Assembly: GCA_014762625.1 (NCBI GenBank)
Contig: JABURQ010000046.1
Coordinates: forward strand, 1-56,097
DNA length: 56,097 nt
Reading direction: 5' to 3'
Source of the DNA: Planctomycetaceae bacterium
Lineage (GTDB): Bacteria; Planctomycetota; Planctomycetia; Planctomycetales; Planctomycetaceae
In this document: piece by piece, positions 1 to 56,097 of the stretch
How the letters are laid out: each line of letters begins with the position of its first letter
Numbering within the stretch: position 1 is the first letter of the stretch
The notes under the pieces: generated by a model
Database searches by the model: none
The model's input: the letters and a program-made list of their open reading frames with translations, nothing else
Told to the model about the DNA's origin: nothing
Position numbers and translations under genes: made by a program

Positions 1-2
1 AC

Positions 3-860
3 CTGCCGACCCATCAGATGATCTCGGATGCCGCGTCGAAAATACAAATTCACCGCATCTGTCATCATCGGTGGTTTTTTGGGCAGGCGGCGATCGACTG
101 GTTCAACAAGTATGACGCCGATCATCACCTGTTCGTCTCAGATGCCTTAATGCAGGAACTGATTCGCGAATCGGGGGCACTGAAAGCGAGTTCCCGGAAG
201 GTTGTGTATGACGGTTTCACGCTGCCTTATGTTCCCGTTCAAGACGATCGATTGGCCGCTCGTCGGGAACTCGGCTTGTCTGAGGAGAAGTCGATTGTCC
301 TGTTCGCTGAGGAGGTCGTTGAACAAAAGGGGGTGGCGGACCTGATTCACGCCTGGCATTCTCTGGCCGACAAATGGCGAGAGCAGGCAGAGCTGCACAT
401 TGTTGGTAAAGCCCCGGTGGGGGAAGAGGCTTATCGTCGGGAAATGGAGCGACTTGCCGATGGGTTGGGCTGTCCGGTCTCTTTTCACGGCTATCAGCGG
501 AATGTCGATCAATGGTTGATCGCGTCGGATATTGTGATGGTTCCGTCTCACGGGGAATCGCTCGGGAATATTACGCTCGAGGCGATGGCCCAGGCGCGTC
601 CCGTCATTGGTGGAGACGCGGGAAGGGTATCCGAGACAGTCGTGCATAACAAAACAGGTTATTTGGTCCCTCCGAGGAAACCTGAATCGCTTGCAGTTGC
701 GCTCGAATTGCTGTTGGAGAGTCCCCGGAAACGCTTGCAGTACGGTGAGGCAGCCCGTCGACGGTGCGAAGAGATGTTCTCGCTGGAGACGCATACTCAA
801 GCAGTCCTGAGCGAATACGATCGTGTGTTGTCAAAGTCTCCAATGGCTGTTCATTCCTGA
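3..860 (+). CDS. GT4 family glycosyltransferase, 5' end outside window
   Basis: Retaining GT-B glycosyltransferase, probably moving a sugar from a nucleotide donor to a lipid-linked exopolysaccharide intermediate at the cytoplasmic membrane face. The visible part is the C-terminal half to two thirds of a normal GT4 protein. After a linker comes the donor-binding Rossmann lobe, with the usual EX7E pair at about E180 and E188 (HGESLGNITLEAM), counted from the first in-frame ATG at 18, and a GYLVPP segment near the end. The frame is open through base 3, so the true start is almost certainly upstream and the ATG at 18 is internal. It is the first of several glycosyltransferases on this strand. 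Donor and acceptor cannot be read from the sequence. Confidence 0.9.
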   Translation: MPTHQMISDAASKIQIHRICHHRWFFGQAAIDWFNKYDADHHLFVSDALMQELIRESGALKASSRKVVYDGFTLPYVPVQDDRLAARRELGLSEEKSIVLFAEEVVEQKGVADLIHAWHSLADKWREQAELHIVGKAPVGEEAYRREMERLADGLGCPVSFHGYQRNVDQWLIASDIVMVPSHGESLGNITLEAMAQARPVIGGDAGRVSETVVHNKTGYLVPPRKPESLAVALELLLESPRKRLQYGEAARRRCEEMFSLETHTQAVLSEYDRVLSKSPMAVHS

Positions 861-962
861 GTTTCCTGTGGAAAGCGAATTTAGGTTTTGTTGTCAGTCC
901 GTCGTCGTTCTTAATTCCGTGATTCCTATCGTCGCCTCTCCGAGAGTCTTTATTTCTTTGTC

Positions 963-3578
963 ATGACCGCGTCGCAAACTACAAAAGTCGAATCAGAGCA
1001 CACTTTCGCGGGCGGGTGTCTGCGAGTGCCGGTGCGTATGCGGACGAACCGGACGGTGACCTCCGGTCCGCGTCCGGTGCAGTTTGGAATCTGTTTGCCT
1101 GTCGGCTGGTCGCATACAATTCCCGCCGGTGCCTGGGAGCAGTCAGACGGGCAGAGTTCTCTTGAGGTTCAGTTCAAGCCGTTAACACATTATTTCGACG
1201 GTTCGTTGCAATGGCTGCAGGTGGATATGATCTGGCCCGCCGACGAAGAGGTGCCGGAGTCGGGACAGGTCTTGTTATTCCCGGCAGAGGCGCCGGACGA
1301 AGATTCAGGTCTCCGGCAGAGTTCCGCTGCCGTTTCATCGTTGACGGTTCCCTGGGGTGAGGAGTCACTCACTTTCGATGTTCGGGAGGGAAGGCTCCAG
1401 TGTTCCGGGAAGTCGCTGTTCACGGGGGACGGGATCGTGTGGCAGTATCGTGACGACCGGGGAGAGCTTCACACTCCGGTCTGGGACTCGATGGTCCTGG
1501 AGGAGCGTGGTTCGGTCAAAACTTCGATCTTGTTGCGCGGTCGGTTGAAAACGAAGCAGGCAATGTTGCGAATGGAGGCCCGGATCGTCCTGTTTCCGGA
1601 AATCGAAATCCTGCGTCTGGAAACGACGCTGCACAATCCCCGCCGTGCCCAGCATCCCGGCGGGATCTGGGATCTCGGCGACAAAGGTTCCATCTTCTTT
1701 CGCGAGTTATCGGTGCAGGTTCATTTCCGCCAGTCAAATGAATCGATACTGAGTTGGTCAGTGGATGAGGACGGCCCGGTCAACAATCGTCAGGTTCGTT
1801 ACGTCAAACTGTATCAGGATTCCAGTGGGGGAGAGAACTGGAACAGCCGCAATCATGTGAACGCCGAGGGAGAGATCGTTCCCCAGTTTCGCGGCTTCCA
1901 GCTCGATATCGATGGCCAGCAGGAACGAGGGGATCGGGCCACGCCGTCAATGGGTGTCTCGAATGAGCGGTACGCGATCGGTGTAGTCTATCCTGAGTTT
2001 TGGCAACAGTTTCCGAAAAGTCTCGAACTCTCGACGTCCAGGTTGGCTGTGGAGTTGTTTCCCGGTCAAACCGCCTCCCCGCACGAGCTTCAAGGAGGAG
2101 AGCGGAAGACACATCGTTTCTGGTTGAGTCTTTCAGCCGGCGAGGGACGAGATTCCGTGGAATCGGTCCGGGGGCTCACTTCTCCGGTCGTGGTGATTCC
2201 GGATCAGGATTATTTTATGAGCCAGGGGGCGATCTCTGATGGCACGAATATCTCGGCTTGCGACCGTCCGCACCTCGATCGGCTTCTACAAGCAGCGTTA
2301 GAGGGAGAACGTAGCCTTTACAAAAGTCGGGAACGCGTTGATGAGTATGGCTGGCGGAATTATGGCGAGTTGGTGGCCGATCACGAGGAAATGTACTACT
2401 CCGGACCGCTGCCGTTAGTCAGTCACTACAACAATCAGTTCGACCCCATCTACGGATTTTTGTTGAACTTCCTGCGGGTGGGTGATCTGCGATTCTTCGA
2501 ACTGGCGGATGCTCTGGCTCGCCACGTCGTTGACATTGATCTGTACCACACCGAGGAGGACAAGTGGGCTTATAACGGCGGATTGTACTGGCACACGGAT
2601 CATTACAAACACGCTCACACCGCGACGCATCGCAGCTTTTCAAAAGAGAATCGTCCGGAAGCCGGGGATTACGGCGGCGGTCCCTGTAACGAGCAGAACT
2701 ACACGACCGGATTGCTGCTGCATTATTATCTGACGGGGAGTTCGGCGAGTCGAGAAGCGGTTGTGCAACTGGCTGACTGGGTCATTCAGATGGATGACGG
2801 CTCGCGTTCTCTATTCAGGTATCTTGTTTCGGGACCGACTGGTCTGGCAAGTATGACTCGCGAAGAGTCTTTTCATGGTCCGGGTCGAGGAGCCGGGAAC
2901 TCGATCAATGCACTGCTGGATGCCTGGGCTTTAACTTGGGATGCCAAATATCTGAAGTATGCCGAGGCACTGATGCGGCGTTGTATTCATCCTGCGGATT
3001 CGATTGACGAACTCGATCTGTTGAACGCGGAAGATCGCTGGTCCTATACCGTCTTCCTCACCAGTCTGCTGAAATACCTGAAGTTGAAAAGCCGGTTCGA
3101 TCGACGAGATGATGCTTACTGGTACGGTCGTTGCGCTCTGGTGCATTATGCCACCTGGATGTCGCAGCATGAACGTCCCTATCTGGACGCGGCTGATGAG
3201 TTGGAATATCCGACAGAGACCTGGCCTGCTCAGGATTTGAGAAAGGCCAACGTGTTGCGGAATTCTGCCTGTTATGTGGCGGAACCGCTGCATACGCAAT
3301 TGATGGAACGCGGGACAGAGATTGCCGAAAGAGCGTGGTCCGATCTGTGGTCGTTTGAAACAGCCGCTTGCGCACGCCCCTTGGCGATTTTGATGGTGGA
3401 GGGACTCAAGGAGAATGCGACGCCGAGGCTATCACCCAGTGAGCGCGTGCCGGAGAGGGAATCTATCGATTCGTCTCAATTTGGGGAACCGATCCATTTT
3501 GAAGGGCAGAAGACTGTCGTCAAACGCCTGTTGAAGCAGCCTCACAAGCTTCTCAAAGCTTTGCTCGCATCTTCGTGA
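963..3578 (+). CDS. YetA / exo-rhamnogalacturonan-lyase-like protein
   Basis: Large 871-residue protein with no signal peptide. The N-terminal part (about 15-110) looks like the RIFT-barrel domain of the PcRGLX/YetA family (a PVQFGICLPVGW-type strand followed by HYFDGSLQWLQVDMIW). A beta-sandwich stretch follows to about 400, and an aromatic-rich alpha-rich region (about 430-830; EEMYYSG, GGLYWHTDHY, HATHRSF) fits an alpha/alpha toroid. Known family members cleave rhamnogalacturonan-type chains, so a role in trimming or turning over an acidic polysaccharide is inferred. It lies between a glycosyltransferase and a polyprenyl transferase on the same strand, about 100 nt from each. Family assignment is from fold pattern and motif likeness. 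Activity is uncertain, and the lack of an export signal is odd for a lyase. Confidence 0.6.
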   Translation: MTASQTTKVESEHTFAGGCLRVPVRMRTNRTVTSGPRPVQFGICLPVGWSHTIPAGAWEQSDGQSSLEVQFKPLTHYFDGSLQWLQVDMIWPADEEVPESGQVLLFPAEAPDEDSGLRQSSAAVSSLTVPWGEESLTFDVREGRLQCSGKSLFTGDGIVWQYRDDRGELHTPVWDSMVLEERGSVKTSILLRGRLKTKQAMLRMEARIVLFPEIEILRLETTLHNPRRAQHPGGIWDLGDKGSIFFRELSVQVHFRQSNESILSWSVDEDGPVNNRQVRYVKLYQDSSGGENWNSRNHVNAEGEIVPQFRGFQLDIDGQQERGDRATPSMGVSNERYAIGVVYPEFWQQFPKSLELSTSRLAVELFPGQTASPHELQGGERKTHRFWLSLSAGEGRDSVESVRGLTSPVVVIPDQDYFMSQGAISDGTNISACDRPHLDRLLQAALEGERSLYKSRERVDEYGWRNYGELVADHEEMYYSGPLPLVSHYNNQFDPIYGFLLNFLRVGDLRFFELADALARHVVDIDLYHTEEDKWAYNGGLYWHTDHYKHAHTATHRSFSKENRPEAGDYGGGPCNEQNYTTGLLLHYYLTGSSASREAVVQLADWVIQMDDGSRSLFRYLVSGPTGLASMTREESFHGPGRGAGNSINALLDAWALTWDAKYLKYAEALMRRCIHPADSIDELDLLNAEDRWSYTVFLTSLLKYLKLKSRFDRRDDAYWYGRCALVHYATWMSQHERPYLDAADELEYPTETWPAQDLRKANVLRNSACYVAEPLHTQLMERGTEIAERAWSDLWSFETAACARPLAILMVEGLKENATPRLSPSERVPERESIDSSQFGEPIHFEGQKTVVKRLLKQPHKLLKALLASS

Positions 3579-3681
3579 AATTTCGGAAGTTTCCCGAGGT
3601 TTGGTTCTGGAAAGAGATTCATTTTTGATATTGGCAGAATGTGCGACTACGACTGCTGATTAATAGTAAGGGAAGAAAAAG

Positions 3682-4746
3682 ATGACAAAAATCGCAAATG
3701 ACTTGAAAACTGAGGCGAATGAGTCCGCTTTAGTCACAGATAAAGTAGATAAAGTGCAAGGGGGCGAACAGCATGCAGGTTCCGTGTCATCGGAATTGCG
3801 GTGGATGCCGTATGTTGAAATCGCTCGTCCCGACCATTGGTTTAAGAATGTCTTTATGCTGGTTGGTGTTGTGCTGGCCTATTTTTACTATATGGAAGCA
3901 GGCACGCTTTCGCAGATCGGCTCGATTTGCATGGCCTTATTTGTGGCTTGTATGGTTGCCTCCAGCAATTACGTCATCAACGAAATCCTCGATGCACCAA
4001 CCGACCTTGATCATCCAGTAAAACGACATCGTCCGATCCCTTCCGGAAAGGTTAATCTCAAGATTGCTTACTTGGAATGGATTGCTTTGGGGGTAATTGG
4101 GCTTACCGCCGCTTGGGTAGTCAATGTGCCGTTTTTTCTCTCTTCACTCGCATTGTTGGTGATGGGGCTGATTTACAACATTCCTCCAGTGCGCACCAAA
4201 GAGTTGCCTTATCTGGATGTTGTGTCTGAGTCAGTCAACAATCCGATCCGACTCATGATGGGTTGGTTTGCCGTCAACCCGGGAGAAATTCCGCCGGTTT
4301 CGTTACTGGTTTCGTACTGGATGGTCGGTGCCTTTTTTATGGCGAGCAAGCGTTATGCCGAGTATCGCGCCATTGGCAACAAAGGTGTCGCCATGGCCTA
4401 TCGAAAATCGTTCGCGTATTACGACGACAATCGCTTATTGACCAGTATGTTCTTTTATTCCTGCGGATCAGCACTATTGCTCGGTGTGTTCATCATTAGG
4501 TATCACCTTGAATTGATTCTCTGTGTGCCGTTGATGGCTGGTTTTTTCAGTAGCTATATGAAGGTTACTTTGAAAGAGGATAGCCCGGTGCAGAATCCTG
4601 AGAAACTCTACAGAGAGCGAGGATTGATGCTGTATCTCTGTCTTTGCCTGGCCGTGTTTCTGGGATTGATGTTCGCCGAGATACCCGCCATGTACGAAAT
4701 TTTCAATATCAAGTCTTCGCGTGTCCCCCCCTTGTGGAGGTTTTAA
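3682..4746 (+). CDS. UbiA-family polyprenyl-phosphate transferase (DPPR-synthase-like)
   Basis: Multi-pass membrane enzyme of 354 residues in the UbiA superfamily. The Mg-pyrophosphate motif NX3DX3D is intact at N100, D104 and D108, followed by HPVKRHRPIPSG, the arrangement found in decaprenyl-phosphate phosphoribosyltransferases rather than in quinone prenyltransferases. The first 45 residues are a hydrophilic tail, then about eight or nine hydrophobic segments. In the relatives, phosphoribose from PRPP is placed on polyprenyl phosphate and a HAD phosphatase removes the 5-phosphate. A HAD-IB phosphatase gene sits in the same cluster at 8187-8873, which supports that pairing. An AAGGGAAG stretch 8 nt before the ATG is a plausible ribosome-binding site. 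Substrate assignment is inference. Confidence 0.82.
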   Translation: MTKIANDLKTEANESALVTDKVDKVQGGEQHAGSVSSELRWMPYVEIARPDHWFKNVFMLVGVVLAYFYYMEAGTLSQIGSICMALFVACMVASSNYVINEILDAPTDLDHPVKRHRPIPSGKVNLKIAYLEWIALGVIGLTAAWVVNVPFFLSSLALLVMGLIYNIPPVRTKELPYLDVVSESVNNPIRLMMGWFAVNPGEIPPVSLLVSYWMVGAFFMASKRYAEYRAIGNKGVAMAYRKSFAYYDDNRLLTSMFFYSCGSALLLGVFIIRYHLELILCVPLMAGFFSSYMKVTLKEDSPVQNPEKLYRERGLMLYLCLCLAVFLGLMFAEIPAMYEIFNIKSSRVPPLWRF

Positions 4747-4800
4747 ATTTCTCAGGTAGAGATGTTAGCGACTCCACGAATTAAAACTCGATGAAAATTC

Positions 4801-6237
4801 ATGTCTAGTACACCCATGATGATTGAGACACAGCAAAGCGAAGACGAAAAGGTGAAGCCGGTTTCCCGGTTTGCCTGGTTGTCAGCGTTGTTGTTTGCTG
4901 GAGCAGTTCTACGAATTCTTATCTGGAATTCGACCGCAGGCATGCCGGTTCAGATTGTTGATGCCCAAGATTACAACCGGTTAGCGGTTGGGCTGGTGGA
5001 GACAGGTAAGTATTTGACTCCCTCTGGAGAACTTAGCTCGCAAAGACCTCCCTTGTACCCCTGGTTGGTGGCACAAATTTATCGCCTACACGGGGTAGAG
5101 AACTTTCAAGCGGTGCGGGCCTGGCAGGGCTTATTGAGCTTATGCACAGTTCTACTGGTCTATCGACTGGGCGTGTTGATTTATTCTCCTTCAGTGGGGC
5201 TGTGGGCGGCGGCGTTTGCCACATTTTATCCCTCACTGCTAGGATTCAATTGCCTCTTATTGAGCGAAACCTTATTCACGTTCCTGCTGACGGCAGGCAC
5301 GTGTTTGATTCTCGAAGCCAAGTATCGGAATCGCCTTTGGCTGCTGGCATTAGCGGGTGTAGTGATGGGGCTCGCCGCTCTCACGCGTAGCGTTCAACTC
5401 ATGACTCTTCCTTTTTTGGGAGTCTATTTGGGGTTTGTCTGGAATGGTAAGTTGGGACGTAAATTGATTGCCGCGTGTTTGCCCATCCTGTTCTTTGGCC
5501 TGACGATCGCTCCCTGGTCCTACCGAAACACGCAGGTTCAGGAAGTCTTTACGTTGATTGATGTGATGGGTGGCCGAAATGCAATGATGGGGAATTATGA
5601 GCACACACCACTGGATCGATCTTGGGCAACAATTTCGGATGTGACTGGAGACAAAGCATGGCACGTAGTCCTTCAGGAGAAGAATCCGGAAGTCCAAGGT
5701 ATGACCCAAGGGCAACTTGATAAAGCCGCAATGAAGTATGGCATCGAGTTCGTTCTTAAGCATCCCGTTCTTTCCGCTCAACGTACGATTGTCCGTTTCT
5801 TCAATTTCTGGCAATTAGAGCGGACGCTGGTGGCCGGTACCCAGAAAGGTCTGTGGGGTGAATTGACCAAACTACAGTTGTTGATTATGGCTGCGGTGAT
5901 TATGGGAGCCTATGCAACGGTCATGTACGCGGCGTTCCTGGGGATGTGGTTGTCACCACCGGAGCAAAAAAGTGATTTGATCTTGTTGGGGATTTCCATT
6001 CTGGTGCCTTGCTTGATTCATTCTGCGATCTTTGCTCATTCACGATATCACTTACCGTTGATGCCACTTATGTACCTCTTTGCGGCAGCCGCCGTTACGC
6101 ACTTACGAGTGATCTATCGCCAGTTGGGGACAATGCGGTTCTGGCTCGCGATTAGTTGTTGCCTCATTCTGACGCTCGGCTGGCTTCGTGAGATTGTGTT
6201 TGTGGACCTCGCTCAAACACAATTACTCATCAATTAA
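4801..6237 (+). CDS. GT39-type membrane glycosyltransferase (ArnT/PMT-like)
   Basis: Integral membrane protein of 478 residues with about ten to twelve hydrophobic segments. After the first membrane helix there is a loop with D-A-Q-D-Y-N and then QRPPLYPWLVAQIY, the signature loop of GT39 / ArnT-like enzymes that use polyprenyl-phosphate sugars on the periplasmic side. A long C-terminal membrane array follows, including a HSRYHLPLMPLMYLF segment typical of the family. It sits 54 nt after the UbiA-type gene, which would make a polyprenyl-phosphate-linked sugar, so the two plausibly form a donor-and-user pair. The sugar and the acceptor are unknown. Confidence 0.82.
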   Translation: MSSTPMMIETQQSEDEKVKPVSRFAWLSALLFAGAVLRILIWNSTAGMPVQIVDAQDYNRLAVGLVETGKYLTPSGELSSQRPPLYPWLVAQIYRLHGVENFQAVRAWQGLLSLCTVLLVYRLGVLIYSPSVGLWAAAFATFYPSLLGFNCLLLSETLFTFLLTAGTCLILEAKYRNRLWLLALAGVVMGLAALTRSVQLMTLPFLGVYLGFVWNGKLGRKLIAACLPILFFGLTIAPWSYRNTQVQEVFTLIDVMGGRNAMMGNYEHTPLDRSWATISDVTGDKAWHVVLQEKNPEVQGMTQGQLDKAAMKYGIEFVLKHPVLSAQRTIVRFFNFWQLERTLVAGTQKGLWGELTKLQLLIMAAVIMGAYATVMYAAFLGMWLSPPEQKSDLILLGISILVPCLIHSAIFAHSRYHLPLMPLMYLFAAAAVTHLRVIYRQLGTMRFWLAISCCLILTLGWLREIVFVDLAQTQLLIN

Positions 6238-6264
6238 ATTCTTTCAAAGAATGGGACTGGTCTC

Positions 6265-8133
6265 ATGCCAGGACTCTGCGGAATACTTTCAACTGTCGAT
6301 GAGTTACAACTGCGACAAGCGATCGAACAAATGGGCGATCGGATGTTGCATCATGATTGGTACGGAACAGAATATGTTGTACGCCCCGAACAGGGTATCG
6401 CGCTAGGTCATGTGCATCTCGGTTACCGCCCCAGAGAGAAGACCCTGTCCCCGCCTGAGGCAAGAGATGTCTTGCTGATTGATGGTGAGATCATTCGCTC
6501 ACCTATTGCCGATTCGACGCAAACACCGCTCGCGGAAAAGGTATTACAGGCGCATCTGGAGACAAGAGAGGCATTCTGGAGAGAATCTCACGGAAAATTT
6601 AACGTTGTGTCTTGGGAGCCAGCTACTGAGACGCTCAGTATCATCAACGATCCTTATGGGATGAAACCGCTTTATTACATTGAGGAAGGTGACTTATTTG
6701 CCTTTGCGAGTGAACTGAAATCTTTGCAGGCGATAGATGCTGTTGGATTAGCGATCGATCCGGTGGGCGTGATTCAGTTTTTTACCTTCGGACATCTTTG
6801 GGGGACTCATACGTTTCGTGAGTCCGTCAAAGTTTTGCCTCCGGGGGCCATGCTGACCTATTCGCGTTCCGAGGGTGTTGTTCGAATATCACGTTACCAT
6901 TCCTTACCAGCACCAGACCCAGGCGACTCTTCCGAAGACGCGCTCCAGCTCGTGGATGAAGCATTTTCCGAATCCGTCAAAAATAGTACGACAGAGACCG
7001 AGCATCTGGGGCTGGCACTTTCTGGAGGAATGGACACACGCACGTTATTCGCACTGATGGATGAGGGAGATTGTGCCTCATTACAGACACTTTGTATGGG
7101 GATGAAAGGTTCTCGCGATCAGGTCTCGGCTCGAAAAATGGCACACTGTAAAGGAAGCCTGTATCAGGACTTTGTGCTCGACAATCAGTTCTTGAAGAAT
7201 TTTCGCTTTCATCTGGATCGAATGGTGCAGCTGACGGACGGCCACTATCTCTCCCAATGTATTGTGATGCCGACGTTTCCCAAATATCGAGAACTCGGAA
7301 TTCAAACGCTGCTGCGTGGGCATGCGGGTGAGCTCATGCATATGAACAAAGCTTACAACTTTTCGTTGGATCAGGCTGCCTTGAATCTACAGACTGAAAC
7401 GGAACTTGAAGGATGGCTCTTTCAGCATCTCAGGGCCTATATGTTGGAGTCGCTCGATCAGCCTTTGTTGGCGTTTGCCGACCAAGCCGAATGTGACCAA
7501 GTGGCTCGTGATACCATCCACACATCATTGCAAGAGTCACAAAGCTGGGGACGGCCGACCGATCGGATATGGCAAGTTTTCATCACCGAACGACTGCGAC
7601 GTGAGACGGCGATGTCGTTGGCAAAATTTGGTTCGGTTGTGGAGACTCGGCTACCCTATCTCGACCCTGGAGTCCTTTCTGCGCTCTCCAGATTGCCTGC
7701 CGAAAGCAAACTGGATGAGTCGATCCAAGCTGAAATGCTCAGAAAACATTACCCGTCCTTTTTAGGCATCACCAATGTCAACACAGGAGCTCGTGTCGAT
7801 GCGGGTACGCTGACGAAAAAGATTCAGTCACTGAAAATGCGTGTGTTTGCCAAACTCGGTTTCCCCGGTTACCAGCCTTATGAACGTTTAGGTCTTTGGT
7901 TGCGTCGGGAACTCGCTCCAATGGTACGTGAGATCCTGTTGAGCGATCAATGCCTCGATCGCGGGATTTTCAATCCCGAAACAGTCAGGACTACGGTCGA
8001 TCAGCATTTGTCAGGTCGTCGAAATCACACTTTTTTATTGATGGCGATGATGATCTACGAACGAGGTCAACAACTGATATTCAATCCGCAGGAGAACATG
8101 GCCACTCAGGCCACGGAACAAGTGACTTTATAA
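6265..8133 (+). CDS. Asparagine-synthetase-like protein with eroded catalytic motifs
   Basis: 622 residues with the two-domain layout of AsnB: class II glutaminase fold (about 1-200), then ATP-pyrophosphatase domain (about 230-600). Key residues differ from working enzymes. The Cys is at position 5 (MPGLCGI) instead of directly after Met. The usual FNGEIYN is replaced by IDGEIIR at 72-78, losing the oxyanion-hole Asn. The PP-loop reads SGGMDTR (253-259) instead of SGGLDSS, and the SGDGGDE segment is RGHAGEL (351-357). Glutamine hydrolysis is therefore unlikely, while ATP use is possible but altered. Such relatives occur in natural-product and exopolysaccharide clusters as amide or ester formers. 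The gene is 27 nt after the GT39 gene. Actual function is unknown. Confidence 0.85.
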   Translation: MPGLCGILSTVDELQLRQAIEQMGDRMLHHDWYGTEYVVRPEQGIALGHVHLGYRPREKTLSPPEARDVLLIDGEIIRSPIADSTQTPLAEKVLQAHLETREAFWRESHGKFNVVSWEPATETLSIINDPYGMKPLYYIEEGDLFAFASELKSLQAIDAVGLAIDPVGVIQFFTFGHLWGTHTFRESVKVLPPGAMLTYSRSEGVVRISRYHSLPAPDPGDSSEDALQLVDEAFSESVKNSTTETEHLGLALSGGMDTRTLFALMDEGDCASLQTLCMGMKGSRDQVSARKMAHCKGSLYQDFVLDNQFLKNFRFHLDRMVQLTDGHYLSQCIVMPTFPKYRELGIQTLLRGHAGELMHMNKAYNFSLDQAALNLQTETELEGWLFQHLRAYMLESLDQPLLAFADQAECDQVARDTIHTSLQESQSWGRPTDRIWQVFITERLRRETAMSLAKFGSVVETRLPYLDPGVLSALSRLPAESKLDESIQAEMLRKHYPSFLGITNVNTGARVDAGTLTKKIQSLKMRVFAKLGFPGYQPYERLGLWLRRELAPMVREILLSDQCLDRGIFNPETVRTTVDQHLSGRRNHTFLLMAMMIYERGQQLIFNPQENMATQATEQVTL

Positions 8134-8186
8134 AACGCATCTCCGCATCGAATTTTATTAATTACATTCAGAAAACCCCACAACTA

Positions 8187-8873
8187 ATGTCTTTGGTGAC
8201 AGACAATAACACGAACCGACATCATCAATCCTTGGCCATTTTTGACCTGGATGGAACGCTGACGATTCGCGATAGTTTCGTCGCTTACCTGTGGACTTTT
8301 GGCAGAAGACAGAAACGGTATTTAGCTCTGACCGAGATGCCGGTCAGAATTGCAGCATACTTGGCCCGACTTCAACGCGACTATGAGGTGAAGGAACGCC
8401 TGTTGACCAGTTTTTTTCGAGGGGTTCCCCAGGCGATCATTCAGCAGCATACCGTTTGGTTCTGTCAGAACTGGTTACCTCGAAATCTCCATCCAATTGG
8501 TCTTCGACATCTGCAAGAACACCAGCAATCGAATCATCGCATCCTGCTGGTCTCGGCAAGCCCTGATCTCTACGTACGAGAGGTTGCGGAAACGTTAGGG
8601 ATCAAAGAGGTCCTCTGCACCGAAGTGGAATTTGATCGAGAAAGCTGCACGGGACGTTTACAGGGAAAAAATTGCAAAGGGGTTGAAAAAGTGACGCGTG
8701 TTGCGCGGTATTTAGAGAGTGAGAGTGCTCCTCCTTCTTCCTTTGCTTACGGCGACTCTTCTCATGATTATCCGCTTCTGCGCTGGGTCGATCGGGGCAT
8801 CCTCGTGAGTCGGAACAGCAGCCAGTTGTTAGCCTCCCCCCTGCCTGATAAGCATCTCACATCCAAGACCTAA
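8187..8873 (+). CDS. HAD-IB family phosphatase (SerB-like)
   Basis: Soluble 228-residue phosphohydrolase. Motif I DLDGT has the nucleophile D20 and general acid D22. Motif II is LLVSAS. The late acidic motif is GDSSHD (189-194), matching subfamily IB. The start at 8187 is chosen because everything before it in the open frame overlaps the preceding gene and shows no homology, and because the phosphatase domain begins about 15 residues later. In this locus its likeliest job is to dephosphorylate the product of the UbiA-type transferase at 3682, as in the decaprenylphosphoryl-ribose route. A generic sugar-phosphate or phosphoserine role cannot be excluded. Confidence 0.85.
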   Translation: MSLVTDNNTNRHHQSLAIFDLDGTLTIRDSFVAYLWTFGRRQKRYLALTEMPVRIAAYLARLQRDYEVKERLLTSFFRGVPQAIIQQHTVWFCQNWLPRNLHPIGLRHLQEHQQSNHRILLVSASPDLYVREVAETLGIKEVLCTEVEFDRESCTGRLQGKNCKGVEKVTRVARYLESESAPPSSFAYGDSSHDYPLLRWVDRGILVSRNSSQLLASPLPDKHLTSKT

Positions 8874-9011
8874 AGAGAAAGGGAGAGTCGGGGCGATCCT
8901 CCAACACCAGTGACAAGCCAAATTCCGTCGGTTCATTAGGTGTGGAAGTCCTCCTGCTGGTTGGGTGGCAAACTCAGTCTTGCTTTCCATGGAAACATAC
9001 GTCGGTGGTTC

Positions 9012-9674
9012 ATGAAAGTTGCTGTCAAAAAAGTTGTAAATTGCCTGACGTCCTTGACGATGTTGTCGTTAGCGGCTTTGTATTGGACGCTGGCGTCTCT
9101 CTGTGGAGGGACGCGGGTATTCCCTGGTTTTGCCCAGTTAATGAGTCTCTGTCCGGGATTGACCGGTGCCTATCTGCGACGTGGATTTTATCAGTGGATC
9201 CTGACCAGGTGTGAGAAGGACGTTTTTATCAGCTTCGGAACCGTTTTCTCACACCCGGGAGTGACTATGGGGGAGGCTGTCTACATCGGAGTGGGGTGTA
9301 TGATCGGCGATGTGGAATTGCAGAAAGACGTCCTGATTGGTTCCCATGTTTCAGTTATTAACGGAAGTCGCCAGCACGGCATCGAACGGCTTGACCTCCC
9401 TGTCCGTGAGCAACCGGGAGAATTTCCACGTGTCGTCATAGGTGAAGATACATGGATTGGTGATCGGGCGATTGTGATGGCCGATGTGGGACGACACTGT
9501 GTTGTCGGAGCCGGGGCGGTCGTGACGAGACCACTCAATGATTATGAGATCGCGGTCGGGAATCCCGCTCGGGTGATCGGAACCCGCAAGACTGCAGATG
9601 ATACAGAAGATGATGCGACAGAGGAGAGTGTCTCCCAGAGAGAGAAACTCCTCGACCCCTCAACTCAAGCATGA
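9012..9674 (+). CDS. Hexapeptide-repeat acyltransferase (left-handed beta-helix)
   Basis: 220-residue protein. A hydrophobic N-terminal stretch (about 10-40) is followed by imperfect hexapeptide repeats of the [LIV]-G-x4 type, for example VYIGVGCMIGDVELQKDVLI and the late run TWIGDRAIVMADVGRHCVVG ending AVGNPARVIG, the usual close of an O-acetyltransferase helix. It probably O-acetylates a sugar of the exopolysaccharide with acetyl-CoA, possibly membrane-associated through the N-terminus. The start at 9012 (MKVAVKK) is preferred over a codon at 8940, whose extra 24 residues look non-coding. The last 25 residues are acidic and probably disordered. The acceptor is unknown. Confidence 0.85.
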   Translation: MKVAVKKVVNCLTSLTMLSLAALYWTLASLCGGTRVFPGFAQLMSLCPGLTGAYLRRGFYQWILTRCEKDVFISFGTVFSHPGVTMGEAVYIGVGCMIGDVELQKDVLIGSHVSVINGSRQHGIERLDLPVREQPGEFPRVVIGEDTWIGDRAIVMADVGRHCVVGAGAVVTRPLNDYEIAVGNPARVIGTRKTADDTEDDATEESVSQREKLLDPSTQA

Positions 9675-9690
9675 AAAGATTTAGACTGAT

Positions 9691-11628
9691 ATGTGTGGTG
9701 TGACAGGAATTGTTTATCGAGATCGCAAGAGACCGGTCGATCCCGAACTCTTGCGCGGAATGGCCGACCAAATCGCCCATCGCGGCCCTGATGCTTATGG
9801 AGACTATCGACAGTTGGGAGTGGGACTGGCCCACTTGCGCTTGTCCATTATTGACCTCGATGGAGGATCGCAGCCGCTCGGGAACGAGGATGGCAAAATC
9901 CAAGTGGTGTTTAACGGTGAAATCTACAATTACCGAGCGCTTCGCAACGATCTGATTCAGCGTGGCCATCAATTTCAAACCGAGTCCGACACTGAAGTCC
10001 TCGTGCACTTGTATGAGGAATATGGTTGCGATCTGGTGCAACACTTGCGAGGGATGTTCGCCTTCGCGATTTGGGATGGCTATCGCGACCGATTGGTTCT
10101 GGCCCGTGATCGCATTGGGCAAAAACCACTGTACGTCTACCAGGATTCGGAGAAGTTTCTATTTGGGTCCGAAATCAAAGCGCTCCTCCATTATCCTGGG
10201 GTCTCACGAGAAATTGACCTGGAAGCTTTGGAAGACTATCTCGCTTTCGGAGTTGTACCGGCTCAAAAATCGATCTTTCGTTCGATTCGCAAAGTACCGC
10301 CAGCCAACTTACTTGTGATTTCACAATCAGAGTGGAATGTCTCCAAGAATCAATATTGGCAGATGCCCCCGTATCGCAAAGTCAGCGACTCCCCGGAAGT
10401 TTGGCGAGAGAGGATTCTGGAAAAATTTGAAGAGACGATCGACTTACATCGAGTTTCAGATGTGCCGGTTGGTGCTTTTCTGAGCGGTGGCTTGGACTCC
10501 AGCGCGGTCACAGCGGCATTGGCGGAGAAAACCGGAACCCCCATCACCACGTTTTCGATTGGGTTTCAGGAACGCAGTTTCAGTGAGCTCGATTACGCCA
10601 AACAGGTCTCCGAACGGTACGGGACGAATCATATTGAAGAAGTCGTGACTCCCGAAGCGGTCAGCTCGCTGGAGGAAATGGTGAAATATTACGACGAGCC
10701 CTTTGCCGACGCCTCCGCCATTCCCACCATGCATGTGTCGCGGATTGCGAGCCAACATGTCAAGGTCGTGCTCTCTGGAGATGGGGGGGATGAAGCCTTT
10801 GGTGGTTACAGTCGTTACGCTCATGATTTGAAAGAAGCTTCCGTCCGCCGACTGATTCCCTATCACCTGAGACGGTATTTTTTGCGTCCGATTGCCAAAA
10901 AATGGCCGAAGGCGGACTGGTTGCCTCGGTATCTCAGGGCGAAAACGACGTTGATGAATTTGTCGATGAATGATGCGGAGGCATATGCCAATACGATTTC
11001 CATCTTTCGCCCCCCCATACGACGTGGTTTGTTTCATCCCGATTTTCAAGAGTATTTGAATAGCTACACGCCGGAAACACAGGTCTGGAAGGGATTTGGT
11101 GTTCAGGGACAAGACGTCCTCAGCGGGATGATCTCCGCGGACATTGCGATGTTGTTGCCGGATGACTTTCTGACCAAAGTCGATCGGGCCAGCATGGCGT
11201 ACGGGCTCGAAGTGAGACCTCCGCTCGTCGATCACGAATTTCTGGAACTGACCTCCCAAATTCCCTCGTCGCTCAAAATCAAATCCGGCAGTACGAAATG
11301 GATTTTCAAGCAGGTTTGTCAGCAATGGCTCCCGGATGACATTATTCATCGTCCCAAACAAGGCTTCGAGATCCCGATTGACGACTGGTTGAGAGGTCCC
11401 TTACGAGACCTTTTTGAAGCCACCGTTCTCTCACCCAACTCGACGATCGCTCGGTACTTGAATCTCGAGACGATTCAATCCTTGTACTCGGCTCACCTGC
11501 GTCGGATCGGCCGTAATGGGCAGATGCTCTGGTCGTTGCTCGTGTTGGGAGTTTGGATGGACAATTACATGTACTCCCACCAGTTCCAATCCAAATCCAC
11601 CTCTCTCTTCGCATCGGCCCACGCATGA
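9691..11628 (+). CDS. asnB: Asparagine synthase (glutamine-hydrolysing), exopolysaccharide-locus type
   Basis: Complete 645-residue AsnB-type amidotransferase. It starts MCGVTG, so Cys2 becomes the N-terminal nucleophile. The glutaminase domain holds RGPDA and FNGEIYNYR. The PP-loop SGGLDS lies at 265-270 and SGDGGDEAFGGY follows near 365. These are the residues missing from the paralogue at 6265. The family moves glutamine ammonia to a carboxylate after ATP activation. Members in exosortase-A/PEP-CTERM loci (amidotransferase 1 group) are thought to amidate a sugar acid or related precursor rather than make asparagine. The gene ends in an ATGA overlap with the next glycosyltransferase, so translation is probably coupled. 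Confidence 0.93.
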   Translation: MCGVTGIVYRDRKRPVDPELLRGMADQIAHRGPDAYGDYRQLGVGLAHLRLSIIDLDGGSQPLGNEDGKIQVVFNGEIYNYRALRNDLIQRGHQFQTESDTEVLVHLYEEYGCDLVQHLRGMFAFAIWDGYRDRLVLARDRIGQKPLYVYQDSEKFLFGSEIKALLHYPGVSREIDLEALEDYLAFGVVPAQKSIFRSIRKVPPANLLVISQSEWNVSKNQYWQMPPYRKVSDSPEVWRERILEKFEETIDLHRVSDVPVGAFLSGGLDSSAVTAALAEKTGTPITTFSIGFQERSFSELDYAKQVSERYGTNHIEEVVTPEAVSSLEEMVKYYDEPFADASAIPTMHVSRIASQHVKVVLSGDGGDEAFGGYSRYAHDLKEASVRRLIPYHLRRYFLRPIAKKWPKADWLPRYLRAKTTLMNLSMNDAEAYANTISIFRPPIRRGLFHPDFQEYLNSYTPETQVWKGFGVQGQDVLSGMISADIAMLLPDDFLTKVDRASMAYGLEVRPPLVDHEFLELTSQIPSSLKIKSGSTKWIFKQVCQQWLPDDIIHRPKQGFEIPIDDWLRGPLRDLFEATVLSPNSTIARYLNLETIQSLYSAHLRRIGRNGQMLWSLLVLGVWMDNYMYSHQFQSKSTSLFASAHA

Positions 11629-12773
11629 ATCGAAAACCGACAATTTGCCAAGTTCTGCATAGCATGACCGTCGGCGGTGCCGAGGTCCTGGCGGATCGCC
11701 TTGCGCGTCAGTTCTCTGATTCTTTCGAGATGACATTCCTCTGTCTTGACGAAATTGGCGAATTGGGGCGAGAGCTGCAGACAGATGGTTTTACCGTTAG
11801 TTGTCTGGAACGGAAGCCGGGGGTCGATCTTGGATGCACGCGGCGTTTAGCACAACAAGCCAAGGCCATGAATGCCGATCTCCTATTGGCTCATCAATAC
11901 ACGCCATTCTTTTATTCCGCAGCGTCTCGTTTCTGGGGGGGCGGTCCTCCGCTTCTATTTGTCGAACATGGTCGCGCGGTTCCCGATTATCCACGCCCGA
12001 AACGCAAGATCTTCAATCGCTTGGCCCTCGGTCCCAAAGACCGTATTGTCGCCGTTGGCAAAGATGTCCGTCGGGCTCTTATTGAGAACGAAGGATTGTC
12101 TCCGGAACGTGTCGAAGTGATCTATAACGGCGTCGATCTGACTCCAATCTCGACTCTGGGTTCGCAGCGAGGCGAGATCAGAAGTGAGTTGGGGTATGAT
12201 GATCGGGACTTTGTGATCATCCAGGTGGCGCGACTCGATTATTTGAAAGATCATCTCACAGCGATTCGGTCGATGTCGGAGCTCATCTCAACCGTTCCCC
12301 AGGCACGTCTGTTGATTGTCGGGGAGGGACCCGAACGGTCAAAAATTGAATCCGAGATAAAATCTCTCTCGTTGGAAAAGCATGTGCGCTTGCTTGGTTT
12401 GCGTCAGGATGTCCCACGACTACTGAACTCCGCCGACGTCATGCTGCTGACCAGTATCAGTGAAGGAATTCCACTTACGTTGATTGAAGGGATGGCGGCC
12501 CGATTGCCGATCGTCTCGACTGAGGTCGGGGGGGTGACGGAAGTCGTTCAAGATGGCGTGACCGGTTTATTGGCGCCCGCTCAAAGTCCGAATGTCCTTG
12601 CCGATCAGCTTTCCCGGTTGGTCAAAGATGCCGCACTCAGAACTTCGCTGGGAGGGGCGGGAGAACAAGTGGCGCTCGAAAAGTTTTCCGAGCCCGTCAT
12701 GCACGCCCAATATGCGACTCTCTTCTCGGAAGTCATCGATCAAAAACTCATCAAGACAAATGTGGTGTCATAA
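11625..12773 (+). CDS. GT4 family glycosyltransferase
   Basis: 382-residue GT-B enzyme. The N-terminal lobe opens with the acceptor-side pattern ICQVLHSMTVGGAEVLADRL, the donor lobe has IIQVARLDYLKDH and VGEGPERS, and the EX7E motif is in SEGIPLTLIEGM, followed by GVTGLLAP. The start at 11625 overlaps the asnB stop (ATGA); the longer open frame upstream is only the asnB tail read in another frame. The gene ends at TAATG with the FemAB-like gene. The sugar is not predictable, but membership in the polysaccharide operon is clear from the spacing. Confidence 0.92.
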   Translation: MNRKPTICQVLHSMTVGGAEVLADRLARQFSDSFEMTFLCLDEIGELGRELQTDGFTVSCLERKPGVDLGCTRRLAQQAKAMNADLLLAHQYTPFFYSAASRFWGGGPPLLFVEHGRAVPDYPRPKRKIFNRLALGPKDRIVAVGKDVRRALIENEGLSPERVEVIYNGVDLTPISTLGSQRGEIRSELGYDDRDFVIIQVARLDYLKDHLTAIRSMSELISTVPQARLLIVGEGPERSKIESEIKSLSLEKHVRLLGLRQDVPRLLNSADVMLLTSISEGIPLTLIEGMAARLPIVSTEVGGVTEVVQDGVTGLLAPAQSPNVLADQLSRLVKDAALRTSLGGAGEQVALEKFSEPVMHAQYATLFSEVIDQKLIKTNVVS

Positions 12774-13912
12774 TGACTTCCCACTCCTCAATCTCTAAAT
12801 CTCCGATGAACCAAAACGCGACAAAAATATTGCCAGTGACAAATCATCGATTGGCGGATACTGGAGAGGTTCCGAGATCAGTCCTCACGTATGAGGGACC
12901 GCAAGCCGTTGAACGAATGAAGTATTGGTTTGAGGTTGAGGTTCAGAGTGGTCATCCAGTTCGCGACTTGCGCTGGCTCGAAGTCCTGCAAAACGGGCTG
13001 CAACAGATTCCCTATCTCTTGGAACTCCACGAGGGGGATCAATGTGTGGCCAAGCTCCCTCTGTCCTTCGTCAAGAGTCTTCTCTTTGGTCGTTATCTGG
13101 TCGGTCTTCCTTATTTGAATTCCGGTGGTGTCGATCTGTCGGAGCCTGAGGAAGCAGCCACATTGATCGATGCCGCGAAGGAGTTAACCGACCAACTGGA
13201 TTGTCGTTATCTGGAACTTCGACACGAGGAGGCCGTCAATCATTCCTGCTTCAATGCAGAATTGACTCAGAAGGTTCATATGAGACTTCCGCTTCCGGAC
13301 TCGGAAGAATCGATGTGGGATCAACTAAAAAGCAAGGTTCGCAGTCAGGTGCGTAAAGGGTTAAAGAACGAGTTCGAGTCGGTGTGGGGGAGAGAAGAGC
13401 TTCTGGATGATTTCTACGAGCTCTTCTGCTTACGAATGCATCAGCTAGGGACTCCCGTCTACAGTCGCAAGCTCTTTGAGTCAATTCTTCAGGTTTTCTC
13501 GGAGGATGCGGAGATTTGTTGTGTCCGGAATGGCGGTCAAACAATCGCTTCGGGGTTGTTAATTCACGGTCGAACAATCACGGAAGTCCCCAGTGCGAGT
13601 TCCCTGGTCGAATACAATTCTCAAAACGCCAATATGGTTCTGTACTGGCATCTTCTGACCCGAGCGATCGAACGGGGAAGTTCCTGTTTTGATTTCGGTC
13701 GGGCGACTCGCGAGAGTGGGACTCATCGATTTAAGAAACAATGGGGAGCCGAGGAGTCGCCGACCGCCTGGCAATATTACGTGCGTCGCGGTTCTGCGGG
13801 CGATCTGCGACCCGATTCCTCCAAAAATCAAAGACGTGTAGAGATGTGGAAGAAACTCCCGTTGTGGGTAACGAAGTGGTACGGTCCAACCATCGTCCGT
13901 GGAATTCCTTGA
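12773..13912 (+). CDS. FemAB-like GNAT-fold protein, exosortase-A/EPS-associated type
   Basis: 379-residue protein with a tandem GNAT fold like FemA/B and MprF-type aminoacyl transferases. The diagnostic C-terminal segment, near residues 300-325, reads CFDFGRATRESGTHRFKKQW, the hallmark of the FemAB subgroup found beside XrtA/PEP-CTERM genes. An internal DQLKSKVRSQVRKGLKN stretch is the usual basic segment. It may add an amino acid or acyl group to a polysaccharide or precursor, but no member's reaction is firmly known to me. It overlaps the preceding GT gene by one base (TAATG) and is 13 nt from the next, so it is co-translated with the glycosyltransferases. Confidence 0.9.
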   Translation: MTSHSSISKSPMNQNATKILPVTNHRLADTGEVPRSVLTYEGPQAVERMKYWFEVEVQSGHPVRDLRWLEVLQNGLQQIPYLLELHEGDQCVAKLPLSFVKSLLFGRYLVGLPYLNSGGVDLSEPEEAATLIDAAKELTDQLDCRYLELRHEEAVNHSCFNAELTQKVHMRLPLPDSEESMWDQLKSKVRSQVRKGLKNEFESVWGREELLDDFYELFCLRMHQLGTPVYSRKLFESILQVFSEDAEICCVRNGGQTIASGLLIHGRTITEVPSASSLVEYNSQNANMVLYWHLLTRAIERGSSCFDFGRATRESGTHRFKKQWGAEESPTAWQYYVRRGSAGDLRPDSSKNQRRVEMWKKLPLWVTKWYGPTIVRGIP

Positions 13913-13925
13913 TCGATATTGAAGC

Positions 13926-15158
13926 ATGAGAGTCAGCGAAATCCAAGAGCCATCATCCAACGATCAAGCCCTGGATCGTTCCCCGCAGCCCCCGTCCGAA
14001 CCCAATCTCCTCGTTTTTTCGGATGATTGGGGGCGGCATCCCAGTAGCTGCCAGCACCTGATGAAACAGTTGCTTCCCAGCACTCGTGTCTTATGGGTAA
14101 ACACAATTGGAATGAGGCCTCCGCGATTATCGTGGTCAACGGTGACACGCGGTTGGGAAAAAATTCAGGATTGGGCCGGTCCGCGACAGGAAGAAGACGA
14201 GCAGCTTCCCGAAAATCTGGAGGTCATCAAGCCACTCATGTGGCCCTGGATCAAGCATGGCGCCGATCGCTGGTTGAACCGTAAGCTGTTGGTCCAGCAA
14301 CTGAATAAAGTATTGGAGCGTTATGAGGGCCCCACAGTGGCCGTGACCACCATTCCTCTCGTGGCGGATCTGGTGGGAGAACTCGCGGTCGATCGTTGGG
14401 TCTATTATTGTGTCGACGATTTCGGTCAGTGGCCGGGTCTCGAACAGCAAACATTGACGACATTGGAAGAGAAGCTGATCGATCGGGTGGATACCGTTAT
14501 TGCGGCCGGAACGCATTTGCAAGAACGTTTGTCAAAGTTCCGTCCTGACGTCCAGCTCTTGCAACACGGTCTTGATCTGGAACATTGGTCCGCTCCCTCG
14601 GGGACGCGGGATTCCCAGCTGTCGGCTCTCGAAAAATCACCCAAACCCAGAGTGACGTTCTGGGGACTCATCGATCGTCGTCTCGATCTCGACTGGTTGA
14701 AAACATTGTCACAAAGCCTTGCCTCGGGGAGCATTCATCTCGTGGGGCCGCAGAATGATCCCGATCCGGAGCTTAAAAATATACCAGGACTCCATTTTCA
14801 CCCTCCGGTTGCTTACGACGACTTGCCTGCGGTGGCCGAGATGAGTGACGTCTTAATGATGCCTTACCGAGATGCTGCCGTTACGAGAGCCATGCAGCCT
14901 CTGAAGCTTCTCGAGTATCTCGCGACCGGCTTACCGGTCGTCGTTCGAGATTTACCCGCGAATCGGGAGTGGTCCGATTGTCTGGATTTGGCCGACTCCG
15001 CAGATCAGTTTTGCGAGTTGGTTCAACAGCGGCAGCAATCGGGGACGCCGATGTCACAATCAACCGCCCGCGAGCGACTTCGTCATGAGTCGTGGAGTCA
15101 CAAAGCGGAGCAGTTCCGCGAATTCATAGAAATCACTTCTGAGGAGTGCTCGCCGTGA
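13926..15158 (+). CDS. Glycosyltransferase, GT-B fold (TuaH/GT1-like)
   Basis: 410 residues. It begins with an Arg/Pro/Ser-rich tail, then LLVFSDDWGRHPSSCQHLM. A central CVDDFGQWPG motif and LQHGLDLEHW are typical of a group of bacterial glycosyltransferases like TuaH and exosortase-locus GTs. The donor lobe contains VTFWGLIDRRLDLDWL, LVGPQNDPDPEL and LEYLATGLPVVV. It acts in the cytoplasm on a membrane-bound acceptor by analogy. It follows the FemAB gene by 13 nt. No signal peptide or membrane segment is visible. Linkage and donor are not predictable. Confidence 0.88.
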   Translation: MRVSEIQEPSSNDQALDRSPQPPSEPNLLVFSDDWGRHPSSCQHLMKQLLPSTRVLWVNTIGMRPPRLSWSTVTRGWEKIQDWAGPRQEEDEQLPENLEVIKPLMWPWIKHGADRWLNRKLLVQQLNKVLERYEGPTVAVTTIPLVADLVGELAVDRWVYYCVDDFGQWPGLEQQTLTTLEEKLIDRVDTVIAAGTHLQERLSKFRPDVQLLQHGLDLEHWSAPSGTRDSQLSALEKSPKPRVTFWGLIDRRLDLDWLKTLSQSLASGSIHLVGPQNDPDPELKNIPGLHFHPPVAYDDLPAVAEMSDVLMMPYRDAAVTRAMQPLKLLEYLATGLPVVVRDLPANREWSDCLDLADSADQFCELVQQRQQSGTPMSQSTARERLRHESWSHKAEQFREFIEITSEECSP

Positions 15159-15357
15159 AACCTCTACATGTGAACAAAAGATACATCATGTCGAGCTTTC
15201 CCGAATAAAAGTTGATTTCTGAGGATGCGTGAGCAAACCTTCTGTCAGGGGCGTTCCTGCATCGTATTTCTCGCTTAATTTACTATCTTGAAAGACAAGT
15301 CCAATCAGTAGTCTTCCTGAACAGACGCAAGCAAAAACCTCAACGGTCGATCTTCCC

Positions 15358-16488
15358 ATGGTTCTACATGCGCGGGTGGTTTCGGGAGCCGGAGGTGGTC
15401 CTGAGAAGACTATCTTAAACTCGCCGCGATTTCTCACGGAACTGGGGTACCGGAGCGTTTGTGCCTACATGCATCCCCCGGATGATGTCGATTTTATGAT
15501 ATTGGAGGAGAGGGCAGCAGATGCCGGGGCCACGCTGGCTTCAATCCCCGATCAGGGTTTGAAAGACTTGTCCGTCATTCGCAAGCTTCTCAAGCTCTGT
15601 CGGGAACAGCAGGTCGATATCTGGCATGGTCACGATTACAAGAGCAATGTGCTCGGAGTGATCTTGAGCCAATTCCACCGTATGAAACTAATCACAACTG
15701 TGCACGGCTGGGTTAAGTTTACCTCGCGGACACCGTTCTATTACTGGGTCGATCGCCAGTCTCTCAAATGGTACGACGAAGTGATCTGTGTCTCGGAAGA
15801 TCTTCGGGAGACTTGCATCCAATCTGGAGTCTCTTCTGACCGTTGCCACCTCATTCATAATGCGATTGATATCGAGCAGAATTGTCGGCGACTTGCCACA
15901 TCCGAGGCCAAGCAGAATTTTGGCTGGTCCTCCGACGAGATCGTCATTGGGGCCGTGGGACGTCTCTCCGCTGAAAAAGGCTTTGATTTACTCATCCAGG
16001 CGGTGGGGGAATTGATTGACGCAGGGCACCCGTTACGGCTGGTGATCGCCGGTGAAGGGGATGCTCGTGACTCGCTCGCACAACTGATCAACCAGCAATC
16101 GGAACCAGATCGATTTCAGTTACTGGGGCATCGCAATGATATTCCGGATCTCATGCAGGCAATGGATATGTTTGCGCTCAGCAGCTACCGTGAGGGACTT
16201 CCGAACGTGGTGCTGGAAGCGATGGCGTTTGAAGTGCCTGTGGTGTCGACGAAAGTGGCCGGGATCCCTCGGCTTATCCAACATAACGAAAACGGTGTTC
16301 TGGTCGACGCTGGAAATGAAACTGAACTGCGAGAGGCGTTGTCTCGGTTAATCGAGCAACCCGCATTGCGTGAAAAACTCTCCATCGCGGGTCGGCAGAC
16401 CATTGAGCAGGAATTCAGTTTCCAGTCCCGGATGGAACAAGTGGCCGCTCTCTATGACCGACTCCTATCCCCAAATTCCCAAAATTAA
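15358..16488 (+). CDS. GT4 family glycosyltransferase
   Basis: 376-residue GT-B enzyme. The N-terminus has VVSGAGGGPEKTILNSPRFL, the glycine-rich acceptor-side loop of one GT4 group. The donor lobe carries IGAVGRLSAEKGFDLLIQA and IAGEGDARD, and EX7E lies at E279 and E287 (EGLPNVVLE). About 200 nt separate it from the previous gene. That stretch has no gene or clear promoter, so this may begin a sub-operon with the VanZ-like gene 9 nt after its stop. The start is supported by family alignment, because only a few residues precede the first strand. Confidence 0.92.
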   Translation: MVLHARVVSGAGGGPEKTILNSPRFLTELGYRSVCAYMHPPDDVDFMILEERAADAGATLASIPDQGLKDLSVIRKLLKLCREQQVDIWHGHDYKSNVLGVILSQFHRMKLITTVHGWVKFTSRTPFYYWVDRQSLKWYDEVICVSEDLRETCIQSGVSSDRCHLIHNAIDIEQNCRRLATSEAKQNFGWSSDEIVIGAVGRLSAEKGFDLLIQAVGELIDAGHPLRLVIAGEGDARDSLAQLINQQSEPDRFQLLGHRNDIPDLMQAMDMFALSSYREGLPNVVLEAMAFEVPVVSTKVAGIPRLIQHNENGVLVDAGNETELREALSRLIEQPALREKLSIAGRQTIEQEFSFQSRMEQVAALYDRLLSPNSQN

Positions 16489-16497
16489 TCGAAACTG

Positions 16498-17964
16498 ATG
16501 TCATCCCCTGTTCGTGACAACTCATTCAATCGGCAGATCATCGTTCGCTGGCGTATCGCCACGTGGAGTTATCTGGCGCTGGTGATCTATGGATCGTTGG
16601 TCCCGTTACAGTATCGCCCTCTGGACTGGGATCAGGCGGTTGACCAATTTCGGAGTATTCCTTTTCTGCAACTGGATATTCAGCATCGTGCAGACTGGGT
16701 CGCGAACATTTTACTTTTCATTCCACTCTCGTTTCTCACATATGGTTTATGGATCCGTCCCTGGTACGGGCAGTCCCGCACTGTACTGACGACGCTCTCG
16801 TTACTGGTGGGTTTATCGGCATTGGCCTGTACCATTGAATTCACTCAACAATGGTTTCCTCCTCGCACGGTTTCACAAAATGATATTGTCGCGGAAAGTC
16901 TGGGAGGACTGATCGGGTGCATTCTGTGGTTTTTGGTTGGAGATCAGGTTCGAAGTTGGTTCTCACGAGGTCATCAGGTCTTTGATTCGTTTCGGCTCGT
17001 GGAGCGAATATTACTCGTTTATACACTGGCATTCGCGGTCTACAGTGTGATGCCACTTGATTTAATCGTTTCTCTCGAAGAAATAGAACTAAAGCGAGCC
17101 CAGGGGAAAATTCAGTTCCTGCCGCACCTCCAGTGGCCACAAACGATTGAAAGCTGGAGCGCCGTCTTAATGCAGGTCTTTCTGTTTGTTCCCGTTGGGA
17201 TGTATTTCGTATTTGCCTTTGCGCGAAAATCGTTCCGCCCGGTGGTTCGTTCGAGCCTGCTGATGATGGTGGGACTGGCGTTCGGCATCGAACTCGCACA
17301 ACTTTTCGTCTATTCCCGCTTCAGTAGCGCGAACATGCTGTTGCTGAAAATGGTGGGGGGCGTGATGGGGATTGTCACGGCCCGACGGCTCCTGATCCGC
17401 AGGCAACGCTATCATGGGAAAACAAAGTCTCTGGTGCCGCCCAGAACCATTGGCGGCTTCACAGGTTACTTACTGTTGAATCTGCTCTATGCCTCTTTTC
17501 TGTGCGGCGTCTTTTGGTGGCCGCTTGAAGCCGTGGACGACAATGTCGCCTTTCAAATGCGTTGGAATCATTTCTGGCAGGTCCCCTTTACGAATTACTA
17601 TTGGGGAACGGAATTTAACGCCTTGACACAGATTCTGCAGAAACTCCTGCTGACCATGCCGATGGGGTATTTGTTTCGGGCCACGCTCCAGCGTTGTCCG
17701 GTGCCACAACATCAATTGGCACCGTTGACGGCCTGTGGAACGATCATGCTGGCTGCTTTCACGATTGTCATTGAACGGGGACAGGCCTGGTACTCCGGTC
17801 GTTATCCCGATATCACCGACAGCTTGATTTACGGTCTCGGGATGCTGACGGGTGCAGGAATCTACCAACTGCTGATCAGTCAAACATTTCTAGAAAACCG
17901 CTCGGTTTCGACCTCTCACTCCCGGGTGAAGACTTCAGAAACAGATATTGTGCGACTCGACTGA
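16498..17964 (+). CDS. Membrane protein with three VanZ-like repeats
   Basis: 488 residues, about twelve hydrophobic segments. Three successive units share the VanZ layout of a helix with LL-x2-P-x-G/S, then E-x2-Q or E-x3-Q with an aromatic, then D/N and a G-rich helix. Unit 1: NILLFIPLSFLTYG and IEFTQQWFP. Unit 2: VFLFVPVGMYF and IELAQLFVYSRFSSANMLL. Unit 3: LLTMPMGYLF and IERGQAWYSGRYPDITDSL. VanZ-type proteins are common in exosortase/EPS loci and in glycopeptide-resistance operons. In this context a structural or assembly role for polysaccharide export or lipid carriers is more likely than antibiotic resistance. The mechanism is unknown. The triple repeat is unusual. Confidence 0.82.
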   Translation: MSSPVRDNSFNRQIIVRWRIATWSYLALVIYGSLVPLQYRPLDWDQAVDQFRSIPFLQLDIQHRADWVANILLFIPLSFLTYGLWIRPWYGQSRTVLTTLSLLVGLSALACTIEFTQQWFPPRTVSQNDIVAESLGGLIGCILWFLVGDQVRSWFSRGHQVFDSFRLVERILLVYTLAFAVYSVMPLDLIVSLEEIELKRAQGKIQFLPHLQWPQTIESWSAVLMQVFLFVPVGMYFVFAFARKSFRPVVRSSLLMMVGLAFGIELAQLFVYSRFSSANMLLLKMVGGVMGIVTARRLLIRRQRYHGKTKSLVPPRTIGGFTGYLLLNLLYASFLCGVFWWPLEAVDDNVAFQMRWNHFWQVPFTNYYWGTEFNALTQILQKLLLTMPMGYLFRATLQRCPVPQHQLAPLTACGTIMLAAFTIVIERGQAWYSGRYPDITDSLIYGLGMLTGAGIYQLLISQTFLENRSVSTSHSRVKTSETDIVRLD

Positions 17965-18120
17965 CGAGTCCTCTCAGTTTCCTGGTGCTGTCGAGAACAG
18001 CGACCGGTGCCCGATGGCGCTGACCGGAAGGCTCGAATTCCACGGGACTGGGAAGACAGTGCGTCTGGATGATTTGATAAATCCTTCAAATGAAGCTCTC
18101 GATTAGATTGGAGAACGATT

Positions 18121-19098
18121 GTGAAAAAAGTATTGGTCACCGGGGCGGCGGGATTCATTGGCTCTCACCTCACGACTCAACTGGTTGAACAAGGTTATGA
18201 GGTGATCGCTTTCGATAATCTCTGTACCGGTAATCTCCATAATTTGAAGCATATTCGGGAACCTTATCGTTTCGTTCTCGGAGATGTGAAGGACGCAGAC
18301 GCCTTGATGTCGGCTCTGGAGGGTGTCCAAGTCGTCTTTCATCAGGCGGCGATCGCATCAGTCCCACGCAGCGTCTCATTTCCACTGGAGTCGCACCAGG
18401 CATGCGCCACGTCGACTTTGAATCTCCTTGACTGCTGCGTTAAAGCCGGCGTGAAACGTGTGGTTTATGCTGGTTCTTCCAGCGCCTATGGCGACAACGA
18501 GAATCCCGCGCTGACCGAACAGGAGCTGCCCTCGGTTCACTCTCCCTATGCGGCAGCGAAGCTGTCTGGAGAACTGTACTGCCAAGCCTTTGCCAACTGC
18601 TACGATTTGGAAGTGGTGCGACTTCGCTATTTCAATATCTTCGGACCACGCCAGGATCCCAACAGTCCTTACTCGGCGGTCATTCCGATTTTTGTAAGCC
18701 TTCTGTTGCGAGGTGAGCGTCCGACAATTTTTGGCAACGGACAGCAAACTCGAGATTTCACCTTCGTCAACAACGTGGTTCAGGCCAATATTCTCGCCGC
18801 CAAAACTCCTGGTGTTTCTGGCAGGGTCTACAACGTGGCCACGGGCCAGTCGATCAGTGTGCTGGAGATGCTGGAAAGCATTTGCGAGATTCTCGAAATC
18901 CCCTGCGATCCCTACTTTGCCGATCCGCGATTGGGAGATGTGCTGCACTCTGGAGCGGATATTTCCAGAATTCAGGAGGAATTGGAATTTGAGGAAGAGG
19001 TTCCTTTTCTGGATGGATTGGAGCAGACAGTGCACTACTATCGGGAACAATTTGAAAGTACCAAGCTACGAGAAAGTTCAGTGGCTTCCCTGAATTGA
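18121..19098 (+). CDS. NAD-dependent UDP-sugar 4-epimerase (SDR, WbpP/GalE-like)
   Basis: 325-residue extended short-chain dehydrogenase. NAD-binding loop GAAGFIG is at 8-14, catalytic Ser in GSSSAYG near 118-124, and the Y143-x3-K147 pair in SPYAAAK. HQAAIASVPRSVSFP and LRYFNIFGPRQDPNSPY are typical of the WbpP/Gne branch, which epimerises C4 of UDP-GlcNAc or UDP-GlcNAcA, so it probably supplies an amino-sugar donor to the upstream glycosyltransferases. The start is GTG at 18121; the MKKVLVTGAAG beginning leaves little doubt. It lies 156 nt after the VanZ-like gene and closes the exopolysaccharide region. Substrate specificity is inference. Confidence 0.92.
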   Translation: MKKVLVTGAAGFIGSHLTTQLVEQGYEVIAFDNLCTGNLHNLKHIREPYRFVLGDVKDADALMSALEGVQVVFHQAAIASVPRSVSFPLESHQACATSTLNLLDCCVKAGVKRVVYAGSSSAYGDNENPALTEQELPSVHSPYAAAKLSGELYCQAFANCYDLEVVRLRYFNIFGPRQDPNSPYSAVIPIFVSLLLRGERPTIFGNGQQTRDFTFVNNVVQANILAAKTPGVSGRVYNVATGQSISVLEMLESICEILEIPCDPYFADPRLGDVLHSGADISRIQEELEFEEEVPFLDGLEQTVHYYREQFESTKLRESSVASLN

Positions 19099-19474
19099 AA
19101 CTTCTTTGTTGGTAAACCCAAAATTTCTGGTTGATTCGGTAAGACGATTAGATTGCAGAGTGCTTCAGGGGGCATTGTTCAGTACAGACGTCCATCGATG
19201 CTCCATCAGACTTGATGCCTGGAAACGCTGAAATCATTCCTGATTTTTCTGAACGCTGACGTCCCTCATGCTACTGCCGAGAGTCTCTGATCCCTAAAAA
19301 AAGAGAGATCTGATTTTGCAAACAGATTTCCTTCAAATTCCTTACATCCATCCGTCACGCGGTGCCTCAAGCGAACATGCGAGCGATCGGATGACAGGAA
19401 CCGCTTCGCCGCATCGATATTTCCCCCGGTGATAGGACGGGAAGCCCCTCAAAGCGATCTCACGGGTAGCCGCA
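19099..19474. other. Convergent intergenic spacer
   Basis: The gap lies between the epimerase (+) and the DUF1598 gene (-), which converge here. No open frame with coding character, no tRNA-like fold and no clear hairpin followed by a T run was seen on either strand. It should hold the two transcript ends. Confidence 0.5.
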
Positions 19475-20872
19475 TCAATCCCACCACCAGGTCTGCTTCT
19501 GGGGTTCGGCCTGGTGACCTTCTCGGTCTCCACTCTGTTTCTTCTCTCCGACCTTCTCCAGAAGTTCTTTCAACTTGCCGGAACTTTCCTGCTCGACCGG
19601 TACACTATTCAGCGTATTTCTGGATCGATACGTCACCCCTCCGGAGACTTGGCCGAGAACCATCCGCTGGCTCGTTTTGTAGGAGTACGAGGACTGAATC
19701 TGTTTCGGCACATCTGCCTTGGGCAACTCCATGAAGTCCTCATCCAGGAAGATGTCCATCTTCCAATCCACACGCTTCGCCAGGTCTTTCTCCCGGACGA
19801 TCGAAGCCATGATGCATAGGTCAAACAAATTTTGCAGTTCCGCAAACGCTGGCACTGCTTCCGCCAGCTGAGGAAACTTCGATGTGAAATATTTCGCATA
19901 GGCAGTCGTGGAAACCCGAGTATTGGCGGTTGCAATTCTCTCCCCGCGAGCATTCACTTCTTCGTCCTCGGACAACATCTGCACACGCTGCCCCACTAAC
20001 TGGTAGGCATTCCCGTCCTCAGACTGCTGCAAACTGTCGTACAAGGGAATCATCCACCACCGTTGCAGTGAATTTCCATTCGGTTTCAGAAACTCCAGAT
20101 GAGATTTGAATCCGCGTAGTCCGGGATCCTGCAACCCGATAGCAATCAACTTCATCCGAATATCGGCTTCGACCAATGCTTGAGCGAAATGAGAATTGTC
20201 GGGGACACCGAAGACGACAATCTTCTGCATACCCAAGACGCCGGCCATCTCCTTATACTTCGCCTGGGCTCGGGCAACATCCGTGGCACCACTGTTTAGT
20301 TGCAGATAACGCTTCAAAGCGAGCACTCGTTCCGGCACAGGATCGATTGAACAACCAATGACATCTTCCTTAACGACGGTACGTAGTGCGACGATGAAAT
20401 CATCTAATCTCAAAGTTGGCCGCCGTGATTTCAGTCCCACAACCCGCCCGAGGTCGTCTGGAGCAAACCCTTCCGCCGGCCCGGAAATCACAATGTCTTT
20501 GGAGTCCGGATAGACGAAGATGTAATCGATACGCTGCAAGCCGGCCAGATAAAGCATTTCCGGCGGTATCGCCTTTCCCTGTTCCTTCAACCGTCGATAC
20601 TCTTTCTCTAACCTAACTAGCGACACATTGCGCAATTTGCTCGTTCGGTTGATGTCTGCTGGCAAAAATTGCTGAGCGACCGCCATCCTCCGCTGCAAAC
20701 TCAAACGCCCGGTAAGGTCTTCGGAGAACTTCGGTGTTACGATACCATTCGCATCGATCCGGATACCCCCCGCATTGCCATTGTTATTATTTCCGCCACC
20801 ATTGTTTTGTCCCAATACGTCGGAGGCCGGAAGACACAACACGACCAAAACCAACGCAAAATTTCTCTTCAT
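19475..20872 (-). CDS. DUF1598 domain secreted protein
   Basis: 465-residue planctomycete protein with a signal peptide (about 1-21, LVLVVLCLPASDVLG) and a short Gly/Asn-rich linker. The DUF1598 core has characteristic blocks GGIRIDANGIV, EMLYLAGLQRIDYIFVYP, DIVISGPAEGFAPDD and LRLDDFIVALRTV, followed by a second conserved region ending in YKTSQRMVLGQVSGGVTY. The last 30 residues are charged and end WWWD. No enzyme motif is recognised and the function is unknown; an exported or cell-surface role is likely from the signal. It stands alone between oppositely oriented neighbours. A 21-bp palindrome 88 nt upstream may control it. Confidence 0.88.
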   Translation of the reverse strand: MKRNFALVLVVLCLPASDVLGQNNGGGNNNNGNAGGIRIDANGIVTPKFSEDLTGRLSLQRRMAVAQQFLPADINRTSKLRNVSLVRLEKEYRRLKEQGKAIPPEMLYLAGLQRIDYIFVYPDSKDIVISGPAEGFAPDDLGRVVGLKSRRPTLRLDDFIVALRTVVKEDVIGCSIDPVPERVLALKRYLQLNSGATDVARAQAKYKEMAGVLGMQKIVVFGVPDNSHFAQALVEADIRMKLIAIGLQDPGLRGFKSHLEFLKPNGNSLQRWWMIPLYDSLQQSEDGNAYQLVGQRVQMLSEDEEVNARGERIATANTRVSTTAYAKYFTSKFPQLAEAVPAFAELQNLFDLCIMASIVREKDLAKRVDWKMDIFLDEDFMELPKADVPKQIQSSYSYKTSQRMVLGQVSGGVTYRSRNTLNSVPVEQESSGKLKELLEKVGEKKQSGDREGHQAEPQKQTWWWD

Positions 20873-20959
20873 GACTCCATCCTCAGATTACGAAGTTTGA
20901 TTCGGTAGTCTCACGTTGAAAGCCCGCCTGCAAACAATCGTAACCACTGGATTGAATTT

Positions 20960-20980
20960 TTACGAAAATTTCTTTCGTAA
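20960..20980 (-). promoter_or_regulatory. 21-bp palindrome upstream of the DUF1598 gene
   Basis: TTACGAAA and its exact reverse complement TTTCGTAA are separated by 5 nt. It lies 88 nt before the DUF1598 start, where an operator or promoter element is expected. The AT-rich arms suit a DNA-binding dimer better than a terminator, since no T run follows in the relevant direction. The binding protein is unknown. Confidence 0.4.
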
Positions 20981-21023
20981 CAGTTCTTTCAATGCAATGG
21001 ACATGCATGGTGACCGGGCTTAG

Positions 21024-21269
21024 CAGCCCGTTGAAAAACTCAATTTTGCTGCGATTGGATTTTTGAGCTGATTCACATCGCCACAAATTCTCAATGAATC
21101 CCAGCATGGCTGGCTTGTTGATTCGAGACCGCACCACCAATGTCGGGGAACACTTTGAAGCTCACATGACATTGATCGGCGGAACCGGGAAGATTCACCT
21201 GCGAATTTCTTCCTTGTGCTCATCTCAAAACTCTCATTCTCGCCAACAAATCCGTTTCTCAACACGCTG
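21024..21269. mobile_element. MITE-like element, copy 1 (246 bp)
   Basis: The ends are imperfect inverted repeats: CAGCCCGTTGAAAAAC at the left and, read inwards from the right, CAGCGTGTTGAGAAAC. The element is flanked by TTAG (left) and TTAA (right), both fitting a YTAR target. Both ends match the 159-bp copy at 54152-54310 closely, in opposite orientation. Copy 1 has about 87 extra bases in the middle. The minus strand reads into a short peptide ending FFNGLL at the left end, like the tail of a transposase or of a small ORF in the parent element. It sits about 90 nt upstream of the gene at 21361. Confidence 0.7.
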
Positions 21270-21360
21270 TTAAGACGCCACAGAGGTCTTTTGTTTGATC
21301 CCGATGAATCATCCGGGTTAGAATCAAAGCCATCGTTTTCTCTCAACATGGACTAATCCC

Positions 21361-22767
21361 ATGAAAATGCTCGCTGTTTCATTGCTCTCACTTCTGGTCG
21401 TCTTTCCAGCTATCTCTACCGCCGCAGAACCCGCCATCAAACCCTGGGCGGAGAACCCCTGGTACTGGAGTTACGACGGCGATCCGGTCCTGCTCCTGGG
21501 AGGCAGCGATGATGACAACCTGTTCCAGTGGCCAGGGAAAGATCTCATTCCGCAACTCGACCGGCTGGCCAAGGCCGGGGGGAACGTCATTCGCAACACG
21601 ATGAGCGACCGCAAGGATAAAGGGTTTGAGGTCTATCCGTTCAAGAGGCTCGACGACGGCAAGTACGATCTCGATCAGTGGAACGAAGAGTACTGGACCC
21701 GCTTCGAGGGGCTGCTGCGCGAGACCGCGAAACGCCGCATTTTCGTCCAGATCGAAGTGTGGGATCGGTTCGACTACACCGACAGCGGAAACAGCGACCG
21801 CTGGCAGATTCAGCCTTACAATCCGAAGAACAACGTGAACTACACGTACGAGGAATCGGGGTTTGCGAAGAAATATCCCGACCACCCGGGCCGCAACCGC
21901 CAGCCCTTCTTCTTCACGACGCCCAAACAGCAGAACAATGAAACGGTCCTGAAGTATCAGCAGAAGTTTGTGAACAAGATGCTGGACGACTCATTGAAAT
22001 ACGGCAACGTCCTGTACTGCATGGACAACGAAACCAACGGGCAGGAAGAGTGGGGCCGCTACTGGGCGAAGTTCATCAAAGACCGGGCGAAGAAAGAGGG
22101 CCAGACCGTCTACGTGACCGAAATGTGGGACGACTGGAACTTGCGCGGCGACCAGCACAAGCGGACGTTCGACCATCCCGAACTGTATGACTTCGTCGAC
22201 GTCTCGCAGAACAACCACAACAAGGGACAGAAACACTGGGACAATTTCCTGACCGTCCGTAAGTATCTGTCGAAGCTGCCCCGGCCGATGAACACCACCA
22301 AAACTTACGGAGCCAACGGCAACAAGTTCGGCCACTCCGATCAGGACGGTATCGAACGTTTCTGGCGGCATCTGCTCGCCGGTGCCGCGTCGATCCGGTT
22401 TCACCGTCCCGATTCGGGACTCGGCCTGAACGATAAAGCGGTTAACTGCATTCGAGCCGCGCGGAAACTTGAAACGCTGATCCCGTTGTGGACCATCGAG
22501 CCGGCCAACGATCTGTTGTCCAGTCGAACTGAGAATGAAGCCTATGTGGCGGGTGATAAGGGACGTGCGTATGCGGTCTACTATCCGGCAGGAGGCGGCG
22601 CGGTCGAGATCGATTTCACGGACGTCGAGGGGACACTCAAAGGGCAATGGATCAATATCGACACTGGAGAGTTGAGTGAATCAATTGAAGTCCCTGGCGG
22701 CGGCCGAACCACATTCACTGCTCTTGGTCCGGGAAACTGGGTTGTCGCGTTTGTTAAGAACCGATAA
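21361..22767 (+). CDS. Secreted glycosidase-like protein with collagen-binding-type C-terminal domain
   Basis: 468 residues, signal peptide about 1-22 (cut after STAAEP or STA). A TIM-barrel-like domain follows with WSYDGDPVLLLGGSDDDNLFQW, GGNVIRNTMSDRKDKGF, FVQIEVWDRFDY and a possible catalytic-site region CMDNETNGQEEWGRYW; Glu residues there suit a retaining glycosidase but are not proven. The last 80 residues (AVYYPAGGGAVEIDFTDVEG to GPGNWVVAFV) match the small beta domain annotated as putative collagen-binding domain of collagenases, common in planctomycete DUF4038-like proteins. It acts outside the cytoplasm. The substrate is unknown. A repeat element lies just upstream and could carry its promoter. 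Confidence 0.82.
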   Translation: MKMLAVSLLSLLVVFPAISTAAEPAIKPWAENPWYWSYDGDPVLLLGGSDDDNLFQWPGKDLIPQLDRLAKAGGNVIRNTMSDRKDKGFEVYPFKRLDDGKYDLDQWNEEYWTRFEGLLRETAKRRIFVQIEVWDRFDYTDSGNSDRWQIQPYNPKNNVNYTYEESGFAKKYPDHPGRNRQPFFFTTPKQQNNETVLKYQQKFVNKMLDDSLKYGNVLYCMDNETNGQEEWGRYWAKFIKDRAKKEGQTVYVTEMWDDWNLRGDQHKRTFDHPELYDFVDVSQNNHNKGQKHWDNFLTVRKYLSKLPRPMNTTKTYGANGNKFGHSDQDGIERFWRHLLAGAASIRFHRPDSGLGLNDKAVNCIRAARKLETLIPLWTIEPANDLLSSRTENEAYVAGDKGRAYAVYYPAGGGAVEIDFTDVEGTLKGQWINIDTGELSESIEVPGGGRTTFTALGPGNWVVAFVKNR

Positions 22768-22973
22768 CGCAGCATGGTTCGGACCAGAACTCATCGAAAC
22801 CGATCCTCTGAATACGTATTAGTCGGATGAACCCCAAAAAATGTAGGAAATGGAAATAGAGGAATACTCTTATCAATGACGGTTGATGGATGTTAGAGTA
22901 GATTCAAACCTGCATTGTCTCACCTCCCAATTAAGACTCAAGCCGCCTTCGCCTCTTAGTCAGTCACTCCATC

Positions 22974-25900
22974 ATGATGTATCGATTCCTCACTTTCGCG
23001 TTGATGTTAGTCTGTCTGACCTGCCGGTTGTGGACGCAACCAGTGGTCGCCGACGAACCGGTCGATTATCTCAAGCAGATCAAACCTCTACTGCAGACGA
23101 AGTGTTATTCCTGCCACGGAGTGCTCAAGCAGGAAGCTAACTTGCGGCTCGAAACCCGCGCACTGATGCTCCAAGGCGGAGACAGCGGTGCAGCAGTCGT
23201 TCCCGCAAAAGTCGATGAGAGTCTGATTCTGGAACGCATTACCGGGGATGAATTCACACGGATGCCGCCGGCGGATGAGGGAGCCTCGCTCAAACCAAAA
23301 GAAATCGCACTGATCAAACGCTGGATTGCAGAGGGGGCTGCGGCTCCAGATGAAGAGATCCCCCTGGCTCCCACCGAACACTGGGCGTTCCAGCGGATCG
23401 AAAAACCGCTGTTGCCGGAGCCCTTCCGCAATGACGATTCGATTCATCCGGTCGATGCGTTCCTGGCGGCCAAACGCCTGGAACTCGGTCTGAAGACGCA
23501 ACCACAGGCCGAGCGTTCGATTCTGATCCGACGACTGTATCTCGATCTCGTCGGCCTGCCCCCGACCCTCGAACAGTTGCACGACGAGCGTCCCTGGCCG
23601 CTGATTGTGGACGAGTTACTGTCGAGTCCGCAATATGGCGAACGGTGGGGGCGCCACTGGATGGACATCTGGCGTTACACCGACTGGTACGGACTGGGAG
23701 CCCAGTTGCGTAACAGTCAGAAACATATCTGGCACTGGCGGGACTGGATCGTGAACTCCCTCAACGCCGACAAAGGGTACGACAGAATGATCCAGGAAAT
23801 GCTCGCTGGAGATGAGCTGGCACCGAACGATCCGGAAGCCATCGCGGGAACCGGCTTTCTCGCCCGGAACTATTATCTTTTCAACCGCACCACCTGGCTC
23901 GACAGTACGATCGAACATACCGGCAAAGCGTTTCTCGGCCTGACCCTGAACTGTGCCAAATGCCACGACCATAAGTACGATCCAATTACGCAGGTTGATT
24001 ACTACAACTTCCGCGCAATCTTCGAGCCGCACCAGGTGCGTCTCGATCCCGTGCCGGGAATCACCGATTTCGAGAAAGATGGTCTGCCGCGCGTGTTTGA
24101 CGATCACATTGATGAACCGACCTACTTGCACCGCCGTGGCGATCCCCAAAACCCCGACAAAGACACAAAAATCGAACCGCGCGTACCGGAGTTGTTCGCC
24201 GACTTCCAGCCGGAGGTGCAACCGGTCTCTCTGCCCGCGGAAGCCTACGCCCCCGCCGTGCGAGACTACGTGCAACAAGACCGGCTACAAGCCGCCCGCA
24301 ATGAAATCGCAACAGCCGAGAACGAACTGGCAAAGGCCCAACAGACGCTTGTTGCCTGGAAAAAAGAACAATTGGAGAAGCCAGAACCCGCTGCTACCGA
24401 GAAACAACCCTTCGATTTCTCCGATAGCTTTGACAAACCGAATCCCGAAGCGTGGGAACTCGTCGGCGATAGCTGGGAATATCACGCAGGAACGCTGCGA
24501 CGAACCACTTCAACCCGTGAGAAAGAGGTCATTCGGTTCAAGCAGCCGATGCCGCACGATTTCGAAGTCACCTGCCGCTACACCACGACCGGTGGAACCA
24601 CCTACAAGTCAGTCACTTTTCGTTTCGATGAAGCAGACGACGGTCAGTATGAGAACTTCGTGTATTCCAGTGCCTACGCAGCAGGCTCGAAGATTCAGGT
24701 GGCCATGACGCGCCACGGAAAGAACACTTACCCCTCCGACGGCGCAATCAGAAAGGATGTCGAAGTCGGCAAGAGTTACGAACTGAAATTCGCCGTTCGG
24801 GATCGACTCGTGAATGTCTGGTGGGACCGTGAATTCGTGCTGGCCTATCAGTTACCGGACCGATGTCCGGAGGGGACACTATCCCTTTCCGGATTTGATG
24901 CCACGGTGGCGTTCGACTCGATCCGAATCCGTTCTCTTCCGGTCGGCGTGAAACTGACGGCTGCCGGCAACAAGGGAACTGCATCTCCGCAGGATCCCGA
25001 ACAACAGGTCAAGCTGGCCGAGGCGAAAGTCATCCTGGCAACAGCTCGTTTGAAATCTCTTCAGGCAACCATTGCCGCGGATAAAGCCCGGTACCTGCCT
25101 CCATCCAGCGAAAGCGTCGACGAATTGACTCAACAGGCGGCCTCCGCCCAGGCGGAACGGCTACTTGTTGAAGCCGAGTACGAAAAACTCGCTGCCGGTG
25201 CGGATGCCAACAAGCAGAAAGCGGCCGAAAATAAGCGGAAACAGGCCCAGCAGAAACTGGACGCCGCGAAGAAGGGGGCAGGGACCTATGCGAGCCTGCG
25301 GGCGTCCTTCAAAGCGCTGGAAACACCGGCGCACAAGGAGCCCGACTATCCGCCGGTCTATTCCCCCGTCAGCACGGGCCGCCGGCTTTCGCTGGCCAGG
25401 TGGATGACGTCTCGCGACAACCCGTTGACCGCCCGCGTTGCCGTCAATCATGTCTGGCTGCGTCATTTCGGCGAACCGCTGGTCGAATCGGTGTCTGACT
25501 TCGGCCTGCGTGCCAAGACACCTGAGTACCGCGAACTGCTGGATTATCTCGCCGCTGAATTCATGGAGTCCGGTTGGAGCTTCAAGCATCTCCATCGACT
25601 GATTGTTACATCTGAAGCGTATCGATTGAGTTCGTCAACGCTCGACGCTGATTCCGAGACTCTGGCCCGCGATCCCAATAATCATTTCTATTGGCGAATG
25701 AATACCCGCCGCATGGAATCTCAGATAATCCGCGATTGCCTGCTGCAACTCGCCGGGCGACTCGACCTCACGATGGGCGGTCCTTCGCTCGACGTCGGGA
25801 ACAAGAGCAACCGACGCAGCATCTACTTCAAGCACTCACGCGACGCTCAGGATAAATTCCTGACTATGTTCGACGATGCCGACCTGCTGCAATGTTACCG

Positions 25901-26225
25901 ACGCAGCGAAAGCATCGTGCCCCAGCAGGCGCTGGCACTCTCGAACAGTGAATTGTCGCTAAGCACGGCCGCTCAGATCGCCCAGCAGATTTCCGAACGG
26001 CATCCCGAGGTCAACCGCAACCAGTTCACCGCTATCGCGTTTGAACTACTGCTGGGACGGAAAGCCAATGAAGCGGAACTCGCCGAGTGCGATCGATACT
26101 CTCGGGAATTGCAGGAACTCCTCGAGAAATCCGATCAACTCTCTGACGAACAGTTGGAAAGCCGTGTTCGTGTACGCCTCGTGCATAGCCTGTTCAACCA
26201 CAACGATTTCATCACTATCCGGTAA
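22974..26225 (+). CDS. PSCyt1-DUF1549-DUF1553 secreted protein with inserted beta-sandwich domain
   Basis: 1083 residues, signal peptide about 1-24. Order: planctomycete cytochrome C domain with CX2CH at C44, C47, H48; DUF1549 about 155-350, with its own [11 protein letters not shown] motif; coiled coil near 430-470; a jelly-roll, LamG/DUF1080-like insert about 479-656 ([15 protein letters not shown] to DSIRIRSLP); a second Ala/Lys-rich coiled coil about 670-780; and DUF1553 about 800-1060 ([20 protein letters not shown]). Likely periplasmic or surface haem protein; the family is thought to take part in polysaccharide handling but the reaction is unknown. It is always near a DUF1501 partner, here 7 nt downstream. 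Confidence 0.93.
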
Positions 26226-26232
26226 ACGAACC

Positions 26233-27663
26233 ATGCATCGACGACATTTTCTCAATCACTCGGCACTCGGTTTCGGAACCCTCGCACTGCACGCGATGTT
26301 GCAGCAGGATGGATTCGGTCAAGAGACTTCCGGCGAGTGGACACCTCCCAACGGTCTGCCGCATTTTGCCCCCAAAGCGAAAAGCGTGATCTGGATGTTC
26401 ATGCGCGGGGGGGTCAGCCACATGGAGTCGTTCGATCCCAAGCCGGCGCTCACACAATACGCCGGTATGTCAATTCCCGATTCCCCCTTCTCGGACGTGC
26501 AGGATCCGGAAAAACTGAAAAAAGTCCGTGTAGTGGTTGTGAACGACGCCAACGGACAGCAGCGGAACAAGCTCTATCCCCTACAGGTCGGGTTCAAAAA
26601 GTATGGTGAGAGCGGCATCGAAATCAGCGACTGGTTCCCGCACACTGGTTCGGTTGTTGACGATATTTCAATCGTCCGCTCGATGTGGACCACTGACGAC
26701 AATCACGGCGCCCAGGTGCAATTCCACTCCGGCAGGCACATGCTCGATCCGCGCGTCCCGACGATCGGTGCCTGGATCACCTGGGGATTGGGAACGCTCA
26801 ACGAGAACCTACCACAGTTTATCAGCATGGGCCCCCGTTTCTTCGACAAGCGCGACGGACATTATCTCGGCCCGGCGTATGACTCAGTCTCGCTGAAGGT
26901 CGACCAGAACAATCCGCTCGACTACGCCAAGCCGGAAGGAGACATCACCCGCGACGAACAGCGACTCGGTTTCGATTTGGTCAATCGCCTTAATAAGCTG
27001 GCGAAAGAAGACTACCCACGTGATGCCGCACTCGAAGCCCGCATCAAATCCTACGAACTTGCCTTCCGCATGCAGACCGCCGTACCGGGTGTGATCAATT
27101 TCAGTTCAGAAACTCCCGAGACGCAGAACCTCTACGGTTTCGACCAGAAGGAAACCCGACCGTTCGGGGAACAATTGCTGGCTGCCCGGCGGTTCGTGGA
27201 ACGGGGAGTTCGTTTCATCCAGATTCAGCACGGTTCGGGAGCCGCCGGTGCCTGGGATCAGCACTCCAACCTGAAGGCCCGGCACTCCGAGTTGGCGATG
27301 CAGGTGGACCGTCCCATCGCCGGATTGATCAAAGATTTGAAACAACGCGGGCTGTTCGACGAGACGCTGCTCGTATTCGCAACCGAATTTGGACGGACTC
27401 CCGGATCGCAGGGTTCCAATGGACGCGACCATCATCCCTACGGCTTCAGTATCTGGATGGCCGGCGGCGGGCTGAAAGGGGGTATCGCCCACGGAGCCAC
27501 CGACGAGATCGGATATCACGCGGTCGAGCATCCGCACTACGTCACCGACGTGCACGCCACTCTGCTGAAACAACTCGGACTCGACTCACACAAGATGGAA
27601 ATCCCCGGCCAGAAACGCCTGGAACGCGATTACGGCCACCCGATCGAGGCGATTATTGCATGA
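26233..27663 (+). CDS. DUF1501 domain Tat-exported protein
   Basis: 476-residue sulfatase/phosphatase-superfamily-like protein. The N-terminus [20 protein letters not shown] has the twin Arg and hydrophobic stretch of a Tat signal. Core motifs: [61 protein letters not shown]. The last resembles the metal-binding end of alkaline-phosphatase-fold enzymes. The start at 26233 follows the preceding stop by 7 nt; a longer open frame from 26041 merely overlaps the upstream gene. Partner of the PSCyt1/DUF1553 protein in almost all planctomycete loci. The molecular function is not established. Confidence 0.93.
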
Positions 27664-27714
27664 AAAGTGTGCTGACGTTGCTAGCCTTGGAATCGTGGCG
27701 TGGAACAAGAATAA

Positions 27715-28047
27715 ATGCAATCACCGACTGATGATGACAATGAAACGTGGATCATTGAATTTGGTGATGAGATTATTCAGAAGAAATCACAAAACGGGTT
27801 TGAGTCGCTCAACGATTACGAGCAATTGGTTTTTCTGGTCTGGATTGCCGACTTCAGCATTCGTAATGCGGGAGATTTAGTCTCCGGAAAAGATATCCGG
27901 CCAGGTTTCAAACAGGAAATCCTGTCTCTCGCCCGGAAGCTGAGTTATTCTGTTATGATTCAAGCGTTCGACCAACCCGATGAAGATCTCATCGAGAACT
28001 ACTACAATCTCTTTGACAGTATTTGCGATGAGTTACGCAAAGCTTGA
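27715..28047 (+). CDS. Small acidic protein, DUF4375/DMP19-like
   Basis: 110 residues, acidic, no signal peptide and no membrane segment. The stretch LNDYEQLVFLVWIADFSIRN resembles the start of DUF4375/DMP19 proteins (LSxEEQLVYxVxxLExEVNNGG), and the rest is predicted helical (DEDLIENYYNLFDSICDELR). DMP19-type proteins are DNA-mimic or regulatory proteins in some bacteria, but this match is partial and the function here is unknown. It lies 51 nt after the DUF1501 gene and 9 nt before the dioxygenase gene on the same strand, so it is probably co-transcribed. It could be a regulator or chaperone of the pathway. Confidence 0.65.
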   Translation: MQSPTDDDNETWIIEFGDEIIQKKSQNGFESLNDYEQLVFLVWIADFSIRNAGDLVSGKDIRPGFKQEILSLARKLSYSVMIQAFDQPDEDLIENYYNLFDSICDELRKA

Positions 28048-28056
28048 CTGAGGTTT

Positions 28057-28824
28057 ATGAGCAGATATCTTATGAACCCCCAGGAATTAAAAGCCCATTA
28101 CGATCGCGACGGCTTTCTCGTCGTGCCGCAATTTCTTCCCGACGAAGACTTCGCCGAACTGAAGAGAGAACTCGATCACTATATCCAGACGGTCGTTCCC
28201 ACGCTCCCGGACAGTGACGCGTTCTATGTCGATAAATCTCGTCCGGAGACTCTGAAGCAGTTACAGCATATGGGTGGCGATCCGTTCTTCAGGGAATACG
28301 CGAATCATCCACGCTGGAAAGAACTGGCCGAACTGCTGCTCGGCGAAGAGGCGAACTCGCGGGGGGCGGAATGGTTTAACAAGCCGGCGGGAACCAACGC
28401 ACCGACACCCGCCCACCAGGACAACTACTATTTCAACTTCGATCCGCCGAACGTGCTAACCATGTGGCTGGCACTGGAAGACGTGGACGAAGAGAACGGT
28501 TGCCTGCGGTACGTTCGTGGTTCCCATCGGCAGGGACGCCGGCCGCATGCATCCAGCCAGGTCCTCGGGTTCTCACAGGGGATCACCGACTTCGGTCCGG
28601 AGGACGAAGCGAATGAAGTCTGTATGAGTCTCAAAGCAAACGACTTATTGATCCATCACGGATGGACCGTTCATCGTGCGGAACCGAATCGCTCCACGAC
28701 GCGCCATCGGCCCTCTTTCGCCATTGTGTTTCAGGGGGTCAGTTGCCAGATCGATGACGAAGGCCGCCAGCGATACGAAGCAGAGATGCGGGCTCAACAC
28801 GAAGCACTGGGACTCAAAAACTGA
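28057..28824 (+). CDS. Phytanoyl-CoA dioxygenase (PhyH) family Fe(II)/2-oxoglutarate enzyme
   Basis: 255-residue cytoplasmic enzyme of the double-stranded beta-helix type. The iron triad is visible: H120-x-D122 in AHQDNYYF and H206 in HHGWTVHRAEPN, with an Arg (TTRHRPSF) ten or so residues later for 2-oxoglutarate. GSHRQGRRPH follows the usual GSH turn. Family members hydroxylate alkyl, amino-acid or phosphonate-type substrates with O2 and 2-oxoglutarate. Its neighbour 20 nt downstream is an amidohydrolase::aminotransferase fusion, which suggests oxidation of an amine or amino-alcohol substrate before further breakdown; that is inference. Two Met codons lie at 28057 and 28072; the first is used here. 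Confidence 0.9.
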   Translation: MSRYLMNPQELKAHYDRDGFLVVPQFLPDEDFAELKRELDHYIQTVVPTLPDSDAFYVDKSRPETLKQLQHMGGDPFFREYANHPRWKELAELLLGEEANSRGAEWFNKPAGTNAPTPAHQDNYYFNFDPPNVLTMWLALEDVDEENGCLRYVRGSHRQGRRPHASSQVLGFSQGITDFGPEDEANEVCMSLKANDLLIHHGWTVHRAEPNRSTTRHRPSFAIVFQGVSCQIDDEGRQRYEAEMRAQHEALGLKN

Positions 28825-28844
28825 TCTCGCGGCGGAATTCTCTC

Positions 28845-31235
28845 ATGACTGACAGTGAGCCTGCGGCAGACACCTTCCCCGTCTTGAACTCTGCCGACGT
28901 CTTCCGGTTTCCTGCCCGCGATGAAGATCGCAGGCTATTCGAGCGGTTGCTGCAAGACTTTGTTCCGCCGGATGCGTTTGACGCTCACGCGCATCTGTAC
29001 GACCTGAGGCATCTTGCTCCGGCGGCCCGGCCAGAGAACTTCGCGGTCTCTCCCGAAATCGGACTCGAGCAGTTGATCGAGAAAATGCAGCAATGGATGG
29101 GTGACCGTGTCGTCAGCGATGGTCTCTACTTTCCGTTCCCGATGAAGCACGTTGATTGCACCGCCGCCAACCGATTTCTGGCGGAAACCCTGAAGGACCA
29201 TCCCGGTTCGCGCGGCCTGATGCTGGTGCGTCCGCAGGACGACCCGGCCGAAGTCGAACGGGAATTCCGGGAGTGCGGTTTCGCCGGGTTCAAGGTGTAT
29301 CATGTTTTTGCCGATCGACCTGAAACCTTCCTTGCGGAACAGCACGAATTCCTGCCGGAATGGCTCTGGGAGCTGAGCCACCAGTACGGGGCCTGCATCA
29401 TGATGCACATGGTCTTGCCCCGGGCGCTGGCTGATCCGCGGAACCAGACATACATCCGGCAGCATTGTCTGAAGTACCCTGATGCGAAGCTGATTCTCGC
29501 CCACGCCGCACGCGGCTTTAATGCGGGACACACCGTGGAAGGGATTCATTCTCTTCGTGGTCTGGACAACGTCTGGTACGACACATCCGCAGTCTGTGAA
29601 CCAAGTGCCTTGGAAGCCATTCTGGAAACTTGCGGGCCGACTCGGTTGATGTATGGCAGCGACTTCCCCGTTTCGGAACTGCGAGGACGCTGTGTCTCGA
29701 TCGGCGATGGATTCTATTGGCTCCACGACGACAACGCCGAATGGGATGGCTGGTTACACGCTCAGCCGACACTGGTGGGGATTGAATCGCTCCTCGCACT
29801 ACAGCAGGCCTGCCGCACGCTGAAGCTGATCGACCGCGACATCGAAAAGATTTTCGATACCAACGCACGGCAGTTACTTGGTCTGCGTGAATCGACCGGA
29901 GAAAACGTTCAAGATCAGTACCAGCAGGCGAAACAGATCATTCCGGGAGGAACCCAACTGCTTTCCAAGCGGCCGGAGATGTTCGCTCCTGGCCAGTGGC
30001 CCGCTTACTTCGAACAGGCCATCGGTTGCGAAGTGATCGACAATGACGGGCGGCGATTGATCGACATGTCTCACTGCGGGATTCTCTCCTGCATTCTGGG
30101 GTTTGCCGATCCGGACGTGAATGCAGCCGTCATTCGCCGCGTCCATCTAGGAGCGATGTCGACGCAGCAGACCTTCGATGAGGTGGAACTCGCCAGGCTG
30201 CTGACCGAGATCCATCCCTGGGCCGACCAGGCGCGTTTCACCCGCAGCGGCGGCGAAGCGATGGCCGTCGCTGTGCGGATTGCCCGGGCTCATTCGAGGC
30301 GCAGTAAACTGGCAGTGTGCGGCTATCACGGCTGGCACGACTGGTATCTGGCGGCGAATCTGCCTGTTGTCACTGACGCGGAAGACCAATCCAGTCGTCA
30401 ACTTGACTCGCATCTGCTGCCCGGACTCGAAGCCCGTGGTGTTCCTACCGAACTGGCCGGCACGGTCGAGACGTTCCGCTACAATCAGCTCGAAGAACTG
30501 GACGCAGCCCTTGCTCGTTGCGGCGACGACCTGGCGGCCATCGTGATGGAACCGACCCGCGGCGTCGATCCAGCGCCGGGATTTCTGGAAGGCGTCCGCG
30601 AACGGGCCGACCGCGCCGGTGTGCCGCTGATCTTCGACGAGATCTCGGCCGGCTGGCGCTACTGTCTCGGCGGGGCACATCGGCTGTACGGCGTGAATCC
30701 CGATCTCGCGGTTTTCGCGAAGGCGATGAGTAACGGTTTCGCCATGGGAGCCATCATCGGCCGGGAAGAAATCATGCAGGCGTGCCAGGAGTCGTTCGTT
30801 TCCAGCACCTACTGGACCGAAGGAATCGGACCGGCGGCCGCTGTCGCGGCGATCAGAAAGATGATGCGCGTCGATGTGCCGAGGCATCTGCATCAACTCG
30901 GCACGCGCGTCATGGAGGGCTGGCGGTCGCTGGCCGAAAAGCACGGTTTGCCGATCACCGTTGCCGGTCGTCCTGCCTCCTGCCGGTTTCAGTTCGAGCA
31001 TCCCGAGAATGCAGCCCTGCTGACCCTGATGACGACGCTGATGCTCGATCGAGGATACTTGGCCGCGGGAAGCTGTTCGATCACCTGGGCTCATCAAATG
31101 CAACAAGTCGAGCGGTATCTGACAGCTCTCGATCAGGTGTTTGAAGAGCTGGCGGAAGCGATCGCGAGGGACGACATCCCTGCGCGACTCAAAGGACCGG
31201 TCAAGCATAGCGGTTTCCAGCGACTGGTTGACTGA
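28845..31235 (+). CDS. Amidohydrolase :: class III PLP aminotransferase fusion
   Basis: 796-residue two-enzyme protein. Residues about 40-345 form an amidohydrolase-2-like TIM barrel with metal-binding DAHAHLYD, MMHMVL, ILAHAARG and YGSDFPVSE. Residues about 360-790 form a fold-type I, class III aminotransferase close to glutamate-1-semialdehyde aminomutases: PGGTQLLSKRPEMF, SGGEAMAVAVRIARAHS, CGYHGWHDWYLA, IVMEPTRG, IFDEISAGWR and PLP-lysine K626 in AVFAKAMSNG. The open frame is continuous through the junction, so this is a real fusion. It probably hydrolyses or decarboxylates a cyclic or amide intermediate and transfers or shifts an amino group. It lies in a 20-nt-spaced run with PhyH and the PD40 gene. 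Substrate unknown. Confidence 0.9.
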   Translation: MTDSEPAADTFPVLNSADVFRFPARDEDRRLFERLLQDFVPPDAFDAHAHLYDLRHLAPAARPENFAVSPEIGLEQLIEKMQQWMGDRVVSDGLYFPFPMKHVDCTAANRFLAETLKDHPGSRGLMLVRPQDDPAEVEREFRECGFAGFKVYHVFADRPETFLAEQHEFLPEWLWELSHQYGACIMMHMVLPRALADPRNQTYIRQHCLKYPDAKLILAHAARGFNAGHTVEGIHSLRGLDNVWYDTSAVCEPSALEAILETCGPTRLMYGSDFPVSELRGRCVSIGDGFYWLHDDNAEWDGWLHAQPTLVGIESLLALQQACRTLKLIDRDIEKIFDTNARQLLGLRESTGENVQDQYQQAKQIIPGGTQLLSKRPEMFAPGQWPAYFEQAIGCEVIDNDGRRLIDMSHCGILSCILGFADPDVNAAVIRRVHLGAMSTQQTFDEVELARLLTEIHPWADQARFTRSGGEAMAVAVRIARAHSRRSKLAVCGYHGWHDWYLAANLPVVTDAEDQSSRQLDSHLLPGLEARGVPTELAGTVETFRYNQLEELDAALARCGDDLAAIVMEPTRGVDPAPGFLEGVRERADRAGVPLIFDEISAGWRYCLGGAHRLYGVNPDLAVFAKAMSNGFAMGAIIGREEIMQACQESFVSSTYWTEGIGPAAAVAAIRKMMRVDVPRHLHQLGTRVMEGWRSLAEKHGLPITVAGRPASCRFQFEHPENAALLTLMTTLMLDRGYLAAGSCSITWAHQMQQVERYLTALDQVFEELAEAIARDDIPARLKGPVKHSGFQRLVD

Positions 31236-31255
31236 AAGACGATAGCAGGTCGCTC

Positions 31256-32440
31256 GTGACAATATCACAGCAAGACACAATGTCCCAACACAGCTCGATG
31301 TTTTGGCAGTCCTGCATTCGTGGGGTGTTGCTCTTGCTGTTGATCTCGCATGCAGTATGCAGCGTCCTGGCAGAGGAGGAAACCACGCTTGTGTTTTCGG
31401 TGCGCAAGTGGGAGGGCGAGTATGAATCGCGTGATGTTCCTGGTGGTGTAAAAACAACCCCGTCGACATCGTCGATCTATTCGATTCGCGCCGATGGGAC
31501 CGGGTTGAGCAAGCTTGTGGAAATCGAGAATGCGGTCTGTGCAGCGCCCGTGTTCAGTCCAGATGGTAAGTGGCTGTACTTTCAATCGAATGCGTCGGGC
31601 AATTATCAGCTGTACCGCTGCCGGCCAGATGGGACGAAACGAGAGCAACTCACGTCCGATCAGCGACCTGGGCCTCCCTGGAAGACTGTCTACGGCCTGC
31701 AAATGACAGCCACAGGACAACTTCTGTGCACAGTCTTTGATGGAAAACAGGGTTGCGTCGCAGTGCTCTCCCCCGATGGTTCCCAGATGAATCTGGTCGC
31801 ACCACACCTGGGCTACCTGTACATGTCGGCAATGAGCCCGCGCGGCGATGCGTTGATCGCATCGGGGCCGGCTAGCGGCTACCGGTTGTGGCTGATGAAG
31901 CTTCCCGACGCGTTTCGAAACGGCGCTGACCGGTTGACCAGACCAACCGTCAATCTGGCTCCGCAGCACCCGGAGTCTTTTGCTCCTCAATTCACTCCGG
32001 ATGGAAAGACCATTGTTTATTTCCGCCGCGACGGCGACATTTATCGTGTCGAATCCGACGGCACCGGGCATCAGCGGTTGACCACTGGCAATCAATACGT
32101 TGAGTTTCGTCTTTCACCTGAGGACCACCACGGTTCCACGGACGGTCCGCAGGTATCTCCTGACGGAAAGAAGGTCGCCTTCATTGCGTTGCGAGGCGGC
32201 GTTCCACAGGTTTGTACGATTGACATTGATGGTTCCCACCTGCAGCAGTTGACCAGTCGCGACACGGCTTGCGGACGAGTGCGGTGGAGTCCTGACGGCA
32301 AACGAATCGCCTTCGTCTCGTTCGTCGGCAAGTACCCGCAACTGTTTCTGATTGATGCGGACGGGGGGATGCCCAAGCAGTTGACCAGCGTTAACGGCGC
32401 CATCTATTTCGTGAATTGGAAACAGCAGAGTTCAAAGTAG
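31256..32440 (+). CDS. Secreted PD40/TolB-like beta-propeller protein
   Basis: 394 residues with an N-terminal hydrophobic segment ending near AVCSVLAEEE, so exported or anchored. At least five PD40-type blades with the SPDGK-x-L/I-x-F pattern are seen (FSPDGKWLYFQSNASGNYQL, FTPDGKTIVYFRRDGDIYRV, VSPDGKKVAFIALRGGVPQV, WSPDGKRIAFVSF). TolB-like propellers bind proteins or peptides; a substrate-binding or sensor role is possible. It starts at GTG 31256 or ATG 31280; both give the same signal. It follows the fusion gene by 20 nt and probably ends the operon. Confidence 0.85.
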   Translation: MTISQQDTMSQHSSMFWQSCIRGVLLLLLISHAVCSVLAEEETTLVFSVRKWEGEYESRDVPGGVKTTPSTSSIYSIRADGTGLSKLVEIENAVCAAPVFSPDGKWLYFQSNASGNYQLYRCRPDGTKREQLTSDQRPGPPWKTVYGLQMTATGQLLCTVFDGKQGCVAVLSPDGSQMNLVAPHLGYLYMSAMSPRGDALIASGPASGYRLWLMKLPDAFRNGADRLTRPTVNLAPQHPESFAPQFTPDGKTIVYFRRDGDIYRVESDGTGHQRLTTGNQYVEFRLSPEDHHGSTDGPQVSPDGKKVAFIALRGGVPQVCTIDIDGSHLQQLTSRDTACGRVRWSPDGKRIAFVSFVGKYPQLFLIDADGGMPKQLTSVNGAIYFVNWKQQSSK

Positions 32441-32479
32441 CGATCGTCCTGATTGCCGGATACAGCGGCGTTGCCACGG

Positions 32480-32674
32480 CTAACATCGCTGGTTGATCCA
32501 CCGACGCTCCCGCTTCCATCGGATCCAGGTCGATTCCTCGACCTCCAACTTCTGCAACACTTCTCCCAAAGTCTTGCCTGCTGAAAGCTTGGCTTCACCC
32601 TCCTGAAGCAGCTTCACAATTTGCTCAGACTTACGTCGTCGTCGCTTCGGCATGAGAGTCTCCTTGACCATCAT
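32480..32674 (-). pseudogene. IS3-family transposase orfA remnant
   Basis: The reading frame MPKRRRRKSEQIVKLLQEGE, continuing AKLSAGKTLGEVLQKLEVEESTWIRWKR, is the helix-turn-helix start of an IS3-type OrfA. After about 55 residues the similarity stops and the frame ends without the usual leucine-zipper region, and no orfB is present. Upstream (about 32675-32750) lies sequence that may be the old IS end. A recent insertion is unlikely since most of the element is lost. It sits between the PD40 gene and the aldo/keto reductase, at the boundary of a region of different composition. Confidence 0.75.
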
Positions 32675-32782
32675 CGGTCGGTTAGACTCTCATAACACAT
32701 GGACTGGAAAAAGGGGAGTACGTCACGAGGGCACGAAGTCGTCTACTCTCCAGGGCGTATCATCGACACTACCCTGAATGCT

Positions 32783-33856
<1,074 letters not shown>

Positions 33857-33905
33857 TCAACATCGGTTCCTCAAAGGTCAAGTTCTCTAGATAAAGACGG
33901 TTTGA

Positions 33906-34103
33906 GTGACCATTGCACTCCCGCTGAAAGGGGGGAGTAAACAGGTCGATAAATCCGATGACAGACATAAGAATCAGCGATCAATCCATCTGAAGCCAGA
34001 TATTTCTCAACTCTTGCAAGAGATCGAAGACGGAGAACCGAAAGACTTCGCTAATCGTTTCGATGCACTACTTGTCTCGAAGTTGCAGGACATGTTGCCG
34101 TAG
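33906..34103 (+). CDS. Doubtful small ORF or gene remnant
   Basis: 65 codons from ATG 33906, with a coding-like second half (DISQLLQEIEDGEPKDFANR) rich in Glu/Asp and Leu and with G/A-starting codons. It overlaps the 3' end of the convergent acyltransferase by 36 nt. No family was recognised. It may be the tail of a lost gene. The region from 33773 to 34067 is otherwise empty. Confidence 0.25.
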   Translation: MTIALPLKGGSKQVDKSDDRHKNQRSIHLKPDISQLLQEIEDGEPKDFANRFDALLVSKLQDMLP

Positions 34104-34784
34104 GGTCTCGGTAGCACATCTGATGTCTTCGGTTGCAGGACGTGTCAGCCCGAGTTGCTTAGCCGACTGACATGGACCGATGCGGACCTCGATCCTGGTC
34201 CTCAAGCGTGGCAACCACGCGTTAGGTGGAAATGCGACATACGCTCCGTGAATGAACACGGGGACTACGGGAACATCACATCGCGTCAGCAGGATGGCAA
34301 TACCGGGCTTAAACTTTTGCAAATTTCCGTCAAGAGAGCGTCTGCCTTCAGGAAACCAAACCAAGTTATCACCTTGTTCTAAAATTGTGACTGCCGGAGC
34401 GAGCGCGGTGAAGTCCTCATCAATCGGAATGACTCGGGTAAGCCAACTCAGGAAGCGGCGCAGCCGATTACGCAAGACCGTACTCTGTTTTCCCGCGCAA
34501 TATGTCTGCTGAAGTAGGGACAAAGGCAGGGCTGCTCCGAGAATAAGGGGGTCGAGCGGACTGGCGTGATTCGGAGCGATAATGAACGGTCCCGACGCAG
34601 GAAGATGTTTGCCACCAACGACAGACAACCGAAACAGGAATCGTATTAATACCCAGTTGACGACATACCAAAGTGCGTGGGCGATCTGCGCGAGCGAACT
34701 TCGCGGTCGAAGCCATCGGCGCTGTCGATCTTCGAGCCACCGCTCAGGGTGCTCCAACACATCTTGGTACCTGTTGTAGTTCAT
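34068..34784 (-). CDS. Lysophospholipid acyltransferase (PlsC-like)
   Basis: 238-residue membrane-associated acyltransferase that would move a fatty-acyl group to a lysophospholipid or glycerol-phosphate. Motif HX4D is at H73 and D78 (NHASPLDP), block II FLSWLTRVIPID follows, FPEGRRS at about 144-150 is the third block and VVPVFIHGAY the fourth. A hydrophobic helix lies at about 35-52. The open frame continues 97 codons upstream to 35075, but that part lacks homology and would overlap the oleate hydratase end, so MNYNRYQDVLEHPERW at 34784 is taken as start. The neighbour is an oleate hydratase, giving a fatty-acid context. Confidence 0.85.
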   Translation of the reverse strand: MNYNRYQDVLEHPERWLEDRQRRWLRPRSSLAQIAHALWYVVNWVLIRFLFRLSVVGGKHLPASGPFIIAPNHASPLDPLILGAALPLSLLQQTYCAGKQSTVLRNRLRRFLSWLTRVIPIDEDFTALAPAVTILEQGDNLVWFPEGRRSLDGNLQKFKPGIAILLTRCDVPVVPVFIHGAYVAFPPNAWLPRLRTRIEVRIGPCQSAKQLGLTRPATEDIRCATETLRQHVLQLRDK

Positions 34785-35044
34785 TCGATGACAGCACGCT
34801 TTCGCAACGGCGGATCTGCAATGTCCTAGACTTACTGTGCGATGCGATACATTGAAAATTTCGGGAAGATAATGTTCTCTCGATTTGATTGTAACTCTCT
34901 GAAAATCGGCGTGCAAAGCGGATCTTCGACAGGTATGGGCGACCGCTGCACTCAAAAATAAAGGGGCAAAGTTCACAGGGCGATGATCCCATGAGGCTTG
35001 GTCATGACTTAGAGCTGTCGATAAATATGGGCTTCGTCTGCCTC

Positions 35045-36637
35045 CTACTTGATCAATGTCCATAATGCCCGCCATAACACGGCCGGGTTTCGGTCTCCAC
35101 GGTAGATTGGCGTTTCCTGCTGCTTGAGGTCAAGCAGTTTGTAAACAGCTCGTTGAGCACTGCGAATCGAATACTCGACTGTGAACACACAGTCCTTCGG
35201 GATTTCCGTAAACTGTCCCAGAAATGCGAAGTTCTTGGCCTGCTTTGGAACGACTTCAGGTCGATCTCCCGCCTGGCGTGGCATAAACTGGCTTGTGATA
35301 AAAGGCATCATGCAGGGAATACAGTTGGCTCCAGCAAAAAACCTTGTTGCACGATCGCCCAGCCGAAGATGGTGGGCCAGTTCCGCTAACAGTTCCTCGC
35401 CACTGCACTCTGACATTTTTTTCTTTACAGAATCTCCAATTCGATCACCGAACAAGCCGTATCCCCAAAAAACATCGACGTCCTCTGGTTGATTGAGGAA
35501 ATGAGGTTGGTGAGCCAGTACGACTGACAATCTCCAACTGGAATCCTTGAATGTGACCAACCCACCTGTTCCCGCGCGATTTCCGGTGAATTCTTCCATA
35601 AACCGGAAAAAGTCGTGGTTGCGAAGGGTGACAGTGAACGATTCCCACTTGGTTTGGTCGATGCGAGAACAGAAAGCTTGCGGATTACCGAAATCCGGAG
35701 ACTGGGAAGCAATGTTCTTCCAGAGTTGCCAGGAACCGATGGATTCTGTCTGTAACTTTGGAGGCGTTTGCATACTCCCCAGGCTGGAATTCTCTGTCAT
35801 TGACCCAAGTGTTACGAACAGAAAATCCTGGGCTCTCAATGCGAGTTCCGTCTCTTTTCCATGTACGCGAACTCGCAAGCTTCTCGCCTTAAATTGCGAA
35901 TCCTGAAGTTCAAATTCGATATCGGTCACTTCGGTCTGCATCCGAAAATTGACACCCTGGTTTTGCAACCACTCAAACAGAGGCAGGATCAAAGAATCAT
36001 ATTGGTTATATTTGGTTCGCAGGATCCCTTCTAACCGATTTAACCCCGGAAACAGGTGTATGAATCGATGCATGTAACGACGCATTTCAGCCACCGCATG
36101 CCACGGCTGAAATGCAAACATCGTGCTCCACATGATCCAGAAGTTTGTTTGCAGAAAATCGAGGGAGAAGTATTCCTGGATAGTCGTCGTGCCCAGTGAT
36201 TCTTCATTTGCGAGAAGAAGCCGACCAAGTTCCCACTTGTTCCTAAAATTCAAGCCGAACTGCGGAGCCTCAATCTTCTGACCGGTACGCACCAGACGAC
36301 TCTTTGAAGAGGTGACATATTGTCGTGAAAACTCCTTGATCTCAGCAGACACGCTCTTCTGACTGTCAGTCAGCGTGGGGATGGAATCAAATAAATCGAA
36401 TGTGCAACCGAAATGCTCTTCAAACATTCGGCCACCTCGAATCAAGTAGCCGGTTTCGGGGGAGCCACTCCCATCCAGGCTTCCCCCCAGTCGGTCTGAC
36501 TGTTCCAAAATATGAATGTTGCTGCCTGAAACTTGCCCCTCACGGATCAGCAACGCTGCTGCTGACATTGCAGCAATCCCTCCGCCGACAAGATAAAATT
36601 GTGAAGTCTCCCTGTCGAAGCCAGTTGATGTTGGCAT
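35045..36637 (-). CDS. ohyA: Oleate hydratase (FAD-dependent)
   Basis: 530-residue fatty-acid hydratase, once called myosin-cross-reactive antigen. It adds water across the cis-9 double bond of oleic or linoleic acid to give 10-hydroxy acids, with FAD as structural cofactor. The dinucleotide-binding GGGIAAMSAAALL lies at about 18-30, and the diagnostic block RGGRMFEEHFGCTFDLFDSI at about 67-86 is nearly unchanged from known enzymes. FVTLGSMTENSSLG and the C-terminal TEIPKDCVFTVEYSIRSAQ are also typical. No signal peptide is present. Composition is more AT-rich than the flanking planctomycete genes, which hints at transfer. It ends near the acyltransferase gene, and a small ORF lies 71 nt upstream. 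Confidence 0.95.
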   Translation of the reverse strand: MPTSTGFDRETSQFYLVGGGIAAMSAAALLIREGQVSGSNIHILEQSDRLGGSLDGSGSPETGYLIRGGRMFEEHFGCTFDLFDSIPTLTDSQKSVSAEIKEFSRQYVTSSKSRLVRTGQKIEAPQFGLNFRNKWELGRLLLANEESLGTTTIQEYFSLDFLQTNFWIMWSTMFAFQPWHAVAEMRRYMHRFIHLFPGLNRLEGILRTKYNQYDSLILPLFEWLQNQGVNFRMQTEVTDIEFELQDSQFKARSLRVRVHGKETELALRAQDFLFVTLGSMTENSSLGSMQTPPKLQTESIGSWQLWKNIASQSPDFGNPQAFCSRIDQTKWESFTVTLRNHDFFRFMEEFTGNRAGTGGLVTFKDSSWRLSVVLAHQPHFLNQPEDVDVFWGYGLFGDRIGDSVKKKMSECSGEELLAELAHHLRLGDRATRFFAGANCIPCMMPFITSQFMPRQAGDRPEVVPKQAKNFAFLGQFTEIPKDCVFTVEYSIRSAQRAVYKLLDLKQQETPIYRGDRNPAVLWRALWTLIK

Positions 36638-36708
36638 GAAGAGCCGTCTTTCCCGCGGAGAGATGGGTTATGCTGCAAGAATGCATGCTGAATCCAAAGT
36701 GTTCCACA

Positions 36709-36951
36709 TCAGTCACCGGTTTCGGATCGTCCCTCCAGCGGTTGCGTTCCCGGGGTATCACTCTCATCAGTCTCCTCTGATTCGAGGAGTAATGCTTCCA
36801 TTGCTTCGTTGGCATCTTCCCATGAATGATACGGGCCTGAATCGACCAGTTGAACTCCCGCGCGGTGTGCGGCTTCTTCGGCCATTTCATTCTCTGGATG
36901 TTCGAGGATTCTCCAGCCATTTTCGTCTTCGACAATGCAATATTGAGTCAT
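36709..36951 (-). CDS. Small acidic protein of unknown function
   Basis: 80 residues, strongly acidic, with no signal peptide. The N-terminal half MTQYCIVEDENGWRILEHPE looks folded, followed by YHSWEDANEAMEALL, a helix. The last 20 residues are polar and disordered. No family is recognised with confidence. The start is ATG 36951, with a promoter-like pair about 50 nt upstream. It precedes the oleate hydratase gene by 71 nt on the same strand, so the two may be co-transcribed. Confidence 0.65.
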   Translation of the reverse strand: MTQYCIVEDENGWRILEHPENEMAEEAAHRAGVQLVDSGPYHSWEDANEAMEALLLESEETDESDTPGTQPLEGRSETGD

Positions 36952-37350
36952 AAATTCGTTCCTTGGTGGTATGTCACATTGAGATTTGCCTGCTAATCTA
37001 ATTAGACCTTCTCAGATTGACTCGATCAACAAGGTGATTTTCCTAACCGATAATGAACAGTCCAATGTGGTGATGCAAATTTCCGTTAACTCCCGCAGTT
37101 GAGCTCACCTTCGATTCTTGAGTGATTTCCCGCTTCGATCGATGGTCTGAGCGACCGCTGAAGTCAACGGGTAGGTGGAAGTGCACTGGTCGCTACTCTC
37201 CTTAGAATATACGCCAATCATACTGCCATTCGTGTCAGCCAACTGCCTATCGAAGGTGTATTGGTTTGTCCGTACCGTGGAAGTTGACCGGCGAAGTCTG
37301 AGGGGAGAAGTTGCATTATTTTCGAGACTGAAAGTTAGCTTTACACGCCG
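36952..37350. other. Intergenic spacer, upstream of the small acidic gene
   Basis: 399 nt without a credible gene. Apart from the promoter-like pair at 37001-37029 no repeat, RNA fold or ORF was seen. The right end should contain the 3' end of the minus-strand hydrolase transcript. Confidence 0.45.
37001..37029 (-). promoter_or_regulatory. Putative sigma-70-type promoter for the 80-residue protein gene
   Basis: On the minus strand TTGATC (37029-37024) is followed after exactly 17 nt by TCTAAT (37006-37001). Transcription would begin near 36994, giving a leader of about 43 nt before the ATG at 36951. The -35 matches the consensus at four of six bases and the -10 at five. This is plausible but unproven. 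Confidence 0.35.
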
Positions 37351-39468
37351 TTAAGTAATTTCCGGATTGCTTCCCCAGGGATCAATTTGTCGTAGCTGTT
37401 TCGACTCGAGTTCCCGATAACAATCCGGCAGATCGAACTTCTCCAGCACGTTCGGAAGAAAGCTGGACAGCGGCCAGTTGTAGGTTTCTGATTCGGCGAT
37501 GTCGGCGTAGGACGTTAGTGCATTTTTCAAGGTCACTTGTTTGACGTAAGGAGAGAGCATGGCGGCGAACGTTGCGGGGATGCTGCCCCAGCCTTTGGCG
37601 ACGAGGTGGACGTTCGAGTGACCGACGCTGTTGAGCCAGTCGAGGACGCGCAGGACGTCGTGAGTTTTCTGTCCGACGTAAGGTCGATCGAGCATGATCG
37701 AATGGATCGCGTAAAAGTAATCGGAGCCGTACGGAGAGAAGAAGCTGTTCGTTCCGCAGGTATCAGGTTTTGAGTCGCCGATCCCTCGGACGTCGCAGGC
37801 GAAAAAGACTGCGTTCGTTTCACTCTTCAGGAGTTCGGGGATCAGTGGTTCGTCTCGGAGTTCGGCATCGGCGGAGTGATGCGAAACGTACAGTACCGCT
37901 CGCTGCTTTCCGCGGAAGGGGCGGGAATAGATTCTCTCGTCCGACAGTCGCGTAACGATCGCCTGCGCTCCCGCGCTCGTCGATGTGACCGGTTCGGTTT
38001 GGACGACGTAGTTGATCGAGTAAGTCGTAGGATATTTCCGCGAACTGACCGGACGGAGGATCCGATAGTCGGGGGGGCCTGCGACGCTCGGGAGTTTGAG
38101 CGTTTCAGTCACGGCTTGCGCGAGCGCATTGCCTGAAAGCGTCTGGCGATTTTCAGCCAGTTGTTTGGACTTCTCGCGAGTGAACTCGTAGATCGGTTTC
38201 GAACCGAGCGGGGCGACTTGCCCCTGAGGCGTGCAGGAGAGGGTCTCGTCGTCCTCGATCGTGATTTCCGGTTCGGTCAGACCCTCGGCTACACCGGTCG
38301 CCCGATTGAACCAGCCGTACATCGCTTCGCGATTTTCCTGGGAATAGCCGTGGTAGGTCGGCCCCACGAAGAGCGAGATGTTCTCCTCGGCTCCCAGCAA
38401 CTGGTAAATCCGTTTGAGTCGCGCGTACGCTTCTTCCGCTCCCCGCGCGTCGAAGAAGTCGCGTTCCTTGGCGAGCAATATGACCGGCTTGGGAGCCATC
38501 GCCGCGATAAAGTCGGAATGATCGAGATGCAGCGACAGCGCGCGGGGCGGGCATTGTTCGGTGTCGGCGGGGAGTTCGTTTTCCATGTTGCGTCGGAACG
38601 TGGTCACGAAACAGCTCGGGGCCGCCATCGTCCAACGCGATTCGATGCCGCACAGCCACGTCGTCATCGTCCCCCCACCTGAATTGCCGGTCACGCCGAT
38701 GTGATTCGGATCGACTTCCTCGCGCGTCAACAGATAGTCGAGGGCGCGAATTCCGTCCCACGCCCGCCACATCCCGAGGAACTCCCCCACCAGAAACTGC
38801 GGATTCCCACCGTACAGATGCTCGCCGACACCGGGACGGATTTTCGACGTCAGATTTTCGTCGGGATACTGCAATCGCTCGCCCTGGCTGATCGGATCGT
38901 AAATCAGACAGACGTATCCCTGTTTCGCCAGGCCCTGAGAGAATGACTGATAGGCTCCCGCCGCTTTGCCGTTGTTGGAATGTCCACACGTACCGACGAC
39001 GGCCGGTGCGGGGAATGGGCGGCCTTTGGGAAGATACAAATTGGCCGTGACGAGAAATCCGGGACGGCTTTCGAAAATCAGTTTTTCAATTTTGTATTCG
39101 TCGCGCTCGACAACGCCGGTGATTCGCGCGTTGAGCGGGGTCCGTTCCGGGAACGGTCCAAACGATTCACGAGCCCGCGCCTGGACCTGTTTCACGTAAG
39201 CTTCCGCATCGGCCTTCGTCCGGAGCGCGTGTTGGGCCTCGAGCATCGCACGCTCGGCCGCCCGCACGCGACTGACGAAATACTCCTGCACCATTCGCGG
39301 GAACCGATTGAGCGATTCGAGTTGGTCGGCTTTCTGAGCCGCGGTGGCGCGGCCGGAAATGGTGGAGTCCAACAACGACCAACCCAGAGCCCCCGCCCCG
39401 GCGAGCTTGAGCATCCTGCGGCGTGTCAATTGGTCCGAGGAAGGAGTGGGTCTGAAGAAATTGGACAT
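37351..39468 (-). CDS. Tat-exported acetyl-xylan-esterase-like alpha/beta hydrolase
   Basis: 705 residues. A Tat signal (TRRRMLKLAGAGALGWSLL) begins near residue 15. The first hydrolase domain (about 110-400) resembles acetyl xylan esterase or 4-O-methyl-glucuronoyl esterase folds: nucleophile S263 in GNSGGG, a YDPISQGERLQYP loop, a late His in YHGYSQENREAMYGWFN. A second, weaker alpha/beta hydrolase-like half follows (VLYVSHHSADAELRDEPLI, RVLDWLNSVGHSNVHLVAKGWG), so the protein looks like an internal duplication in which the second half may lack a Ser nucleophile. It probably deacylates plant or algal polysaccharide outside the cell. It is the last gene of the minus-strand group, 314 nt after the DUF1501 gene. 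Confidence 0.85.
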   Translation of the reverse strand: MSNFFRPTPSSDQLTRRRMLKLAGAGALGWSLLDSTISGRATAAQKADQLESLNRFPRMVQEYFVSRVRAAERAMLEAQHALRTKADAEAYVKQVQARARESFGPFPERTPLNARITGVVERDEYKIEKLIFESRPGFLVTANLYLPKGRPFPAPAVVGTCGHSNNGKAAGAYQSFSQGLAKQGYVCLIYDPISQGERLQYPDENLTSKIRPGVGEHLYGGNPQFLVGEFLGMWRAWDGIRALDYLLTREEVDPNHIGVTGNSGGGTMTTWLCGIESRWTMAAPSCFVTTFRRNMENELPADTEQCPPRALSLHLDHSDFIAAMAPKPVILLAKERDFFDARGAEEAYARLKRIYQLLGAEENISLFVGPTYHGYSQENREAMYGWFNRATGVAEGLTEPEITIEDDETLSCTPQGQVAPLGSKPIYEFTREKSKQLAENRQTLSGNALAQAVTETLKLPSVAGPPDYRILRPVSSRKYPTTYSINYVVQTEPVTSTSAGAQAIVTRLSDERIYSRPFRGKQRAVLYVSHHSADAELRDEPLIPELLKSETNAVFFACDVRGIGDSKPDTCGTNSFFSPYGSDYFYAIHSIMLDRPYVGQKTHDVLRVLDWLNSVGHSNVHLVAKGWGSIPATFAAMLSPYVKQVTLKNALTSYADIAESETYNWPLSSFLPNVLEKFDLPDCYRELESKQLRQIDPWGSNPEIT

Positions 39469-39645
39469 GGATGGATTCCCCCCGATCTCTGCTCAATTCA
39501 AAATAATGTCGTTGGTTGGGTGTGCTCTGGCGTCGGACTGACTTCTGTTTGTCATTCGTCTTCAGATAGGGTATTCATCAATAAGGCCTCGCCATAGACC
39601 TGTCCTCGGATAAGTCCCTGGCAGAACCCTCCTACAAGTCTCACA

Positions 39646-39700
39646 GGCTTCCTCAGAGATGCCATCTGTCTGAGTGACTGCTGTCAGCGACGAGGAAGCC
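39646..39700. repeat. 9-bp inverted repeat in the spacer between the hydrolase and DUF1501 genes
   Basis: GGCTTCCTC (39646-39654) and GAGGAAGCC (39692-39700) are exact complements across a 37-nt loop. The spacer 39469-39782 (314 nt) otherwise has no gene. No run of T follows on the minus strand, so it is not a standard intrinsic terminator. It may shape the mRNA end of the DUF1501 gene or the leader of the hydrolase gene. Confidence 0.35.
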
Positions 39701-39782
39701 GAGAGTTTTGCAATTTTACATTTAGGCGGATTGCCGGTAGCCGATTCAAAACACGCATTAAAGTTGTTTTGTTCTCCGAGGA

Positions 39783-41207
39783 TTACCCGATGAGTTCCGG
39801 GATCGGGGTGCCGTGATCGATGATGGGAGTGGGACGACCGTTGAAATCCTTGAGCGTCATTCCTGCCGCGTTGATGCCGAGGTGATGATAAATTGTGGCC
39901 AGGAAATCACCGGCGCTACAAATTCGTTCGATCGAGTCTTCGCCGAGTTTGTCCGTCGCTCCGATGAATCGTCCGGTTTCGATTCCGCCTCCAGCCCAGA
40001 TGTTGGAGAAAGCGCGCGGCCAATGATCCCGTCCGGGTTGCTTCGTTCCGGCAGGCGCACTCGCGTTACCGGCCCCCGTACTGGGTTGGTAGTTGATTTT
40101 GGGGGTGCGACCGAACTCACCGGTCACGACGACCAGAACCCGTTGATCGAGACCGCGTTCGTAGATATCTTCAATCAGTGCCGAAACGGCTTGATCGTAG
40201 GCTTGAGCGCGAAAACGGAGGGCATCGAAGACATGATGGTTGACGGCATGGTCATCCCAGTTATTGACGCGACCGCACAGCGGCCCGCTCAGACTCGTGG
40301 TGATGACGTCAACTCCGGCTTCCACGAGGCGTCGCGCCATCAGTAATTGCTGTCCCCAGGTATTTCGTCCGTAACGATCGCGCGTGCGGTCCTCCTCCTG
40401 GCTTAAGTCAAAGGCGATCTTCGCTTGCGGATTTGTGAGAAGCGACATGGCCTGATTTTCAAATTCGTCCAGGGCTTCCAGTTCACCAGCCTGGTCGAAG
40501 GCCCGTTCGAGGGTATCCAGATTCTCCCGCAACGAGGCACGACGCCGCAGGTGCTTCACTTCGCCAGTATCGGAGAGACCGATGTTGGGAACCACAAAGT
40601 TGGGCTGATTCGGATCGCCGGTGACGGAAAAAGGGGAGTAAGCATCTCCCAGATAAGCCGGGCCGGCGTAGTTTCCTCCCGGACCTTTGACGCTGACATA
40701 AGTCGGCAGGGGAGACTCACGCGGTCCCTGCTGTGAACGCAGGTAATTCGCGACCGACATCCAGTCCGGTAATCGCGGTTTCGACTTATCGCGGATGTCC
40801 GTATCGCCGGACAACATGCGCATCGTTCCGGCTGGGTGACCGGGAGAACCGTGTCGCATCGACCTCAGAACAGTCATCTTATCGGCGATTTTCGCCTGCA
40901 TCGGCAAGAGTTCGGTGAAGCGCAATCCTTCCACATTGGTAGCGATTGTTCCGAAGGGGCCGCGATACTCAGCAGGAGCGTTCGGTTTGGGATCATACGT
41001 GTCGAGGTGCGAACACCCACCCGGTTTCCAAACCATGATGACGGCGGTTTTTTCCTTCCGATTCTCACCAGGACTTTCTGCTCTCAAGCGAAGCAGTCCC
41101 GGCAGACTTAGGGAGGCGAATCCACCCAGCCCGACTTTCATAAAGCTACGCCGGTCGACTGTCTCAGTGAGGGGGGAAATTGATGACGCGTTAAAACGAT
41201 GAGTCAT
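39783..41207 (-). CDS. DUF1501 domain Tat-exported protein
   Basis: 474 residues. A Tat signal sits near DRRSFMKVGLGGFASLSLPGL. The core motifs are AVIMVWKPGGCSHLDTYDPK, SMRHGSPGHPAGTMRMLSGD, VLVVVTGEFGRTPKI and GRDHWPRAFSNIWAGGGIE, with the alkaline-phosphatase-like fold. It is paralogous to the protein at 26233 but clearly divergent, and here the partner is a DUF1549/DUF1553 protein with a different N-terminus. Its ATG overlaps the stop of the PPC gene by 4 nt, so translation is coupled. The function is unknown. Confidence 0.93.
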   Translation of the reverse strand: MTHRFNASSISPLTETVDRRSFMKVGLGGFASLSLPGLLRLRAESPGENRKEKTAVIMVWKPGGCSHLDTYDPKPNAPAEYRGPFGTIATNVEGLRFTELLPMQAKIADKMTVLRSMRHGSPGHPAGTMRMLSGDTDIRDKSKPRLPDWMSVANYLRSQQGPRESPLPTYVSVKGPGGNYAGPAYLGDAYSPFSVTGDPNQPNFVVPNIGLSDTGEVKHLRRRASLRENLDTLERAFDQAGELEALDEFENQAMSLLTNPQAKIAFDLSQEEDRTRDRYGRNTWGQQLLMARRLVEAGVDVITTSLSGPLCGRVNNWDDHAVNHHVFDALRFRAQAYDQAVSALIEDIYERGLDQRVLVVVTGEFGRTPKINYQPSTGAGNASAPAGTKQPGRDHWPRAFSNIWAGGGIETGRFIGATDKLGEDSIERICSAGDFLATIYHHLGINAAGMTLKDFNGRPTPIIDHGTPIPELIG

Positions 41208-43537
41208 TTTTGCTCCGCTGGTTTGATCCGAACTTTGATGGGGGTCGAGCTAATGATATCGACAATATCTTTGGGTTGTGCCCTGCTTGTCGCCGCTTTC
41301 AAACGCTGTTCGGCGGCAGTGACGGCTGCTTTTGCCGATTTTAACTGTTCGGCGACATCCTGCGCGGCTTGTTTTGATTCCAGGGCCTTTTCATCCGGTA
41401 CACTGGCGGTCGCTTTGTCGAGACTTTCTGCTTTGGCTTCCAGCTCCATGACGTTCTGTTTAGCGCGATCGAGAGCAAGTTTCGCAATGGTCACCGCTTC
41501 GGGATTATCTCGGTATTTGGCAACCGCGCTTCCATAAAACGCAATCACATAATCGCCGGGAGGTGTTTTCAACGCGGCCAGATCGAGGACTGCTTCTGAG
41601 GTGTCTTCTGAGAGTGAAGCGTCGAAGGCTGGAGTCTTTTCGAAGCCTGTGCCGAATGTTTTCAGACTAATCGACTTACCTGAGAACTCGATTCGTCGCG
41701 TCAATGCCAGGGGAATCGAAAGCTTCTCACCGGCGCTTGCTTCCCAGATTTTGTCTTCGGCAGGAGTAATGGAAAGGGGAGCGAGCTCCGAACCGCACAC
41801 CGAGACCGGAACGTCCGCCAGCAGTCGCGGGCTGGGAATTTCGCTCCAGGCGTTCGGGACGGGCCATTGCATCGACGCCATGCGGCAGGGACGCGTGACG
41901 ACTTTACCGTCGATGGTGGCGCGGCCGGTGAACGAAACGCTGGAGAATCCTCGGGGAGCATTTTCGTCGGCGCTCACGAGCATGATCCCCCGCGATTGGC
42001 CGGCGGGAATCTTCAATCCTGTCGCGGAGACACCTTCGGGGAGATTCTCCATCGACAGTTCGATTTCTCCATCGAAACCGTCTCGGCGGACGACAACGAC
42101 TTCGATCGGCATCGTGGCGCCGCCGCGAAGGGCAATCGGTTTGGAAAGTGCGTTTCGATCGCCGTTTCTCAAATTCATATGCAGCGCCCATCCGACGAGC
42201 GCGAAATCCGGCGCTGCCTTGCGAATGATCAGCCGGTAAGTATTTCGCGGATCGTTACGCGTGCCACCAAAAAGATCCCGCAGTTGCAGGCGATGGACGC
42301 CGTCCTGCTGGATTTCCAGTTTGCCGATGAGATCCGAGGAACCGGCGTTATAGGGAGGTCCGTCGTAGGAGTATCCGTTCGACGAAACTTTGACCGGGCT
42401 GGCGATATCGGTGAGCTCCGCGACGATAGTTCGTTTTTCTTCGGAGCCGGGCCCTGCGATGTGTTGCACCACGATGGAGGGATCGGTCGGTCGTCCCAGT
42501 CGTTCAGATCCCACTTCGACCCACCAGACCTCTCCTTTTTTCGCCGTAAACTCGAAACTGTCGATGTCTGCGGCGGGATAGAAAGAACCTGTGATGTCGC
42601 AGGGCAAGGTGATCTTCTGGGCCTGTGAGGGCTGGTTGTTTGGTTCCTGTTCGGAGAGCAGATGGTCGTCGGTAAGTGAAGGCGGCGGCCATGAGAAGGC
42701 ATTCACTCCTTTGACGGAAGGCAGACGAGGAATGACTTCATTTTTCTCGGACCGATCGACCACCAGGCGGTAAAAGTAGGCGGAACCTCCATTAAACGTC
42801 AGATCGTGTACTTTGATAATGTATTGGCCCGATTGGGGAGCTTCAAAATCGATTGCTCCGCCGCGCCGCTCGACGCGAAGATCGGCTCCCTGGGCGTCGG
42901 CAATGATGAGAACCGGTGTAAGTTTGGAATCAATCCCTCCGGCCGCACAATCGACGACGACGCGTTCCCCCTGTTCAGCCTCAAACGAATAGTGATCGAC
43001 CGATTTGGGAGTGATGACCGCATTGCAGACGGAGTCCGTCTTCAATGCCATCGCGGTGTCGAGAGAAGTGTTTGGTTTGACTTGGATGGTTTCTTCGAGC
43101 GCACCGACATTAAATACTCGAGACGTGGAAACTCCCAGTCGTGTCATAACGCGCGCTTCGTGAATTCCCGTCGGACAATCCGCGGAGATGGAAACCACAT
43201 ATCGATTGGGAATCGGCAATCCCTGGGCGTCGAGTTTGCTGGTCGCGGTGATGCCGGGGCACGAAAAGATTAATTGATCGGCTTCCTCGATATGATCGCC
43301 GGTGATCGTGACTTCGACAGTGCTGCCAACCTGTCCTCCCATGGGCATCATCGTCAGCAATCTCGGGGCGGGCAGGCAGACGGACTGCGCTCGAATCGTC
43401 GTTGATATCGAAATCATCAGCACCGCACAACCGAGGATCGCGAGCATCCTGAGCATGGGATGGCGGCCTTGCAGAGGCGAGAGCCTGTCAGCCGAGCCGT
43501 TAATCAGCGGTAAGACAGAAGTAGAGCGATCGTTCAT
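41204..43537 (-). CDS. Secreted PPC-domain protein with C-terminal coiled coil
   Basis: 777 residues. A hydrophobic segment about 28-48 gives an uncleaved or cleaved signal (start 43537, with MLRMLAILG at residue 28 as a possible alternative). An IPT/TIG-like strand region follows (GQVGSTVEVTITGDHIEEA), then bacterial pre-peptidase C-terminal (PPC) domains with the usual DHYSFEAEQGERVVVDCAA and GQYIIKVHD patterns and a second DIDSFEFTAKKGEVWWVEVG. The last 130 residues are Ala/Lys/Glu-rich coiled coil. PPC domains bind carbohydrate or protein surfaces. It sits between DUF1549/DUF1553 (7 nt upstream) and DUF1501 (overlapping), a standard planctomycete trio. Confidence 0.9.
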   Translation of the reverse strand: MNDRSTSVLPLINGSADRLSPLQGRHPMLRMLAILGCAVLMISISTTIRAQSVCLPAPRLLTMMPMGGQVGSTVEVTITGDHIEEADQLIFSCPGITATSKLDAQGLPIPNRYVVSISADCPTGIHEARVMTRLGVSTSRVFNVGALEETIQVKPNTSLDTAMALKTDSVCNAVITPKSVDHYSFEAEQGERVVVDCAAGGIDSKLTPVLIIADAQGADLRVERRGGAIDFEAPQSGQYIIKVHDLTFNGGSAYFYRLVVDRSEKNEVIPRLPSVKGVNAFSWPPPSLTDDHLLSEQEPNNQPSQAQKITLPCDITGSFYPAADIDSFEFTAKKGEVWWVEVGSERLGRPTDPSIVVQHIAGPGSEEKRTIVAELTDIASPVKVSSNGYSYDGPPYNAGSSDLIGKLEIQQDGVHRLQLRDLFGGTRNDPRNTYRLIIRKAAPDFALVGWALHMNLRNGDRNALSKPIALRGGATMPIEVVVVRRDGFDGEIELSMENLPEGVSATGLKIPAGQSRGIMLVSADENAPRGFSSVSFTGRATIDGKVVTRPCRMASMQWPVPNAWSEIPSPRLLADVPVSVCGSELAPLSITPAEDKIWEASAGEKLSIPLALTRRIEFSGKSISLKTFGTGFEKTPAFDASLSEDTSEAVLDLAALKTPPGDYVIAFYGSAVAKYRDNPEAVTIAKLALDRAKQNVMELEAKAESLDKATASVPDEKALESKQAAQDVAEQLKSAKAAVTAAEQRLKAATSRAQPKDIVDIISSTPIKVRIKPAEQK

Positions 43538-43544
43538 GACATCC

Positions 43545-45791
43545 TTAATGGTTAAACAGAAATTCCTTCGTGTTCATCAAGGCCCAGATGAGGTCCTGAT
43601 AGTTCTGGAAGGCTGCTTTTGTTTTTTCGATCGGTTTCCCCTTGGAATCCAGGAGCGGTTCGTTTAAATATTCCAACGCTGTTTTCAGTTCATCCGCGCG
43701 GGGTTTGCGCGTGAATGCGACGAGATACAATTCGGTGATTTTTTCTTCGGCAGGTCGGGAATCGCTGGTAAGAAGTTTCGCCCGACCATTGGAGGCCGCG
43801 AGCTTCGATTTGATTTCATTCGAATTGATCAGATGCAGGCTTTGGGCGAGGCTGGAGGTTCCGACGCGTTCACACTCACAAACGCTCGCACTGTCAGGAC
43901 GTCCGAAGACTCGCAGGAAAGCCGAAGAGTTATTGTAGCTGTTGTCGGGCAGGGCGATGGCGCGAGTTCCGGGAGGAAGGTTGGCAAAACTGGTCGTGGT
44001 TCCCGTCATGTTGTCAACCGCATCGAGAAGCACTTCCGCTTGCAAACGGCGGGGATAAAAACGGGAGTAATTCTGGCGGTCGACCAGATTGTTCTTGTGG
44101 GGCGTTGCACTGAGTTGATAGGTCTTCGAGCAGGTGATGACCCGGACCAATTCCTTGAGGTCGAATCCGCTGCTGATAAAGTGATCTTCCAGAGCGGCCA
44201 TCAGTTCAGGATTTGTGGGGGGATTGGTGTCCCGAATGTCGTCTTCGGGTTCGATCAAGGCACGCTTAAAGAAATGTTTCCAGTAGCGATTCACCAAGGC
44301 TTTCGCAAAATACGGATTGGACTCGGAACTCATCCAGTCAGCCAGACGCAGGCGGGGATCCTCATCGGGGAGAATCTCTCCGATGTCATCTCCCAAAGCG
44401 ACTGGCTTGAGTACCTCACCGGAGTTGGGATTCTTGGCCGTGGCGGCGCCCCGTTTGTGAAAGATCAAATCCTCACCCGCGGTGGCAGTCGGCTTGCGTC
44501 CGACTTGAGTGAAGAAAGCCGTCAGACTGTAGTAATCGTCCTGACTCCAGCGTTCAAAGGGATGGTGGTGGCATTGAGCACATTGCATGCGAACTCCCAG
44601 AAACAGCTGGGCCACGTCCTCAATTTGTTCCTTGGGATCTTTGACTCGCTTATACCACGCCACTGGCGGATTACCGATCACAGTACCGGTCGCGGCCAGC
44701 AATTCGCGCACAAATTGATCGTACGGCACGTTGGCGAGCAGACTGTCTCGGATCCAGGCGTGAAAGGCAAAGTTGGCCGTGATGTCGCTGGCGGCATCGC
44801 GTCGGTTTTTCAGAAGAGGGGTCCATTTGCTGGCAAAATAGTCGGCGTAACCGGGGCTCTGTAACAGCGATTCAATGACCTGATTGCGTTTGTCAGGGTC
44901 GGTATTTTCCAGGAAGGCCGTTGCTTCTTCCGGGCTGGGCAGTCGACCGGCGATGTCCAAAGTCACTCGGCGCAGAAATGTCGCATCGTCACAAACCGGA
45001 GATGGTGAGATGCCGATTTCCTTGAGGTTGGCGAAGATTTGTTCGTCAATAAAATTCGTTGGTTCCGGCATCTCTTCGACAGACAAACCTGAAGGAACGG
45101 AGGCCGTGAAAACGGCCATTCGCCCCTGATAACGCACCATCACGGCAATTTTTCCCGGCAGGTCGAGAACCTTCACAAGTCCGTCGCTCGTGACGTGGGA
45201 CATGGCCTCGGTATTGGATTCGTAGAGCGCTAACCTGGTGATGTCGCGGATGCTATCGTCAGAATAGGTAGCCAATACTTTGAGTTGTTGTTGTCCTCCC
45301 TTTTCAATCACACCCCGTTTGGGTTGGATCTCGATGGAGACAAGTTCCGGAACCCCCCCGGTTGAGTAAGCAGCTCCCTGCTGAATCCATTGCTTCAACA
45401 CCTGATAACTCTCGGAATTTTGTGAGAATCGAGTGCCGCCGCCGTGGGGTGTTTGTCCTGTTGCCTTTTTGAGGAGCAGACTTTGTGCAGGAGCCGGTAA
45501 GAACAATCGGCGTCCATGCCCTTCTTTGACCATACTTTCGTAATCCTGAGAGGGCTCGAACCCCAGCATGGAAAGTTGAAAACCGTTCTGACCACCCCCT
45601 GCTTTGGCGTGGCAGGCCCCCATATTGCAACCGGCTTTTGTCAAAACGGGAATGACATCATTGACAAAGCTGACCGGCTGATCGACTTCCTCACCACAGA
45701 GGGGCGTGGCGGCTAACAGGGCCACGCCAATCGAGAAAATCAGACGGCGACAAAACAGCCTTTGAGACTCAGTGAGACAGAAGCGTAGCAT
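43545..45791 (-). CDS. DUF1549/DUF1553 secreted protein with CX4CH haem motif and Ig-like domain
   Basis: 762 residues from ATG 45833, or 748 from ATG 45791, which is preferred because the upstream ATG lies inside a strong hairpin and the next residues form a classic signal (RLIFSIGVALLAATPLCG). Numbering from the longer form, the N-terminal haem-binding domain has C69-x4-C74-H75 (CNMGACH), not the standard CX2CH. A BIG2-like Ig domain follows (about 155-245), then DUF1549 with QCAQCHHHPFERW (CX2CH), and DUF1553 (ALVNRYWKHFFKRALIEPED). Probable periplasmic electron-transfer or structural protein tied to polysaccharide use. The paired DUF1501 gene lies two genes downstream. Confidence 0.9.
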   Translation of the reverse strand: MLRFCLTESQRLFCRRLIFSIGVALLAATPLCGEEVDQPVSFVNDVIPVLTKAGCNMGACHAKAGGGQNGFQLSMLGFEPSQDYESMVKEGHGRRLFLPAPAQSLLLKKATGQTPHGGGTRFSQNSESYQVLKQWIQQGAAYSTGGVPELVSIEIQPKRGVIEKGGQQQLKVLATYSDDSIRDITRLALYESNTEAMSHVTSDGLVKVLDLPGKIAVMVRYQGRMAVFTASVPSGLSVEEMPEPTNFIDEQIFANLKEIGISPSPVCDDATFLRRVTLDIAGRLPSPEEATAFLENTDPDKRNQVIESLLQSPGYADYFASKWTPLLKNRRDAASDITANFAFHAWIRDSLLANVPYDQFVRELLAATGTVIGNPPVAWYKRVKDPKEQIEDVAQLFLGVRMQCAQCHHHPFERWSQDDYYSLTAFFTQVGRKPTATAGEDLIFHKRGAATAKNPNSGEVLKPVALGDDIGEILPDEDPRLRLADWMSSESNPYFAKALVNRYWKHFFKRALIEPEDDIRDTNPPTNPELMAALEDHFISSGFDLKELVRVITCSKTYQLSATPHKNNLVDRQNYSRFYPRRLQAEVLLDAVDNMTGTTTSFANLPPGTRAIALPDNSYNNSSAFLRVFGRPDSASVCECERVGTSSLAQSLHLINSNEIKSKLAASNGRAKLLTSDSRPAEEKITELYLVAFTRKPRADELKTALEYLNEPLLDSKGKPIEKTKAAFQNYQDLIWALMNTKEFLFNH

Positions 45792-45826
45792 GTTGTTGAT
45801 GCTTTGGTGGGAACTCTGGGGCGGGA

Positions 45827-45857
45827 TCTTCATCTTCGGAGGGACCGAAGATGAAGA
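45827..45857. repeat. Perfect 13-bp stem hairpin between DUF1080 and DUF1549 genes
   Basis: TCTTCATCTTCGG and its exact complement CCGAAGATGAAGA enclose a 5-nt loop (AGGGA). It lies between the stop of the triple-DUF1080 gene and the start of the DUF1549 gene, in a gap of about 140 nt. No T run follows on the minus strand, so it is a processing, stability or attenuation element rather than a plain terminator. It also covers the upstream candidate ATG at 45833. Confidence 0.65.
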
Positions 45858-45933
45858 ATATAAAGCGAAGCTGATATATCTAACTTTAGCGATGCGTTCC
45901 TGTCTCTGTCAACATTTGAATTCGCTTTCGACG

Positions 45934-48033
45934 TCAATCAGACGTCGGCGCCTTGCCTAACGGCCAGAGTTCGAAGCGTCGGACAAACATTTCAGCCTGT
46001 TCGGTTTGTAACAACAGTTTTCCGAAATCGGGCTTCGCTTCAAACGCTTCATTGACCACAACACCGTTCACCTTGTAGAGCAAGTGTCCGCCATCGGCGA
46101 TTACTTCCAGGCGGGTCCATTCGCCGAAGGGGCTTTCGACATCGTCTTTGCCGCGGAAATTGATCTGATCCGCCCAATCCGGATCCCGACCAAACCAGTT
46201 GATACGTCCACTGGAGATGGTGATTCGTTCGCCGCCTCGCTTCCAGACTTTTTCGCCGTCACGGTCCTTGGTGATCTCCGCCGTGAGCGACGTCGGAAAG
46301 ATCTGACCTGTCTCGGGATGTATGCCTGAGAGTACCAGGATGTCTCCGACTCCCCCTTCGATAATCTGTGCCTCGATCGAGGCCATCCAGGTATTACTGT
46401 AGCCGCCGTCCGGCCCCCAACAGTGCAGCAGAACCCCCGAATCTCTCGCCCGGTCTACTCGATTTCCCCACGTCTTCTCCCCCCATTTGAACTCGACGAT
46501 CATGTGGTAGTCGCGGTAGGAGTTGCGAGTGATCAACCCGCCGTAGCCATCCCCGGAGATGTGGATCATGCCGTCCTTCACGGTAAATATCTTCTTGGGA
46601 TCTGCGTATTGGGAGTCACGAATCCAGGTATAGAAGCCTTCCAGATTTTTCCCGTTGAATAACTTGATGGGGGCTTCGGTGGGACTGATGGCGACGTCTC
46701 GGGAGCCAGGGACGGCAGGGGGAGGCGGTAATTTCCGGATGGAGACGTTCCGAAACGCCACCGGGTCGTTATGTCCTGCGAAGCCGAAATGACCACTCTT
46801 TCGTTTCATTCCCGCGGGAACCTCGCCATCCTTCGACTCGGTGACTTGAGACAGATCCGCGTCCAGGATGGTGAATCCGTTCAATTCAATTTTAACCTCC
46901 GAACCACGGAGGGTGACCTCCTGGAAATTCCATTCCCCTGTCGGTCGCAGGTAACCGCGATGTGCTGGTATCAATCCATAGACAGAACCGTGGTACTGTC
47001 GCGGATCCAGCTTCGCGTACTTTTCGTGCTCCGAATCGAGGACTTGCAGCTCCATTCCGGTCAGATGAGCTCGTCCCTCGCCCGGATAGCGTACAGCCAG
47101 ACCATTATTTCCTCCTGGGGGAAGTTTGAATTCCATCCTGGCTGTGAAGTCGGCGTATTCCTCTTTAGTAAAGAGAGTGCCGCCATTGCCCGGCTTGCAG
47201 ACGATCGATTCCTTGACGATTTCGTAGCTATCGACGTCTCCGGTCCAGCCCTCGAAGTTACGTCCGTTAAAGGTCGGTTGGTATTGTTCCGTCTCCTGCG
47301 AAGCGAGAATCGAATTCGCCTCATCCGTCGGGATCTCGCGGATGTAAATGTTGCGAAAGTAGAGGGTATTTCCGTGATTCTGTAATTCGATCTGCCCGGT
47401 TCGATAGATCGGTTTATCTCGTTCCCAAAAGTTCTCAAGCACCACGTTATCAACGACCAGTTGGCCGTTCAGTTTGATCGTCGCACGTTCTCCGACCATG
47501 CGAATAAAAAACGTATTCCACTCTCCGACCGGGTTGTCGGCTTTGACCAGAGGGAAACGAGGATGGTTGCGATTGTTCCAGAAAGCCCCCGACCCGTTTT
47601 CAGCACCATGTCGAAAATAGTCCTCAAATTCGGTGTCCCAGATTTGTACCTGCGGGCTGCCTCTCAGGTAGATTCCACTATCCCCGCCTTCCAGAATCTT
47701 CCAGTCGACGTACAGTTCAAAGTCTCCGTAATCTTTCTCAGTGCAGAGACTCTTCCCTTCGCCGTCAAAGACGAGAACGCCGTCAACCACGTTCCAATGC
47801 GCTCGCATGAGTTCATCCGCTTCCTGCTGTGCGGCGGCCAGTTCATCTGGCGTCATTGCGGCCCGCGTTTTCGGATTCCCCACCAGGCCCTTCCACCCCG
47901 TCAGATCTTTCCCATTGAATAACGGCGTAAATCCTTCGGGGGGGCTGACGGGAGCTTTGGCAACTGCCAACTGCGTAACGAGCAGCACGAGAAGAAGTGT
48001 GAAGAGGGATGTGAATCGTTGTGATCTGGTCAT
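45934..48033 (-). CDS. Triple DUF1080 (3-keto-disaccharide hydrolase-like) secreted protein
   Basis: 699 residues from ATG 48033, where MTRSQRFTSLFTLLLVLLVT gives a signal peptide. A start at 48093 adds 20 residues and is possible. Three tandem DUF1080 concanavalin-like jelly rolls each begin FNG[K/R][N/D] (numbering from the longer form about 59, 275 and 479): FNGKDLTGWKG, FNGRNFEGWTG, FNGKNLEGFYTW. DUF1080 proteins bind or cleave glycans; one group hydrolyses 3-keto-disaccharides, but a catalytic assignment is not possible here. It heads the minus-strand operon and should be exported. Confidence 0.9.
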   Translation of the reverse strand: MTRSQRFTSLFTLLLVLLVTQLAVAKAPVSPPEGFTPLFNGKDLTGWKGLVGNPKTRAAMTPDELAAAQQEADELMRAHWNVVDGVLVFDGEGKSLCTEKDYGDFELYVDWKILEGGDSGIYLRGSPQVQIWDTEFEDYFRHGAENGSGAFWNNRNHPRFPLVKADNPVGEWNTFFIRMVGERATIKLNGQLVVDNVVLENFWERDKPIYRTGQIELQNHGNTLYFRNIYIREIPTDEANSILASQETEQYQPTFNGRNFEGWTGDVDSYEIVKESIVCKPGNGGTLFTKEEYADFTARMEFKLPPGGNNGLAVRYPGEGRAHLTGMELQVLDSEHEKYAKLDPRQYHGSVYGLIPAHRGYLRPTGEWNFQEVTLRGSEVKIELNGFTILDADLSQVTESKDGEVPAGMKRKSGHFGFAGHNDPVAFRNVSIRKLPPPPAVPGSRDVAISPTEAPIKLFNGKNLEGFYTWIRDSQYADPKKIFTVKDGMIHISGDGYGGLITRNSYRDYHMIVEFKWGEKTWGNRVDRARDSGVLLHCWGPDGGYSNTWMASIEAQIIEGGVGDILVLSGIHPETGQIFPTSLTAEITKDRDGEKVWKRGGERITISSGRINWFGRDPDWADQINFRGKDDVESPFGEWTRLEVIADGGHLLYKVNGVVVNEAFEAKPDFGKLLLQTEQAEMFVRRFELWPLGKAPTSD

Positions 48034-48407
48034 TGTTGCTACCGTAAAACTGATGAGTGTTCCTGTCAGCCATTTCATCATGGGATGAATCATTCACTTT
48101 AATGACTGTCTTTCCCAAACGGCAGGAAATTCATCACCGGTCGAGAATATTTTGTCATGAAAACGAGTTCAGAGAGTGTAGTCTGAAAACCTGTCTTCAG
48201 ATTCGAATCCCTCTTTTCAACCAAGGTCTCAGAAACCTCTACGCAAAAAACTCCGGGACGGTCTGCTGAATGTGAGAAACAGAAGCAAAAGAGTTGATCG
48301 AGCGGTCGCAAGTGGAGTACAACACAGCAAGGCTGCACGATTCGCTGAGAAAAAAGAGCCATCCAATAATTTCGTCGCGCGAGTAGTCAAATTATCGGGG
48401 GCAGGTC

Positions 48408-48427
48408 ACCACGATGAAGATCGTGGT
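48408..48427. promoter_or_regulatory. 8-bp perfect inverted repeat upstream of the ceramidase-like gene
   Basis: ACCACGAT and ATCGTGGT flank a 4-nt loop (GAAG), about 60 nt before the ATG at 48490. The surrounding spacer 48034-48489 has no credible gene. A stem of this size could be a 5' leader hairpin or an operator for a dimeric regulator. No T run follows, so it is not a simple terminator. Confidence 0.4.
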
Positions 48428-48489
48428 TTGTGAACCTCAACCAACTTCTCGATACTAATGTCGACGAACATCAGCAAAGAAATACAAAC

Positions 48490-50019
48490 ATGATTTTCAA
48501 ACATCGATCCCGCCCAATCAATCCACTGATCCTCTTCGGCATCGTCTTGATCACGGTTGATTGCGGTGGAAGTCTAACTCATCCGATCAGTGCTGCGGAG
48601 CCGGAAACGCCTACAGAACTGCAAGTCGGCCTCGCGGAAACCGACATCACTCCACCGGTCGGGTTTCCGATGGCGGGCTATTATCACGAACGACTGGCGG
48701 AAGGAGCAATCGACCCGCTCAAGGCCAAAGCGATCGTCTTTCGAGAGGGCGAGACCGCAGCGGCGCTCGTGGTTTGCGACCTGATCGGTATTGCGACTGA
48801 TCTTTCACGCGAAGTTCGCAAAGCAGCCTCCAAGAAAACCGGGATTCCCGCATCTCACATTGTGATCTCCGCAACACACTCGCACACCGCTCCTGACTAT
48901 ATGAAAGAGCTTTATCTCTACCTGGGAGGTGAAGAACAGGAACAACTCAGGTCAGAGTACATCAAAAAACTGATCGCGGGACCGGTGGACGCGATTGTCC
49001 GAGCGAATGCCAATGCGAGTCCGTCGCAGCTATCGACCGGTTCAGCAACCCAAACGACAGACGTCTCCTTCAACCGTCGCTTCGTCATGCGCGACGGCAG
49101 TGTCCGCACCTGGCAGAACTATCGTAATCCGGACGTCATTCGGGCCGCGGGTCCAATCGATCCAGCGATCGAATTGCTGATGATTACCGGTGCTGAAGAT
49201 GACAAACCGAAAGGTTTTCTCAGCAACTTCGCTCTGCATCTGGATACCGTCGGCGGGACAAAATGGAGCGCGGACTATCCCTACTTCATCGAGCAGACAT
49301 TAAGAGAGAAATTTGATCCGGAACTGATCTCGATCTTCGGGACCGGTTGCTGTGGAGACATCAATCACTCCGATCCCTCCCGCACCGAACGTAATAAGTG
49401 TGATTTCATCGGGAGCTCTCTGGGAAATTCCATCATCGATCAACTCGACCAATTGAAGCCTGTTACAACGACGAGTCTATTCGTGAAATCAACCGTCGTC
49501 GAATTACCGTTGCAGGACGCTCCTCGAATTGAAGTCGAACGCTCAGTTGAACTGCTGAAACTCGTGAAAGGGGGGCAGAAGATTGACTTCTTCGACCATG
49601 TCGCTGCCTACAAACTGTTGATTCTCGATCAGTTCCATCGCGCAGAACCGTACGCTCAAACGGCTGAACAGATCACTTGGGGACTCAGCCGCTCGTTGGC
49701 GGGAATTGGAGAGAATCTGCCCGTTGACGTCACCGTGATTACCATCGGAAGCGACCTGGCGATTGTCTGCCTGCCGGGAGAAGTCTTTGTCGATCTGGGA
49801 CTGGCCATCAAACGCGCGTCTCCCTTTCGCACCACCATGGTGATCGAACTTTCCAACGCTGTAGAAACAATCTATATCCCGCACCGAGCCGCATACGCCG
49901 GCGGCAGTTACGAAGTGACTAACTCGGCTGTACAGCCGGGATCCGGGGAAATTCTGGTGGAGAGGGCGCTCACTCTGCTGCGAAACGCTGCAACACAAGC
50001 TTCGGCGAACTCTCCCTAG
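48490..50019 (+). CDS. Neutral/alkaline ceramidase-like secreted protein
   Basis: About 509 residues from ATG 48490; the 20 extra residues upstream in frame are not needed and the signal (LILFGIVLITVDCGG) is read from here. A Cys in DCGG may mark a lipoprotein. The N-terminal ceramidase domain has the zinc-site motif ATHSHTAPDY and HLDTVGGTKWSADYP, and GLAETDITPPVGFPMAGYY matches the family start. Characterised members cleave N-acyl bonds of ceramides; planctomycete relatives are many and often of unknown substrate. It is transcribed away from the minus-strand DUF1080 operon. A hairpin follows the stop by two bases. Confidence 0.9.
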   Translation: MIFKHRSRPINPLILFGIVLITVDCGGSLTHPISAAEPETPTELQVGLAETDITPPVGFPMAGYYHERLAEGAIDPLKAKAIVFREGETAAALVVCDLIGIATDLSREVRKAASKKTGIPASHIVISATHSHTAPDYMKELYLYLGGEEQEQLRSEYIKKLIAGPVDAIVRANANASPSQLSTGSATQTTDVSFNRRFVMRDGSVRTWQNYRNPDVIRAAGPIDPAIELLMITGAEDDKPKGFLSNFALHLDTVGGTKWSADYPYFIEQTLREKFDPELISIFGTGCCGDINHSDPSRTERNKCDFIGSSLGNSIIDQLDQLKPVTTTSLFVKSTVVELPLQDAPRIEVERSVELLKLVKGGQKIDFFDHVAAYKLLILDQFHRAEPYAQTAEQITWGLSRSLAGIGENLPVDVTVITIGSDLAIVCLPGEVFVDLGLAIKRASPFRTTMVIELSNAVETIYIPHRAAYAGGSYEVTNSAVQPGSGEILVERALTLLRNAATQASANSP

Positions 50020-50020
50020 A

Positions 50021-50044
50021 ACCAGCGACAGACGATTTGCTGGT
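50021..50044. repeat. 6-bp inverted repeat just after the ceramidase-like stop
   Basis: ACCAGC (50021-50026) and GCTGGT (50039-50044) around a 12-nt loop begin 2 nt after the TAG. It has no T tail, so it could stabilise the transcript end but is a weak terminator candidate. Confidence 0.3.
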
Positions 50045-50138
50045 CTGACGCGCCAAGGCCATCTATGTTGATGGTCCGTTCATTTCGTTTCAGTTTGAAG
50101 CCCATGACGAACACGAACAAATCGCGATCGCACGAAGT

Positions 50139-50456
50139 ATGACCATCCCCGATATGCTTTCCCTCGTGACCCGATATCCCGAATGGCTGGGCATCGGCAT
50201 CGACGAAGGGACGGCTCTCGTTGTGAAGGAAGATGTCGGTGAAGTGGTCAGACGGTCTAGTGTCTATTTCTATGATGCCTCGAAAGGAGTCGCGGAAGAG
50301 TTCGAGCCAATCCAAGTCAGTGACGGCGAGTTCTATCATCTCCGCCGTCGAGTTCCCATCGATCCTCCCGCAGCCTCGGAAACGGAGCAGAGCGAGAAAC
50401 TGAAAGCGTCCAAACCTGCCGAGTCGGCGAAGCCTGCTCAAACTGCGAAGCCTTAG
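50139..50456 (+). pseudogene. C-terminal fragment of a peptidase S51 / cyanophycinase-like protein
   Basis: 105 codons whose start at ATG 50139 is not a natural N-terminus. LLSLVTRYPEWLGIGIDEGT-like sequence (here MLSLVTRYPEWLGIGIDEGT) and ALVVKEDVGEVVRRSSVYFY match the last third of cyanophycinase/dipeptidase-E-like glutamine-amidotransferase-fold peptidases. The catalytic Ser/His/Glu half is missing, and the bases upstream to the ceramidase stop (about 50060-50138) give no further family similarity. The tail is Lys/Glu/Pro/Ala-rich. It is most likely a decayed gene remnant, though a short acidic protein could still be made. Confidence 0.6.
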
Positions 50457-50652
50457 TGACAGGCTTACACGCTTCGTTTTTCAGAGGGCGAGCATAGCGA
50501 AGCCCACAGCCCTTCGGTTCCGTAGTTAGCGTCTAACCGATTTCGCAACTGACTGTATCGCTTGCATTTATGACGTTAAGAGATTGTTGAGTAGAGAGTT
50601 ATTGCCCGGAGAACAAAAGCTAATCTTGATCGGGAGGAAGTTCGAGGTGCAT

Positions 50653-50681
50653 GAAAAAAGCCGGCGATTTCTCACCGGCTT
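50653..50681 (-). terminator. Rho-independent terminator of the cold-shock gene
   Basis: Read on the minus strand, AAGCCGG, a 10-nt loop and CCGGCTT form a 7-bp stem followed by a run of T (plus-strand AAAAAAA at 50653-50659). It lies about 75 nt after the cold-shock stop. Confidence 0.8.
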
Positions 50682-50708
50682 GTGTTATCACTCTGATAAG
50701 GCTTTGTA

Positions 50709-50751
50709 GGTCGTCAACGACCAACCCAGTCAGACTTCAACATTGGGTTGG
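50709..50751 (-). repeat. Two further hairpins in the cold-shock 3' region
   Basis: GGTCGT/ACGACC with a 2-nt loop (50709-50722) and CCAACCCA/TGGGTTGG with a 15-nt loop (50721-50751) lie between the cold-shock stop and the terminator. They overlap at two bases, so they may form alternative or stacked structures. Such 3' structure would affect mRNA decay. Confidence 0.5.
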
Positions 50752-50755
50752 CAGC

Positions 50756-50953
50756 TCAGATAACGCGTACATTTTCTGCACGCGGGCCTTTAGGACCTTG
50801 TCCTTGGGTGTACTCAACGCGCTGACCTTCTTGAAGATCATCGAATTGGGTTCCCTCGACATTTGACATGTGGAAGAACATATCTTTTCCACTTCCGTCG
50901 TCAATAAATCCAAAACCCTTGTCTGTTACCTTCTTAATCGTACCTTCAGTCAT
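50756..50953 (-). CDS. cspA: Cold-shock domain RNA-binding protein (CspA-like)
   Basis: 65-residue single cold-shock domain of five beta strands. It binds single-stranded RNA and DNA with aromatic surface residues and melts mRNA structure. RNP1 KGFGFID is at 12-18 and RNP2 MFFHMS at 25-30. Length is standard. A well-spaced promoter at 51044-51072 and a leader of about 80 nt precede the gene, which is typical of cold-shock genes whose leader senses temperature. It stands alone on the minus strand between gene remnants. Naming as cspA means family only. Confidence 0.95.
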   Translation of the reverse strand: MTEGTIKKVTDKGFGFIDDGSGKDMFFHMSNVEGTQFDDLQEGQRVEYTQGQGPKGPRAENVRVI

Positions 50954-51043
50954 TACTTCAACTCACTTCTCTCAAATCTTTTCCTGAACCTATGCAGCCC
51001 TAAAAACATTTTCAAAGCAAAAAATCATTACTCAGGTGTAAAC

Positions 51044-51072
51044 ACTATACAGATTCATGGATGTTAAGTCAA
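51044..51072 (-). promoter_or_regulatory. Sigma-70-type promoter of the cold-shock gene
   Basis: On the minus strand TTGACT (51072-51067) and TATAGT (51049-51044) are separated by exactly 17 nt, each with one mismatch from consensus. Transcription would start near 51037, giving a leader of about 84 nt before ATG 50953. GAGAGAAGTGAGTTGAAG just before the start holds a purine-rich ribosome-binding region. Confidence 0.65.
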
Positions 51073-51179
51073 TTCCTGCTGAGAAGTTTGGCGATTCTCA
51101 CCGCGGCTTCTTCAGCGTCAAGACCGTGACGAAGAGAGGGCTGAGGGACAGCTATGTGCTGGTGTGGCTGTGTATGTCG

Positions 51180-51400
51180 TCCCGGGAAGTGATCGTTTCG
51201 GGACCAACCGAGCATCCCAACTCAGTGTGGGTGTCCTCGAACTTTTCCGCAGCGGACATAGGACTGTTGCCGTAGCCCGGATAGTCCGGCGCATCTACAT
51301 AATTCTTGTCAGACAGTTCCGAAATCAGGTTCGGAACATGTGCGAGGAAGTGGAAAAATCGTGGAAGACAGGTACCGTAGCTATGTTCTTATCGATGACG
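51180..51400 (-). pseudogene. Alpha/beta-hydrolase remnant with frameshift
   Basis: On the minus strand two frames together read VPVFHDFSTSSHMFR and then NLISELSDKNYVDAPDYPGY, which match the oxyanion-loop and second-strand region of haloalkane-dehalogenase-like hydrolases (usual form HGFPTSSHMFR then NLIPxLADxYxVIAPDxPG). The frame breaks at about 51330-51334 and stops follow. No nucleophile or catalytic His part is present. Another short minus-strand frame ends EEAAVRIAKLLSRN at about 51066, next to the cold-shock promoter. The stretch looks like a decayed gene. Confidence 0.6.
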
Positions 51401-51621
51401 AACACCCATCGCTCGTCAACGACCCGATTCTGCATCCGTCCGATGACCCGTCCGGGGATGCTCGCCAGTTCTTCTCAAAGTGGCATCTACGGTCTTCACC
51501 TCAGCCCCCCTGACCAGTACGATTGTTCCCGGGAGTTCGCTAACGCATCACGACAGCTGTTGTTCTCCGAAAACGTGACTGAAACACTGTATGAAACAAT
51601 TCGACTTAAAGGATGGATGGT

Positions 51622-52992
51622 ATGAGCGGTTGCAGATTTCTCCGATATTTCGCCGCGGCCCTGTTTCTGGCGTCCATTTCCAACGCGTCCGTCTTTTCCG
51701 CCGAGGCCATCAACGTCGGCGATCGACTGGAACTCTTTGCTGACGACTATCTGATCGACACAATGTCGGGCGATGTGCGTCAGCAACTGTTGAAGCCCGA
51801 GCCTCAGGAAGTCGTGTTCGTTACGGATGAAGCGTGGGAAGGGAACACCAGCGGCTATTACACCGTTTTTCGTGACGGCGATATTTACCGCATGATCTAT
51901 CGAGGGTGGCAGCACGACGAACAAAAGAAAGCCGCGCATAAAGAAGTGACTTGCTATGCCGAAAGCAAGGACGGCATCCACTGGACCAAGCTGAAGCTGG
52001 GATTGTTCGAATGGGACGGGTCGAAGGAGAATAATATCGTGTGGCGCGGGCCGGGGACGCACAATTTTACGGCTTTTCACGACACGAATCCGGCGGCTCC
52101 TCCTGAATCACGCTACAAAGCGTTAGGGGGAGGACGGGGTGGTTTGTTGCCATTTCAGTCGAGTGATTGTAAGCACTGGGAACTGATCGGAGAGAAACCA
52201 GTGATTACGAACGGGGCATTTGATTCACAAAACCTTGCCTTTTGGGACGAGGACCGTGAAGAGTATCGCGCGTACTGGCGTTACTTCGGCAACGGTGTCC
52301 GGGCAATTCGCACCGCGACGTCCAAAGATTTTATCCATTGGGAGAACGAAGCCGACTTGAGTTACAATGAAGGCACCCCCAACGAGCATCTCTACACCAA
52401 TGCTATCCAAAAGTATTTTCGAGCGCCTCACCTCTTCATTGGCTTTCCCACACGTTACGATGCGAAGAGCCAGCAGGTCGAGCCGATCTTGATGACCAGC
52501 CGCGACGGACAAACGTTTCATCGCTACGACGATCCAGTCATCCCTCGCACGGCTCCGAAAGACCGCAATCATAATCGCAGCAATTACATGGCATGGGGCA
52601 TGTTTCAATTGCCCGGCAAGTCGAAAGAAATTTCAGTCTATGCCACAGAGAATTATTATGAACCGACACCGGGGCGAGTCCGTCGATTCGTTTATCGTGT
52701 CGATGGTTTCGTCGCACTTCGAGCCGGAGCGAATGGGGGGAAAGTAGCGACCAAGCCTCTGAAATACAAAGGCCAACGATTGCTGATCAATTACATTGTA
52801 CGCCCAGGCGGAAATCTGAGAATCGAAGCGATCAACGAAGCGGGAACTGTGATTGGTAAATCAAAGCCACTGCGCGGTGATGCGATCGACCAGCCCGTGG
52901 AATGGGAGAAAGATCCGGGGTTGAGTGAAGGAGTCGTTCGCTTACATTTCATTCTCAAGAACGCTGACGTTTTTTCGATTCGGTTTGATTGA
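51622..52992 (+). CDS. Secreted beta-propeller protein, GH32/43-like (planctomycete family)
   Basis: 456 residues from ATG 51622, which has AAAGGA 8 nt upstream; an ATG at 51613 would add three residues. Signal peptide FLRYFAAALFLASISNASVFSA. The body has propeller-type strands: DRLELFADDYLID, TSGYYTVFRDGDIYRMIYRG, EVTCYAESKDGIHWTKL, ENNIVWRGPGTHNFTAF, SRYKALGGG, DSQNLAFWDEDREEYRAYWR and ILMTSRDGQTFHRYDDP. This is a five-bladed-like fold in the GH32/GH43 style. Acidic residues sit in positions that could be catalytic, but activity is unproven. The C-terminus is a beta-sandwich. It is exported, probably to act on a glycan. It is a single gene, convergent with the class IV aminotransferase. Confidence 0.85.
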   Translation: MSGCRFLRYFAAALFLASISNASVFSAEAINVGDRLELFADDYLIDTMSGDVRQQLLKPEPQEVVFVTDEAWEGNTSGYYTVFRDGDIYRMIYRGWQHDEQKKAAHKEVTCYAESKDGIHWTKLKLGLFEWDGSKENNIVWRGPGTHNFTAFHDTNPAAPPESRYKALGGGRGGLLPFQSSDCKHWELIGEKPVITNGAFDSQNLAFWDEDREEYRAYWRYFGNGVRAIRTATSKDFIHWENEADLSYNEGTPNEHLYTNAIQKYFRAPHLFIGFPTRYDAKSQQVEPILMTSRDGQTFHRYDDPVIPRTAPKDRNHNRSNYMAWGMFQLPGKSKEISVYATENYYEPTPGRVRRFVYRVDGFVALRAGANGGKVATKPLKYKGQRLLINYIVRPGGNLRIEAINEAGTVIGKSKPLRGDAIDQPVEWEKDPGLSEGVVRLHFILKNADVFSIRFD

Positions 52993-53198
52993 AGTTCGTG
53001 GTGGACAGCAACTGATTGTTGACGTCCGTCGGGTAGAGCGGTCGTTCAGAGACCACGTGCGGAAGCGGGAAATGTCTCAAAGCTCAATGGAGAGCTCAAC
53101 CGCCTGCAGTAGACATCAGGGCCAGCCATTCCGTTTGCCAATCCTATCAGGGCGAGAGGATTCCTCAGGATTGAGAGCGGATGACATCGCTATAGCTC

Positions 53199-54116
53199 TC
53201 ACGATTCCGGCTTCGTCATCTCATGATAGATGTCTTTGTCGACCCTCTCGCTCCAGCGATCGAGAATCTTCCGCCACATCGGCCCCGGTTTCCCTGCACC
53301 GATCGGCTCGCCGTTGAAGCGGACGACCGGTCCCAGACACCAGGGAGTGGACGGCACCCAAGCCTCGTCAGCGTTCACGACATCCCAGGCCTGGATATCC
53401 TCTTCCACAAAGGGAACGTTCATATCAGCGAGGAGCTCTGTCAGAACTTCCAGACTGACTCCCCACAAAATATTCTTTCTCCGTGGCGAGACAACACACC
53501 CTTCGCGATAGATCACAAAGTTGGAACCTCCCGTTTCGGTGATGTTGCCATCGAGGTCGAGGTAAAGCGCCATCGCTTCCGGATCGAATTGATGGATTTC
53601 CTGCTGCCCAATCCACATGTGGAGCCGATTTCGGTTCTTGATCTTGGCCGATAGACATTGCGGCGGCCAATGGCGCGGGCTGGGCGTCATGCAGTGCACC
53701 CCCTCCAGAAAGATTTTTTTCCATAACTGGAATCGCAACGGAAACGTATGCTGGATGTAGCTGGGAGTGGGGTTGTCGGGCATTCCCGCCGCTCCTGCGT
53801 AGAGAAGGTTTTCACCCGCTGTCAGATAGTAAACCAGGCCCAGTTCATCGTCGGGCGCAAGTCGAGAGTTCTCGGCGATCAGTTTCTCCGAGATGTCAAT
53901 GGTTTCCTGCATGCTGACCGGCGGCTGGATGCGCGCGTATTTGCATGATTGATAGAACCTCTGAACGTGATCTTCGATGCGATACGCCTGCTGGTGGAAT
54001 GTCCGCACAAAGTCAGTGACTGCCGCTCCCAGGACAATCCCCAGATCGTAGACAGGTAAGACACACTGAGACGCGGGGACAAACTCTCCCTTCAGATAAG
54101 CAATCGGTTCAGGCAT
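53199..54116 (-). CDS. Class IV PLP aminotransferase (BCAT/D-amino-acid-transaminase-like)
   Basis: 305 residues from ATG 54116 (MPEPIAYLKGEFVPASQ). The open frame upstream (to 54233) runs into the MITE and is rejected. Class IV fold features: an N-terminal half with VYDLGIVLGAAVTDFVRTF, then a probable PLP-lysine region SAKIKNRNRLHMWIGQQE, and the C-terminal LDLDGNITETGGSNFVIYREG with TETGGSN phosphate-binding loop, plus VEEDIQAWDVVNADEAW. Members transaminate branched-chain or D-amino acids or lyse aminodeoxychorismate. The exact substrate cannot be read. It stands alone, so its regulation may depend on the repeat element directly upstream. Confidence 0.88.
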   Translation of the reverse strand: MPEPIAYLKGEFVPASQCVLPVYDLGIVLGAAVTDFVRTFHQQAYRIEDHVQRFYQSCKYARIQPPVSMQETIDISEKLIAENSRLAPDDELGLVYYLTAGENLLYAGAAGMPDNPTPSYIQHTFPLRFQLWKKIFLEGVHCMTPSPRHWPPQCLSAKIKNRNRLHMWIGQQEIHQFDPEAMALYLDLDGNITETGGSNFVIYREGCVVSPRRKNILWGVSLEVLTELLADMNVPFVEEDIQAWDVVNADEAWVPSTPWCLGPVVRFNGEPIGAGKPGPMWRKILDRWSERVDKDIYHEMTKPES

Positions 54117-54151
54117 GAGATATTTCCAGACTGGATGATACGTCGTGTTAG

Positions 54152-54310
54152 CAGCGTGTTGAGAAACGGATTTGTACGTGAGAATGAGAGTTTTGAGATG
54201 AGCACAAGGAAGAAATTCGCAGGTGAATCCCATGATTCATCGAGAATTTGTGACGATGTGATTCAGCTCAAAAATCCATTCGCAGCAAAATTAAGTTTTT
54301 CAACGGGCTG
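54152..54310. mobile_element. MITE-like element, copy 2 (159 bp), with 4-bp target duplication
   Basis: Ends are CAGCGTGTTGAGAAAC (left) and, read inwards from the right, CAGCCCGTTGAAAAAC. TTAG stands on both sides (54148-54151 and 54311-54314), a perfect duplication fitting a YTAR target. It is the inverse orientation of copy 1 and lacks its 87-bp middle. It lies 35 nt upstream of the aminotransferase start. No ORF is carried, so a transposase would act in trans. Confidence 0.75.
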
Positions 54311-54314
54311 TTAG

Positions 54315-54377
54315 GTGAAGTCCTGTTTTACTTCACGTACGGAGCTTCAATCAATAACATTCGCAGGCGCGGCCTGC
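54315..54377. repeat. Two hairpins in the divergent spacer beside MITE copy 2
   Basis: GTGAAGT/ACTTCAC with an 8-nt loop (54315-54336) and GCAGGC/GCCTGC with a 3-nt loop followed by TTT (54363-54380) stand between the minus-strand aminotransferase and the plus-strand gene at 54481. They may be part of leader or operator structure; the second has only a weak T tail. Confidence 0.35.
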
Positions 54378-54480
54378 TTTGAATTCTCAGCGCTGAAACG
54401 TCTTCAGATGCACCTTGCACTTTCTATATGGATCGGTGAGTATTGATGCGAGCGTTCTGTTTTTTTCTGTGGGGAACATC

Positions 54481-56097
54481 GTGAAGAATCAACGAGTTCT
54501 GCTGGTCCAGTTCTATGGACTCATTTTATTCTGCTTCTGCCGTTCCATGTTTGCCGCCGAGAACCAGGGCGAGGAACTGTTTGAAAATGAAATTCGCCCC
54601 TTATTGATCGAAAAGTGCAGCGAATGTCATACGGGAGCCCAGAAGTCGGGCGGATTGAGTGTTGAGTCGCGTGAGCAACTGTTGAAGGGAGGCGATTCCG
54701 GTCCCGCGATTAATCTGGCAGAACCGAGGCAAAGCCTCTTGCTGCATGCGGTCCAAAGGACCGGAGAGCTGGAAATGCCTCCTGAGGAACCGCTTAGTCA
54801 ACGGGAATTGACCGCTTTCAAATCATGGCTGATGTTGAAAGCTCCCTGGCCGGTGACGACAGGCCGAATTTTGTCGCCGTCTGCTCGGCGAGTGCAGAAT
54901 CATTGGTCGTTTCAACCCGTGACGAAACCGATCCCGCCGCAGCCTTCCTCAAACGCGACAATTCGTAATCCGATCGATCAGTTTGTGAGCCGACAATTGG
55001 ATCAGGCGGGTCTTGTACAGGCAAAGGAAGCCGACAAACGAACGTTGATTCGGCGAGCGTTTTATACATTAACGGGGCTTCCCCCCTCCCCGGAACGCGT
55101 TGCTCGTTTCGTGGCTAACGAGGACCCGGAAGCTTACGACAAACTGATCGACGAACTGTTAGACTCTCCTCATTATGGAGAACATTGGGCCCGACACTGG
55201 CTGGATGTGGCTCGGTATTCCGACACCAAGGGATATGTTTATGCGCGCGAGGAACGATTCTGGGTTCATGCCTGGACCTACCGCGATTGGGTGGTTCGCT
55301 CGCTCAACGAGGATATGCCGTACGATCGGTTTCTCAAACTCCAGATTGCAGCCGATCAGGTCGACGACAAACGGGAGAGCGATCTGGCGGCGATGGGATT
55401 TCTGACACTGGGACGTCGATTTCTGGGAGTCCCCTGGGAAATTATTGACGATCGTATTGATACACTCTGTCGAGCGACTTTAGGACTGACGGTTGGATGT
55501 GCACGCTGTCACGATCACAAGTACGATCCGATCCCAACCGCAGACTATTACTCGCTCTACGGCGTGTTTGCCAGCAGCCGGGAACAACTGGTTCCGATTC
55601 CTCATGCGGAGACTCTCCCGGAATTCGAGCAGGAGCTGACCAAACGTCGTACCGCTTTGAACGAGAGGCTCCAGTCTGCCCGCAGGGAATCCTCGCAGCG
55701 GGTGCGAGATCGCATCCAGGATTATCTCCAGGCCCAGACCGAACTGGAAAAGTATCCGGCCCAAGGTTTTGACCAGGTTTTCTCCAAAGAGGACCTTCTG
55801 CCGGCCTTTGTGCGACGCTGGCAATACTATCTCCATCAGGCCGAACGCCAACAGGATCGAATTTTCGTCGCCTGGCGTCTGTATCGAGCGATTCCTGACG
55901 ATGAGTTTTCCACCCGGAGTCCTGATGTGACGGCGCGTCTGCAGGAACTCGGTGCTGAGCAGATCAATCCACTCGTTCGCGCTCGCTTCCAGACCTCGCC
56001 GGCTTCTTTCGCCGAAGTGATACAGCGATATGCGTCGTTATTTCAGGAGATCCACCATCGAAAGGACTCACCGACGGCTGAATCGGGAGATAATCAA
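54481..56097 (+). CDS. PSCyt1-DUF1549 secreted protein, 3' end outside window
   Basis: 539 codons are open from GTG 54481 to the window end with no stop, so the gene is truncated here; the DUF1553 half is expected beyond. Signal peptide VQFYGLILFCFCRSMFA. The planctomycete cytochrome C domain has CX2CH at C46, C49, H50 (KCSECHTG), then SGGLSVESREQLLKGGDSGP. DUF1549 starts near NPIDQFVSRQLDQAG and includes HYGEHWARHWLDVARYSDTK and [19 protein letters not shown] coiled coil follows. GGGGAA just upstream is a fair ribosome-binding site. It is paralogous to the protein at 22974. A DUF1501 gene would be expected next. Confidence 0.9.
   Translation, partial: MKNQRVLLVQFYGLILFCFCRSMFAAENQGEELFENEIRPLLIEKCSECHTGAQKSGGLSVESREQLLKGGDSGPAINLAEPRQSLLLHAVQRTGELEMPPEEPLSQRELTAFKSWLMLKAPWPVTTGRILSPSARRVQNHWSFQPVTKPIPPQPSSNATIRNPIDQFVSRQLDQAGLVQAKEADKRTLIRRAFYTLTGLPPSPERVARFVANEDPEAYDKLIDELLDSPHYGEHWARHWLDVARYSDTKGYVYAREERFWVHAWTYRDWVVRSLNEDMPYDRFLKLQIAADQVDDKRESDLAAMGFLTLGRRFLGVPWEIIDDRIDTLCRATLGLTVGCARCHDHKYDPIPTADYYSLYGVFASSREQLVPIPHAETLPEFEQELTKRRTALNERLQSARRESSQRVRDRIQDYLQAQTELEKYPAQGFDQVFSKEDLLPAFVRRWQYYLHQAERQQDRIFVAWRLYRAIPDDEFSTRSPDVTARLQELGAEQINPLVRARFQTSPASFAEVIQRYASLFQEIHHRKDSPTAESGDNQ

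Follow-up and report, generated by a model that had tools for sequence, protein, structure and literature searches.

The window, a 56,097-nucleotide stretch of DNA from a Planctomycetaceae bacterium, carries three open frames on the forward strand at positions 28057–32440, separated by two gaps of 20 nt each. Starting from the 5′ end, the first frame (28057–28824, +) encodes a PhyH-type Fe(II)/2-oxoglutarate dioxygenase of 255 amino acids (PF05721, E = 1.6e-35), hereafter PhyH. The second (28845–31235, +) encodes a continuous fusion of 796 amino acids in which Pfam recognises both Amidohydro_2 and Aminotran_3. Its amidohydrolase half, hereafter AH, comprises residues 1–350 (28845–29894, +), with PF04909 matched over residues 46–347 (E = 7.6e-17), and its class III PLP-enzyme half, hereafter AT, which resembles glutamate-1-semialdehyde (GSA) aminomutases, comprises residues 351–796 (29895–31235, +), with PF00202 matched over residues 387–724 (E = 5.9e-41). 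The third frame (31256–32440, +) encodes a PD40 β-propeller of 394 amino acids (PF07676, E = 4.9e-27), which is probably exported, judging by eye from an N-terminal hydrophobic stretch, and whose gene may share a transcription unit with the fusion, to judge from the spacing. Coordinates and Pfam matches agree with the arrangement of dioxygenase, fusion and propeller that an earlier note had described from the letters of this DNA.

Upstream of the three frames, Pfam also sees the pair of genes that the same note had placed there. The PSCyt1/PSCyt2/PSD1 gene (22974–26225, +) is possibly the first gene of the run that contains the fusion, and is followed by a DUF1501 gene (26233–27663, +; PF07394, E = 1.1e-125, given there as 26203–27663), for which the start at 26233 is inferred, at MHRRHF, within a listed open frame that starts at 26041. 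A small gene of 110 amino acids (27715–28047, +) ends 9 nt upstream of PhyH. It has been likened to DUF4375, a label without support from Pfam, which recognises no family in it and stays silent up to E ≤ 1. Further upstream in the window, at 13926–19098, are glycosyltransferase and epimerase genes.

Each of the three enzymes belongs to its family by score and by candidate active-site residues. PhyH scores 123.8 bits against PF05721, for which the gathering score is 22, and carries the HxD...H candidate ligands: in an alignment with human phytanoyl-CoA dioxygenase, H120 and D122 fall on a His and an Asp, and H206 on a second His, residues that we take to be the metal ligands of the human enzyme. 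The three residues picked out earlier by inspection are thereby upheld as candidate ligands. The AH half scores 62.4 bits against PF04909 (gathering score 26.4) and carries a candidate metal-ligand set, H48, H50, K150, H188, H220 and D273, that is invariant in 96/96 sequences, fused and unfused (67 and 14 from two fused AH lineages, F1 and F2, and 15 standing alone), together with D46, N109, Y152, N200, R223 and D246. The order HxH, Lys (K150), His, His, Asp recalls what we presume to be the pattern of binuclear amidohydrolases with a carbamylated lysine. Solved relatives of this half are weak matches in a profile search, the best being 3cjp, of a predicted dihydroorotase family (E = 2.6e-7). 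The AT half scores 140.9 bits against PF00202 (30.5 required) and its PLP lysine, K626, is present in 97/97 rows (33 F1, 14 F2, 19 from unfused trios, 15 pseudaminic-acid (Pse)-type and 16 other; three 'sep' rows and the outgroup were left out), as are Y494, H495, W497, D499, E569, R572, D598, E599, S653 and W657. The assignment of K626 as the PLP lysine, made earlier from the window alone, likewise holds across the 33 aligned fusions, window included. A true HemL identity for this half was considered and rejected, at 176.7 bits against a curated equivalog cut-off of 527.3. Class III entries related to AT include, by name, a lyase, a phospholyase and racemases.

A real fusion with two AH lineages

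The fusion is real. Thirty-two relatives that match both halves align with the window's protein at 40–72% identity, giving an alignment of 33 rows in which several relatives are cut at the N terminus; they were taken from a scan of one genome per species, of which the best 80 loci were kept. According to the locus records and tree labels, the loci with both halves come from Planctomycetes, Verrucomicrobia, Bacteroidota, Spirochaetes, Lentisphaerae, Hydrogenedentes, Armatimonadota, Acidobacteriota and Clostridia. Across 392 genomes of the phylum, 24 match the fusion at E ≤ 1e-100, and 17 of these, the window's own included, span both halves as called from the listed match ranges. Within the window's family, 68 of 170 genomes match: 57 were counted as fusions, two of them (G502 and G476) on frame length, and 11 as AT alone, of which two (G485 and G396) may be cut fusions, their matches beginning at most 133 bases from a contig end. 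In a plasmid collection, no record matches more than 80% of the fusion, and two match the AT half. The idea that a sequencing error had joined two separate genes, which the earlier note had named as a danger to its reading, is rejected by the continuous frame and by the many relatives with both halves, namely the 32 aligned proteins and the 57/170 family genomes.

The same two halves also occur as separate genes. In L016 and L065, AH and AT adjoin one another unfused, and in L189, L191 and L197, AT (40–41% identical to that of the window), PhyH (61–63%) and AH (35–37%) form three consecutive genes, with PhyH and AH overlapping by 4 nt in L197; in L189 and L197, Pfam assigns the AH gene to PF04909. 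The AH tree divides the fused rows into two groups, F1 (67 rows, window included) and F2 (14 rows), with a well supported branch between them, and each group adjoins unfused AH genes; in a fusion of the second kind, at L168, both Pfam domains are matched again. A single clade for all fused AH is rejected with p-AU = 8e-40, in a test whose group was chosen with the tree already in view and from which four rows labelled 'alone' had been removed as wrong or unusable (L152, L028 and L038, which end at contig ends, and L037, which is too short). This tree is rooted by midpoint only, and the tree program flagged L065 and the second lineage as long branches grouped together.

The AT tree differs. A first version had two outgroups, one of which, L002, was in the wrong reading frame and formed a very long branch; a second, made by a quick method, used L003 alone. 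In the quick tree, the ATs of F2 nest among those of F1 (SH-aLRT 96); those of the unfused trios group together in a clade apart. Because the AH and AT trees differ, closely related ATs would have been joined to AHs of two lineages, or AH would have been replaced. The midpoint-rooted tree fits either a fusion gained twice or a single fusion with later AH replacement and fissions. Whichever history holds, the pairing of AH and AT appears, from these comparisons, to be under selection, and the joining of closely related ATs to AHs from two lineages argues strongly that the two reactions go together.

PhyH as a recurrent partner and the variable outer genes

PhyH is a real partner of this chemistry, recurrent yet not obligatory. 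In the 170 family genomes, PhyH is matched in 111 at E ≤ 1e-30 and in 82 at 50% identity or more, and the AT domain in 113 at E ≤ 1e-65. AT and PhyH (≥50%) occur together in 77/170 and are both absent from 52/170, with an odds ratio of 22 and a Fisher p of 2.5e-14 that is uncorrected for relatedness; the family genomes are related, and such p-values overstate their independence. Put differently, 77 of the 82 genomes with PhyH also carry AT. When PhyH is taken at ≥46% rather than the ≥50% of the co-occurrence table, 80 genomes have both: the two lie on the same contig in 49, within 15 kb in 42, within 5 kb in 37 and within 1 kb in 18, and seven genomes have them on one contig yet 0.9–6.2 Mb apart. 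The 42 close pairs span 19 genera, as counted from genus codes.

The link of PhyH to the fusion itself is weaker. PhyH is found in 35 of the 57 fusion genomes (Fisher p = 0.016), at a distance of 12.1 kb or less in 12 of them, own genome included, and is missing at ≥50% identity from the other 22. In G428, a genome of the same genus whose fusion is 82–83% identical, only a 35-residue remnant of the PhyH C terminus lies directly upstream of the fusion, so the adjacency of PhyH and fusion predates the window's genome and PhyH can be lost. Near the 39 fusion loci, a selection from the phylum and family scans, PhyH occurs at 10, a figure biased by the six loci (L167–L172) that were picked for a nearby PhyH, a bias from which the 42/80 count over family genomes is free. 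Among 35 stretches that carry PhyH away from a fusion, AT is present in 19, 12 of which have AH too, and neither is present in 16; these stretches were hand-chosen among the PhyH places and several come from one genus (L188 duplicates L227 and was removed, and L228–L230 were not counted). As a control, 20 stretches, taken from seven related genomes at coordinates set beforehand, contain none of PhyH, AH, AT, HpcH, SDR, Gfo/Idh, BhcC, SSS, FCD or AKR (0/20).

The outer genes of the window do not travel with this core. In 95 stretches with a fusion, split pair or unfused trio (39 and 37 with both halves and 19 with the unfused trio), PD40 is found at E ≤ 1e-6 in 1, a weak 33% match at L156, and the small gene in 0. 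DUF1501 is near 8 of 39 fusion loci and 2 of 20 controls, which is no clear excess, and the conservation of DUF1501 gives no support to the surface role once suggested for the PSCyt/DUF1501 pair. Gene neighbours vary among the other fusions. A conserved five-gene operon, the gene order that the earlier note proposed to seek in other genomes, is rejected on these grounds. The earlier note had held that neighbourhoods differing across species would count against its pathway: the outer genes do vary, whereas the core of PhyH, AH and AT recurs. On present evidence, the small gene, the PSCyt/DUF1501 pair and PD40 stand outside the conserved unit.

A different set of families, annotated on representatives, recurs near the fusions and the unfused trio: an HpcH/HpaI (GarL-like) aldolase, a gluconate-5-dehydrogenase-like SDR, a Gfo/Idh oxidoreductase and a BhcC-like fold-III PLP enzyme, as well as sodium symporters (SSS) or a galactonate-like MFS transporter, FCD-GntR and IclR-type regulators, and BNR_2 and sulfatase proteins. 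At the 39 fusion loci the counts are 10 for HpcH, 6 for SDR, 5 for Gfo/Idh, 3 for BhcC, 6 for SSS and 12 for FCD; with 3–12 of 39, none of these partners is found at every locus. Of the 170 family genomes, 94 have a close SDR relative (E ≤ 1e-75), and 85 of the 94 have AT (odds ratio 16). Another contig of the window's own genome, C185, groups an SDR (67%), a Gfo/Idh (51%) and, at only 35% identity to the query, an HpcH protein; SDR and HpcH flank a sodium:solute symporter (PF00474, E = 6.5e-38). The relatives of the BhcC-like protein in that genome are only 29–32% identical.

A possible catabolic module and its rivals

We tentatively read PhyH, AH and AT as a module of three enzymes that would break down a nitrogen-bearing, sugar-acid-like compound, a reading to which we give a probability of about 0.42. 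It is favoured because the three enzymes co-occur, fused and unfused, near dehydrogenases, a 2-oxo-acid-type aldolase and a symporter. In the proposed sequence of steps, the sodium symporter would take up the compound and the Gfo/Idh and SDR dehydrogenases would oxidise it; PhyH would hydroxylate it or remove a substituent oxidatively; the AH half would open a lactone, or else split an amide or N-acyl linkage; the AT half would shift the amino group or take it off; and the HpcH/HpaI-type aldolase would cleave the resulting 2-oxo acid. Direct transfer between the AH and AT halves of the fusion may be a further feature. Catabolic direction, step order, substrate class and direct transfer are all, to this extent, conjectural. 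The earlier note had proposed a dedicated pathway for an amine or amino-acid-like compound. Recurrent co-location, the unfused AT–PhyH–AH runs and the two AH lineages lend good support to a dedicated pathway of oxidation, hydrolysis and PLP chemistry, and its substrate class we can still only infer; the neighbours would point to a sugar-acid-like compound with nitrogen rather than to an amine or an amino acid.

The module could instead be biosynthetic, making or modifying an amino sugar or a small molecule for a surface glycan, as the relatives of AT in pseudaminic-acid clusters would. Among the best 80 loci, the unfused ATs are 47–58% identical to the AT half, and many of them are clustered with genes that were annotated, on representatives from L045 and L058, as PseB, PseC, PseG, PseI, a cytidylyltransferase, and Gfo/Idh or AKR. 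Searched by tblastn with six proteins of the L045 cluster (E ≤ 1e-20), 27 of 42 AT-only loci, which served as the positive control, have at least one of the six Pse-type genes and 18 of 42 have at least three. The tallied active-site positions are identical in Pse-type ATs, so the direction of the pathway cannot be read from AT, and the glycosyltransferase and epimerase genes at 13926–19098 of the window would suit a surface glycan. Against this, the same six queries find Pse-type genes at 2/39 (PseC-like only, at L138 and L158) and 0/37 of the two sets of loci with both halves, at 0/19 trio loci and nowhere in the window; the Pse-type ATs form a clade of their own, with the single exception of L048, where an AT of the Pse-type clade has an unfused AH in the same stretch and 0/6 Pse-type genes; and transporters, the aldolase and catabolic-type regulators recur at the loci. 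A biosynthetic role is, on balance, unlikely.

We consider it decidedly unlikely that the AH half is a non-hydrolytic decarboxylase of the γ-resorcylate or ACMSD type, so that the fusion would couple decarboxylation with PLP chemistry. Weak solved matches do include γ-resorcylate, salicylate and 2,3-dihydroxybenzoate decarboxylases, and a single-sequence search gives ACMSD at E = 0.35–0.44. The best of these weak solved matches is, however, the predicted dihydroorotase-family amidohydrolase 3cjp (E = 2.6e-7), and the invariant K150 joins the HxH, His, His, Asp set in a manner that recalls, as we assume, binuclear hydrolases with a carbamylated lysine.

The catabolic reading has a narrower form, which we find highly doubtful. 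The module would degrade a sugar acid of the nonulosonic or diamino kind, for instance pseudaminic acid or something closely related. Its PLP enzyme would have been taken over from pseudaminic-acid synthesis, or be common to both routes, and would twice have been joined to a deacylase or lactonase, so that an unstable amino-lactone or amino-aldehyde could pass directly between the sites. The degradative setting cited for it consists of the sodium symporter, the 2-oxo-acid aldolase, the dehydrogenases and sialidase-like BNR_2 proteins.

That PhyH, fusion and propeller are mere neighbours in one Planctomycete operon, with the fusion alone functional and PhyH belonging elsewhere, is very improbable. 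In its favour, PhyH (≥50%) is absent from 22/57 fusion genomes, 16/35 PhyH stretches away from a fusion have no AT, and PD40, the small gene and DUF1501 do not accompany the fusion; it is weakened by AT in 77/82 PhyH genomes, by both within 15 kb in 42/80 and by the unfused AT–PhyH–AH gene runs.

Comparison with known systems

The module combines three familiar enzyme families, and neither it nor the fusion was found described in the titles and abstract openings of the open-licence literature; it occurs in Planctomycetes, and the fusion also in Verrucomicrobia, Bacteroidota, Spirochaetes and further phyla. It offers an entry point to a pathway that gene-by-gene annotation would call a generic hydrolase, aminotransferase and dioxygenase.

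The window's PhyH shares its domain and the aligned His/Asp/His with human PHYH, SnoN, EvdO2, SnoK and the methylphosphonate hydroxylase model, but matches solved chains at E = 5e-16 or weaker and does not reach curated equivalog cut-offs; its match to the methylphosphonate hydroxylase model is weak (E = 3.8e-5). The AH half has PF04909 kinship with 3cjp, 4dlf 'Amidohydrolase 2' and γ-resorcylate decarboxylase, as weak profile matches (E = 2.6e-7 to 9e-3) among which no close solved relative was found. The AT half has in common with HemL and PRK06209-type enzymes, which are its best PDB and NCBIfam matches, the class III family and the PLP lysine K626. It scores far below the curated cut-offs of their models (221.6 bits against 486 for PRK06209; 176.7 against 527.3 for hemL) and far below that of the hydroxy-aminoethylphosphonate lyase model (82.6 bits against 525). 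This score and the weak methylphosphonate hydroxylase match of PhyH led us to set aside a phosphonate route. Unlike GSA aminomutases, it is fused to an amidohydrolase, and the motifs GGTQLLSKRPEM and CGYHGWHDWY, present in AT and its relatives, are absent from the GSA aminomutases aligned.

Also close are the class III aminotransferases of pseudaminic-acid clusters. One such gene is described between pseF and pseG in Aeromonas (PMC7874193), and its product may belong to the Pse-type clade. The unfused pseudaminic-cluster enzymes among the best 80 loci share 47–58% identity and the invariant residues with the AT half; they differ from it in being unfused, in their biosynthetic neighbourhood and, save for L048, in forming a separate clade. 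With the tallied active-site residues common to both, the fusion may help to show what the class III aminotransferase does in pseudaminic-acid clusters.

A dioxygenase remnant and another fusion in the PLP family

In G428, a genome of the same genus, the fusion is 82–83% identical to that of the window and lies directly downstream of a PhyH remnant of 35 residues with 63% identity (L131, 9029–9133); the PhyH gene has decayed in this genome. The PLP family to which the class III half of the window's fusion belongs is also joined to another partner: on the minus strand of the stretch L191 (9817–12165), a D-2-hydroxyacid dehydrogenase (PF02826, E = 1.3e-52; PF00389) forms the N-terminal part of a PLP enzyme of the unfused type, and the genome G442 holds a frame of similar length, 802 amino acids.

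Further genes of the window and its genome

Another contig of the window's own genome, C185, encodes a Gfo/Idh protein, an SDR, a sodium:solute symporter, an HpcH aldolase and a GNAT protein, assigned by Pfam and all on one strand (L255, 2678–8349), a run that is probably a second operon of the fusion's pathway. Within the window, the glycosyltransferases, VanZ-like protein and epimerase upstream of the PhyH, fusion and PD40 genes (13926–19098, +) probably form a surface polysaccharide cluster. Downstream are an oleate hydratase (35045–36637, −; NF010584, 702.6 bits, above the cut-off of 567), whose gene is overlapped by that of a PlsC-like acyltransferase (34068–35075), and a neutral/alkaline ceramidase-like protein (48430–50019, +; PF04734, E = 3.4e-16).

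A protein family near fusions, and a mixed case

In the window, a secreted member of the 'LFVDDYLI' family (51613–52992, +) matches the glycosyl hydrolase 32 N-terminal domain weakly (E = 7e-5); the member at L031 (6453–7916) lacks this match. The family also occurs in clusters at fusion loci, 8 of 39 as opposed to 1 of 20 control stretches.

None of the six Pse-type genes, pseudaminic-acid cluster queries from L045, was found in the stretch L048, where an unfused amidohydrolase accompanies a class III PLP enzyme that groups with the pseudaminic-cluster clade; L048 is a mixed case.
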